64,000 bases of DNA from Liolophura sinensis (taxonomy: Eukaryota > Mollusca > Polyplacophora > Chitonida > Chitonidae). The stretch spans positions 36,029,501 to 36,093,500 of the forward strand of contig NC_088303.1 in NCBI RefSeq assembly GCF_032854445.1, in the 5' to 3' direction. Made by a program: the position numbers and the translations under genes. Of this stretch, positions 1 to 64,000 are shown one piece after another. Below the pieces are notes generated by a model. That model made no database searches. It saw nothing but the letters and a program-made list of their open reading frames with translations, and was not told the DNA's origin. Numbering within the stretch: the first letter of the stretch is position 1; each line of letters starts with the position of its first letter.

Positions 1-264
1 GGCGAAATAAGATGCCAAGATGGAAGTTTAACCCTATAAGAATGAGATGAAGTTACCTGTGAACTCGTGGCCTTGATGTAAGGACCCGTGAGAAAGATAC
101 ACGTATAGAACAGGCAGATGTGTACCTATATAGATATATGCCTGTATGGTCATAGGGGTGTGAAAATGGACAGATATAGAGGTATGAAATGGAGAATGTA
201 TGATTGAGATATAAGAGGGAGGGTAAAGAGACATGACGAATGAATTTTGTGTTTGTATGCACGT

Positions 265-575
265 TGAGATAGAGATACACCTCTATACACGGTGAGATGA
301 AGATACCCCTGTATATACACTGTGAGATGGAGATACGCCTGTATACACGGTGAGATGGAGACACATCTGTATACATGATGAGATGGAGATACACCTGTAT
401 ATACACTGTGAGATGGAGACACACCAGTATACACGGTGAGATGGAAACACATTTGTATACACGGTGAGATGGAAACACACCTGTATACATGGTGAGATGG
501 AGATGCACCTGTATACACGGTGAGATGGAGATACACATGTATACACAGTGAGATAGAGATACACCTGTAAACCAA
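265..575. repeat. Minisatellite, 28-30 bp unit
   Basis: About eleven head-to-tail units built on TATACACGGTGAGATGGA, with 28 bp and 30 bp length variants. Open frames on the minus strand through it are a by-product of the periodicity and are not taken as genes. The flanks at 1-264 and 576-842 hold nothing I recognise. Confidence 0.9.
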
Positions 576-842
576 TCAGTATCGGTCTCACCATCTTTGT
601 GACCGTTATTTTCAAGTTACTATATATTTTATATAAATGTATATACGACATATAGATGTATTTATATGATGTTAGTCTTCTTTTTTAAATTTGTGTATAT
701 GAAAATGTGTATTTTGTATTACTTAGAGATGTTATTAAATTGAATTCAAATAAATTGCAATATTTAAACAAAAATCCTTACGCAGTGGTGTCTTATATAC
801 ATGTATGTGCTTTTTGATGAACAGGTGGTTCATGCCTTTCCT

Positions 843-1080
843 ATCAGTTGTTGGTGGTGGTTAAGGTATGTTTGTTCTTCAATAACACACGAGGTGTTGG
901 TTCAGTCTCAGAATCAGAAAATCCGCGATACCCAGCTGACTGGGCGCACAGCGATTCTGCACACTGAGTGATCCTGCACACTGAGTGATCCTGCATACCG
1001 AGTGATACTGCATACTGAGTGATCCTGGACACTGAATGATCCTGCACACTTAGGAATGACGAATGAATCAATGATTGCTT
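843..1080. repeat. Segmental direct repeat, copy 1
   Basis: About 235 bp matching 1320-1555 in the same orientation, 472-477 bp apart. Both copies carry the same lead-in (GTTGGTGGTGGTTAAGG) followed by a short array of 17-bp units of the type GCACACTGAGTGATCCT. A few more 17-bp units occur between the copies at 1253-1320, so the block seems to have been duplicated together with part of its array. Confidence 0.85.
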
Positions 1081-1140
1081 GGGGCTTAACGTCGCACGTA
1101 ATAATTTTTCAGTCGTGACGACGAGGAGTCATTAGGTATG
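1078..1140 (-). mobile_element. SINE-B tail fragment
   Basis: Reverse-orientation match to the 3' end of the second SINE family: GTCGTCACGACTGAAAAAT followed by a tract ending in ACGTTAAGCCCCAAGCA. No tRNA head is visible. It overlaps the edge of the 843-1080 duplication. Confidence 0.5.
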
Positions 1141-1319
1141 TGTACATACGTCGTGTCTTCTTGTGGAAGGGCGAGTATATGCCGCCAAAGTGCTGCCGCA
1201 ACCGAAGTGATGTATTCCGCTAACACCTACGGTTTCATACCTTCAGTTAATCCGTGATCCTGCACAATGAGTGATCCTGCACACTGAGTGATCCTGCATA
1301 TTGAGTAATATTGCACACT

Positions 1320-1555
1320 GTTGTTGGTGGTGGTTAAGGTATGTTTGTTCTTCAATAACACACGAGGTGTTGGTTCTCACCCAGAATCAGAAAATCCGCG
1401 ATACCCAGCTGACTAGACGCACAGCGATTCTGCACACTGAGTGATCATGCACTCTGAGTGATCCTGCATACCGAGTGATACTGCATACTGAGTGATCCTG
1501 GACACTGAATGATCCTGTACACTAAGGAATGCCGAATGAAAGAATGACTGCTTGA
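1320..1555. repeat. Segmental direct repeat, copy 2
   Basis: Second copy of the 843-1080 block, including the GTGATCCTGCA-type 17-bp units. The copies differ by scattered substitutions and a short insertion near 1376, so the duplication is not brand-new. Confidence 0.85.
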
Positions 1556-1745
1556 CACTTTAAAAGTGGAAGTTGTAACTTGTCGTTCAGCATTACGGGG
1601 ACAGTGCAATGACTGGTTGACCCGTATTAGTATAGGCCTAATGGCTCGAGCACATTGGCACATTACATGCACTCTAAGGACTCATTCGTCGTCATGTGAC
1701 TGAAAAATTGTTAAGTACGATGTTAAACCCTAAGCACTCACTCAC
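1554..1745 (+). mobile_element. SINE-B, 5'-truncated copy
   Basis: Body and tail of the second SINE family, without the tRNA-like head. The body (AGTTGTAACTT, then GTTCAGCAT and GACTGGTTGACCCGT) and the tail (GACTGAAAAATTGTTAAGTA, then TTAAACCCTAAGCACTCACT) match the more complete copy at 9656-9985. The family tail ends in short CACT repeats. Confidence 0.7.
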
Positions 1746-2140
1746 TCTACTGAAGTTTTGCATAGCTCACTTGTTACCTAAGCGGGCTTATGCAACTACA
1801 GTTCGTACACCGCGGGCAACTTAACCTCGCCTGCTCCATATAATAGTTTACTGGCGCTGTTCGAAGTTGTGGGTGAGACAGGGACGGGACCTAAACTGCT
1901 GTTGTGACAAGGGACATTTTTTGTTCGTAAAACCTTACGACAATTAGGAACCGAAAACTGTTTGTCATTAGACAAAGGGTGACATCATCATTAGGGTCCG
2001 CCGATGTATTCGTGTGAATGAGCGGTCAGCTACGTCAATGACAAACCATAAAGATTTAATGTTTCCGCAAAGCCGTGTATCTGGTTATGTATTGCTGTCA
2101 CCCAATAACCTGTGCTCTTACAAGAGAGATAGTACGTGTC

Positions 2141-2240
2141 TCTCAGGTCTGCAGCAACCTGCGGATAGTCGTGAGTTTTCCCGGGTTGTGCCCGGTTTCC
2201 TCCCACCGGGAGGAATGCTGGCCGTCGAGATATTCGTGTC
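2141..2240 (+). mobile_element. SINE-A fragment, diverged
   Basis: Contains the SINE-A core words GCAACCTGCGGATAGTCGTG, CCCGGTTTCCTCCCACC and GGAATGCTGGCCGTCG in the right order. The tRNA head and the TTTA tail are missing or unrecognisable. Confidence 0.6.
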
Positions 2241-5200
2241 AGGAAAACGTCTATGTAAACTTTGAGTGGCGCCTGCGACTTCCTTCTGAACTTGTATAGA
2301 TATATGATATACATACACTAGATATTAGGTGCAGCTCTGTCAAGATTCCTAAATAGCACATAGTTGCCACGCTGTCTCTGCGTAGTCATTATTTGTACTC
2401 GTTTGCCTAGGTATTTTGCTAGTACGAAGAGTTCATTGTCACTAATACGGATAACGTCACTTTCTGCTCGTATCAGAAAATCTACAGTTTTGCGATAGAC
2501 TATAGAATGGATAGATTCGAATGGTCTCTCGTGGAGAGTATATGAAACAGATTTGGTCTGAAGAAGGCGATAAAAGCCGTGGGTACTGGCCTAGTTATTA
2601 ATTGTCATCAGTCATCAGTCTGAGCATGTTTTTCAGTAATGGTATGATCCAAACTTATAAGCTGATTATTGAAACGGACTAAACAGTTTTGACAAGCAGA
2701 TCACAGAGGTCTGCTCTAAGGATCACCAGTGCTATTCGAGAAGAAGGCTATAACATCGGATGGCCATATTTATACACAGAATGAAACGAACGAAGATCTA
2801 TCAGTGCCGTCAAATCCTTCACTTATACAATGAGAAACAGAGCATTAATCCGTGTCAGCATTAACTTTATATAAGACAGGATCCAGGACTATATGCACGT
2901 TTAACAGTAGCTCTTCTATAAACATGCCTACTCAAAATGTTGGCAATTTTATTGTCATGTCATGTCAATATATACAGGTAGGAATAAATGCAGAAAAAAT
3001 AACCTGCATAGATTAACGAGCACATTAGGCCAGCTATATATTATTTGTGAACTACTTTAACACGTTTGTCTGTGTGTAACACTACGCCAATGTCACAGCC
3101 AATCAGCTCACAAGACACAGCTGACATGACTGCCATCCAATGAATTACTGCGATATTTGCACCTTTCACTGAGCCCAAAACCATCGATTACCACCAACAT
3201 GCTTAATTTTGCACCAGTTAAAATGTAACAAATCAGCATGACTTAACTTTATATAACATAGCTTATCGAAAAAAAGGGACGAAAAACAATACACTGATCC
3301 GTGATATAACCTGTTGATAAGTTTGTACAGCTGTTGATATTCCAGTCTAAGAATTTCACACGAGTTTTCTCGAAACATTGGTGATATTTTTGGCGGTTTT
3401 ACTGTAGGTAGACAGTTGGGACTTTCATCCAAGGTGACCGTCAGTTAGCTGGGTTCGTGGGTACAGGCCAGAAGGGCGTGTCCAGTGGACGGGATTTTAA
3501 CCACACGTTTATTTTAATACTTGGCTGCCAGGTATGTCCAAACAAATATCAACAACGTTCTTGGTTATTCTGTTTATTTTATAGTAAATTTTATTTAATT
3601 TTCTTTTTTTGCCTCCGAAATCAGCTTAAACTTTGCAGTTCTAATGCTAGTTTCCTCGATGGGAAGGGGAAGATGGTGGATGGGAGACTGGGTCAAATTC
3701 ACCCACCCTTTTTCTAACATCATGACAGGACTACATCACTCTTCACAGTAATATTACGCTTATATTTTCGTTTCCTACAATTCATTATGGTAGAGCTAGT
3801 ATAGTATCTGTGAACCTGGTAAACACTACAGAGGGTTATATGTGCCCCATGCCTAAATAGCCTCGGAACATCCATGGGTAATTATACGTCAATTTAGCTC
3901 AAGACACCTCGCTCAACCAGCAGCTGTCAGCAATTGATGTACATGCACACGAACATGTAGTTCCGACATGAAATATTGGCTTCTTCCAGTAGAGGACTTA
4001 CAACCTGACTGCTTCCGGCAGAAATGGCTATTCCGCCAAAATTACTGCAGTATACAACGTGGGCGATTAAATAAATATTCTCGTAAATATTCAGCCCCAC
4101 CTGAGCGGACTGTTTTTCTATGACCAATCGTAGTGAATATTGTTGCAAACAAAGGCGGTTGTAAAGACTAGGGTTGTCTTTCGTTAGTCAACAAGCCCCT
4201 TATCAGATGCTCATTGTAAGAAGCTAGTTTTTCAATGAATTGATGTCACTTTACCATGTCATCGCAAGCTCCATTTTCACATTGCACGAAATGTCACACA
4301 GATAGGCAATGTAAACTTTGAGATGACATGATGTCATGAAGGCTTTCAGCAAGAATGGATGAAAACGTGCAGTTTGCACGAACTTTGCCGAGCCGCTGTC
4401 TGCATCCATATATGGCAATGCTCATTAGTCTTCGCCTATGCATTAACGTTTGTAATTCGGGTCGAATGTGAACTACATGTATTTGAAAATTCACTGATTA
4501 TTGCAGTGATTAGCTTATGATTTGCTTATGTAATTCTTCAACCTTTTCCCAAGTTTGCAAGGTGTTTATCGAAGCATATTATGAAGGCATTATTCTGTGT
4601 TGACTGATAAAATTATACTTTTTGCGAAGCTCTGAAACTGGCTAGTTCAGCGATTGCATTTTTGTACCCAGTATTCAATTAAAAATAAGCATAAATCGCT
4701 CTGAAAGTTGTTCTTTCATACGCGAAAAGGTTGAGTAATTAGGGCGTGAAAACATAAAATAGCATGATTTTAAGGATTGCACCTTGTGAAAGTGCATATT
4801 AAAGTCAGCTGTTTGAGGAAGGATACAGAAAATTCAGTTTGAATTGGCTAAACTGAAAACTTACGATCATTTCCTAGTATGGTCACTTTTAATGAGAGGC
4901 CCGGGTCCGTGTTAAACCATACATGGATATTACTACTAGGCCACTGCTCCGGATATCTGCATCCAAAAAAAAAAGCCACCTCCGACTCCTGAATATGGGT
5001 GTTTCAAACTTTGATCTATCTTCTATTATTATATTACGTGTGAAGACAACTAACTGTAAACATAGAATAAAAGTATTGTTTTGGTAAAATACTGCCTTGT
5101 TTCTTGCAGTATTCAGTTAAAGAGGGAGGGAAAAACAAGCACCAAAGTTATTTCTTCAAACTTACTCAAACTTACAGTGACCTCTTGTATTAGATTAGTT

Positions 5201-5728
5201 GTTGGCTAATATTTAAAAAGAAATTTTTGAGTGCAGTGTAGGCATTTGACAGCACATCGATTGCATGTGGCCACAGGATATGCATCCTGAATCTCCAGTG
5301 AAGCCCACATGATTCTTCTGGGAAAATGCACATTGAAAACTCACCATGTTTTTCATCAGACTTATCAAATTCTTCCATGTCCCTCTGTTGCTTTGTGCTG
5401 TTTATGTTCTTAATCATCGTCCATACATTTGAAGCTGATTCAGTGCAGATTATGGCCTCTTTGCCTTGACAGAAAATTTATCTGAACTTGCACCATTTTT
5501 TTTCACCTTTCGCCATAATACAGAAGTATTATCAATGTATTCTTAATTTTGCATACAAACTCTGTTTTATACTTCCTCTTCATCTATCTTTTAAAGATAC
5601 ATTAACCTTCCCAGATGTAAAATTTTTGGCAATAACAACGAACATATACCTGTTTGATGCAAAAAGAGGGATTTTCTTTTATTTCCACTGAAGAAATGAC
5701 CACGAGGAAACTTTGTTAATGAAACATT

Positions 5729-5765
5729 GGGGGGAGGGGAAGGGGGGGGGGGGAAGGGCAGAGGG
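5729..5765 (+). other. G-rich tract, quadruplex-prone
   Basis: Thirty-seven bases that are almost all G, with runs of 6, 4, 12, 3 and 3 G separated by one or two bases. This satisfies the usual four-run rule for an intramolecular G-quadruplex. It lies about 660 bp past the POLR2C stop codon, so the POLR2C-sense strand is C-rich here. Confidence 0.7.
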
Positions 5766-6427
5766 TTACAGGAAATCCTAATGGTGCATTACGATGAACA
5801 CAAACATAATTATAGCCCTAAATTTAAATCTTAAAGATACAGATTCAAGACAATGAAGTTACTGTGGCCTAATGGTCTGTAAGTCACCAATGGAATCTGT
5901 AAAATAGCTGCAGCAAATTTGTCCAAGACTTTCTTGGATCTGTCTTTATGAAAAGCAGATAATGAGAATATGATGACAAAAAGACAATGTTCATGTGTCT
6001 AAGTGAAGGCTGATAAAGCAACACCACACGATTCCATCCTTCCTTTGCCTTCCAATTGTTAAATTCGTGCCTTTTCTGCACCCATGGAAGGTGTTTTTCG
6101 TGGGTCTAATATCTCTGTTTCCTATCGCTTTCAAGCACAACTAAAGTATATAACAAATAATGTGATGATTTAAAAATAGATACCATTTTGGTAGCTTATT
6201 TTTCAGTCCATTCCAAACATATCCCAAAATGTCCTTCATCCAAAAATAAACTCTTTTTCAAGAACTTGAAAACACTTATTACACTTTCAAGTACATGCAC
6301 TTTCAAGGACCAGTGGAAACCCTGAATCCCAAATGCCAAAAATACACATCTGTGTCTGCAATTCTGCTTTCGCAATGTCATTCACGATGGTGAGCTCTTT
6401 CTCCGCGTTGACAAATTTGCTCATCCA

Positions 6428-9400
6428 TCAGCTGATTGTTAGCACATCGCTCCTGATTTCGTGGCTCAGTTGCGTCTGTAGGTCGCTCAGTTTTTTCTTC
6501 AGAATGGACAAGCAGCTGTACATGATGTTTTCAGGACGAAGTGAACCACACGCTTCAATGTTGTAGTAAAACTTCTGCGGTTGACCATTGGCTTCAAAAG
6601 GAGCTTCATCTGTTGAGAAATAAAACGTTACGATAATAAAACACAAAAATTGACCAGCATGCAGTCACATGCGGTGATGCATGCACATTTCAAAAATGCA
6701 ATCATTATACCTAACACCACACCTAACAACATTCAATGTCATTCTACCATATTCATTGCAGCTTAAAAATATCCATGAAATTAGATATGATACAAATTTC
6801 TAAAGCTAATGACATGCCCACACAAAAGCAGTATTTGCTTCAATGTTTAATCAGTAACTACACACATCTTCCCTGAGAACAAGAACAGCACCACCCTCTC
6901 AAAAAGCTGTTTGTTGCAGCTAAAAATATTAAATATGGAATGTACATGATATCTCCATGTTATTTTCCCTCACCATATGAGGGAAGGTCTGTCAGCAACC
7001 TGCGGGTGGTTGTGGGTTTCCCCAGGGCTTTGCCTCATTTCCTCCCACCATAATACTGACCGACGTCATATAAGTGAAATATTCTTGAGTAGGGCATAAA
7101 ACACCAATCAAACTAATGAATAAAAGACCTAGCTGAGTAGTACTCATTCAACTTTGGAGTCTACAACAACAATGACAAATTCAACAACTTAAAGAGAGGT
7201 GCAACACCACAAGTGCATGGTGAGAGCATTCCGAGAAAAACTTCTACTCATGAGAATACTTACGCTGATCTTCATCCAGTTCAGAATATTCACTTTTTGG
7301 CCTGAAAGCAGGTAAAGAGTAAGGTTTATTTATTTATTTGACTGGTGTTTTACGCCGTACTCAAGAATATTTCACTTCTACGACGGCGGCCAGCATTATG
7401 GTGGGTGGAAACTGGGCAGAGCCCAGGGGAAACCCACGACCATCTGCAGGTTGCTGACAAACCTTCCCACGTACGGCCGGAGAGGAAGCCAGCATGAGCT
7501 GGACTTGAACTCACAGCGACCGCATTGGGAAGAGACTCCTTGGTCATTACACTGCGCTAGCGCACTAACCAACTGAGCCACGGAGGCCCCCTAAAGAGTA
7601 AGGTAATTGCATAACTGTATTGAGACAAGAGCTACAATCTTATTATATTTCATTATTTTTCACACCTTGCCATACGATATAATACATTTAACATATTCTG
7701 AGAGAGAAATCTATATATGCAATACCAACACAGGTATTAAGCATAGGTTAGCCCCTGACTGACCAGGCTGACAAAACATTACATCGAGACGAAGCCGAGA
7801 AACTTATTTCGACTCAACATGTTGTATTACTGAAAATGAAACTTTCAAAGACCATGGGTAGCATAGGCAAATCCTGTTGATTGGTTGAGCGCAGCAAGAA
7901 AAAAAGATTGTATGTGCTAAAGTTGTATTGCTGTCAGAGCAGCTACTGAATGCACTTATATACAAGATGTACAAGAACTATTTCATTACTGTACAAAAAT
8001 GTCAGTAAAACTGCCTGTCATGTGTGAAAAGGTTAATAAAACAGAACATTCCTATGTTTAGCTGCAGCAAGCAGCTCTAAGTTTGCTCTGTCCCTCGACT
8101 GGTCAAATTTTTAACATACATGTACTGCCTTCTAACACAGGCCATTCACTTATTAATTAATGCGGGGAGTTAGTGCACAACGACATTGCAAATTTTATAC
8201 GTGAAAGGTTAGATAAATACATACCACTCCTCGGGTTTAGGGTAGGTCGTGTGACGCAGAGCATTGTCTGGATCATACTCAAAAGCTATCCCTGCTGTAG
8301 GGTTCCACTTGGCATGCTCTTTGGCGAAACCTTTGCGAGCAAAGGCCCTTAGCTTCAACTCCTGTCCTTTCCGAAGTTTTACAATGAGAATATCTGAAAC
8401 AAAGATCCGTAGTATACAAGTGCTACACTTAAGTACAGTGTGAGTGGAATCTCCACTTTATTTGGGGATTACAACGGCTATCGGGTCTGTGGGTAAAGGG
8501 AACCACCACCTGTCCACCCATGTTTGACAAACAATGAAACATTCCAAGTGTAAGCCATGGACATGTGACCTTATTGGGCAAGGCCATGACACCCACAGTA
8601 TATCCTCATTTTACCACTCTGATCCAGTGAGGACTTGGAATCTGAACCTGGCCAGCTCTCTCCATCTTTCTGCTTTAACACTACCATATATCCTTTAACT
8701 GATGTAACAGTAACCTCTACCCACTTAATAATGTGATAATCATAGCTGGTAGTGTTATTCAAATAGGCAGAGGGAGTTACTCCATCAGTTACATGATTTG
8801 CATCCTTTTGCAGAGGGCTGATGAGCCTGGTTTTGTACTTTAAGAAGATAACGGGGAAAATAAATAAATCTTGGAGTTTCTATTTACCATCAGTTTCATC
8901 ATACTCGCTGGCTTCTTCTCTGTGTCTTGAGGTCACCTGAAATGTGTAATGTAAACCATCCTGCAGTTTCAACAACATGAAGCAAGAATTTCAGAAATAT
9001 CTCCTGCCAGGTTTAACATTAGGAGTCTTTTGTATATACCTGGAATCCTGTAACTTCCCGAACTACATGTCAATAAATGATGTACATGTGCATTCCATTC
9101 AACTGGCTACACATCTATGCATTTCCTCTTAGCTGCATTTCAGCCGCCACCCATCAATCTTATTGCCAATGCATAAGTGAAGAATTCTGAAATATGGCAT
9201 AAAACAGCAATCATATCCGGTGTCGCCTTTCAACATTCATAGCTGTGACCAGGAGATTTCTGTACAATCACATTATAAAAAGCCTTGCTTGACAGTGACC
9301 TTGATCTTGTGTTTTAGGGTGGGGCCATCACTGACAGAGGTGTGCCCACAACAAAATGGACCAATCATTCAACCCCGTCACTGGCCAATTTGAGCCCCAG

Positions 9401-12400
9401 CACCTCAAGGTCCGTCTCCAGTCCTTACAGAAAATCTGTCTACAGGCCATAGGCAGGGCTGTTACCATTCTCCGATACCCACATGTAAGTTGCCAGACAA
9501 TCCAACCAATAGTGATTAACAACAGAACAATATATTATGCTCCCTCTGCCTAAATCACCCCAAAACTGGCTCCTTAAAATAATATTAAACATTAGCAACC
9601 AGAGGATCCAGGTGTACTACCACACCCCACAATTTCACAGACTTCCCTTCCTATATACCAACCTGGATAGCACAGTTGGTAGAGCATCTGCTTCGGGAGC
9701 GGTAGATCCAGGATCAATCCTGGATCGAGTCACACCTAAGACTTTAAAAGAGGGAGTTGTAACTTCCTCGCTTGGCGTTCAGCATGAAGGGGATAGTGCA
9801 ACGACTGGCTGACCCGTAACAGTATAATGGCTCGGGTGGGGTAGCTTACTTGCCTTCAGCACTAGATAAAAGAGCGGTGAAAATCCGTCCTGCAACAAGG
9901 ACGCTTACATGCACTCGGATTCCTTCGTCATCATATGACTGAAAAATTGTTGAGTACGACGTTAAACCCCAAGCACTCACTCTTTCCCTTTCTATAAGCC
10001 TACTGTAGGAGTTCATGACATAGAAATAAAGCCCCTATTAGAAACCTAAGAATTTGGTGCTAAAAAAAATCAAATGGGATACAAATTAGAATTGTGCAAA
10101 TCTTTAAAGTGTTGAACTACCAAAATTTGAGTTTCAGAAGCATCCCTTGCTCTACTTTAGGAGTTGATGTACATAAAATGAACATACTCTGATGGATGGA
10201 TGGATGCTGGTCATTCACAAACTCCCCCTTTATATCGGATGAGGGAAGTTCAAGAAAAGGGCTATATAGAGGAAGAAATATTTAAACGTGCCAGACGAGT
10301 CTACTCACCTAAGCCATTTACTAGTATGTAGCTAAAATGATAGCATCGTGCCGTTACCACATGGGTCTTCTAAGATGTCTGCATGTTTTATAATGTTTAC
10401 TAAGAAGTGATCTGTTTCTTCAGAGCCAGAATAGTGAAAATCTTTTCAAATAGTCTGTCAAGGACTCTAGCTAACAGTTGTGATGACATCCACAGTTTCC
10501 TCCCTTTATAAACTGGAGACCTATATGCTAAAAACATCACTCAAACAAAAACAAAACAGTTTGATAATGCATTAAAATGAAAGCTGGATATGTAGTCGCT
10601 GATCTTCATCCAGTTCAGAATATTCACTTTTTGGCTTGAAAGCACGTAAAGAGTAAGGTTTATTTATTTATTTGATTCACTTCTAAGATGTCTGCATGTT
10701 TTAAAATGTTTACTAAGAAGTGATCTGTTTCTTCAGATCCAGAATAGTGAAAATCTTTTCAAATAGTCTGTCAAGGACTCTAGCTAACAGTTGTGATGAC
10801 ATCCACAGTTTCCTCCCTTTATAAACTGGAGACCTATATGCTAAAAACATCACTCAAACAAAAACAAAACAGTTTGATAATGCATTAAAATGAAAGCTGG
10901 ATATGTAGTCTTAGGTAGCTACCTAGAAAAATTCTTGTCTGTTACACTGAGCATCAGGATATTTTCTCACTGGTGAATGGGACTCCAAAGCTTGTTTTGT
11001 TTTCAGTTCAAACAAATGCAGTATCCAGTTACCATGCTACAGGAGCTTGAAGTTTCTTGTCTGAAGGAGATTATGGATATTTGGAACAGAACTATTCACC
11101 GACAACATAGATGTCTGAATGAAGTAAAAATGAAGTAAAAAAACAAAGTAAAAATAACAAATATTTCAGTATCTCCAATTTCTCTTGTTTTCTAATCTAC
11201 CAGCAACCTGCGGATGGTCGTGGGTTTCCCCCGGGCTCTGCTCGGTTTCCTCCCACCCTTATGCTGGCCGCTGTCACATAAGTGAAATATTCTTGAGCAC
11301 GGCGTAAAACACCAATCAAATAAATAAATCTTGTTTTCTAATCATGTTTTGGGATATAGAGTCCTGAACCTGATAACTCAGGTTGCCCAGCATTTCCAGC
11401 CGGGTAATGCAGTACTAATCATCTTCTATTTACCCTACAGGTGAAATGCCTTCCTCTCCCTCCCAAACTTCTGGAGGCAGTGCAGTCCCTAGAGATGGCA
11501 GACTTTTACATTGACCCTGAGCACCTGCGTAGCAGCCACCATCTTAGCCATTCCTACCCAGCCACATGTACCCTGGATAACCAGCCTGTGACACTGAAGG
11601 TCACAACCAGAGGTAGGCAACATGTGCCATCAGGGCCACTTGTTCAAAAGTGTATTAATAGTTAAACCAGGCTTAAATCTCAATACCAGTATTATTTTTA
11701 CACAAAACCAGTTGAATTTTAGTCCAGCACACAAAACCAGTTGAATTTTAGTCCGGACTTAATACAAAGCTTAACTGCCTTTATACACTTTTGGACATCC
11801 CCTGTGCTCTACTGCAACACACAATATATGTATGTATGTGTATGCTTTGGTGCATGCTATATATATATAAATAAAATGTGTGTTGTTACCACAGACCACA
11901 ATCAATCACCTGTGATCTGCTGGAAACTATCCTAGTGACTAGTCTGCCCTAATACTTTCTGGATTTCTCTCTGCAGGAACAACTTTACCAGAGTCTGACC
12001 CATCCTACATCACAACATTTAACAGCTCTGACAAAAATGTTCACGTTTTCCGTCGGAAAACCAGCCTAAGGGAGATCATCAACAAGCACAAGCGAGAGGG
12101 AGCTAAGCTGGAACCAGAATTTGTATGGTCAGTTGTGTCCGCTATGGCTGGAGTCTTACAGAACTGCCACCCTTCACTGGGCATCAATCCGGACAACATT
12201 TATAGTCACCACAATGGCATCGTGACGATTGACATGGATCCACCAACCAACAATAAGATACCTCAAGACCTGGAAGAAACACCTGTATATGACTCCCCAG
12301 AAGTACTTCTCCAACAAGATCCTGATTCCAGGGCTCTCAGCTGGGTAATTGGCTGCATACTATACGAAATGTTGGCCATGAAACCAGCATACTATGTAAG

Positions 12401-15400
12401 GTCAGACACCTCTTTGCTTGAAGTGATGCAGAATATTATTCAAGGGGAACAACCCCCTCCCCTGGGCTGTGGTGGAAAATTTAATAAACTAATTACATAC
12501 TGCCTTTCACAAAGAGAAAGTAGGATATCTCTTGAAGGTATCACAAAAATTGCCAACAAGGGATGTGAATAAGGGCTTTTTATGTTTTTTATCTTTTTTA
12601 TATCAACTTTTAATGTATATAATTGAAAATCCTTTACGGTATATATTATTGTTATTATTATAGAGAAATACCAGAAAAGTATCTCCTATAACTGTTATGA
12701 GCTGGAGACATATTTACAAATCTCCGGTTACAGTCTTTATCAAACCATATAGATAAAGTACTATTTGTTCTTGACTTTTAACTAGCGTTTTAAAAAAATT
12801 TACAATGATATGGTTTAATAAAGTATGATGTTACTTGTAATTTTTAACCCTGTGTATGTCAATGTTTACCATCAAATGAATCCCAGCACGACTGTGCATA
12901 GAAGTTTTTTCCCCTCTACTGAACTAAATGTTTACAACAGCTCTAATGTGAGTGTTAAAACTGGGAGCTGGATGTTGAAATATGCCCATTATGTCAACAA
13001 TAAATTATAATATACATGTTGATTTTGTGCAATACTTGGTGCAAATATTGTCATAGCCATTCAGCAAAAAAAAAAAAAATGGTTTGACCCAGATCAGTCA
13101 AATGAAAGGGTATTTCCCACTTTATACCCCCCAAAATAATGACAATCTCAAAATGTTGATCTGTTTGGTTTCTAGAAAACATTAACCATTTTGGAGTACA
13201 AACAAGCATGGTAAAAGCTGAGCTGCTTTCTGAAGTACAGACTTGATATGTTTATGTTTATTAGCTTGGTCAACTAATTACATTCATTTGTCAAAACTAC
13301 ATATACCTGAGAGCTAGTGATGAACATGTTCCTACATGTATTCATAGAAATAATGGCTATGCAAGGATGTCTCACCGCTTAACAGTGTTTGGGTAATGAC
13401 ATACTTGATGTTTGTGTCTAAATGCTATTACAACTACTGTACCATAAAGGTGAGGTTAACTCATGTACATATTTTATGTCAAACATCACAAAAATGATAA
13501 TATATTTCACTTTTACACCAATATTGTTTGCTTGTTTTGGTGTTATATTATGTTTTTAAATTTTTGGATATGTTTTTTTGTTTTTTTTTCAGGTAAATAA
13601 AGTAATATTGAGCACATGTTATTTGTACCCCAGGTTTCCTTACAACAGAAAGCAAAGGGTGTTAATTCACGCCTGTCTATCTTTGTTCTCTGCAATATCT
13701 GCACCAAGTCTTGTCCACCTTTCAAATTTCATGAGCAGGTTCATTTTCTGCAACCTCAGATCAAGTCTACAAACCAGCCAGCCTGTGCAAAAAATAACTG
13801 AACAGATACTCAAGCTCTTTAAGTAATCCACAATGAACGGAAAACCGCAGATGATTTTTCACTAAAAATAACCTTTTGCTATTCAATTGTGGTGTCATTT
13901 AGAACATGAAAGACATTTCCAATGTATTGGCTACGTTGTGTGTGAAAATGTGCATTAGGCTACACCAATTCAACTTTTGGGTATGGGCGAAATAAACTTT
14001 TTTCTGATGCCAGTGTAGTGTATAAAAATAAAGATAAAGTAAAAAAATCCTCTAATTTGTGGGAAATATAAGCTATCCTAGCAATTGTCCCTGTTAGTGA
14101 CATTTATGTGATCGGAGAGCCTTGACAAACAGAAACGTGAAAAGAAAAAACAAGACCTAATTTTATATTTCACTTCTATTCCATCCTTACGTTTTTGCAT
14201 CAGTTTGCCCATAAAATGCAAAATTAAACTGATGTGGCCTAAGGTGTTAATGTGATTGGCAAGGTATGAGATGTGTTCATTGCAAAGTGAAATGCTGCAA
14301 ACTATAGACACATATCAAAGATGATTCAGAACCCCAAAACATAAAACTAACGATTAAAAGCAAGGACTGTAAAATATCTTTGAAACTTTCCACTAAATTT
14401 GAACAGTTTTAATTAGTTCTCTCCTTTTTTTCTACTAAATACATGTAAAACTTACCGGAACAACTTTGGGGTTACTGGAAATGAGGTCTGCACTTGTAAC
14501 ATGGCACGTTTGATCATCCATACATTTCACCTCAAGTGTGAACTCCACTGAACAATCCTGGCAAAACTCCTCGCAAGTACAATCCTAAATAAACGAACAA
14601 CCCAGACACTTTTTTTTAAAGCATTTTTAATGCATCCTACATGTACCTCTTGCTGAAGTGTGTCAGAGAATCTCTACTTGTTATTTTCATTGTGTTCAAA
14701 GGAAAAAAAAAAACAGAATCTATATCTGCTCTGGCACATACAATGTCCAGCAGCAGTCCAGTGAATCTGTTGTAAATATATGAAGATTCCACGTAGTACA
14801 AACAGTAATATAGTAAAACAGAGGATCAGCTAAAGGGTGAAAGTAACACCTCCATTAACTACATGTATATCTCTATGACTACCTCTATCTATAAATGCTG
14901 CTTTGAGAATCTAAATTTGAACCTCATCACTGAAATCCTACAGACGTCCAGTCAGAGTGCCACATAATTGACTGCTGTACCTGAATACCTATTACACACT
15001 ACAGTGTGTGATACACATCCAAGAACTACAGTGTCCTTGCTCACATGTTCTTTTCTTTACTACCACAAGTCTTACCCTGCAGTACTGCATTCTGTCCACC
15101 ACTTCATCACTGGTAAGTGGAATTAAGCCAACTCTATGAGCAATAAATTCATCATGAAGGACAGACGAGTTTGCCTCTATCTGCACCCAGTCGATGGCTG
15201 AAAAAAATTAAAATGTCTAGAAAATGAATGGCTTGAGTGGTAAGGCTAATCTTCAGAAATATGAGGACCTAACAGTTCTTTATTTAAACCTCGTCACCAA
15301 AGAAAATTTCAAAAAATCTTTTTATGTGTTGTGAGAGTTGCAAGATCCCTAAAAAGTAAGCATGAAATAAAAATGACACACAGGTAAGAAAAACGGAAAC

Positions 15401-17074
15401 AATAGCCAAAACGTACTATTTCAAAACAAGTCTTTATAAACCTAGATCTTTCTTTATTTTGCCAGCAGACTGTCAACTGTTTAGTATTCTGCTGAAAATA
15501 TTCTGCTGGGGTGGAAAAGAATTTATTTCTTTCATTGATGTGTCACTGAAAATATTTCACTTGAGCTATAATGATCACATTTATGCTTACCGTGATAATT
15601 AGCAATAAACTTCTTGCATTTAAAGTGCATTCTTTAAATTAATATTATGTTGAAAGTAAGTGTCAAAACACACACAAAACTCACCAATGGTTGGTACTTC
15701 CGCAATGCTGACCCTTCGTACAGCATTGGCTACACTGTAAATCATAACAGCCAAAAAGTAAAAAATGATGACTGATAACTGCACAAGAAATGCAACTAAA
15801 TTCAGCAATATTGTACAGGGTCCCACATTCACAATCTTTGATTTTGAAGTAAAAAGATGCACTGCATTTTGATAAGTGACTTTGCATACACTGTGTATTT
15901 GTCTTCGTTTTATATCCAACTGACAGCCTACACTGCGATAATAACCACACCCAAGGATCAATACAGTTGTGATCGGCTATATTGGCAAATCAGCTCACAT
16001 TCAAAAAAAAAAAGCAATCGCACCCTGTTGTTGAACTGAGATCAAAGAGCAACCGTTTTCCTCACCATTAACACTTGTTAGTATTATGCTAAAAATGTAT
16101 TTGAATTGTCCATCCTTGGTGGGTTTTTCTTGTGACTGCATGAGCATGCCCACTGTGCTACTCTTGACCCTCTGGGGTCATTCCTCACGTATGAGTAAAT
16201 TCATAATTTCGAGCATCCGGGTTCTTCACCAGGAACAGGTGGTGATGAAATGCTAATTTTTGCCGATTACTAAATTTTAATAAAATTAACATTGGAATAA
16301 TACTATTTGGAGGATAAACACATTCTGTTTACATTCCCAGAAAAAAAATTCCTTCCTTAAAGCTTTTCTGTGCTAAAGTCTTTTTCAATGTTTATTTCAT
16401 CTGGGTTAAAATTGCTTTGTTTTTGCCTCCAGTACTCTAGTCACATGTGCAGCTGACTGGCTCAGAGCAGATATGACATCACTGCAAACTATCAACATAA
16501 GCCAACCTTAGACCAGAGTTTTCGGGCTGTGTAAAATCACAACTTTCAGTGCATTGATATGCAAACCTCTCACCTTTTCTGGCTCAAACCCGCATGACCT
16601 TACGATAATGTTCCAATGCTAATTTATGTTTATACAAGTGATAGTTGGCCTACATGATAATTATGTTGATTTCGGTTTTCATTCACAAACATTTCTGGTT
16701 CACCGTTCTGTTTTCCCACACCTGCCCATTTTAGTGACCCTTCCTCAGCGAGAGCTACTGCTGAGACAACAGTTAAGACAGTTTGAAGACCAATCGGGGT
16801 TAGATTTGTGCACCAGATGTAAATAAGTAGCATACAAATATATTTAATGAAAAAAGCAAGGATCTTATGTCTACACGTAGTCACTGCATGAAGTGGCTGT
16901 TCAGTTACTGCGCCACAAAATTAAAGACAATAAATCAGACGAAAATTTCGAATTTAACGTATAAGGCTGAATTTAAACAAGTAATCACCTGAGATTTGTA
17001 TCTTCGATTGTAAACTTGAGATTTTCATCAGTTAAGGAGGTTATTGAGACGATGGGCTGATTAGCGTACGGCAT
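6428..17074 (-). CDS. POLR2C: RNA polymerase II subunit RPB3
   Basis: RPB3 is a core polymerase II subunit that pairs with RPB11 to form the alpha-like assembly platform in the nucleus. Eight exons join in phase: 16989-17074, 15685-15734, 15076-15197, 14456-14584, 8888-8936, 8225-8393, 7264-7301 and 6428-6609. All introns are GT/AG on the minus strand. The product is 274 aa, against about 275 in vertebrates. Start MPYANQPIV and end SDVLTIS* match the family ends. The alpha-like dimerisation region includes [12 protein letters not shown] and [19 protein letters not shown]. Zinc-site cysteines sit at about residues 88, 90, 94 and 97 ([10 protein letters not shown]). [11 protein letters not shown] and CGSLRPENI are further family signatures. 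Intron 4 (8937-14455) hosts an antisense gene. It diverges from RPRD1 over 373 bp. I see no defects. Confidence 0.97.
6975..7125 (+). mobile_element. SINE-A, 5'-truncated
   Basis: 3' half of SINE-A in POLR2C intron 7, antisense to the host gene. It runs from GGAAGGTCTGTCAGCAACCT through the TTTCCTCCCACCATAATAC block to GTGAAATATTCTTGAGTA and a degenerate AATAAA-type tail. The tRNA-related head is absent. Confidence 0.8.
7326..7591 (-). mobile_element. SINE-A, full length with target duplication
   Basis: A complete copy read on the minus strand. The tRNA-like head is at 7591 (GGGGCCTCCGTGGCTCAGTT, then GGTTAGTGCGCTAG), and the core contains CATAATGCTGGCCGCCGTCG. The 3' end is TGAAATATTCTTGAGTACGG followed by AAATAAATAAA. 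A perfect 13-bp target-site duplication, TAAAGAGTAAGGT, flanks it at 7313-7325 and 7592-7604. Its tail ends about 24 bp upstream of the POLR2C exon 7 acceptor, so it sits at the edge of the splice branch region. Confidence 0.93.
9356..12572 (+). CDS. NEK-like pseudokinase nested in POLR2C intron 4
   Basis: Four exons join in phase: 9356-9484, 11007-11123, 11441-11612 and 11977-12572, all with GT/AG borders, giving 337 aa. The first 100 or so residues are helical and not recognisable as kinase. QPVTLKV resembles the beta-3 lysine strand, but I see no glycine loop. The C-lobe order is clear: [13 protein letters not shown], then [14 protein letters not shown] where active kinases have HRDLKPxN, then TIDMD for the DFG position, YDSPEVLL for the APE motif, and [12 protein letters not shown] for DxWSxGCxxYEM. 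The catalytic Asp of HRD, the DFG motif and the subdomain IX Asp are all replaced, so activity is unlikely. NEK-like is my best guess from the overall C-lobe; another family is possible. Start is the first in-frame ATG after an acceptor-like TTTTAG at 9309-9317, so an upstream 5' UTR exon is possible. Confidence 0.8.
9656..9985 (+). mobile_element. SINE-B, full-length copy
   Basis: The tRNA-derived head at 9661-9730 has an A-box-like word (TAGCACAGTTGGTAGAGCAT) and a B-box-like word (GGATCAATCCTGGATC). The body has GAGTTGTAACTTCC and GACTGGCTGACCCGTAAC. The tail is CATATGACTGAAAAATTGTT, then ACGTTAAACCCCAAGCACTC. An 11-bp target duplication with one mismatch flanks it: CCCTTCCTATA at 9645-9655 and CCCTTTCTATA at 9986-9996. 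It is distinct from SINE-A. It lies in intron 1 of the nested pseudokinase gene. Confidence 0.8.
10367..10597. repeat. 231-bp direct repeat, copy 1
   Basis: Nearly identical to 10680-10910 at a constant offset of 313 bp, with very few substitutions (for example TATAATG versus TAAAATG, and CAGAGCC versus CAGATCC). The 82 bp between the copies is a displaced copy of the POLR2C exon 7 region, so duplication and insertion look like one event. Confidence 0.95.
10598..10675 (-). pseudogene. Dead copy of POLR2C exon 7 in intron 4
   Basis: Matches 7264-7341 over 78 bp with only two mismatches seen. It covers all 38 bp of POLR2C exon 7 (as 10598-10635), the intron upstream of it and the first bases of the adjacent SINE-A tail. 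It lies in the same orientation as the host gene but 3.3 kb upstream, in intron 4. The acceptor CAG has become CAA, and the copy stops at the exon end so the GT donor is replaced by GA. It should not be spliced. It also lies inside intron 1 of the nested pseudokinase gene. Confidence 0.9.
10680..10910. repeat. 231-bp direct repeat, copy 2
   Basis: Partner of 10367-10597. The two copies end at the same base (ATGTAGTC), beyond which copy 1 runs into the exon-7 copy and copy 2 into unique intron sequence. Confidence 0.95.
11197..11330 (+). mobile_element. SINE-A, 5'-truncated
   Basis: 3' half only: AGCAACCTGCGGATGGTCGT, TTTCCTCCCACCC, GTGAAATATTCTTGAGCACG and a tail AATAAATAAA. It sits in intron 2 of the pseudokinase gene, in the sense orientation. 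Confidence 0.85.
12817..12822 (+). terminator. Candidate poly(A) signal of pseudokinase gene
   Basis: AATAAA 245 bp after the pseudokinase stop codon, the first canonical hexamer on the plus strand after it. Another AATAAA occurs near 13000. Assignment is by position only. Confidence 0.4.
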
Positions 17075-17447
17075 TTTTAACCTAAACCCACGTTTCCGTG
17101 ACAGTTCCCTCCTGTTGTTGTTGAACTGCTACAAGACGATACTGACGCCCTCTGGTGGACGCAATTTGATTCGACCATACCATTACAAGTTTAAGGTAGA
17201 TCTACACCTGTCAAAGAGCTTTATAAAACCATATTATTCAATTTTAAAAATACTGTTTATGAAAGTGCAAAAACATTCATCTTTACAGTTGTAATGGGGA
17301 TGGAAATACAAGATTAAAGGCTGTGTTTCTTATTCACCACCTTAATGTAGTTCCCACTCATCACACCTCTGATTTGGATGCGCCCAAATGATGTTGTTGC
17401 TGTTGCGGCATCGCGTGCTGCGCCGTCTGCAAATGTAAACATCGATA
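17075..17447. promoter_or_regulatory. Bidirectional promoter, POLR2C / RPRD1
   Basis: The 373 bp between the two divergent start codons must hold both 5' UTRs and both promoters unless an upstream non-coding exon exists. It has a GC-rich stretch at about 17387-17430 and no TATA box at a convincing position. ATCGATA lies just before the RPRD1 start, resembling a DRE-type core promoter word. A CTCF-like motif sits at 17145-17158. Confidence 0.75.
17145..17158 (-). promoter_or_regulatory. CTCF-like motif
   Basis: The plus strand reads ACGCCCTCTGGTGG; its reverse complement CCACCAGAGGGCGT matches 12 of 14 positions of the CTCF core CCACCAGGGGGCGC as I know it. A near-identical motif in the same orientation is at 47480-47493. 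Motif match only; no binding data. Confidence 0.5.
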
Positions 17448-18273
17448 ATGTCTTCATTCTCTGATCAAAATTTTGCCAAGAAACTCAGTGACTTGAATAA
17501 TACTCAGCAGAGCATCCAAACTCTGTCACTCTGGTTGATACATCATCGAAAACATGCAAAATCTATTGTGAACGTGTGGTATCGGGAGCTGTTGACCGGT
17601 GAGTAGTAACATACATGTAGATAAGATTTTACTTTGCAGGCCAATGGATCGTTTGATTTGGTGAACTAGCAGATAGGTATACTTGTAAACGATGTTAAGC
17701 CAACTGTGCGGCACTTACTTAGACCATGGAGGTATATGTACCATATCTACCTCAATGTTTAGATAGAACTAAGACATACACCTCAATAGAAAGGGATAAG
17801 TGGCATAATTCTGGGGAAAAAGTGTTAGTCCATCTAGATGGACTTGGTGTATTATTTTAAATTTCTGACATTCATCGTAACACAGTTATGATGAATGTCC
17901 GAAATTTAAAATACCACGGGGTTCATCTAGATGGACAAGAGAAAACATGTATATTTTTATTTGCATATTCTGATATGAATGCATATTTCGAACTATTTCT
18001 ACTTTACAGTACCTTTGCTCAAATATGATTTTTTAAGTCATTACAGTACAGTCATTTAGTCCCACATCCTTATACTTACTTTTCTTGGAGCAGTGCTAGA
18101 GCTCTACCCCCTTCCACCTCAGGGACTTATCGTGTGTCTCCTGTGAATGTCGACACCTCCATAAATATGCACGATACAATTTTGGCGGCCTCACGAAGAT
18201 CATTGCCCCACGTTAAAATGTTTCGCACCATGTGTAAGCAGAAAATAAAGCTTTAATTATATGTACAAAGATA

Positions 18274-18326
<53 letters not shown>

Positions 18327-21300
18327 GCCAATGTGTAATGCCAATATGGTGTTAAAGTTTTGAAATGGTTTTGATTTTATGCACCAGCAGGATAGGGTTA
18401 ACTTTTATCCACACAACCTTTTACCCCCCACCAGCTTCGTTCCAATCTTTTGTGAAATCATACCCAACTTGATCCAGTAATAATCTGCTACACGCTTCTC
18501 TAAGTTATTGGATTGTTGTTTTTCATTGGGCTCAAGAATATTTCACTTACATGTACAGTGTGTGCTATGGCAGCTGGTGCTATTGATGATGGATTTTTTT
18601 TTCCTGTTTTTAAATTTGAATGTCAGAAGAAATTGTATTGATTTTAAGATTATAGACAAAAGGCAACGTATAAAAAGAAATCCTGAATGGATTGGTCACT
18701 CCTCTGAGAAATCCGAACGCTTGACTGCCATGTTATACACACATGGTATTGGCCTAACCGCAGTGCTCATCATGTCAGCAGTAACACTTTATGACTTTTA
18801 GCAGATTGAGGTTTCCAAATGATGACTGCGACAGCTAATCATATTTTCCATTAAGTTTAGACTTACTGCTGTGGAAGTGTCTTCCAAAAATTTATTATTT
18901 TTATTTATTGTATGTTTTTAATGTAAAAACAAGGAACAAAATTTTTCTGAATTACAGTTCGTGCCAGTCAAAAGCTGACTTTCCTGTATTTAGCAAATGA
19001 TGTCATACAAAACAGCAAGAAGAAAGGCCCGGAGTTTCAGAGAGAATTTGCTGCCATTTTGGTAGAAGCCTTTGGCACTGCAGCTAAGTATGTGGCATTT
19101 ATCACTATTAGCTTTTGTTTAATGTGTCATGATATTCATCTGAAAAATTGATGTCATTTTAATTCAACACGTTAAAGTCCACCCCTCTTTATTTGACATT
19201 CTGATATTCATTGATCGACAGGACAGAGATAAGACAACATTTGATGCTACGTCTGGCTGGCACTTACAGAAATAAATAAAAGTCTGCTACCCATCTAAAT
19301 GTGACTTTTGACGTATTCTCTTCCAAGGTTTTCTTAATATTTAAAAGTAAAAGGATTGGTTGGTTGCTAAAAGTCAGATGTCCGGTATTGTCAGGGAGAT
19401 CATTTAGCTGAATTATCAGGTCAACAAATTACTTATGTAGTGTTTGATATGTTAAAGGACCATGCATCTTTTCATGTGGAAAAACTGTGAATTTGATTTG
19501 ACTCTTACATCTGCCTACATGCACGTATAGATACTGAGGCTACAGGCTTTGTGGTCTTAAATTTGACATGTATCAAAAGTTAATTTAAACATCTTTTCAA
19601 ATAAAATATAAACTGAAATTGGTAATAAAATCCTTATTCGATATAAAATTCATTTTGGTTGAACATTTTTGGTGAGCATTCAGAAGTAAAGGGCAATGGG
19701 TACATGTATTTATGATGTCTATTGATGATACATTTACATACGTGTAGACATATAAACATGCATTTACTATGTTTATTTGTCCCACATTTTACCTCTTCCC
19801 CTTTGACAGAGATGCTGACAGTAAAATGACAAAATCTTTGGAGAGGTTGCTGAACATCTGGCAAGAACGAGGCATTTATGACAAAGAGCTAATTAAACAG
19901 GCCAGACACAGATTGAGTGAGTACATTCAGTCACAAAATTGAATAAACTCGGAGCACGTAGCATCTTAAATGTGGTGTAAAGTATCTTGATGTGCAGAGA
20001 CGCATCTTAAGAAGTTTTAAAGTTCAAATCACATTGGGCCAGTGTTGCAGTTGTTTTATGTATTTTTAGCCTTATAGATACAATATATTTATCACAATTT
20101 GAATCACTTAAATTTTGTAGCCAAAGGTGGGAAGTACAGAGCTCTTAGGAATTTCAAACAAGGTCAGTAAATTGTGGAAATGTGACAGAATTCATGGACA
20201 TGTTATGTCACATCTGTTGTGTATTTGGTGTTACCCTAACTCTTCAACCTTTTCAACTGTCTCTGAAACCAATATTTTGAAACATTCTGAGAGAGCTTTG
20301 GGTTGTAGAGAAATAATTTGCATGGTTTTATGAAGCTTACATTTTTAATGACACAAACAAATCATTTCAGCATCATTTCCTTAATAACTGAATGAATAAG
20401 ATTTACAGTTCATGTACTGGACATTTCTGTGAATACTACATAGGTGATTTTTAGTCTACCGTACTGGGGCTCTTTGGCTAAGCGTAATTTAGAAGTATCT
20501 ATCCTAGATCTATCCTACTTGTGGAGTTGATTTCTTGAACTTACAAGAAGTAAGATTAAGTGTGGCATTATGTTAGGAAAGTAGATAGCCAAGCAAGATA
20601 AACCATGGTGTGGCCAAAGTGTTTTTAGGTAGTTAAGCACTACTGACATGTCCCAAGTTATTATGTAGTATGAAAATCACTGGTCGATTTTTATACACAC
20701 CTTTAAGAAGCTGTACAACCAAGTTGTGGCTGCCTACTGAAAAATTGTCAATGTTCTGACACATTGCAGACAGTGCACTCCGTGCTTTGTTGATTGCACT
20801 GTATCCAATGCACTTATCGAATTAATGTACAGTATCAAGAAATTCAACACTGCATTTAGAGTGGGTTGAATCAGATCAGTGTGTTTTTGACTAGAGAATG
20901 AAATTCATTGTTTGATATAACATAGTTGGTCGCCAGGAGTTACAAATGAGACTGATTAACTCCTCGAAAAGTCCTTGATCCTGGAGAGATTTCCTGACAT
21001 ACGACATGCTAAAAGTGTCAGCTTTCCCCCAGTGGGTTGCAAGGGGTCCTGGTGTGGCAACTGAAGAAGTGTGTTCATTGTTGGCAATACCAGTGGCTCC
21101 TTCACCAGCATATGCATCCGCATTGGCTACCAGCACTGGGTTGGCCAGTGAGGAGCTATCACCAGTTCCTCCTCCTCCTCTGTCCTGATCTTGCGAAGGG
21201 TCTTTATGACCAAGCTGAAAGGAAAAAGAACAATACACATAATTTCCTGACAAGGTCATAGAAAAAGCATCTACATGCCTTACTGAGGGGTCAGGCCTCC

Positions 21301-24300
21301 AAAAAACATAATTAGGCAGTTGTGTGTTAAGTCTATAGGCAAATATGTCAATGTCTGGTGTACCAAACATTTCTGTTAGGCCGTTAAACACAGATTTGTT
21401 TAGCATGTGTTCCTTACTATCATCAGATACTCGACTTTCTCTGTCAGCCTCAACATTTTTTACCTCAGGGATGTGACATGCACTTAGCCATAAATTCCTG
21501 TCTTTACACCACAGCTAGATTTCCTGAGCAAATTTATTACATTTCTCAGATTTACATCCACCAAAATTAGAAATGTAATCTAATGCAGTTGTGTTATCAA
21601 CCTGTACTTGCACACTCTGAACCTTTGGTTTGAAACCTTCTAAGAGCATAAAAAAACTGCCAATAATTCAAGATAATTTTTAGGACTGCTCATTTCCTGG
21701 GCTATCCATCTACCCTCAGTTTTTGCTTTGTTCACTACAGCTCCCCAGCCAATCACACTTGCATCTGTGGTTAAAATTATATTTGGACTCCCTTGTATTA
21801 GATTTACACTATTTTCCACATTGTCTATCTACTATTATAGATTTCCTTTGGGTGATGCCGATAATTTCATAAGTGCATCAAAATTGTCCCTTTCTTGTTT
21901 CTTGCTGTGAACTTGTACCTCTCTATATTTTTATAGAACAGCTGACCAAATTGAACTGTGGGAAATTTGGAAACAATCAAACCTATCACATGTGGTGTTC
22001 GTCTTATACCCACCAAATTGGCCTTGTACAAAGTTAAACATTCCTGGCAGATGTTCTCAGATTTTTCAGGTGTAAGCCGAACTGTCATGTCGACTGAATT
22101 AAGTATAAACCCCAGCAATGGTAATTCTTGTGTGAGTTGCAGCACTGATTTGGAATCATGTACAATGAAACTTAGTTTTGTTAGCAAATCAAGTGTGTCA
22201 GAGGTGTTTTCTTGGCACTGTTCATACATTTGGCCCTGTAGGTAGCTCTGCTCTATATAATCCACACTAATGTGACCTTTCTGTCGGAGTGATAAATAAA
22301 CTGGTTTTAGCAACTTTGTGAATAGTCTAGGTCCCAAAGACACACCGTTTGGAAGGATAGTAAATTGATAAATCTGACCTTCCCAAAAAAATCTGAGATA
22401 TTTCTGATGTTCTGACGTAATTGGGATGCTGTAATAAGCTTTACAAAGATCCACAGATCCTGTGAACGCATTTGGTTGCATAAGATCGATGGCAGACTGA
22501 ATACTACTTGTTTTAAAGGGGCGAAATACAACTGATTTGTTTAAATCTTTCAAATTTATAATATGTCTGAATTTGCCATCTTTCTTTTTCCGGACGAAAA
22601 TGGGGGACAGAAACTGTCCTTCACAATGTTGATTATTACACCTTTATTTGGTAAAGATTCAGTTTCATTATTGACAAAAGCCATTCCTGACGGGATATTT
22701 TAACCTTGGGCACACCGTGCTTTGGTTGTCGCATTGGCATGTTATTAGTGAATTCTATATGACAATGTTGGACTGTGTTTAACATGGCTTTGTCTGACGT
22801 GAGTTTTTCCCATTCCGAAACAAAACCTTTCAGTCTACCCCCTATCGGCAGTGTTTTTTGCCTCTTTTACTGTCCTTTACCTTTGCCCACTCCCCATTTG
22901 GTAGGTAACCTGTATGGCCTCTGTAATGTCCGCCTAAGGGACAGCTTCTGAAGTGTGTGTAACCCCAGTCCCTGCACTGACTCCAGCTAGATCCATGAAA
23001 GTGTTTTCCCCTGAGGCCTCAACGGAATCCACGACCAATATTGGGGTGCCATAGATTTCTTCCAACTTTGTTAAATTCCGTCATCTCATGTATTTCGATA
23101 CATCTGGGCCAAACAGCTGGAGTTAATAATTTCTGCCAGTTTTCTGAGTCGATTGCAACTCTTGTTGATTCCTCTTTTAGAATCTTTTCATCACTTATTA
23201 ACATGTCGCCCTGACGACCGTCTACGCTTGAGCTATTTTTAGCTTGCTTAGCTGCCTGGGCTGCACCAAGCGACTCGTCAGGTCATTCGAGTTCAGTTTA
23301 GGGTTATTAACCTGGGGTTTGGCCTCGAAAGAATCAACAACCCCACTTCATAAATATCTTCTCCATACCGGTATTGTGAATGATATTCGTACTAGTCATC
23401 ATCATAGTCCATTGCCATGTTCTGAGAAACCTACATTTCGAAAAGACTTTTTTAGACTTTTTCTAACATTTTCGAGAGCAAGACTTTTAAACATGAATTT
23501 GTTTCGTACACGCCTGACTGTGATTTATTTCCAGACTATTGACTTGCCCTCAGATGTTTTACTTTTTGCAGGTCCTTTGTCCTTTGAGTTTTTGCTTTTA
23601 CCAAAGTCATTATGCTCTTTAATGCTCTGATGACTCGTAGTCTTGAACAACATGACATAATCATGATCGTCAGCCATATCATGCTGAAATAAAGTCAGGA
23701 ATTCCAAGGAAATTATTTTTCAACTGGGGAGTAATTTGAGTCAGTTATCACAATGAGAGCTTGGGCAATTATGCCAGCAACTCTTGGTTGATTACACACC
23801 AGTCCGCAACTGATAAATTATTATCAGAATGTAGACAAGAGTTTACGTCTTGTCCGCCTAAATTTACAAGATGCTCTGCCATGACGCATGTGCCACTCAA
23901 CTCTCACATGATCCTCTCTGATTTAAATCCACATTTTATATGGGTAGTAAAAGATACATGTATTTATTAATGTATATGTAGTTATTCTGGTGATATACAC
24001 GTATTATTGTGAAAAAAAATCACGGTACATAAGCCCACTTTACAATTTCAGCATTTTAATAGAACTTTTCTAGGTAAAGAGGGTTTTTTACCGGGAAAAT
24101 TCCTTTGAGATTTCATACATGTAGGTAATTCCTTTTTTTAAAATAAGAAAATTATTTGTTATTACTTTTAAATGTTGAGATTATAATGTACCATATTTTG
24201 GTGTAATGATTGATTACATCATGATTTTTTTTTCCACAATAATATGTGTGTTATACAAAAAAAACTATTTTGTAACATGTTCCATGAATAGATTTCACGA

Positions 24301-27300
24301 AAATGCAGTTTATATGTAGGGTAAAAAAAAATACCTGGTTTCACATCATTAGACATTAAGTAAGGCCCATAGACTGCACCTTACAATCTTAATATATAGG
24401 TGGACAGTTTGTGCTTTATAAAATATAACTTTTAGCTACAGTTATGTGCGGGCCTGACATCATTTTTTCTCTACTTTTTCTCTACTTCCACTTTAAAAAT
24501 AAATTGTGAATATTTATTTTTTGCAAGAATAATGTTTTGATAGGATTAAAGTGAAAGTTTGAATTTCATCAGACAACCAAAATACTTGAACTGTTGTTTA
24601 GCAAACTCAGGCTCAGAACCTCCGGCCCCTAAAAAGAAGAAGCAGGAGCCCATACTGTCTTTACTGGAGGAGGTGGAAAAAGAGCCAGGAGTAGGCGTCC
24701 CAGAGGTAAGGGAGATAACTGACCCTATTGTGTCATGTCAGCAGATTCCTGGGATGCCATTTATGCGAGCTGTATTTGATAACTGCTTTGCTGTTATCAA
24801 TTCTGACTGTTGGATATAATTGTTCTGTGTAGAGGTTGTGCACTGGAGGCAATGTTGGAATTCTAACCAAAAAATGTGATGATCTTTCTTGAAGAGTGCC
24901 TTTTCACAAAGTGCTCTGGGCTTTAACGGTTTTTTGTTGAAAATCCAACTTCATGAACATCTGTACAAGCCATCTGTACACTGATGTGATATACATGGCC
25001 ATAAGTTACATGTATATTTTTTTATGATAAAGTTTCAGTCCAGAAAATATATTTTTCTTTTCAAACTTACTTTTTTAAGCATGGGATGTTGGCATATTTG
25101 GTTAACTTGTTTCACTGTAAAATATACTGTAAGAGTAACAAAATTAGTTTACTTGATATGGTACTATAGGACAAAAGTGCTAAAAAATAATAACACGACT
25201 ACAGCTTTAATAATCAACAAATCTTGATACTACTTCTCTTGGCATGGCACACAGCCTAAGGGAATATTTATTTTTATTCGTGTGTTACGCTGCACTCAAA
25301 AATATTTCACTTATATGAAGATGGCCAGTATTACACTGGGAGGAAACCAGGCAGAACCCGAGGGGAAACCCAAAACCATCCGCACGGACATTCCCGCTTA
25401 CGGCCAGAGAGGAAGCCAGCATGAGCTAGACTAGCACTCACACTGACAGCATTGGTGAGAGGGCTCCTGGGTTATTGTGCTTGGCTTGCATGCTAAGCCC
25501 CTCAGCCACAGAGGACCCCAGAAGGGAATAGGCCAAGTAGTGATTGCCTCAGACAACACATGAATGCAGGAAGGGTCAGGTACTGGTGAATGAGACTGTT
25601 GATCAGGGTAACCTGTTGTATTTCCTCAGGCTGATGTGTTGGTGAAGGCCCTATCTGATCTGGACAGTGCTGCCTCTAGTGACGCCGCTGTCAGAGAGAA
25701 GATTGCTGCTCTCCCCCCAGAAGTCTCCGATATTTCAAACCTGGACAAGTTGCAGGGTAAGCACTGTTTGTAAAGGATTACAAGAAAAATGTAAATGTAT
25801 TTTCCAGCAATACATGGTAAGCATGCCCTCCAAATCGTTTGAACAGTTGATGTACATTACAGGCAATTACATGTAGGTGGCTTACTCTGAGGTCACTGGT
25901 TCAGAACCCACCAATTACGCCCTTACTTTAGAGCCATTTTAGTTCGAGAAAGCATTTGATTTATTGATTTGTTTATTTCATTGATGTTTGACGCCGTACC
26001 CAAGAATATTTCACTTATACGACGGCGGCCAGCATTATGGTGGGAGGAAACCGGACACAGCCCGGGGAAAACCCACAACCATTGGCAGGTTGCTGCAGAC
26101 CTTCCCACGTACGGCCAGAGAGGAAGCCAGCATGAGCTGGACTAGAACTCACAGCAACCACATTGTTGAGAGGCTTCTGGGTCATTATGCTGCGCTAACG
26201 TGCTAACCAACTGAGCCACGGAGACCCCGAGAAAGCATTTAGGCACTAGATCTAATCAAGCTGTGTTAAAACTAACAAGTAAATTGAACAAAAATATGAT
26301 GAATTACCAATAAAGGCTTAAATTTTTAAATAAGTTTCTTTCTTTCACAGACTTAAAAGCTCTCAGAAAGCATCAGAGTTGCATTTTATACAATTTCTTT
26401 ATGCATGGTCACCTTTAAAAGTTTAGGCTCAGTTTTTTTGTAGAAATGACCCTGCCATCAGAGGTCTCAGTCAATTTTTAGCTCTAGAATGTTTGCTATT
26501 CAGAGAATGTGTATTAAAATCTCAAATATAAACCGTACCGCTAAACCACTTAAAAGGATATTCACCAATCCAATGTATTCATATGTTTTTAACACAGTGG
26601 TGATTCTGTGGACCACATTGACTTGGTCAGGCTGTTCAACTTTCCTTTAACATTCAGGCGTTCAAATAACATGGCTAAGATATTAAGATTAGAATGTTCT
26701 GTGAATTTAAAAATTAGGAAGAAGAGGTTGTTTGATGTCATCTGAATATACCTTTAGAATCATGTTTTTGTGTTTAGATTTTGCATCTTGAAGGTGTGAA
26801 CATCCAGCAATTGAATATTTTTATTTCTTAGAGTGATAACTTCTGATAAATGTCCAAAGATTGTCTTAAAATTGTCTGCAAGAAGTAATTTCTTCACTTT
26901 GTGTTAGCTGTAGTGGTGTTCAAGTTTTATGCTATATTTGTAAAGACATGAATTTCATTTGTTTGACAAAAGGGTCATTTGCTCAGTTCTGAGGAATATT
27001 TTCTTTTAGCCAGAGATTTTCACATTGCCTCTCTTGTCTTGCACCTGCACTTGAATTCCTTGCATATTTCTCCTGGTGACATAGTGTAAATATCTCTAGG
27101 CTACAGATATTTCCCCTCTGCTTGGCTTGATTTCTCTTTGTGACACTGCTGGATTTCTCCGTGTTTAACAGGGATTTATTCTAGGCTAGCTACAGATATT
27201 TTGGCCTGGTACTGCTTGATTTCTCCGTGTGACATTGCTGGATTTCTGTTTACGATGTTGCAGCATTTACCCGGGGCTACTGACAATGCTAGATCTCACC

Positions 27301-29785
27301 TTGTGACATTGCTGAATTTACTCTGGGCTGCTGACATTGCTAGATCTCACAGTGTGACATTGCTGAATTTACTCTGGGCTGCTGACATTGCTAGATCTCA
27401 CCTTGTGACATTGCTGAATTTACTCCGGGCTGCTGACGTTGCTAGATCTCACCGTGTGACATTGCTGAATTTACTCTGGGCTGCTGACATTGCTAGATCT
27501 CACCTTGTGACATTGCTGAATTTACTCTGGGCTGCTGACATTGCTAGATCTCACAGTGTGACATTGCTGAATTTACTCTGGGCTGCTGACATTGCTAGAT
27601 CTCACCTTGTGACATTGCTGAATTTACTCTGGGCTGCTGACATTGCTAGATCTCACCGTGTGACGTTGCTGAATTTACTCTGGGCTGCTGACATTGCTAG
27701 ATCTCACCTTGTGACATTGCTGAATTTACTCTGGGCTGCTGACATTGCTAGATCTCATAGTGTGACATTGCTGAATTTACTCTGGGCTGCTGACATTGCT
27801 AGATCTCACCTTGTGACATTGCTGAATTTACTCTGGGCTGCTGACATTGCTAGATCTCACAGTGTGACATTGCTGAATTTACTCTGGGCTGCTGACATTG
27901 CTAGATCTCACCTTGTGACATTGCTGAATTTACTCCGGGCTGCTGACGTTGCTAGATCTCACCGTGTGACATTGCTGAATTTACTCTGGGCTGCTGAAGT
28001 ATCCCACACTTCTTTTCTCTTAGAAAACTCTGCGTCAGAATCAAGTAATCACAGGTTTGGCTGCTTTTGGTCTGTTTTAGCATAGATAGATCAAATAAAG
28101 AGTGTATACCCTGAGTGTTATTTTTATTATTTGATGAACTTACCTTAAAGACAACCATCACATTTTGAATTTTCACAGATAAAGAAGCTGCAGAAAAGCT
28201 ATCCAACTCAGTCGACGCTGCTTGTTGCATGTTGATCGAGTACAATGGAAGATTGGCTGCAGAGTTAGAAGATCGAAAACAAGTGGCTAAATCACTGCGG
28301 GCCTTCATCGCCGAGCAGAAAAATCACCTGATCAGTGACGAGAAAAGATTAGCCGTAAGTTCCGCTGAATCTCTTAAAGTCCTTTTGGTATGGCTGTAAT
28401 TCTTCAGCTGTTTCGTGCATTAGATAAAAATACATGTATATGTAGCGTGTTTTATGTAGCACTATTCTGCCTTCAGTTATTAAAAGTACCTGTGCAGATG
28501 TTAGAAATAAAGAAATGAACCAACCCCGCTGTAAAGTTTCAACTCTAACATAATAATATAGAGACAGACAATTGTTAATACAAACATACAAAAACATTGC
28601 AGGGGCTTAGTACATCATATCATACCAATATTTACTTAAATCAGACTGTTGTAAAATTATTTGCTTTTAGATATTTTTTTCATAAACATTTTTGGAGTGA
28701 AAGTTAAAATTTGTAAAGGGGCCTCCATGACCTAGTGGTTGGCGTGTCAGCACAGTACAATACCCCAGGAACGGGAGAAGGTCTGCCAGCAATGAAGGGA
28801 ATGGTCGTGGGTTTCCCACAGGCACTGTCCGGTTTCCCCCCACCATAATGCTTTCCGCTGTTGTATAAATGAAATATTCTTGAAAACGGCTAAACACATA
28901 GATTAAATAAATAAATAAGTAAAATAAAAAATCATTGCAAATGTGTTGCAGCTACACACTACAGTGTATCCTGAATGGTCCGTTCTTGTTAATGTCCTGG
29001 TAACAAAAAAGTGTTTTATGTTGCTGTTCATGTTTATTTCTATAGGTGTAGCTACCAAGACATATTATTTCCATATCTAAGGTGAACGAAAGCAAAACAG
29101 CTGACTGAATGACATGAAATAAAATAAGCTCATATAACATATTGAACCTGATAACCGCGGCATCCTACAATAATTCCATGTCATCATCTACTTAAGTACC
29201 TCATTATGAAGTAAATGTTAATGGCCCATGACGAAGAAACAAGATTTGGCCGATGAATCAAGTGACTTATAGAGCTGTTGTCACATAACATGGCTCTGTG
29301 ATGAATATTTCTCTCCCTTTGTTTGATATCTCTCTATGATTGAGAGGAATCCTCTCCAGGCCAGCAGTGTAGTGAGTTCTGAGTCAGGACAGCCATGGGT
29401 TCAGCTACGACTTTCCTTCAGGTAGTTTAATGTAAAATTAAAGGGTAAAACTGCCAAGCAAATAAGACATAAGATTTGAAAGTACAGCAAACAAAAGTTA
29501 GGCATGCCTATCCGAAATTCACAGATTGAACTTGTTACCTCAAATAAATAAGTTTTGAACATTGCCTTAAATAAACTCTCATTGGTTGATGTTTTTGTGT
29601 GGTTTACACCCCTCAATGATTGACAGGAGTACAGGTTAAAGCTGTCTAATGTGACGAGTGTGAGACAGGAATTACAGGCACACATTCAAAATCTACCTGA
29701 CCTCACCCTACTTCCTGACGTGACCGGGGGCCTGGCCCCACTGCCTTCTGCCGGGGACCTCTTCAATGTAGATGCACTTCACTGA
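17448..29785 (+). CDS. RPRD1: RPRD1-type regulator of pre-mRNA (CID protein)
   Basis: RPRD1A/B bind the phosphorylated polymerase II C-terminal domain through a CID and recruit the Ser5 phosphatase RPAP2 in the nucleus. Seven exons join in phase: 17448-17598, 18958-19087, 19810-19916, 24602-24705, 25630-25756, 28179-28354 and 29627-29785, about 317 aa against about 326 in human RPRD1B. The CID fills roughly residues 1-130 (MSSFSDQNFAKKLSDLN, TLSLWLIHHRKHA, LTFLYLANDVIQNSKKKGPE, LERLLNIWQERG). A basic linker, PAPKKKKQEP, follows. The C-terminal coiled coil includes AAELEDRKQ, and the end has LPDVTGGLAPLPSAGDLF. Exon 4 has two possible acceptors nine bases apart (start 24602 or 24611). The match does not decide between vertebrate 1A and 1B; one ancestral gene is likely. 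Confidence 0.94.
17828..17936. repeat. Near-perfect 109-bp foldback
   Basis: Two arms of about 52-54 bp (17828-17881 and 17885-17936) are reverse complements with only a handful of mismatches, leaving a loop of about three bases. Each arm ends in the palindrome CATCTAGATG, close to GTCC/GGAC ends. It is in intron 1 of RPRD1. It could be a MITE-like foldback element or a hairpin precursor RNA; the sequence alone does not decide. Confidence 0.9.
18279..18319. repeat. (TA)n microsatellite
   Basis: About twenty uninterrupted TA dinucleotides in intron 1 of RPRD1. Cruciform-prone. Confidence 0.97.
20890..23710 (-). mobile_element. Decayed DIRS-like retrotransposon in RPRD1 intron 3
   Basis: On the minus strand the order is: a gag-like remnant (about 23710-22990, low confidence); reverse transcriptase (about 22690-21867, with FVRKKKDG, NLKDLNK, SVDLCKAYYSIPI and LPNGVSLGPR); an RNase H remnant (about 21866-21430, with TTDASVIGWGAV then stops and frameshifts); and the linker with FGTPDIDIFAYRLN. 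The element ends in the first part of what should be the tyrosine recombinase (ISLICNSWRP). This order and these motifs are typical of DIRS elements rather than LTR/integrase elements. The RT active-site aspartate pair is lost (YIEQS at the usual YxDD position), several frames are broken, and most of the recombinase is missing, so it is inactive. It is antisense to the host gene. Terminal repeats were not found. Confidence 0.8.
25267..25521 (-). mobile_element. SINE-A, full length, diverged
   Basis: Read on the minus strand from a head at 25521 (GTCCTCTGTGGCTGAGGGG) through the core to a T-rich tail on the plus strand at 25267. A 9-bp target duplication, AAGGGAATA, is at 25258-25266 and 25522-25530. 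It lies in RPRD1 intron 4, about 110 bp before exon 5. Confidence 0.85.
25958..26227 (-). mobile_element. SINE-A, full length with target duplication
   Basis: A complete copy, with the head GGGGTCTCCGTGGCTCAGTT at 26227 and the core GCTGGCCGCCGTCGTATAAG. Flanked by CGAGAAAGCATTT at 25945-25957 and 26228-26240. In RPRD1 intron 5, antisense. Confidence 0.92.
27285..28000 (+). repeat. 51-bp minisatellite in RPRD1 intron 5
   Basis: Fourteen head-to-tail 51-bp units containing GACATTGCTAGATCTCAC, then TGTGACATTGCTGAATTTAC. Units alternate between a CTTGTGAC type and a CAGTGTGAC or CCGTGTGAC type, giving a 102-bp higher-order dimer. Because 51 is a multiple of three, a long open frame runs through it (27201-28085), but the region lies inside an intron and has no start context or relatives I know. 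Confidence 0.93.
28717..28918 (+). mobile_element. SINE-A, internally deleted
   Basis: Has the head (GGGGCCTCCATGACCTAGTG), then a deletion, then GGTCTGCCAGCAATG, TTTCCCCCCACCATAATGC, GAAATATTCTTGAAAACGG and an AAATAAATAAAT tail. In RPRD1 intron 6, sense orientation. Confidence 0.85.
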
Positions 29786-29978
29786 CAAAGGAGATAAATG
29801 CTGCTGTAAATAGTGTCACGGTGAGTGCCATTACCCTTACATGCAAGATTATGGAGGATGTTGGCCCTTTAGCAGTTGTAGACTACAGCATTGTTGTTCT
29901 GCTTCTGTTTTCATCCAGCATATATGTACATGTCCACAGATTATTGTGATCATGCTTGTCCTTGTATCCAGTATTAAG

Positions 29979-30183
29979 GGCCTCGGTTGCTGAGAGTTCA
30001 AGTCCAGCTCATGCTGGTTTCCTCTCCAGCTGTACAGTGGAAGGTCTGCAGGCAACCTGCGGACGATTGTGGGTTTCTGCTGGGCCCTGCCCGTTTTCCT
30101 CCCACCATAGTGCTGGCCGCCGTAGTATAAGAGAAATATTCTTGAGTATGGTGTAAAACACCAATCAGATAAATAAATAAATA
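29979..30183 (+). mobile_element. SINE-A, head partly deleted
   Basis: Starts GGGCCTCGGTTGCTGAGAG, so most of the tRNA-like head is gone, then continues with the standard core and an AATAAATAAATA tail. An imperfect 11-bp duplication flanks it: TATCCAGTATT before and TATCCAGCATT after. The right-hand duplication merges into the first unit of the next minisatellite. It lies about 190 bp after the RPRD1 stop codon. Confidence 0.85.
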
Positions 30184-31030
30184 TATCCAGCATTGGTAGG
30201 CTGTTTTAATCTTGCTTGTGGGTTCATCCAGCGCAGGTAGGCTGTTGTAATTTTGCTTGTCTGTTGTTCCAGCATTGGTAGGCTGTTGTAATCCTGCTTT
30301 TCTGTTGTTCCAGCATTGGTAGGCTATTGTAATCCTGCTTGTCTGTTTATCCAGCATTGGTAGGCTGTTGTAATCCTGCTTGTCTGGTAGGCTGTTGTAA
30401 TTCTGCTTTTCTGTTATTCCAGCATTGGTAGGATATTGTAATCCCACTTGTCTATTTATCGGATATTGGTAGGCTATCGTAATCCTGCTTTTCTGTTGTT
30501 CTAGCATTGGTAGGATACTGTAATCCTGCTTGTCTGGTAGGCTGTTGTAATCCCACTTGTCTATTTATCCAATATTGGTAGGCTGTTGTAATCCTGCTTG
30601 TCTGTTGTTCCAGCATTGGTAGGCTATTGTAATCCTGCTTGTCTGTTGTTCCAGCATTGGTAGGCTATTGTAACCTGCTTGTCTGTTTATCCAATGTTGA
30701 TAGGCTGTTGTAATCCTGCTTGTCTGCTGTTACAGCATGAGTGGGCTATCGTGATCCAGCTTGTGTGCTCATCTGGCTTAGATAGACTGTTGTAATTCTA
30801 CTTCTCTGTTCATCCAGCATTGGTAGGCTGTTGTAATCCTGTTTGTCACTTCATCCAAGACTGGTAACCAATTGTAATCCTGCTTGTCGCTTCATCCACC
30901 ATTGGCACAGATAGACTGTTGTAATTTTGCTTCTCTGTTTATCCAGCATTGGTAGGGTGTTGTAATTCTGCTTATCTGTTCGTCCAACATTGGTAGCCTG
31001 TTGTAATCCTACTTATCTGTTTATCCAGCA
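30184..31030 (+). repeat. Minisatellite, about 39-bp unit
   Basis: Roughly twenty irregular units of the type CCAGCATTGGTAGGCTGTTG followed by TAATCCTGCTTGTCTGTTGTT, with many length variants and substitutions. It is downstream of RPRD1 and may be in its 3' UTR. Confidence 0.88.
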
Positions 31031-32897
31031 GACCATGTCTCTGTTGTAAAATCTTTAAATTATTGCATTATTTAAATTTAATTATGGCAATTAGAGATTT
31101 GATTGTGTCTTTGTTTTACATGTCAGAGCGGCAGGTTTTGTTGTACAAGAAAATTGACGAGAAAGGAAGCATTCTGTTGATCTCTTCTCATCCAAGTCCT
31201 CTCCTTGTGTGAAAACTCTTTGAGGAAGGGACAGTCATCAAAGGAATGATCTAAACAGTGTGTGAAAATCAACATGTTCAATAGTGGGGCCTTAAGCAGG
31301 GCTGCATCCAAAATGATTTTGTATTTTCTAGATAAACTGTAAAATATTCATGAGGAATATTTCATGAGGAATTTAAAATTGTGATGCCAACAGGTAAAAT
31401 ATTTAGTTCTTTTCATTGTGATTTTTACTGCTTTGATTTTGTGGAAATATGTTAATTGAAGAATACACTGAGATCTTATAGAACACTGTCAGGTCATGTA
31501 CTTTTGTTGTCTTTTTTTTTGTCAGATAAGGCCATTCCATAGCATTAATGAGTCAATCAAACAATTTATTGATGGATTATTTCATCCATCAGTCAGTCAT
31601 GTATTTATGATGTTGCATCCAGGAGATTGAATACTCTGTATCCCACTGCCTTGTAGGAAACATCCTGATTTTTTCTTTTCATCTTATACACATTTGTGTA
31701 TACATGTACATGCCAGATCAATCCTAACCACTGCTGTGGAAGACTATGCATCCCGCATAATGATGAAGAATCATACCTGATCATTTTTGTTGCCGAACCA
31801 TATCTCAGTTCAAAGTAAACTACATGTAAACTGTGAACATTGAAAAACTCAAAAATGCCCTCATGTTATCAGCTTTGACCGTTCAGGCAGGGGTTATTTC
31901 TATAAATCCGAGAGCACAGCACTAATGTGAAGCAAAGCATGTCTTACCTTGTGGCCATACATACTTGTGTTCAAATGAAACCTCATCATTTTTCCGGTTT
32001 CTCTAACATGGCATGTCCGATGGCAATGTAAGAATTCCTGATCAGAATTTGGTTTCTAGTTACCGAGCACATCGGAAAAAATGATTGAGGTTATACTATT
32101 TGTTTTTGAAATTTGTTCTTGAAAGCAAAGAAATATTAAAGGTGAAATCAGCATCATGGGAAAACCTGTTATACATTTTTTTAGATTTTTTCCACAAAAT
32201 TTTATGATGTGAAGTGTAAATAGATATACTAAAGTGCACGGGCTTCAAGGACCACAATGTCGTCAGTGATGTGAAAAAAATTTGTTCATGTAAACTTAAT
32301 AATGTAATGTGATGAAAAAGGTATACAAAAGTGGAGTCCATGAGGTGAAACTTACGATCCAAACATTTGACGGCATTTAAATTTGAGGAAAGCAAAGCAA
32401 ATAGTAAACCACTGCCTTTTGCCATGTACGTGACAAACCTAAACTAAGCCGAAGCAGCGAGAGTTAGTTTTGTTAGTGGAAGAAATACTGTTATCATACA
32501 GTCTTTTAGACAGGCATTTTGTAAAGTTTGTACAATTATATCATATATAAAGATTAGTGGTTGAATTTTGCTGAGATAGCAGATGTATCTGTATGACTGT
32601 TTACTGTGCTGTCTGACTTTAATTTTATAAATCCATTGAATTTCATGACTCTGGTCTCCAGAATAAAATAATTATGCTTTTAAGAATCAGTGTTAAGTTT
32701 TTTTCTTTCTTTTAGATGAATATGGGAAGTATGTATTTTTTTGCTACAATTGATCAGTCCCTGACTTACGTGGTTGTATGTTGAAATCCATCTGCAGCTG
32801 GCCTGTGCATTTTATCCACGCTTGTCAGGGACCTTGTAAAAGGTGGCAGTTGATGGGTTTTCCCCCGCCCATAAACCTCATTGCTATCACATTAGTG
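31031..32897. other. Gene-poor region after RPRD1
   Basis: No exon series, RNA gene or repeat recognised. It may include RPRD1 3' UTR; an AATAAA occurs at about 32662. The short frame at 31123-31311 on the minus strand has no family features. Confidence 0.5.
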
Positions 32898-33132
32898 GCT
32901 GGGGGGCTCAGTTGGTTAGCGCAGAAGCCTCTCACCAATGGGGTCGCTGTGAGTTCAAGTCCAGCTCATGCTGGCTTCCTCTGGCTGTACGTGGGAAGGT
33001 CTGTCAGCAACCAGTGGATGGTTGTGGGTTTCCCCCAGGCTGTGCCCCGTTTCCTCCAACCATAATGCTGGCCGCCGTCGTATAAGTGAAATATGCTTGA
33101 GTACGGCATAAAACACCAATCAAATAAATAAA
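32898..33132 (+). mobile_element. SINE-A with 13-bp target duplication
   Basis: Near full length, with the head GGGGGGCTCAGTTGGTTAGC, the core CATAATGCTGGCCGCCGTCG and an AAATAAATAAA tail. Flanked by TATCACATTAGTG at 32885-32897 and 33133-33145. Confidence 0.92.
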
Positions 33133-34831
33133 TATCACATTAGTGAATTGTTGAATAATACCACCTCAAAGAAATAAACAGATGACACATTATCCTTATG
33201 TTAGGATAAGTATTGTAACTGGCTAGTGTTTGGTGCTTATCAAGTTACATTAAAGGAAAAGGAAAGCTCATTCCTGGTTGAGAATTCCTTGGTCAAGAAT
33301 ATTGCACATTGGGAGGAAACTGGAGCAAAGAATAAACCACCACCCTTTGGCAAACACTGATTAACTTTCACACCCGTTGCACACATATTTTCAGCTGTAG
33401 GGCAATCATATTGCTGAAAAACAAGTAAACTGCCTGACAGCTGAGCAGCTGTCAGTCTCTAACCAAGACACAGTGGACAGATGAATATGGATAAAAACTG
33501 GAACTTTTCCAACACCTTGTGTAAAAAGCATCTCAAGACACATTAACTTTTGAGGAGGGTTGTGGCTTACATGGGTCCCATAGCCTTGCTTGCCAGAGCT
33601 TAACTGGGCAGTTGTTCTCAAGCTGAACTGCTGAAGGAGGGGTGCAAATGCACTCGTAATATCCATACGTTACCAGTTTGTTCACAAAAATCATAGCAAT
33701 GAGAGGAGCAAACAACAAATTACACAGCTTTCACCCAAATCACTTTATGTGGGAAAGGTTTGCCTCTTTAAGTGGGAAAGGTTTGCCTCTTAATTGTTAT
33801 TTTATTGGTGTCTGGCCAACAATCTTGCCAGGCCGAGAGCTTGTGTACATGAAGAACAAAAATGTATGAGCTGTTGATTCTGAGCCTGATATGGAAAGAT
33901 GAAAATGCAATAAGTCACAAATAACTGTAAAATATTTATTTCATGTCTTATACATAAATACATTTTCCCAACATTTTTTCAAGTTATTTGATTGGAGTTA
34001 TTGCTTCCATTCACCTAAGCAATAAAGGTTGTTTCAAGTCACGCTCCAGTTGTAAGTTTATGCAAAGTCTTTCATACTCTTTATCTTCCCAATGACTTTA
34101 CAAGTTGATAAACATTCATGGTACAAAATACATAACCAGCAGCAAGCATTCGAGATAGTAAAACGGAATTGCACTGGCAACCATTTTGATTCCCAGCATA
34201 TATAACTTTTAATAATCACCACAAAACATGGTGAACACACGTATTCGAAAAAAAAAGGTGAAATTTATCGAGTGGCTAGAAAAAAGAAAATCATAATTAT
34301 GACACTGCATCAACAACCACACTAATTAATCTTGACAGGAATGTTTGGTTCTGTTCCTTCAGAGATCATGATACAGTAGGAATGTTTTCATACAGTTTTA
34401 GACTAGTATGTTCCACACTTAATTGCAAGTGTACCTTACAAATCTGATGATAATATTCTGTAATATATTTTGAAAAGTCATCGGTGTCTTTCAGGTAGCT
34501 CTGTAATTCAATTCATCCAAGAATTATCGCTGTCTGCATGGTCATGGAATTTTGTCACTTCTTGTAATCAATGTGAACTGTAAAGTTTCCGCCACAAGAA
34601 ATAATTTGATTTAAATGGTGTTTACTAAATGCTTGCAATTTCGAATTTTTACTTCCACATGTAGGTGTATATGACTATGTATGGTCAGTTTTATAAATGT
34701 ACATGTAGGTAGAGGGAAGAGAAGTGCCTGGAGTTAACAACTGCCTTTCTCCTGATACCCGACAAACCACAGCCACAGTCAATCTAGCAAGAGCGGGATT
34801 TGAGCCTGTGGCCTCACTGCTTGAACTACCA

Positions 34832-34980
34832 TTATTTATTTATTTATTTATTTGACTGGTGTTTTACGCTGTACTCAAGAATATTTCACTTACAAGACGA
34901 CGACCAGCATTATGGTGGGAGGAAACCCCGTGAAAACCCACGACCATCCGCAGGTTGCTGGCAGACCTTCCCACATAGGG
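34832..34980 (-). mobile_element. SINE-A, head-truncated
   Basis: Minus-strand copy: five TTTA repeats on the plus strand, then the core with GACCAGCATTATGGTGGGAG and CATCCGCAGGTTGCTGGCAG. It stops at CTTCCCACATA, before the tRNA-related part. Confidence 0.88.
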
Positions 34981-36265
34981 GGTTGAACTACCATGGCAGG
35001 AACATTAGCCAAATGAGTAAGATTAAGGCTGCTACAAGAAATGAAAGGGACAGGTTTAGATAACCTTAAAGTGGGCATTCCTTGCACTTAAAATTTGGGT
35101 GGATGCATTTAATTTAACATATTAAATGGTCATTACACGGGAAAACTTGGTTAATCTTGCATTCACTGTCCAAGTTTGTGAAGTGAAATGAAATTTTGTA
35201 TCTTTCATTTCATAAACAAGAAGATGTCCAGCTTTTTGAATAGCTGATCTGAGATCTTTATTTCGGGCACATCTTTTCTCCATTATGGAAGAAGTGTATT
35301 TTAAATCCCTCGGGACAGCATCTTAAACAAAAAGGTCCTGTTTACTCTCTCATGGTTAATATATGCCTCAATATAGAGCTTACATCATGAAAACACAATT
35401 AAGCTTATATATAAGTCTGAGAAAACAATGCTATGCTATTCCCTGAAGCAGACATATCTGGACACCTGCTTCCCAAAACAAGTCATCACATAAAAATACA
35501 TTTGTGAGACAAGAAATCTCATACTCTGCCTTTTATATACAGCAACTTTCCCAATTTACAACAAAGATGCCACCAATGTGAGAGGGGCAAAATGTTGTAA
35601 TAAAATAATCTGTCACTTTGTTGAACAAATGTTGAGCAGTCTACCCCATATACATGTATACATAGCTTTAGCTATCAGTGCATTAGCCCTCATGTCTGTT
35701 CTAGTTACCCTAAAGCTGGCTTCTAAATTAACTGTTTTATATGTTACAATGTATTAACTGTTTCAAGGAATTAAAATGAATGATGTTTTGAGAGGGATTT
35801 GTATTCTTTAATACTGAAAGGCGTTTCTTGATGCTTTAAATTGAATTCACTGTAAATGCATTTACTACAAAACAGAAAGAAAACAACACATGGCCCCCCC
35901 AAAAAAACAGGTTGTAACATACTTGTACATGTAGAACAGCTTGCATATACCAAACCATGAATGATCTGACTGATGGATTAGTTGGTTGTTGTTGCTATAC
36001 ATACAATATCAAGAAAATAACAAAATATATTTTCTGAAGCAATCTAAATTAGCGGCTTAATAATACCCTACAATTTGCATGTATCTTCACTGTTCAGTTA
36101 TGTAATGTCAATGTATATAACCTGTATATAACAGATATGTGGTATGTACCATACTATAAAGGAGGATATGTATTCTCTGTGCCTTTTCACCGATACATAT
36201 ATTGTACCATATATTGTGTACAAATATAATCTCTCACAGATATATCACATGCTAAGTAGATGTAC

Positions 36266-36269
<4 letters not shown>

Positions 36270-36316
<47 letters not shown>
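36270..36316. repeat. (TA)n microsatellite
   Basis: About twenty-three uninterrupted TA dinucleotides, the longest simple repeat in the window. Confidence 0.97.
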
Positions 36317-36319
<3 letters not shown>

Positions 36320-36365
36320 CACGTATGTGGTACACTATATAGGTGTATAATCTGTAACAGCTTTT

Positions 36366-36480
36366 TGTTTATTTACTTTTTGTTGATTATTGTTTGACGC
36401 CATACTCAAGAATGTTTCACGTGTACAAGGGAGGTCAGTATTATATGGGCAAAGGAGCTAGGCAGATGTTCCCAGGCAAG
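36366..36480 (-). mobile_element. SINE-A fragment, diverged
   Basis: Recognisable from GTTTGACGCCATACTCAAGA and TGTTTCACGTGTACAAG; the remainder is badly decayed. Confidence 0.6.
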
Positions 36481-36721
36481 GTACTGAGAAACTCTCCCAC
36501 ATGGGACATAAAAAAGCTACCAATACCCAAGATTAATCTAGTTTAACCAAACAAGTAATTTTCAGTTTTGGCTGGATAAAATTTAAGGGTGGAGAAAACT
36601 CTGATTGTCAAGAGTACGTGACCGCTGCTCTTTGTTTGTACTTGACAACAAGCCACCACTGAACTAGTAAGAGACTGACATACTAGCTGAATGAGCCAGC
36701 AAGACTCCTCAAAGCTACTAA

Positions 36722-36855
36722 GTAGGAAGGTCTGCCAGCAACCTGCGGATGGTCATGGGTTTCCCCTGGCTCTGCCCGTTTTTCTCCCACCATAATGCTT
36801 GCTGCCATCGTTAAAGTGAAATATTCTTCAGTAGGACGTGAAAAAACACCAATGG
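36722..36855 (+). mobile_element. SINE-A, 5'-truncated
   Basis: 3' half: AGGAAGGTCTGCCAGCAACC, CTCCCACCATAATGCTTGCT and GTGAAATATTCTTCAGTAGG. It faces the fragment at 36366-36480 in the opposite orientation. Confidence 0.8.
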
Positions 36856-38897
36856 AATCATAAAGTAATTAGACCTGCGTCACACCTGGTAATGTGTACC
36901 TACATGTAGTCTACTTGTAATCAAAGAAGCATAAAGATCAAAGAAGTGATGGTTTCCTGACAGTGTGTTAAAAAATAAAAAAGTAAAACATAAACTAATT
37001 TTGTAACAATATGTTAATGAGGGCCTGCATCTCCAAACTTGGAATGTACGTTGATGAAATACCCTATGGTCATAATCCCGATTAACAAAGCAAGAACCGA
37101 AATTTACATACAATAAATCAGCTTAATTACGCCAAAGCAATATGAATCTTCCGCTAATATAATCCCAATGTTGAAATTGACAAATTATTCAATAATAATG
37201 ATAATGATAATGACTAAACATGAGCAATATCAGGCACATTTTATGTGCTCCACAATAGTGAAGGAAAGCAGTTCATTCACACATTCAGTTAACTGTGCAT
37301 GCCATAATATCAGCATTCACAGGTACAAACTCTATGTGCGCATAGGTGCCCTACAGGTACGTCTCCTAGGAAATGTTTGCATAGGATCACATAACAAATA
37401 TAGCCAAATGTACCAGCACTATTAAGTGTCAATTACTACCTACACGTATACTTTCAACTCCATGATCTGTAAGCTAGCCTGGTTTTCATCAGCATGTCTT
37501 CACTATGTATATTCTGATATTGCAGACAATCCTTTGACGAAAGAATGCAAGTGACAAACAGATAAAATTGAACTACCTTTTGAAGTTCTAATACTATATA
37601 CTGCATGCATGTCTGTGCAAAATGACTACAAAAATGAAGTTTTCATTGTACAGGGATGAGAAATGAAATCAAGTCCGTGTGTGAATGTATCTGAAATTAT
37701 CCCATCTCTTCATATGAGAATTGCTATAATGGTATAAAAATACAAAATAAAGCAAATGATGGTAACTAACAGCAATCCTGTGTAAATAATGATGTTTTGG
37801 TAAGTAAATTTGTATATAAAAGGACAAATGAAAAGTCATGGGTCAAACTCGTTTGCATATTTGGCAGGAATACCCAAGTTTTAATTCATATCATCTAATG
37901 TGATAAGTTAAAACAAAATTCACATTTGAGATTTGTTTAAAGTTAATTTATCATTTGTTTTATAGAAGTTCTGTCTTCAAATTAATTGCAGTTTGTTTTT
38001 TCTTGTAAAAACACTGAATTTACAGCTGTACAGCTGCAGAGGAAGAGACAAATTCCTTCTTATAATGACATACATTTACATTTAGCAAAAATATCAGTGA
38101 TCCTGAGTCAAGCAACTGTTAGAGTTTGATTCTGACTCAAGATTTCCCAAACTAGTATCAGTTTTCTCATAATGTGCCTTGAAGCATGACTATTTTCACA
38201 AAACAAAAAAAAACCCTTTTTATGTACATGTAAATGAAGGCACATTGGATAATGATGATGGCAGTGAAGTAAAATTCAGAATTATCACAACTGAGGAGAC
38301 CAAACTGAAGTTCAGTGAAATTATTACAGTCTACTCAGTAAGCATGTACATATAATCAACACAAAAATAAAAAGAGATGTGGGGCAGAGAGGTATATATG
38401 AGAAAGCACAGACAGAGGTATGGAAAAAAAATAAAGTCTTTCTGATACCGGTACAAGAGAAAAGTGGCCAAGGTAGAACCTCGGAAATGGATGAGCAAAC
38501 ATCAACTACTGTAAAGTAAAATATCAAAGAAAAGCATATATCTAACTTGAGAAAAGGTTAGTATTATATGATCACCAAAATTACTTGAGGAAAATGATTC
38601 TTGAGCAAACATAACATGCACAAATTCCACACTGACTTGTGAAAAAGAAAGGAAATTGTGCTTTTGTAAAACATTCTAAATCAAAGGTTAAACGCTAAAC
38701 ATTTCAGACCATAATGTTTGGCAATGATATCATTGTTTTTAAAATTACAAAGTTGACTTTGAAAAAGTAAAAAAAACCATTCTACCCTTGAGAATGGTCA
38801 ATATATGACATGAATCAAATTCCATGTAACCATGACGGATACGATCCTAGGTGAATGACTTTATAATTCACACACATAGACACAATGTTCAAAGATG

Positions 38898-39302
38898 TCA
38901 GCTACAGTGTAGTTCAACTGTGCCACTGATGTCAGCTACAGTGTAGTTCAACTGAGCCATTGATGTCCGCTACAGTGTAGTTCAACTGTGCCATTGATGT
39001 CAGCTACAGTGTGGTTCAACTGTGCCATTGATGTCAGCTACAGTGTAGTTCAACTGTGCCACTGATGTCAGCTACAGTGTAGTTCAACTGTGCCACTGAT
39101 GTCAGCTACAGTGTAGTTCAACTGTGCCATTGATGTCAGCTACAGTGTAGTTCAACTGAGCCATTGATGTCCGCTACAGTGTAGTTCAACTGTGCCATTG
39201 ATGTCAGCTACAGTGTAGTTCAACTGTGCCATTGATGTCAGCTACAGTGTAGTTCAATTGTGTCATTGATGTCAGCTACAGTGTAATTCAACTGTGCCAT
39301 TA
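38898..39302. repeat. 34-bp minisatellite
   Basis: About twelve highly similar 34-bp units (GATGTCAGCTACAGTGTAGT, then TCAACTGTGCCATT). Most units differ by zero to two bases, so the array looks young or recently homogenised. Confidence 0.95.
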
Positions 39303-40536
39303 ATTCTCAGTTATAAGCACATTCCTTAAGGATGCCTAATCTACAGAACAATCTCTGACTGAAAACTGCTACATAACTCACAGGTTATTACCCCTGGGCA
39401 AAATCTGTTACATATCTGTCTTAACATAACACTTGTTCAGTGTTTTAATGCATACGATTAGCAATAATTTCCTAAATAAGTGCCTATCAAACTCTGACTC
39501 TGGTCAAAAATGGCTTTGCACAATTGGTCCCTTAGGTCCCTGATAGTACCAAAAAATTGTTCCTAGTGATATGTTTTTATAAAATTACTTTTGGATTAGA
39601 GACTTATGTACTTATATCGTGCCAACAGTTTTCAGTTCTACTTGGGAATAATTACATGATGTATGAATGCATGACTCAGAAATGTAGAAAGACAAAATTC
39701 AGATTATGATAAAAGATTCATCTCAAAGGATACTCACTCAGAAAACATGACACATACATGTATATGACATGTATGTAGCTTACAGGGTCTCTGTTTTGAA
39801 AATCTAAGCCCTCTAAATACAGAAACATTAAAGTATAGCCTAATATTGTTGCAATTTTTTTACCGGTAGTTCTGGAGAACATGTGCACATATCCGCTAAT
39901 AAGTATCACAGTTTATACCCTGTACACATAATATCACCCAATATACCAGCAGGTACATAAGATATTAAGCAAAATATTCACAATTAAAAGACATGCAAAC
40001 TTGGTTGAGTATATACACATATCACATTTTATAGTTTGCACTTTATGGAATAACAGCAGATTTATTATGGAATGATACATGCTTATATAACAATTAAAAT
40101 TAAAATATTATTTACAAAGTTCAGCCACAGGCCTTATAATACATTTATATAAATGTTAAAGAAAAGATTAAATATCAGTAGGCAGATCAGCAGGTTTGCA
40201 ACAGCAACCAATCCTTTCCTTTCAGACAACTGGTGAATAAGGTATACCAAATGATCCTCTCACTCATGATGATTGGTCAAGTAAATACATACATATGCAT
40301 ATATCTAGATACCCACATTATTGGTTATGAAGAATGTTTTGTTTCAGCCATTTGATTGGTCAGCATTATCGGACAAATATCCTGCATTGATGTTCTGAAA
40401 AATAAGAATCGAAGATTAAGTGAAATCATTTTTACTGTGAAAATTTTGTTGTTCATTAACATAGTACTGGATACTGGTATGAAACCATTTATCTATATAC
40501 TAGTATTTGATTGGTTTTTGATGCACTTCCGTACCA

Positions 40537-43500
40537 TTAAAGCTGAGGAATAAATATATATCTACTATGGGTGACTAACCACATGGTGACAGAATCCTCA
40601 GGCTGAAAAACACGTTTTCTGGCACCACACCCAGCCACAATGTACTCACTCCCAAAGCACTAATCAGACATAACACTACACCCAGCCACAGTGTACTCAC
40701 TCCCAAAGCACTAATCAGACATAACACTACACCCAGCCACAGTGTACTCACAAAGACTTATCAGACGTGACACCACACCCAGCCACAATGTACTCACTCC
40801 CAAAGCACTAATCAGACATAACACCACCACCCAGCCACAATGTACTCACTCCCAAAGCACTAATCAGACATAACACTACACCCAGCCACAATGTACTCAC
40901 TCCCAAAGCACTAATCAGACATAACACTACACCCAGCCACAGTGTACTCACAAAGACTTATCAGACGTGACATCACACCCAGCCACAATGTACTCACTCC
41001 CAAAGCACTAATCAGACATAACACCACACCCAGCCACAATGTACTCACTCCCAAAGCACTAATCAGACATAACACCACCACCCAGCCACAATGTACTCAC
41101 TCCCAAAGCACTAATCAGACATAACACCACACCCAGCCACAGTGTACTCACTCCCAAAGCACTAATCAGACATAACACCACACCCAGCCACAATGTACTC
41201 ACTCCCAAAGCACTAATCAGACATAACACCACACCCAGCCACAATGTACTCACTCCCAAAGCACTAATCAGACATGACACCACACCCAGCCACAATGTAC
41301 TCACTCCCAAAGCACTAATCAGACATAACACCACACCCAGCCACAATGTACTCACTCCCAAAGCACTAATCAGACATAACACCACACCCAGCCACAATGT
41401 ACTCACTCCCAAAGCACTAATCAGACATAACACTACACCCAGCCACAGTGTACTCACAAAGACTTATCAGACGTGACATCACACCCAGCCACAATGTACT
41501 CACTCCCAAAGCACTAATCAGACATAACACTACACCCAGCCACAGTGTACTCACAAAGACTTATCAGACGTGACATCACACCCAGCCACAATGTACTCAC
41601 TCCCAAAGCACTAATCAGACATAACACCACACCCAGCCACAATGTACTCACTCCCAAAGCACTAATCAGACATAACACCACACCCAGCCACAATGTACTC
41701 ACTCCCAAAGCACTAATCAGACATAACACTACACCCAGCCACAGTGTACTCACAAAGACTTATCAGACGTGACATCACACCCAGCCACAATGTACTCACT
41801 CCCAAAGCACTAATCAGACATAACACTACACCCAGCCACAGTGTACTCACAAAGACTTATCAGACGTGACATCACACCCAGCCACAATGTACTCACTCCC
41901 AAAGCACTAATCAGACATAACACTACACCCAGCCACAGTGTACTCACTCCCAAAGCACTAATCAGACATGACACCACACCCAGCCACAATGTACTCACTC
42001 CCAAAGCACTAATCAGACATAACACCACCACCCAGCCACAATGTACTCACAAAGACTTATCAGACGTGACATCACACCCAGCCACAATGTACTCACTCCC
42101 AAAGCACTAATCAGATATACCACTACACCCAGCCACAGTGTACTCACAAAGACTTATCAGACGTGACATCACACCCAGCCACAATGTACTCACTCCCAAA
42201 GCACTAATCAGACATAACACTACACCCAGCCACAGTGTACTCACAAAGACTTATCAGACATAACATCACACCCAGACACAGTGTACTCACTCCCAAAGCA
42301 CTAATCAGACATAACACTACACCCAGCCACAGTGTACTCACAAAGACCTATCAGATGTGACACCACACCCAGCCACAGTGTATTCACAAAGACCTATCAG
42401 ACGTGACATCACACCCGGCCACAGTGTATTCACAAAGACTTATCAGACATGACACCACACCCGGCCACAGTGTATTCAAAAACGCAACACTACACCCAGC
42501 CACAGTGTAGTACTCAAAAACACCTATCAGACACGAGACCACACCCAGCCACAGTGTACTCACAAAGACCTATCAGACGTGACACCACACCCGGCCACAG
42601 TGTACTCACAAAAACCTATCAGATGTGACACCACACCCGGCCACAGTGTATTCAAAAATGCGACACTACACCCAGCCACTGTGTACTCACAAAGACCTAT
42701 CATACCTATCAGACATGACATCACATCCAGGCACGATGTACTCAAAAACACCTACCAGACACACTACCACACCCAGCCATGATATACTCAAAACACCTAT
42801 CAGACATGACACAACACCCAGCCACAGTGTACTCAAAAACACCTATCAGACATGACAAAACACCAAGCCATAGTGTACTCAAAACACCTATCAGACATGA
42901 CACCACAGCCAGTGTACTCACACCAAAACCACCAATCAGACATGAGGTACCACAGAGTACTCAAAAACGTGACACCACACCCGGCTACAGTGTACTCAAC
43001 AAAAACACCTATCAGACACGACACCACACCTGGCCACAGTGTACTCAAAAGCACCTTTCAGACATGACACCACAGCCACAGTGTATGCTCACCAAAACCA
43101 CCAATCTGACGAAACCACACATAGCCACAGAGTACTCAAAAACGTGACACCACACCCGGCTACAGTGTACTCAAAAACACCTATCAGACACGACACCACA
43201 CCCAGCCACACTGTACTCGAAAACATGACACCACAACCAGCTGCAGTGCACCCACAAACACCTATAAGACATGACACCACACCCGGCCACAGTGTACTCA
43301 CCGTCACCTATCAGACATGACATCACGCCCAGGCATGATGTACTCAAAAACACCTATCAGACATGACAGCACACCAAACCATAGTGCACTCAAAAACACC
43401 TATCAGACACAACACCACACCCAGCCATGATGCACTCAAAAGCACCTATCAAACACAACACCACACCCAGCCACAGTGTACTCAAAAACACCTATGAGAC

Positions 43501-46343
43501 ATGAAACCACACCCGGCCACAGTGCACTCTTTAATCACTTATCAGACACGACACCACATCCAGCCATAATGTACTCACACTAAACAACACCTACATGTAT
43601 CAGATGTAACACCACATCCAGCAACAGTGTACTCACACCAACACACCTATCAGATGGGACACCACACCCAGCAACAGAGTACACACACCAAAACACCTAT
43701 CAAATGGGACACCACACCCAGCAACAGAGTACTCACACCAAAACACCTATCAGATGGGACACCACACCTAGCGACAGAGTACTCACACCAAAACACCTAT
43801 CAGATGGCACACCACACCTAGCGACAGAGTACTCACACCAAAACAACTACCAGATGTGACACCACATCCAGCCAGTGTACACACACCAAAACACCTATCA
43901 GATGGGACATCACACCCAGCAACAGAGTATTCACACCAAAACACCTATCAGATGAGACACCACACTCAGCCAGTGTACACACACCAAAACACCTATCAGA
44001 TGGGACACCACACCTAGCGACAGAGTACTCACACCAAAACAACTACCAGATGTGACACCACATCCAGCCAGTGTACACACACCAAAACACCTATCAGATG
44101 GGACATCACACCCAGCAACAGAGTATTCACACCAAAACACCTATCTGATGTGACACCACACTCAGCCAGTGTACACACACCAAAACACCTATCAGATGGG
44201 ACACCACACCTAGTGACAGAGTACTCACACCAAAACACATACCAGATGTGACACCACATCCAGCCAGTGTACACACACCAAAACACCTATCAGATGGGAC
44301 ATCATACCCAGCAACAGAGTACTCACACCAAAACACCTATCAGACGGCACACCACACCCGGCCAGTGTGCACACACCAAAACACCTATCAGATGGGACAC
44401 CACACCCAGTGACAGAGTACTCACACCAAAACACATATCAGATGTGACACCACACCCAGCCAGTGTACACACACCAAAACACCTATCAGAAGTGTGACAC
44501 CACACCCACCGACAGAGTGCTCACACCAAAACGCATATCCGATAAGACACCACACCCAGCGACAGAGTACTCACACCAAAACACATATCTGATGTGACAC
44601 CACACCCAGCCAGTGTACACACACCAAAACACCTATCAGATGGGACATCACACCCAGCGACAGAGTACTCACACCAAAATTCATATCTGATGTGACACCA
44701 CACCCAGCCAGTGTACTCACACCAAAACACCTATCAGATGGGACACCACACCCAGCGACAGAGTACTCACACCAAAACACATATCAGATGTGACACCACA
44801 CCCAGCCAGTGTACACACACCAAAACGCCTATCCGATAAGACACCACACCCAGCGACAGAGTACTCACACCAAAACACATATCTGATGTGACACCAAACC
44901 CAGCCTCAGTGACTGCTTTGACTTACCTGTTGTTGTTGGATATTGTTATGAATACTAATTATGCTAATAACTGGGACTTCATCGTCATTGCTATAAGAGG
45001 TGGAAGGCGTTGGTTCATTTGTGTTTGGTGTATGGGGCGCTGTATCAGCCTGCTGTACTTGAACTGGCTCCCAACTTGGCGATGGGTCATTCTGCATTTG
45101 GATTTGCAAATTATGGTACGCCATCACATCTACAACAAAAGGTTTCTTTAATAGCAAGATATGTTTTACCTGAAATTAACACAAAGGGGGAAGGTGGGAA
45201 TGAATTATCACAGCAAACCTTGGCAAGAGCCATACCCTAAAGTTGGGCTGTTAACGTGATTTTTAAAATATTTTTTCTCTTAATTTTATGTTTTTTAAAT
45301 TGCCCATCTTTTTCGTTAAGCTTCATAAAAAGAATCCTTTCCCTACCAACCCAATCTACTCTTTCTGACAGATTAGGGCATTTAAGGAATGATGGCAATG
45401 CAAATGAGATACTCACCTGATGACATAAAACAAATGAATCTATAATCAAGTTTGTGGTAAGTTCTTCAAACAAGGATGAAGATTAAACAAAACAAATTTG
45501 AAAGGAAAGTCCTGACACAATAACTGAAACAAAACAATGAAATAAAAAAAATTTAGAAACTCAAAAAAAAAAAATAAAAAAATAACCCACAGCAAAACAA
45601 AACATTATATGTAGAAAATCTGACTCACTTGCTCCTAATGTGCTTGCATACACTGCTGGTGTTCCGTTGAGTTGTTCTCCTTGTTGTTGTTGTCTTCTTT
45701 TCCTCAAAAGTCTGATGATACAAATGATGGTGATAAGCACTGTGGAGGCCAGGATGGCAATTGTGACTGCTGCCACAGAGTCCGCCAAAGTGAATGCGTC
45801 TCTGGACACAGTAGGCACCCGAGTATCCCCTGGGTCTTCTGTTGCATCAGTCCCATTGGCTAAAGGAAGGTTTGTCCTTGTTTCAATATCAACCACCATT
45901 GTGCATGTTTTATGGCTTAGCAACAGTCTCCATCTTGGTCCGTCACCTTGACAACGGATTCCCCCACTAGTGATAAAACACTAGTTGGCAGAAATAATAA
46001 TAAAAAAAAAAAAACAGATGACTTTTATGACTAGACCGACAGGGAAATAGCTTTTTGGTAAAACATCCCCATGTGTTTTTGTACATTTATAAACGTCGTC
46101 TGTTCCTATGATTTGAAGATTGTGATGTTTTTTACCCAACTTTCTTCATTATCACAGACAGAATTACCAGCTGGTTCAGGTGTGTTTGTTATTTTACCAA
46201 GTCAGGTACTCGTAGCTTTATTTACCAGTAAAAGTTTTTCGACCATGAAACTTTGCACAGTCCAAGTGACCAGCTAAGATGATGATCACACTGAAAAGAG
46301 TTATAGAAATCCTCAAGTAGAGCCGGACAAGTTCATCTGACAT
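40537..46343 (-). CDS. Predicted single-pass membrane protein
   Basis: Not recognised as a known family. Solid exons are about 45629-45966 (or starting at 45980) and 44927-45129, joined in phase. They encode an outside segment with cysteines (RCQGDGPRWRLLLSHKTC), one membrane span (VAAVTIAILASTVLITIICI), a basic stop-transfer RLLRKRRQQQQ and a cytoplasmic tail rich in Q, P, T and S. A terminal exon at 40537-40602 fits in phase after an acceptor GTTTTTCAG and adds 21 residues, ending in IFIPQL. A candidate first exon at 46226-46343 encodes a signal peptide (LRISITLFSVIIILAG) with a GTAAAT donor, but its phase does not fit the two best acceptors of the next exon, so that junction is open. The intron at 40603-44926 is almost all satellite. 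Type I topology is inferred. Confidence 0.55.
40612..44908. repeat. 4.3-kb satellite array filling an intron
   Basis: Three zones of related units. At about 40612-42350, 51-bp units (CACACCCAGCCACAATGTAC, TCACTCCCAAAGCACTAATC) mix with 46-bp units carrying ACAAAGACTTATCAGACG. At about 42350-43600 are irregular units near 47 bp with ACACCTATCAGACATGACAC. At about 43600-44908 is a regular 98-bp dimer whose halves end in CAACAGAGTACTCACACC and CCAGTGTACACACACC. All share the ACACCCAGC core. The array begins about 10 bp from the predicted acceptor and ends about 18 bp from the donor. The long open frames in it come from the 51-bp period. Confidence 0.95.
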
Positions 46344-47479
46344 CACAAGAATTAAGGTATCACTAGAAAGGCAGTAGACAGCTTCTTGATGTTATTTTCA
46401 TTTCACAACAAGTCTGATCATTTTCCACTGCCTGATACTTATTGCTATATTGTTTACAACAATGCTCCTTTGTTCATTGGTGCCATATGGTAAATTTGCA
46501 TATTGTAAAGGCCAATCAAAATGGAAGGAATGATAGCTTGCAGACTAATCAGACAATGGTTATTCATGGAGGGGTGGGAGCCTTGTAACATGTGACTGAC
46601 AGGTGACCGCTAATTAGTTCAAGTTGCTTTCCTCTTTTTCCATAAATCTCTAATGACCCTGTTAAAATAGAGGGAAAAGCAGTGTTATGTCCACACATAC
46701 GTTGATGAGCCCCCTTCCCCCTCCCCCTTCTTTAGCCAAGAGGGCTTAAGCGTTTTGCTGAAAGTTTCCTAGAACTGTAACAACAAAGTCATGTACATAA
46801 ACATATGTGAGTCCAGCTACTGCTGGATTGGCTGCAGTCAGGAGGTTTGTGAGTTGTATGTACCAGCTGATCGAAGGTATCTACTCCCCCCCCCTCCCAC
46901 ACACACAAATTAGGGGCCTGTCATGCAAAGCAGTCAAATACTATATTCTGACTGCATGGAAGCCTCCAGCACTTTGTGTTGTCTGGGTTTATCGTCATGA
47001 TTTTAGTCAAACCACGCAAATTTGGTGTGTATATAACCGTGACCTAATACATGTGCCTAAATAGCCATACTGTGCACCTACAGAGCTTAATTCTCTTAAT
47101 ACCTCACCAAATCAGCCGTCTGTGATTCTCATTTGGCTTATATTTTCTGATCAATAGCCAAGACTAATTTCTTCAATTTTTAAACCCCGATATTTTGCTG
47201 ATTAAGTGTTACGTGTTTAATTCTAAATATACTCTGTACGCCTACAAGTACAATTAGAGTTAAACGAAAGGTTGACATTGTCAGGTAGACCTATGTAGTT
47301 GTATATATAACTTTAAATTTAGAACCAATATCATATCAAGTTTCTTCTAAGTGTGGAAGCGTGTTGACACAGTCACGTAATCCGATCGGAGACAAACTTC
47401 GCCAATTACCTGTAGATTTCCTACCTGTTTATAACTGTAGACATCTTGTCTTCGCAGGTGAAACGGACCTCTGTACCCA

Positions 47480-47493
47480 ACGCCCCCTGGCGG
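47480..47493 (-). promoter_or_regulatory. CTCF-like motif
   Basis: The plus strand reads ACGCCCCCTGGCGG; the reverse complement CCGCCAGGGGGCGT is 12 of 14 to the CTCF core as I know it. It has the same orientation and nearly the same sequence as the motif at 17145-17158, which also lies in a promoter-like region. Confidence 0.5.
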
Positions 47494-49140
47494 ACAATCA
47501 CCGCCGTAAACTGCTACTGATTGTCACCTGTCACTGTGTACTAAGAATAGGCCAACATGTATTGGGGACGGATCATATAATCGCCCGGCGCTTACAGGAC
47601 CTTTGTTGTATGTAACCGAAACCTCCAAACCGGCAGAAGATTTGTACATGCGCTCAGTGCTCGCATCTTTTATGCTAAGAATACAGCCTATCTGGGATTC
47701 CCTCAAAGGCCGAAGTGAAATTCTGCTGGGGAATCCCGTTTTGAGTCGAAACTCCGAAAGGCACATAACGTGGTTATTGACCCAGCAAATCTCAGGATGC
47801 CGAAAACCAATTGAAGTGAAGTGAATCATATATAGGCTTATATATGAGACCTGACCATATGGGGTGCTAAAGAGCGTTGTGTTTTTCGGCATGCAGTATA
47901 GAAACTGCAACCAGCGTCGGTAGTCTTTGTGCTCAGAAGTGCGGTACATGGCGTGTGGTTTCTCACCGGTTGAGGGCTCGTCCTACCAGGCAGCGCACAC
48001 AGCCAACTCACCGTAGTTGGCGCTCGAATAGGGTAGCTTTGTTTGCGGAATTTACCTGTCAGAAATGATGTAGAGCAATTTGTTTTCGTAGGCATAACCC
48101 ACTATTGCAATTAAAAAAAACAAAAACAATTTAGCTGAAACTTTTGTTGTTTGTTGAAGTAGAATTATGTGTAAATTTGTAAATTAATTCTATGATTTAA
48201 TTTTATTTTTTTTACATTTAATATTATGCAGTTATGATCTTTTCATGGGATTAAGAGCTTTACAGATCATTATTATCTATCTATTTATGCTTTCAATTTA
48301 CACTGAATTTGTCTACAAACATTGTAACTGGGTTTATCATCTGAAACACCAACTAATAATGATGGAGATCAATGATGAATGGCTGCGCATATGCATATAC
48401 AATAACTGAAACAATATTGTAGATTATCTACATGTACATGTATGTAATGTACAACTATCTACTTGTAATCATAAAAAGCACATTAGTGTGACTTTATAAC
48501 ATCCCTTGTTTTAAGGACAGCTATGACCATTTAACAGACTTTTCTGAACTCTTACTTAAGAACTTGCATTTGATCTTTTACATAATACTGTTGCATATTG
48601 GAAAACCTCAGATGCTTCTCCATTTAGACATTAAATAGCTAGATCTGTTTGTGAATTCATGTCATCACAGTTGATCTTCACAAGAATGGAATGAGGTGTA
48701 ATGTAGGAGTGGTGTAACCAAACATCAGGCGTGTGTCAACTGTTCCTTTTGGGGCAGAAAACGGCAATTTTGTTTGGTGGTGGAGGGGGCTGGTGTAGGG
48801 GTGTTGTTACTTATGAAAATCATGGTTCCTAGCAGTTTAAGAATAGATTCTAGTCACTGCCTCTTTCTGCGTCTTGTTATTATGGCTAAAATTTGATTTC
48901 AACTTTTTGCTGTGCCATACTCAAGAATTTTTCACTTCTGCATTGGCACTTGTGGTCTCCGATCAGCGAAGGACACTGGCATAGCCAAGACAACCTGTGG
49001 CAACTGAAAAACTTCAGGACATTTGTTTGTACCAAGATTTGAACCAGCAACCTCATTTGTAGGAAAGAGGAAAGGGTTAAGAAATTTGCAACAAAGGCAT
49101 GTGATAGTGTATCCATGACAAAATAATTTCTGTATGGAAC

Positions 49141-49412
49141 ACTTGTAGACTAATAGTTACCAGAAGTGTACACATTGTACTGAAAGACAGGTAGTTCCCA
49201 GAAGTGTACGCATTGTACTGATAAACTGGTAGTTACCAGAAGTGTACACATTGTACTGATAGACTGATAGTTACCAGAAGTGTACACATTGTACTGATAA
49301 ACTGGTGGTTACCAGAAGTGTACACATTGTACTGATAGACTGATAGTTACCAGAAGTGTACATATTGTACCGATGGACTGATAGTTACCAAAAGTGTACA
49401 CATTGTACATAC
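49141..49412. repeat. 38-bp minisatellite
   Basis: About seven units of TAGTTACCAGAAGTGTACAC followed by ATTGTACTGATAGACTGA. Confidence 0.93.
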
Positions 49413-49765
49413 CTCTCATTAATGCTTTTAAGCTGAAAGCAAAGGATTGCATGAATTACTTGTTAATGTGCATTTATTTTGCAGTACAACTTAAAGTATG
49501 TATATAGACATGCATTTTTTTTAAAATGTATTTGTTTGATTGGAGTTTCATGAGGTGTATCAGTGTATACTAGGGCTTGCCCGAGCCAATGTGGTCACTG
49601 TCTGAAATCCAGTTCTTGCTGATCATGATGCAGTTTGAAGTCAGGTACCTTTGCGGAGAGTTAAGGATTACCCTGGTCCCTAATTCTTCTAAAATTTGGG
49701 ACAGATATTAGTAGTGTTGAAAGTAGTATGTTACATTTCTTTACCAGCCTTTTGGAAAAGTAAAG

Positions 49766-50038
49766 TTATTTATTTATTTATTTATTTGATTGGTGTTTTA
49801 CGCCGTACTCAAGAATATTTCACTTATACGACGGCGGCCAGCATTATGGTGGGAGGAAACCGGGCTGAGCCCGGGGGAAACCCACGACCATCCGCAGGTT
49901 GCTGGCAGACCTTCCCACGTACGGCCGGAGAGGAAGCCAGCTTGAGCTGGACTTGAACTCACAGCGACCGCATTGGTGAGAGACTCCTGGGTCATTGCGC
50001 TGCGCTAGCGTGCTAACCGACTGAGCCACGGAGGCCCC
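49766..50038 (-). mobile_element. SINE-A, consensus-like, perfect 14-bp target duplication
   Basis: The best-preserved copy here. The head is at 50038 (GGGGCCTCCGTGGCTCAGTC, then GGTTAGCACGCTAGCGCAGC). The core follows, then an (AAAT)n tail. Flanked by TTGGAAAAGTAAAG at 49752-49765 and 50039-50052 without mismatch, which argues for a recent insertion. Confidence 0.96.
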
Positions 50039-50124
50039 TTGGAAAAGTAAAGATATGAGTATGCTTTTCATTAGATGGTCTAATCATGTGAGAAAAAAGA
50101 AACTCAACATTCTTGCTAGAATTA

Positions 50125-50161
50125 TATATATACATGTATGTATATATATATATATATATAT
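50125..50161. repeat. TA-rich microsatellite
   Basis: TATATATATACATGTATG followed by about ten TA dinucleotides. Confidence 0.9.
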
Positions 50162-51258
50162 TCGCTAATATGAGCAGACCAGGTGTCTCGAATTTTAGAA
50201 GAATTACTGCAATTTAAAATTGATAATTACAGGTTTATTTAGAAAACACGAATACAACACAATAGTTAAATTTCCTCTCCTCGCAGGGCAGTCTCATCAA
50301 GGAATTGTGTTGTATTTTTATCTCACATGGTGTTTTATGTCTATTGTAATATTTTGAAAGTCTGATTTGCGTTGTAAACCATCATTTTATCAGTGACCAA
50401 CAGTCTTTAATACTGCACATTGAGTCTGTTACCATAGATGCATTTAACTCCACATGATGTTATGTTTATCAGGCTTGTGATGGCGGGTGGTGAGGAAGCC
50501 AAATGCACAAAAATGATCAACCCAGGCGGAATTATCTCCCCTTCATGTGCATGTGACGGCCAAACAGAAGAAGCCATAAGACTTACTGAGGTTTTATAAC
50601 TGAAAATGTGTTGTGTTGCTGGTATTTTTTAAGTACAAACGTTAAAAATCTCAAACCAGGCAAACGTGTATCACATTTTCTTTGGAAGTGCAGTTTTGAA
50701 ATGATGAGCTTTGTTATCTCCCCATTAAGTGCGCAGGGTTCTCTGACACGTAGAGATAGCTAGTCCTTCCTTATCCACATTCCTACGTGCCTATCCCGTC
50801 ACTATCCATGTACTGCCGTTTTCATTTTCATTTTCCTGCTCAAACGATTTTTCTATTAAATCTAAAAGGGAACAATTTTGTGATAAAACATAGCTAGTAT
50901 ACTATAACATCAATGCTTTAAATAAGCCTGTACTAGTAGAATGCTGCTAGTGAAACGCTGTTTGTACAATGCTGTGACTTACCAGAATTGAAAACAGACT
51001 TCCACTTAATCAAAATTGACCTGAACTAACATAGTCTGGCACACCAGGTAGTTTCATACATCCAAATCATCTGAAGTACTAGTATATATAATGCGATGAA
51101 AATTAACAATTAGGTCAATTGTTTTTCTTTTTTAAAAAAACAAAAAAATTCCACTGGACAGAGAGGACACTATTATGGTATGGAGCAAACATTGGAGGAT
51201 AGGCAGGAAACAACACACACACAGCTTTCCTGTATGCAGTATTTGCCTGAAATAGTCA

Positions 51259-51372
51259 TAGGAAACATTTTGGGACTGATAGGAAACATTTCAGGACTGA
51301 TGGGAAACATTTCAAAACTGATGGGAAACATTTCCGGACTGATGGGAAACATTTCAAGACTGAGAGGAAACA
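51259..51372. repeat. 21-bp minisatellite
   Basis: Six units of GATGGGAAACATTTCAGGACT with small changes. Confidence 0.92.
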
Positions 51373-51489
51373 TAAGGATACAGCAAATTAATTGAAAACG
51401 TTCAGTGTTTATGATATCATTTTTGTGAAACCACCAATGGAAGCAACCAGGACATAGGGAAAAATCAGGACAAACAGAAAACCAAACAG

Positions 51490-51509
51490 GAGAGAGAGAG
51501 AGAGAGAGA
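51490..51509. repeat. (GA)n microsatellite
   Basis: About ten GA dinucleotides. Confidence 0.95.
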
Positions 51510-51877
51510 TAAACTATACACCAATACAAATAGTTCTTTCATTCTGTTTAATTTTATTTTATAAAAAATCACTGAAAAATAAACTGAATGGACGATCAGA
51601 ATGAAGGACAATATACACATGTCTTTCAGAACCAAACTGTCTTCAAGACAGCAAAACTACTAAATTCAGACTTCTTGGTCAATTAAATTTAGATTTACAT
51701 ATCTTATACATAATTCTTTGCATTATTAAATTATACACATTGTTATCAGACAAAAAAATAGCACAATATGATGTAGAAGATACATACACAAACAAAACCC
51801 CAAGAAATTTTTGAAGGGAAAATACTGGAAGCAATTACATATGTAATCACATTCATGACGCTGAATAAAGGAGATTT

Positions 51878-51939
51878 ATTGTCGTCATATAAGGGAATGG
51901 CTAAGTACAACGTTCAACCCTAAGCACTCACTCCCTCAC
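51878..51939 (+). mobile_element. SINE-B tail, 62-bp truncated insertion
   Basis: Only the last 62 bp of SINE-B (TTGTCGTCATAT, then TACAACGTTCAACCCTAAGC and ACTCACTCCCTCAC). It is flanked by a perfect 12-bp duplication TAAAGGAGATTT at 51866-51877 and 51940-51951. A strongly 5'-truncated but genuine retroposition event. Confidence 0.88.
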
Positions 51940-52067
51940 TAAAGGAGATTTGAAAATGAAATGTCAATTTTGTGGATAAGATCTACACAAGCTGCTCCTT
52001 CTTGCAGGATTAGTGAGTAGAAGAGTGGTGTGACATCTAGCCCCTCCTCAGACCCCATTCTACCTGA

Positions 52068-52306
52068 TTTATTTATTTATTTTATTGGTGTTTTACTTAC
52101 ATGACAATAGCCATCATTATGATGAGAGGAAACCAGGCAGAGCCCAGGGGAAACTCATGACTATCCGCTGGTTGCCGTCAGGCCTTCCCTCATATAGCTC
52201 GAGAGAATGCCAGCATGAGCTTGGCATTGACTTTACAGTGACCGCATTGGTGAGAGGCTCCTGGGTCATTGCGCCTCGCTGGCATGCTAACCACAGTGGC
52301 CTCCTA
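52068..52306 (-). mobile_element. SINE-A, internally deleted
   Basis: Minus-strand copy with TTTATTTATTTATTTTATTG, a 20-30 bp deletion around the TACTCAAGAATATT block, the core CAGGCAGAGCCCAGGGGAAA, and a head that lacks the GACTGAGCCACG part. Confidence 0.88.
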
Positions 52307-52941
52307 TATACCATTGACTATAGAAAGACAAATACACATTTCTGAAAGTAAATTCGACATTCCAGAGAAATGTTTCAAAGAAGGCAATGTCTGTTCAGAT
52401 CCTGACAGTTTAACACAGAGTTTCAGTTACATGTAAGAGCAATATATACTAGCATACAAGCAAATCATAATCACACTGTATTAATTTCTGATTTTTAGCT
52501 TGCTGAGTTGATCAAATAATGAAGACAGCCTTCAATAAGCGGCTTATAAATTGGATTAAATAGTATCAAATCAATATTAAATACAATCAAAAATAATTTG
52601 GAATGCATGACAAAATCTACTTGGTTTAAATGAGTTTAAGCAAAGTATTGATGGTATATAGACATAGAGTTCTTGTGCAATAAAGGTGGACAAACATTGC
52701 AGACTCAAGATGGAACCTTAACTGTTAAACAATCAACAGCAATTGTGCTTCTCGGTTTATCATTATCTCCAGATGTCCATACAATAATTTCATCATACAA
52801 TTTACACTTACATATGATTACATGAAATACACGTAATCTTTAGAAGAATCACAATTATCTTAACAAATTGATGATAATGACACTGGCAGACATTTATCAA
52901 TGGAGGTCATGGGGCATTGCATGCAATTTGTTTTTCTGCTA

Positions 52942-53212
52942 ATTATGTCGCAGCTCAATGTGAAGTGTAGATGTCACACTGGTGTCACAATTTGTGTGAC
53001 GACCAGGATGGCAACACTTGGTACGCTTGAGGATTATGTCGCAGATCAGTATAAAGTATAGATGTCACACTGGTCTCACAATTGTGTGATGACCAGGATG
53101 GCGACACTTGGTACGCTTGAGGATTATGTCGCAGATCAGTATAAAGTGTAGATGTCACATTGGTGTCACAACTGTGTGACGACCAGGGTGGCGACACTTG
53201 GTATGCTTGAGG
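52942..53212 (-). repeat. 90-bp triplication across the PHLPP stop
   Basis: Three tandem copies: 52942-53032 (91 bp), 53033-53122 and 53123-53212 (90 bp each). Copy 3 contains the PHLPP stop codon at 53166-53168 and the last 14 or so codons. Copy 2, in the would-be 3' UTR, still spells a near-identical tail ending T-Q-L-stop. Copy 1 has a one-base insertion that breaks the frame. Confidence 0.95.
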
Positions 53213-56200
53213 AGCTGGATACATTACTTATCTGGGCGACAGAGTACTGACTGGCTGTCTGTAGTTTATTCAGGTTGTGATACATTGGGTGCGAGGATGA
53301 GATTCCTTCCTCTGAATTTTTCAGGGTTTCCTCACTGGCAGAATTGGAGGGAGTCCGGTCATTATCGGGGTGTTTTACTTTCGGAGCAAGTTGAATCAGA
53401 GAACTGGAATTGGAATTGAGGTCAAGGTCAGATACAACAAAGCTGCCTTCAGAGAAAGAATCCTCATCTAAACTGGACACAGAGCCCTGATAGTAATCAT
53501 CGTATGCTTCAAATACTTCCCCTTCCTCTGGGATGTACTCCTCATGTGGTTCGTACCCTTCATCTGGGTCGTCACGCACAATCACCTCAATGCTATGTGA
53601 AATTGGAGCACACTGCGCCGCCAGCACACCCGAGCGAGTCGCACCAATGTCAGATTTCACCGTATCAATACTGGCCATACTGCTGCTTTTGGCCCTCGCC
53701 TGATTCATCTGATGGAAGAGCAGTGCATCACGATCAACGGTTGGGCCAGCATAGCGTATGTACTCCTCATCATTCTGTGTTGGAGGCGGGGATGCTGGCT
53801 CAGCGTTTGCCTCCTTCTCTGGTGACGAAGCTGCCACTACCTCCTCTAATTTCATCACCAACTGTGACTGCGACCATGGCGGGCTAGTGATACCTTTAGC
53901 GAACAATTTCTCATTTTTTTGGTCAATGGTGGTCAGAGATTTGTTTGTCTCGTTTATTTGTGCAGCAATGTGATCTCCTTTCTTCTTTCCCACTGTTGAC
54001 CAGTTACTCGATGTGCCATTGGGTGGGACTGCCCCAAAGCTGCTGTCCATGTCAATCGTTTCCTCTTGCGCACCCCACATGTACTGTAACTCTTTATTCT
54101 TCACCTCCTCTGAGAGTCGGTCCTGTAATATGCTTTCCCATTCTTCCACTGGGTTCTTATCAGTTATCCGTTGACGTGGTAATGGACGGATAGATATCTC
54201 TGCAGGGTGAGTTGTAGGAGACAAAACGGATTCATCTTTCTTCTCTTTTTTCTTCATTGATACATTTGTTGGTTTCTTTGGTATGGCAGGTTTAGTGACT
54301 GTCTTCATTGAATTTGGTAGATCAGGTTTTTGTTGAGTATTTTTCAGTTTTTTGGAATTTCCCGAACTGACTGAGTGCTGCTCCACAGCAGTTGACTGAG
54401 ATGTGAAACTAAGCGGTTCAAAGTCACTTGTGGTCGTCGTGGATAGACTGTACACACTCCCCCACTCATCATGGCCCCAGTTGTCATGGCACTCAGCAGC
54501 CAATCGGAAGCCTTCCAATGGCTTTTCAGTCATAGATGTGGGTGGAGCTGACTTGACATGGCCATTAGTGCCATTCACTTTGGGTTGTCTCCCTTTGATC
54601 CTCAAAATAAGGATCCCAATATTTTCTTTGGAGCCATATGCCTGTGCAAGGTCTTGTAATTTCTTTGTCGCAGCAACAGGATCATAAATCCCACGCACCT
54701 CTTCCACTGCTTCTTGGTAGCCGATGAAATCCCACAATCCTTTGTTGGCCATTATGATAAACTCATCGTCTGGATGAAGTGCGTAGCTGAAGAAGTGTGG
54801 GTTGGGGATGACTTGAGGGTAAAGGTAGGCACACCCAATCATGCGCGTTGTGCAGGAAATCCCATTCACTTTGTCATCCTAGAGACAAAAATAAAATTGT
54901 GATGAGTGCAATTTGTTACACTTAGTGTTCGTTACATATCGTTTGCACACCATCCTCATGTAGATGTCAGTAACCTTCCATCTACTACCTCTGCTGAAAG
55001 AGCACACAAATCAGATGATTGACATCATCCAGACTGAACAATGGAAATGACTGTGCCACAGTAAGCTATAGCATGTTGCTGTTATAAATTACTGTGACTG
55101 CACAGGATGGACACATCTCTGAACCTAGTGGGATGGAGAAAGCCAGGTTTTCATCTAACTGTTGATGGAGAACGAGTTTGAAATATGGAGACTATTTATG
55201 AGTTACTTGAGTTAAGCACTAAGCTCATGTTAAGCACTAAGCTCATGTTAAGCACTAAGCTTGACAGCCAGAGTTAGCTCGTGTTCAGGACGAAGCAGGA
55301 CAGCCAGAGTTAGTTCGTGTTAAGCATCAAGCAGGATAGCCAGAGTCACCAAAGAGGAAAGTCAGAGTTTACCTCAAGTACAAAGCTGGAATGCCAGAGT
55401 TAGTTCGTGTTGAGCACCAAGCAGGAAGGCCAGAGTTGGCTCATGTTAAGCACCAAGCAGGAAAGCCAGAGTCAGCTCCTGCTGAGCACCATGCAGGGCA
55501 GCCAGAGTTAGCTCCTGCTGAGCACCATGCAGGGCAGCCAGAGTTAGCTCCTGTTGAGCACCATGCAGGGCAGCCAGAGTTAGTTCACCTTAAGCACCAA
55601 ACAGTAAAGCCAGAGTTAGCTCCTGCTGAGCACTATGCAGGACAGCCATAGTTAGTTCACCTTAAGCACCAAACAGTAAAGCCAGAGTTAGCTCCTGCTG
55701 CGCACTATGCAGGACAGCCATAGTTAGTTCACCTTAAGCACCAAACAGTAAAGCCAGAGTTAGCTCCTGCTGAGCACCATGCAAGACAGCCACAGTTAGT
55801 TCACCTTAAGCACCAAACAGGAAATCCAGAGTTAGCTCCTGCTGAGCACCATGCAGGACAGCCAGAGTTTGTTCACCTTAAGCACCAAACAGTAAAGCCA
55901 GAGTTAGCTCCTGTTGAGCACCATGCAGGACAGCCAGAGTTAGTTCACCTTAAGCACCAAACAGTAAAGCCAGAGTTAGCTCCTGTTGAGCACCATGCAA
56001 GACAGCCACAGTTAGTTCACCTTAAGCACCAAACAGTAAAGCAACGGTTAGCTCCTGCTGAGCACCATGCAAGACAGCCACAGTTAGTTCACCTTAAGCA
56101 CCAAACAGTAAAGCCAGAGTTAGCTCCTGTTGAGCACCATGCAGGACAGCCAGAGTTTGTTCACCTTAAGCACCAAACAGTAAAGCCAGAGTTAGTTCCT

Positions 56201-59200
56201 GCTGAGCACCATGCAAGACAGCCACAGTTAGTTCACCTTAAGCACCAAACAGTAAAGCCAGAGTTAGCTCCTGCTGAGCACCATGCACGACAGCCACAGT
56301 TAGTTCACCTTAAGCACCAAACAGTAAAGCCAGAGTTAGCTCCTGTTGAGCACCATGCAGGACAGCCAGAGTTTGTTCACCTTAAGCACCAAACAGTAAA
56401 GCCAGAGTTAGCTCCTGCTGAGCACTATGCAGGGCAGCCAGAGTTTGTTCACCTTAAGCACCAAACAGTAAAGCCAGAGTTAGCTCCTGTTGAGCACCAT
56501 GCAGGACAGCCAGAGTTAGTTCACCTTAAGCACCAAACAGTAAAGCCAGAGTTAGCTCCTGTTGAGCACCATGCAGGACAGCCAGAGTTTGTTCACCTTA
56601 AGCACCAAACAGTAAAGCCAGAGTTAGCTCCTGCTGAGCACCATGCACGACAGCCAGAGTTTGTTCACCTTAAGCACCAAACAGTAAAGCCAGAGTTAGC
56701 TCCTGTTGAGTACCATGCAGGACAGCCACAGTTAGTTCACCTTAAGCACCAAATAGTAAAGCCAGAGTTAGCTCCTGTTGAGCACCATGCAGGAAAGCCT
56801 GAGTCACTGAAATAATTCAGTCTTAACGGCCACTACAGAATGAACACTGATTGGGTGGCATTGCAGATTTCCTGAGTTCAACCATGCAGTCTTGGTCACT
56901 ACTGAAAAAAGTGCAATACATAAAATTAAGCTTAGGAAAGGCATACCCTGATCACACCACCTAATCAGTGACTATCCTGTATCCATTTAACTTTCAAAGA
57001 TAGGTTCATATAGAAAGCAAAATTTAAAATTAAAAGCCTATGTCTAAACATTATAAACTTGGGTGTTGCCACATTTAATGGTCATTCAAAATTTGGCTTA
57101 TCTTTAAAATTATGATTCTAGGATTTTCACTGCCAAGAAATTTGCACCACAATTCCAAATGCATCTTTGATAACTTTGCTAATACCTCAGTAATAATTCC
57201 ATCAGAGTTGAGAATTCGTTTACAGTCCTCTCTATCCCGTGACACCATAAATGGGCGCGTCAAACAGTAGCCGTGACCACGGCGACACATCACAAGCTCG
57301 CAGTCTCCCACGTTAGCCACGTTGATCAGCAGCTGGTGTGGCTTCTCTCCCTTGATGATATGACAAAGAACAGCAGACGCCCCCAACTTCTGGCCTGTAA
57401 CCTTTAATTTCCTAAGGAACAATGAAAATTTGCTGAATTTTACTCTGTTGATGGTAATTCATGTTAAATGTTTACAAAATAAATTCAAAGGATACTTTGA
57501 CAACTTGATGTTGTAGGCCACTGTCTCTACTGTCTGTAGGCCACTGTCTCTACTGTCTGTAGGCCACTGTATCTACTGTCTGTAGGTCACTGTACTGTCT
57601 GTAGGCCACTGTCTCTACTGTCTGCAGGCCACTGTCTCTACTGTCTGTAGGCCACTGTCTCTACTGTCTTTCACTTTAGGTTTTGCTGGCATAAGTAGTA
57701 ATTCACTCAATGTTTTGTAACTCTTAAAGAAAGTGTGGATACTAATGGTCTTGCAAAGCGATATACTATATTCTGTAATGTTTAAAAGCTAACAATGATG
57801 CTACAAGTCCCTGTGGTGTGACAATGTTGTCACAAAGAGGTGAAAGTGGTGTGACAAAGAGGTGAAAATGGTATGACAAATAGGTGTCAGTGGTGTGACA
57901 AAGACGTGAAAATGGTATGACAAATAGGTGTCAGTGGTGTGAGAAAGACGTGACAGTGGTGTAACAAAGAGGTGAAAATGGTATTGCAATGAGGTGTCAG
58001 TGGTGTGACACAGATGTGTCAGTGGTGCGACAAAGACATGACAGTGGTGTGATTGGAGTAACAAGGGTGGTCTGACAAAATTGTTTATGGTGTGACAAAG
58101 ATGTGACATCTCGCATGTGATAAGAGGTCAGTTGTGTGATAAGAGGTGAGAGTGATGTGACAAAGAGGTGACAGTTGTGTGATAAGAAGTGACAGTGATG
58201 TGACAAAGGTGTTAGTCATGTCACAAAGCTGTCACTTACATGTGGAAAAGTTTGTCAGTTATTCGTCTCAGGCCAGTGGTTTACGAAATGCACTCTGATT
58301 TTCCTTCAAATCCTTTGTCAAAGTATCTATGAGTATCTATATTCCTGAGAATAATGTTAAACACCAATCAATCAATCAATCAATCAATGAGTGTAAACTA
58401 AGTAACTGGTACTCACTTGTGAGCAGTGAGGACAGCATATTTCATGTAGAGTTCCTTCTTCTTACAGTTGGCCAGTTCATGTTGAATGATGCTTGGGAAG
58501 TTGTCAAGAAGAATTTGGGCAACTTCTTCATTCCGTCCTCCATCAAACACAGCAAACAATCCGTCTGACTCCGAACGTAGCTGGGCAATGCTCAACACTT
58601 TTACGGAGAGCCTGAGGGAGGCAGAAAGAATAACTCTGAATGGCAGATTACCAACACTATCATATAAGCATAAAGAAATCTAATAACGATATACACAGTA
58701 TGTAAGGGTTTGCATTTGTGGAATATCGCATAAATATAACAATAATAAAAAAAAAACCCAAAAAAACATTGAAATACCCAACTGTTCACATTATAATAGT
58801 GTTTTTGGTGGCATTTGTTTCACAAGATTTTACAGAAATCTAAAGTTCTAAAGTATCCTGTAATCCAAAAAAGTTGTCAATGTAATAGATGGATAAGTTT
58901 GTATTTCCTTCCTAACTTGATAACTACAATATGTACATTGTCTTTGAATTAAAATCAGTTGAAAAAGTACATTTTTACAGGTCATTTAGGGTCATAAGAT
59001 ATTATACTTGGTGCTAGGATGTCACCCTACCTTCCACATATACCTCAAATCACATTTCTAAGATCAATAACATTCCCAGAATCAAGAAAAACTTCAGTCA
59101 TGGGGTAAATTTCTGGTCAAATTATTTATTTATTTATTTATTATTTATCAAGCAACTTAGGACTTAGTCATCAGTCAACTTAGTCATCAATTTCAAGTCC

Positions 59201-60626
59201 TTAGCCAAATTCAGAAGAGGAATATACTCACATTGTGGGTTAGTAGATTGTTATGCAGTGATGAATCTGTGCATCTAAACTTTTTAGAATGAAACATTTT
59301 AATTGTAGCTGTGTTTGAATTTTTGATTTAAGTTTTAAGACGTCTGATAAATATGGGCCAGGTTGAGAAGTGGTGTCCTTACTTGTTTCTGTTGCCAGAA
59401 GTCTGTGAGAATCCAGCCAACCAGCGCTGTCGCTCTGCCAGACGATCCTCTGCTTCTTTTTGCTGATAGGTCAGATCCCACAATAACCGGTTTGTTCCAG
59501 TTGGATCAACCGGCCGCAGCTTCTTGTGCTCTCTGGCAAAATACAAGATTGATTGTATGTCTCTTAACTGTTAATGGGATACTGTTTGAGAAAAAAAAGT
59601 GTATTTATTACCCAACTATAAATTGGTTTGAGGCACAAATTCCAGATACAGTTCTCATCTTGAAAGCATTCATTACAAAACGTGAGTTTCACAAGCTTTC
59701 CAAGTCTACTACTGAAGAAGTTGATTACCAAAAAATATAATCTGTATGACCCATGGTCACAATTCCAAACTTCCCCTTCCTTTTAAATGAGGGACAACAA
59801 AGCTGAGTTAGTGAATAGATGGGTGTGCGTGCCGACATACCTAAGACCTTCGATGTCGTGGGAATCAACCAGGAGTTTGGGGTTGCCTGATACATCCAGT
59901 AGGTTGAGTTGTGAAGAATGAAGGTTTGACATGGATACATTCATCAGCTGGTTACAACCAACCTCTAACACCTGTGTCACATAGATACATAGATTAATTA
60001 ATATATCTAGGTAGTTAATCCTCTGTTTCACAATGACGCTTTTACATGTCACACTCAAGAATACCACTGGAATATCACTGTAAAATTTATTTATTTATTT
60101 ATTTGATTGGTGTTTTATGCTGTACTCAAGAATATTTCACTTATACGAAGGCGGCCAGCATTATGGTGAGTGGAAACCAGGCACAGCTCGGGGGAAACCC
60201 ATGATCATCCGCAGGTTGCTGAAAAACCTTCCCACAGCCGGAGAGGAAGCCAGCATGAGCTGGACTTGAACTCACAGCGACCACATTGGTGAGAGACTCC
60301 TGGGTCATTACGCTGTGCTAGTGCGCTAACCAACTGAGCCACGGAGGCCCCCACTGTAAAATGTGTTGTCCCAAGAAAGACGTCTATGTGCATGTAAAAA
60401 CGGAGGATTAAAATAGACATCTGTCTATGTTAATCTCAGGGATCGCTGTGAGTTCAAGACTAGCTCATGCTGGCTTCCTCTCCGGCCGTACGTGGGAAGG
60501 TCTGCCAGCAACCTGCAGATAGTTGTGGGTTTCCCCCAGGGCTCTGCCCGGTTTCCACCCACCATAATGCTGGCCGTTGTCGTATAAGTGAAATATTCTT
60601 GAGTATGGCGTAAAACACCAATCAAA

Positions 60627-60666
<40 letters not shown>

Positions 60667-62631
60667 CTCAGGGAAAAACCCATTATTCTGCTGGTTACAA
60701 TATGAGGACAGAAGAAACATGTATTTCACTTACAAAATGTAAATGGTGATGTACAAATAAAGACAGGCAGGTTAAAAAGTACAATATGCATAATCGTAAA
60801 TACAGTTTGTCACTTTGTGCAAAACCAATAAGCATCCTCTAAAAAAGAATCTATTAGCCTCTTCATCACATTAACACATTTCAAATCTTTGTTAGTAAAG
60901 AAAACAAAGAAACCGTACAAAATCTAAAGTTACACTGCTGATACGATGTATTTTTAGCTGCTGCAACAGATGCAGAAATCTGTCTCTCAGAAAGTTTGTC
61001 AAATTTTTGATATCCTACCTATTAACATTAGACATTCACTTAACAAGGAACCTGGGTGAATGGCAAGTGAAACTCAATATTGTGGACTTCTTTAATGAAT
61101 ATTGTAGCTATTCTGATTCTGGACTTGTTTTCTCAAGTCTTGGGTGTATAGATGAGGCTGGGGTGCATGTACACATGTTTACCCTGAGGGACATGGCATT
61201 GCCAAAGTCTGGCAGGCTGTGAATCTGGTTTGAGTTAGCACGTAATATGGTCAGCTTGCTGTTCTGCATGAGGCAGGAAGGGAGGTAAGTCAGCTTGTTC
61301 CCAGAAATGTTCAGCTCCTGTAACAGCTCCAATTTACTGACATCCCTGTGTGAAAGAGTAAAAGAAGCATCATCAACAACCAAAACATTATTTGTAAATT
61401 TAACTGATCACGGGGCATTTGTAATTCAACACAAGTTAATGTGTCTTTATAATACAATTCACAGGAGGGTTATTCTAAGCAAGATTTATCTGAAAGCTTG
61501 AAAATTTACAACAAAAGTCCGTCTTTTTGTCTTCTTCAAAGTGTACACAAGAACATAGTTTGGTTATTTGCATACATAAGATTTACAGACTAATGTTTGT
61601 GTGATATTTGGCCTGACCTTTCCCTGATCTCTGTGATGTTGTTGTGAGCCAGATGCAGTGTCTTGAGGCGTGGGTAACCACACAACACCTGTACCGCCTC
61701 GTCTTCTATCTGGTTACTTGTCAGGTACAGCTCCTGCACTTTGTTGAGGGACTCATTCCCATTCAAGGGAGGCAACTGTTGCAGGTTGTTATGTGACAAG
61801 TTCAGGACACGCAGCCTAGGTAAAAGATAACCATCAGCTGTTAGGTGTTTCTTGTCAAAGGCAGAAAAAACTGACCAAGTGTTGTAAGACACATTAAAAA
61901 CCTACACTGTAGGCTGAGTAATTAAATTAATTACCTTTTCTTGCTGTATTCAAACAAGAGTATTTTTATATGCATTTATTTCTCATACTTTTGGGGATGT
62001 CTTCATCACCTTTCTTTTACATATCCTTACAAGTCGTTCTTGTTTTTGAGAATTTCCTTACTTGTTGGCCATGGCGAGGAAGTCTTGTGGAAGCTGTGTC
62101 AGTCTGTTGTGATGTAAATACATTTCCTCTATACACAAAGGGTTGATGTTCTCAGGCAACTCTAACAGGTTGTTGTGGTTGGCATGGAAAAACTTCAGCT
62201 TTCGGCAGTTCTCAAACATGCTGAAAAAACAAAAAGACCAAAATATTTACTTATTGCTTTATTTATTTACCTGGTTGGTGCTTAGCCCTACTTTTCACAT
62301 ATATTACAGAGATCAGGTTACTGGGTGTAGATGTAAGAAACCAGACAGCCTAGTCAGTAAAACACTGCCCACATCAAATACCGGCAACATTCCTTTAATA
62401 CATTAAAACATGATACGGTAAAATTTGTTGAAGACTTAGTGTTGTCCTATATACATATATCAAAATGTATGTGTTAATACAAGGAGTTTGTGTCTTTCTC
62501 ACTTGTCAATCATCCATTCATTGCTTCTTACTTACTCTGGAGGAAAGCGCATCAGTTGATTATGACTTATGTTGAGTTTGACTAGAAAGAAAGAGTCCAC
62601 AACCCAGTCTGGCAGCTCAAAAATGCTATTA
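53166..62631 (-). CDS. PHLPP: PHLPP phosphatase, C-terminal nine exons (5' part outside window)
   Basis: PHLPP removes the hydrophobic-motif phosphate from Akt and some PKC forms at membranes and in the cytosol. Nine exons join in phase: 62536-62631, 62062-62220, 61618-61815, 61183-61345, 59841-59971, 59383-59532, 58417-58611, 57186-57411 and 53166-54878, about 1009 residues. Leucine-rich repeats fill the first five exons (KLNISHNQLMRFPP, ELNISGNKLTYLP and others). The linker HKKLRPVDPTGTNRLLW follows. The PP2C-like domain has FAVFDGGRNEE in place of the usual DGHGG, as in PHLPP, then ANVGDCELVMCRRG and DDEFIIMANKGLWDF. A long Ser-rich tail encoded by the 1.7-kb last exon ends VVTQL, a class I PDZ ligand. 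The PH domain and more repeats must lie beyond 64000. Vertebrates have two paralogues; I cannot assign one. Confidence 0.95.
55203..56810. repeat. 36/72-bp minisatellite in PHLPP intron
   Basis: About 1.6 kb. From about 55580 it is a 72-bp dimer of two related 36-bp halves, one with GTTAGCTCCTGCTGAGCACC and one with GTTAGTTCACCTTAAGCACC. The left end is built of simpler single units (TTAAGCACTAAGCTCATG), so the dimer appears to have arisen within the array. It lies in the last PHLPP intron (54879-57185). Confidence 0.94.
57528..57670. repeat. 23-bp minisatellite
   Basis: About six units of CTGTAGGCCACTGTCTCTA plus CTGT, in the PHLPP intron at 57412-58416. Confidence 0.93.
57797..58230. repeat. 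Irregular GTGTGACAAAG minisatellite
   Basis: Units of about 20-24 bp (GGTGTGACAAAGAGGTGACA type) with much variation, in the same intron as the 23-bp array and about 190 bp from PHLPP exon 58417-58611. Confidence 0.88.
60087..60351 (-). mobile_element. SINE-A, full length with target duplication
   Basis: Complete copy, with the head GGGGGCCTCCGTGGCTCAG at 60351. Flanked by CACTGTAAAAT at 60076-60086 and 60352-60362. In the PHLPP intron at 59972-61182, sense to the host gene. Confidence 0.93.
60443..60662 (+). mobile_element. SINE-A, 5'-truncated with target duplication
   Basis: Starts inside the head region (TCGCTGTGAGTTCAAGACTA) and ends in a long run of AAAT repeats. Flanked by TAATCTCAGGGA at 60431-60442 and 60663-60674. 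Opposite orientation to the copy at 60087-60351, only 91 bp away. Confidence 0.94.
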
Positions 62632-63194
62632 CTGACAAACAGAAGAAAAACAATTACCAGCATGATGCAAAACCTGTAAATTATCTGAATAAGTATTTCA
62701 TGCAATTGCGAATATACAGATCCCGCTCTTATCATTCATTCTGATGTATTCATCCGATTGTTAAACACAACACTCAGCAACTTTTCACTTATACAATGTC
62801 TGTCAGGACTATTGTAGGAGATGGGATTACCTGGAGAAAACCGAGGAACTTTTCCACATATCATGTACAGATATACATACCACAAATGGTCTTCAATGAA
62901 GGTTAGATTGCCTCACTGCAGCACAAGTATCCCCAACTGCGTATTGTCACTCAGGACCAAAAATCAGTAAGCAGAGTATGCGAATCAACAAAATCTCTGT
63001 CCAAGGCTGGCTTTGTGTCCAACCAATAGAAAGGAAACCACTCCCTGATATCTCAACACGTCATCACAGCATGTGATCAAATCATAATATGTGTATGTGG
63101 ACATGTTATTCTAACCTACAGTTCACATGTTCTTGCACATGTCTGCAGGTTTCAAATGACTCAATAAGGGAAACCTTCAGATTTTTTATCTTGT

Positions 63195-64000
63195 TCAGAC
63201 ATTGGATCCATCAGCCAAAGGTTCTTATGCTCATGACATTGGATCCATCAGCCAAAGATTCAAATGCTCAAGACTGGATCAACCAGCCAAAGGATCTTAT
63301 GCTCATGACATTGGATCAACCAGCCAAAGATTCAAATGCTCAAGACATTGGATCAATCAGCCAAAGGTTCAAATGATCAAGACATTGGATCAATCAGCCA
63401 AAGGTTCAAATGTTCAAGACATTGGATCAACCAGCCAAAGGTTCAAATGATCAAGACATTGGATCAATCAGCCAAAGGTTCAAATGATCAGGACATTGGA
63501 TCAATCAGCCAAAGGTTCAAATGATCAAGACATTGTATCAATCAGCCAAAGGTTCAAATGTTCAAGACATTGGATCAACCAGCCAGAGGTTCAAATGATC
63601 AAGACATTCGATCAATCAGTGAGAGGTTCAAATGATCAAGACATTCGATCAATCAGCCAGAGGTTCAAATGCTCAAGACATTAGATCAACCAGCCAGAGG
63701 TTCAAATGATCAAGACATTGGATCAACCAGCCAGAGGTTCAAATGTTCAAGACATTTGATCAATCAGCCAAAAGTTCAAATGTTCATGACATTGGATCAA
63801 CCAGCCAAAGGTTCAAATGCTCAAGACATTCGATCAATCAGGCAAAGGTTTAAATGATCAAGACATTGTATCAATCAGCCAAAGGTTCAAATGTTCAAGA
63901 CATTAGATCAACCAGCCAAAGGTTCAAATGTTCAAGACATTGGATCAACCAGCCAGAGGTTCAAATGCTCAAGACATTGGATCAACCAGCCAGAGGTTCA
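63195..64000. repeat. 37-bp minisatellite running off the window
   Basis: About twenty-one or more units of GGATCAATCAGCCAAAGG followed by TTCAAATGATCAAGACATT. Units vary at AATCAG/AACCAG, AAAGG/AGAGG and GATC/GTTC/GCTC. In a PHLPP intron upstream of 62631. The stretch 62640-63190 holds nothing recognisable. Confidence 0.95.

Follow-up and report, generated by a model that had tools for sequence, protein, structure and literature searches.

A head-to-head POLR2C-RPRD1 gene pair in the chiton Liolophura sinensis and a CTCF-like site between its start codons

POLR2C, which encodes the RNA polymerase II subunit RPB3, and RPRD1, which encodes a CTD-binding regulator, lie back to back in the genome of the chiton Liolophura sinensis, with a few hundred base pairs between their start codons. 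The arrangement raises the question of what the interval does: it could be a single promoter shared by two functionally related genes, two promoters that happen to have come close together, or one of the many compact promoter regions from which pairs of housekeeping genes are expressed in animals. We studied the locus within a window of 64,000 nucleotides (C9:36029501-36093500, in a genome of 609 Mb); unless a contig is given, positions are counted from the first base of this window. The reading that we favor, to which we assign a probability of roughly 0.6, is that two housekeeping genes are served by one compact head-to-head promoter region, which would comprise two core promoters and, less firmly, a CTCF site that may activate POLR2C.

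The head-to-head arrangement of POLR2C and RPRD1 is confirmed. The POLR2C start codon is the complement of positions 17072-17074 and the RPRD1 start codon occupies positions 17448-17450, leaving exactly 373 bp between them (Table 1); the two genes are on opposite strands, point apart, and are both intact, which places them within the distance of <1 kb used to define bidirectional promoter pairs. Both gene models were assembled from splice sites. The spliced POLR2C model encodes 274 amino acids without an internal stop, and residues 1-273 are matched in the comparison with human RPB3 (phmmer E 1.9e-148). The RPRD1 model encodes 328 amino acids: Pfam CID and CREPT are already matched by individual exons, the CID half and the C-terminal half both have human RPRD1B as their best PDB match (E 1.2e-49 and 1.1e-55, respectively), and the reading frame is also kept when the 42-nt exon 4 is omitted. 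By these exon models, phmmer comparisons, and PDB matches, the preliminary description was right about the identities of the genes, their start codons and strands, and the 373 bp between them. Searching the whole genome with both proteins revealed no further copy of either gene; the only other match to RPRD1 is an exon on C8 that is 50% identical and that we take for RPRD2, and the only other match to POLR2C is an exon on C6, likewise 50% identical, that we take for POLR1C/RPAC1. No relatives of the POLR2C or RPRD1 protein were found in viral contigs. The 373-bp gap has one match in the genome, which is itself, and a promoter derived from a repeat is ruled out by this single match.

Table 1. 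Coordinates of the gene pair and of the features in the gap, as positions in the window
Feature	Position	Strand	Basis or remark
Gap, candidate bidirectional promoter region	17075..17447	.	Between ATGs; single genome match
POLR2C (RPB3) coding gene, 8 exons	6428..17074	-	Exon model; phmmer to human RPB3
POLR2C exons 1-4	17074-16989, 15734-15685, 15197-15076, 14584-14456	-	
POLR2C exons 5-8	8936-8888, 8393-8225, 7301-7264, 6609-6428	-	
RPRD1 coding gene, 8 exons	17448..29785	+	Exon model; Pfam CID and CREPT; RPRD1B match
RPRD1 exons 1-4	17448-17598, 18958-19087, 19810-19916, 20121-20162	+	
RPRD1 exons 5-8	24611-24705, 25630-25756, 28179-28354, 29627-29785	+	
CTCF-like core CCACCAGAGGGCG	17146..17158	- (POLR2C sense strand)	13-mer; one-mismatch 15-base consensus at 17144-17158
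CpG-poor, AT-rich mid-gap	17201..17400	.	CpG observed/expected 0.17; flanked by CpG-rich ends
TTTATAAA, self-complementary TATA-like word, readable both ways	17220..17227	.	By eye; may be chance
CATCGATA, immediately 5' of RPRD1 ATG	17440..17447	+	By eye

The introns of the two genes and the rest of the window hold several other elements. In POLR2C intron 4, on the opposite strand, there is a protein-kinase-like frame (11943-12569, plus strand, perhaps together with 11408-11665) with a Pfam Pkinase match at E 1e-7 and Nek7 and Nek2 as the nearest PDB chains, the match covering no more than the C-terminal portion of a kinase fold. The same intron contains a perfect 38-nt copy of POLR2C exon 7 (10598-10635, minus strand) in which the acceptor AG has become AA, flanked by 221-bp tandem copies (10367-10587 and 10680-10900) that are 99% identical. 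RPRD1 intron 4 carries, on the minus strand at 20894-22643, what is presumably a DIRS-like retrotransposon, with a reverse-transcriptase frame at 21867-22643 (RVT_1 E 6e-11) and a neighbouring frame at 20894-21514 that has no Pfam match. The short repeat word GTGTTTTACGCCGTACTCAAGAATATTTCAC, probably derived from a SINE, occurs in ten copies (at most 3 mismatches) from 7074 to 60618, and by eye similar translated pieces can be seen in the regions 5' of several Pol II genes. Long minisatellite arrays, the basic periods of which are ~37-98 bases, occupy 27258-27997, 40623-44904, 55393-56804, and 63197-64000, and some of them read through as long open frames that are not genes. Convergent with RPRD1, the minus strand at 53169-62735 encodes leucine-rich repeat frames and the end of a PP2C phosphatase, which we take to be parts of one PHLPP gene. 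Rfam families gave no match in the window at gathering scores.

The preliminary description had treated the interval between the start codons as one shared promoter. Two back-to-back core promoters fit equally well or better, given that the ends of the gap are CpG-rich and its middle is CpG-poor. The CpG observed/expected ratio, which has a value of 0.87 for the gap and 0.39 for the window, reaches 1.1-1.6 at the POLR2C end (200-bp windows within 16901-17200) and 0.8-1.1 at the RPRD1 end (200-bp windows within 17301-17600). A profile of this kind looks more like two core promoters placed back to back than like a single central element. Its weight is limited, since ratios as high as that of the whole gap are common in this genome: the same level is reached by 28% of 740 arbitrary 373-bp tiles. 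Of the two short words picked out by eye in the gap, the one next to RPRD1, CATCGATA, differs by one base from TATCGATA, the fly DRE word, a resemblance that may carry no meaning.

The gap also contains a CTCF-like site on the POLR2C side. Its 13-base core, CCACCAGAGGGCG, which we take to be a CTCF core (the consensus that we used being CCASYAGRKGGCRSY), is in forward orientation for POLR2C, at a distance of 72-84 bp 5' of the start codon of that gene, and in reverse orientation for RPRD1, 290-302 bp 5' of its start codon. The site fits 14 of the 15 consensus positions and is the sole match in the window with no more than one mismatch. When two mismatches are allowed, the window has 4 matches against 3.2 in shuffles, which is no enrichment. 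Genome-wide (609 Mb), CCACCAGAGGGCG occurs 42 times compared with 2 occurrences of the reversed control, and the full 15-base consensus 352 times compared with 21, so that CTCF-type sites stand ~17-21 times above control. A sample of 80 kb from 20 arbitrary stretches contained no match even with two mismatches allowed, and the reversed control had 4 at two mismatches. In 36 of the 42 genomic copies, a pyrimidine follows the core directly. That the word might be part of a repeat was rejected, since the 42 flanks are mostly unique, the exceptions being two identical pairs (L004/L005 and L031/L032) and one similar pair (L021/L051). With two duplicates dropped, the remaining 40 flanks differ strongly in CpG from the window (p ~1e-10), a contrast that arises because the gene bodies there are CpG-poor, and are barely higher than arbitrary stretches (p 0.045); CpG richness was dropped as evidence for promoters once the contrast had nearly vanished in this second comparison. 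The mean CpG observed/expected ratio is 0.65 in arbitrary stretches and 0.38 in tiles of the window, as if housekeeping gene bodies here were methylated.

A protein that could read such a site appears to be encoded in the same genome. At C5:7852148-7852987 we found a CTCF-like protein, to which a human CTCF query of 283 residues and ten fingers aligns from residue 2 to residue 283 with 56% identity (E 1.3e-99); the next match by E-value is far weaker (3.1e-38, 36% over 216 residues), and shorter matches of the query to other zinc-finger genes reach up to 54% identity. The core motif is read by CTCF fingers 3-7. In the chiton protein, fingers 3-5 are identical to the human ones at helix positions -1, 2, 3, and 6, which read the bases, and each of the other seven fingers departs from its human counterpart in at least one of these positions. 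Judged by these residues, the protein should be able to recognize the motif.

What such a site might do is suggested by work in mouse cells, where promoter-bound CTCF is reported to activate essential housekeeping genes directly, Polr2c being among those named, and where Polr2c is also listed among the essential genes lowered by CTCF loss (a 2025 study, PMC12695661). According to the same study, promoter binding of CTCF for this class of genes is conserved between mouse and human, and activation prefers forward motifs at a median of ~79 bp upstream of the transcription start; we took "forward" to mean the consensus on the sense strand. The Polr2c promoter was part of its luciferase panel, in which all eight CTCF-dependent promoters are described as losing activity upon CTCF depletion and six upon mutation of the motif, the exceptions being Dusp12 and Tab1 (PMC12695661). 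Because both exceptions are named, Polr2c would by elimination be one of the six motif-dependent promoters. Like mouse Polr2c as described there (PMC12695661), chiton POLR2C has a CTCF motif in forward orientation a short way before its start; it differs in that the site is a predicted one, that the distance is measured from the ATG, and that the gene is a member of a divergent pair. In the annelid Dimorphilus, CTCF motifs are reported mainly at promoters (PMC7854359). Searching the titles and abstracts of open-licence papers for CTCF together with POLR2C, we found no other paper on such a site. We made the connection to the mouse work only once the site had caught our attention; it was not predicted.

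The site is not common to the other genes of the mouse set in this genome. Nine further genes of that set were queried, with PSMD4 as a control. Of the nine, seven could be placed in the genome; for two of these, BYSL and WDR70, the E-values were weak (0.12 and 0.06, respectively), and the matches were accepted after inspecting the translations by eye. The protein search of the genome returned an internal exon alone for RBM17 and no credible match for MRPL23. Six of the seven located genes have no site at up to one mismatch in the 1.4-7.6 kb scanned: PSMD6, for which the start codon was mapped and 1.4 kb was scanned, and POLR3A, NLE1, BYSL, WDR70, and RABGGTA, for which ~7 kb each was scanned and the promoter may lie elsewhere. 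POLR3A does have a site with two mismatches. TTC5 has a forward one-mismatch site, CCACCAGGTGGCGAT (L059, C9:2038503-2038517), 123 bp before the exon found, from which the distance is counted, its first exon not having been located. The control, PSMD4, has no site. Among genes for Pol II subunits, POLR2E has a perfect 15-base consensus in reverse orientation 376-390 bp upstream of its ATG (L044, C7:33049540-33049554) and an additional one-mismatch site ~2.9 kb upstream; the other seven Pol II genes that we examined, and RPRD2, have no site at up to one mismatch.

We think it most probable that the gap is a bidirectional promoter region of the ordinary housekeeping kind, made of two core promoters. 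Both transcription starts would lie inside it, and two back-to-back core promoters, one by each CpG-rich end, would sit in a common region of open chromatin. With less confidence, we suggest that CTCF may bind its site and activate POLR2C as in the mouse, and that the site may also mark a boundary between the two promoters. RPRD1 would then share openness with POLR2C, and not necessarily control. A related arrangement comes from Luan et al. 2022, cited in PMC12695661 for the finding that CTCF blocks antisense transcription at divergent promoters: there too a CTCF site is placed between two diverging start regions, but what runs the opposite way is upstream antisense transcription, whereas here it is the RPRD1 gene.

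Alternatively, the two promoters could be independent and merely close, with the CTCF-like site or the AT-rich middle keeping them apart and the genes not co-regulated. Transcription starts this near each other normally share one nucleosome-depleted region, which argues against full independence, and we consider this alternative unlikely, if arguable: two CpG-rich ends around a CpG-poor middle and a CTCF-like site of single polarity speak for it, and the partners in human divergent pairs are reported to tend toward different processes (PMC3815023).

A different alternative begins from the genes themselves and depends in part on how unusual their pairing is. If genes were placed at random, ~1% of them would be expected to have a divergent neighbour starting no more than 373 bp away, a rough figure that assumes a density of ~1 gene per 20-25 kb. 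Divergent pairs are reported to make up 25% (3,950/15,884) of neighbouring genes in amphioxus, 12.83% in mouse, and 7.84% in zebrafish, and to be enriched for housekeeping functions (PMC6292497), and ~10% of human genes are reported to be in divergent pairs (PMC3815023). Because head-to-head housekeeping pairs are frequent in animal genomes, the arrangement in the chiton is ordinary and not rare. It shares with the bidirectional housekeeping promoters described in amphioxus (PMC6292497) and human (PMC3815023) the opposite strands, the starts <1 kb apart, and the broadly needed genes, but the G+C content here is only 40%, so that there is no vertebrate-style CpG island.

As a yardstick for the pairing of such genes in this genome, we used the 5' parts of eight Pol II subunit genes (A, B, E, G, H, I, J, and L) and of RPRD2, a set in which the start codons of POLR2B, POLR2G, and POLR2I are not firmly placed. 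Among 68 opposite-strand open reading frames near these 5' parts there was no clear Pfam partner; the positive control, the first exon of RPRD1, gave one clear Pfam match in the scan, and two marginal matches (E 0.003 and 0.004) were set aside. The scan would miss short first exons, such as those of unrecognised families. POLR2C is the only one of the nine Pol II genes examined with a recognisable close divergent partner, partners with short first exons being missed. Near POLR2J there is an unrecognised opposite-strand frame of 285 amino acids, the first ATG of which is ~1.2 kb from the POLR2J ATG. The preliminary description knew of no such pairing in vertebrates, which agrees with our search of open-licence papers, where none of those listed reports a POLR2C-RPRD1 pair, and with the human neighbours: COQ9 upstream of POLR2C, and TTI1 head-to-head with RPRD1B. 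This last pair likewise places an RPRD1 gene in a divergent pair, with a different partner.

The alternative that would make most of the pairing is a conserved regulatory cassette, along the lines of the preliminary description, for which co-expression of the two genes would be meaningful: the genes for RPB3 and for a regulator of the polymerase CTD would have stayed head-to-head because their levels then rise and fall jointly. The two proteins are functionally related, and the amphioxus data suggest that some bidirectional pairs are ancestral and that such pairs were often lost in vertebrates (PMC6292497), but Pol II genes are not generally paired in this genome, at least within the reach of the scan described above, and, with thousands of divergent pairs to choose from, one related pair picked post hoc says little; we consider a cassette improbable.

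By eye, the sequence from position 17351 up to the start codon of RPRD1 contains no AG, and on the other side the AGs directly 5' of the POLR2C ATG are without a preceding pyrimidine tract. The AG context near the two ATGs does not suggest 5' UTR introns that would displace the starts, and both promoters likely lie within the 373-bp gap. That one or both genes start elsewhere, through a non-coding first exon that escaped us, in which case the gap would not serve both as their promoter, is very improbable: several other genes that we examined seem, by eye, to begin in a short upstream exon, but no good intron acceptor could be seen near either ATG.

With two core promoters in a compact region as the preferred reading, the gene pair by itself is one more head-to-head housekeeping pair, and the CTCF-like site is the more valuable lead. 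An old link between CTCF and POLR2C is possible, by analogy with the mouse; the lack of such a site, in the stretches scanned, from six of the seven other located genes of the mouse set counts against it, as do the differences from human in seven CTCF fingers. The age of the activator role is debatable because Drosophila CTCF is described, in the discussion of the mouse study, as being without direct activation (PMC12695661). A bolder proposal, which we put forward as speculative and think doubtful as a whole, is that the activation of POLR2C by a forward upstream CTCF site predates the split between protostomes and deuterostomes; CTCF would have begun partly as an activator of Pol II supply, the fly would have lost this role, and in the chiton the site would also divide the divergent promoter that POLR2C shares with RPRD1. 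Whatever the fate of that proposal, the site upstream of POLR2C offers a simple test of whether direct activation of essential genes by CTCF is old or a vertebrate novelty.
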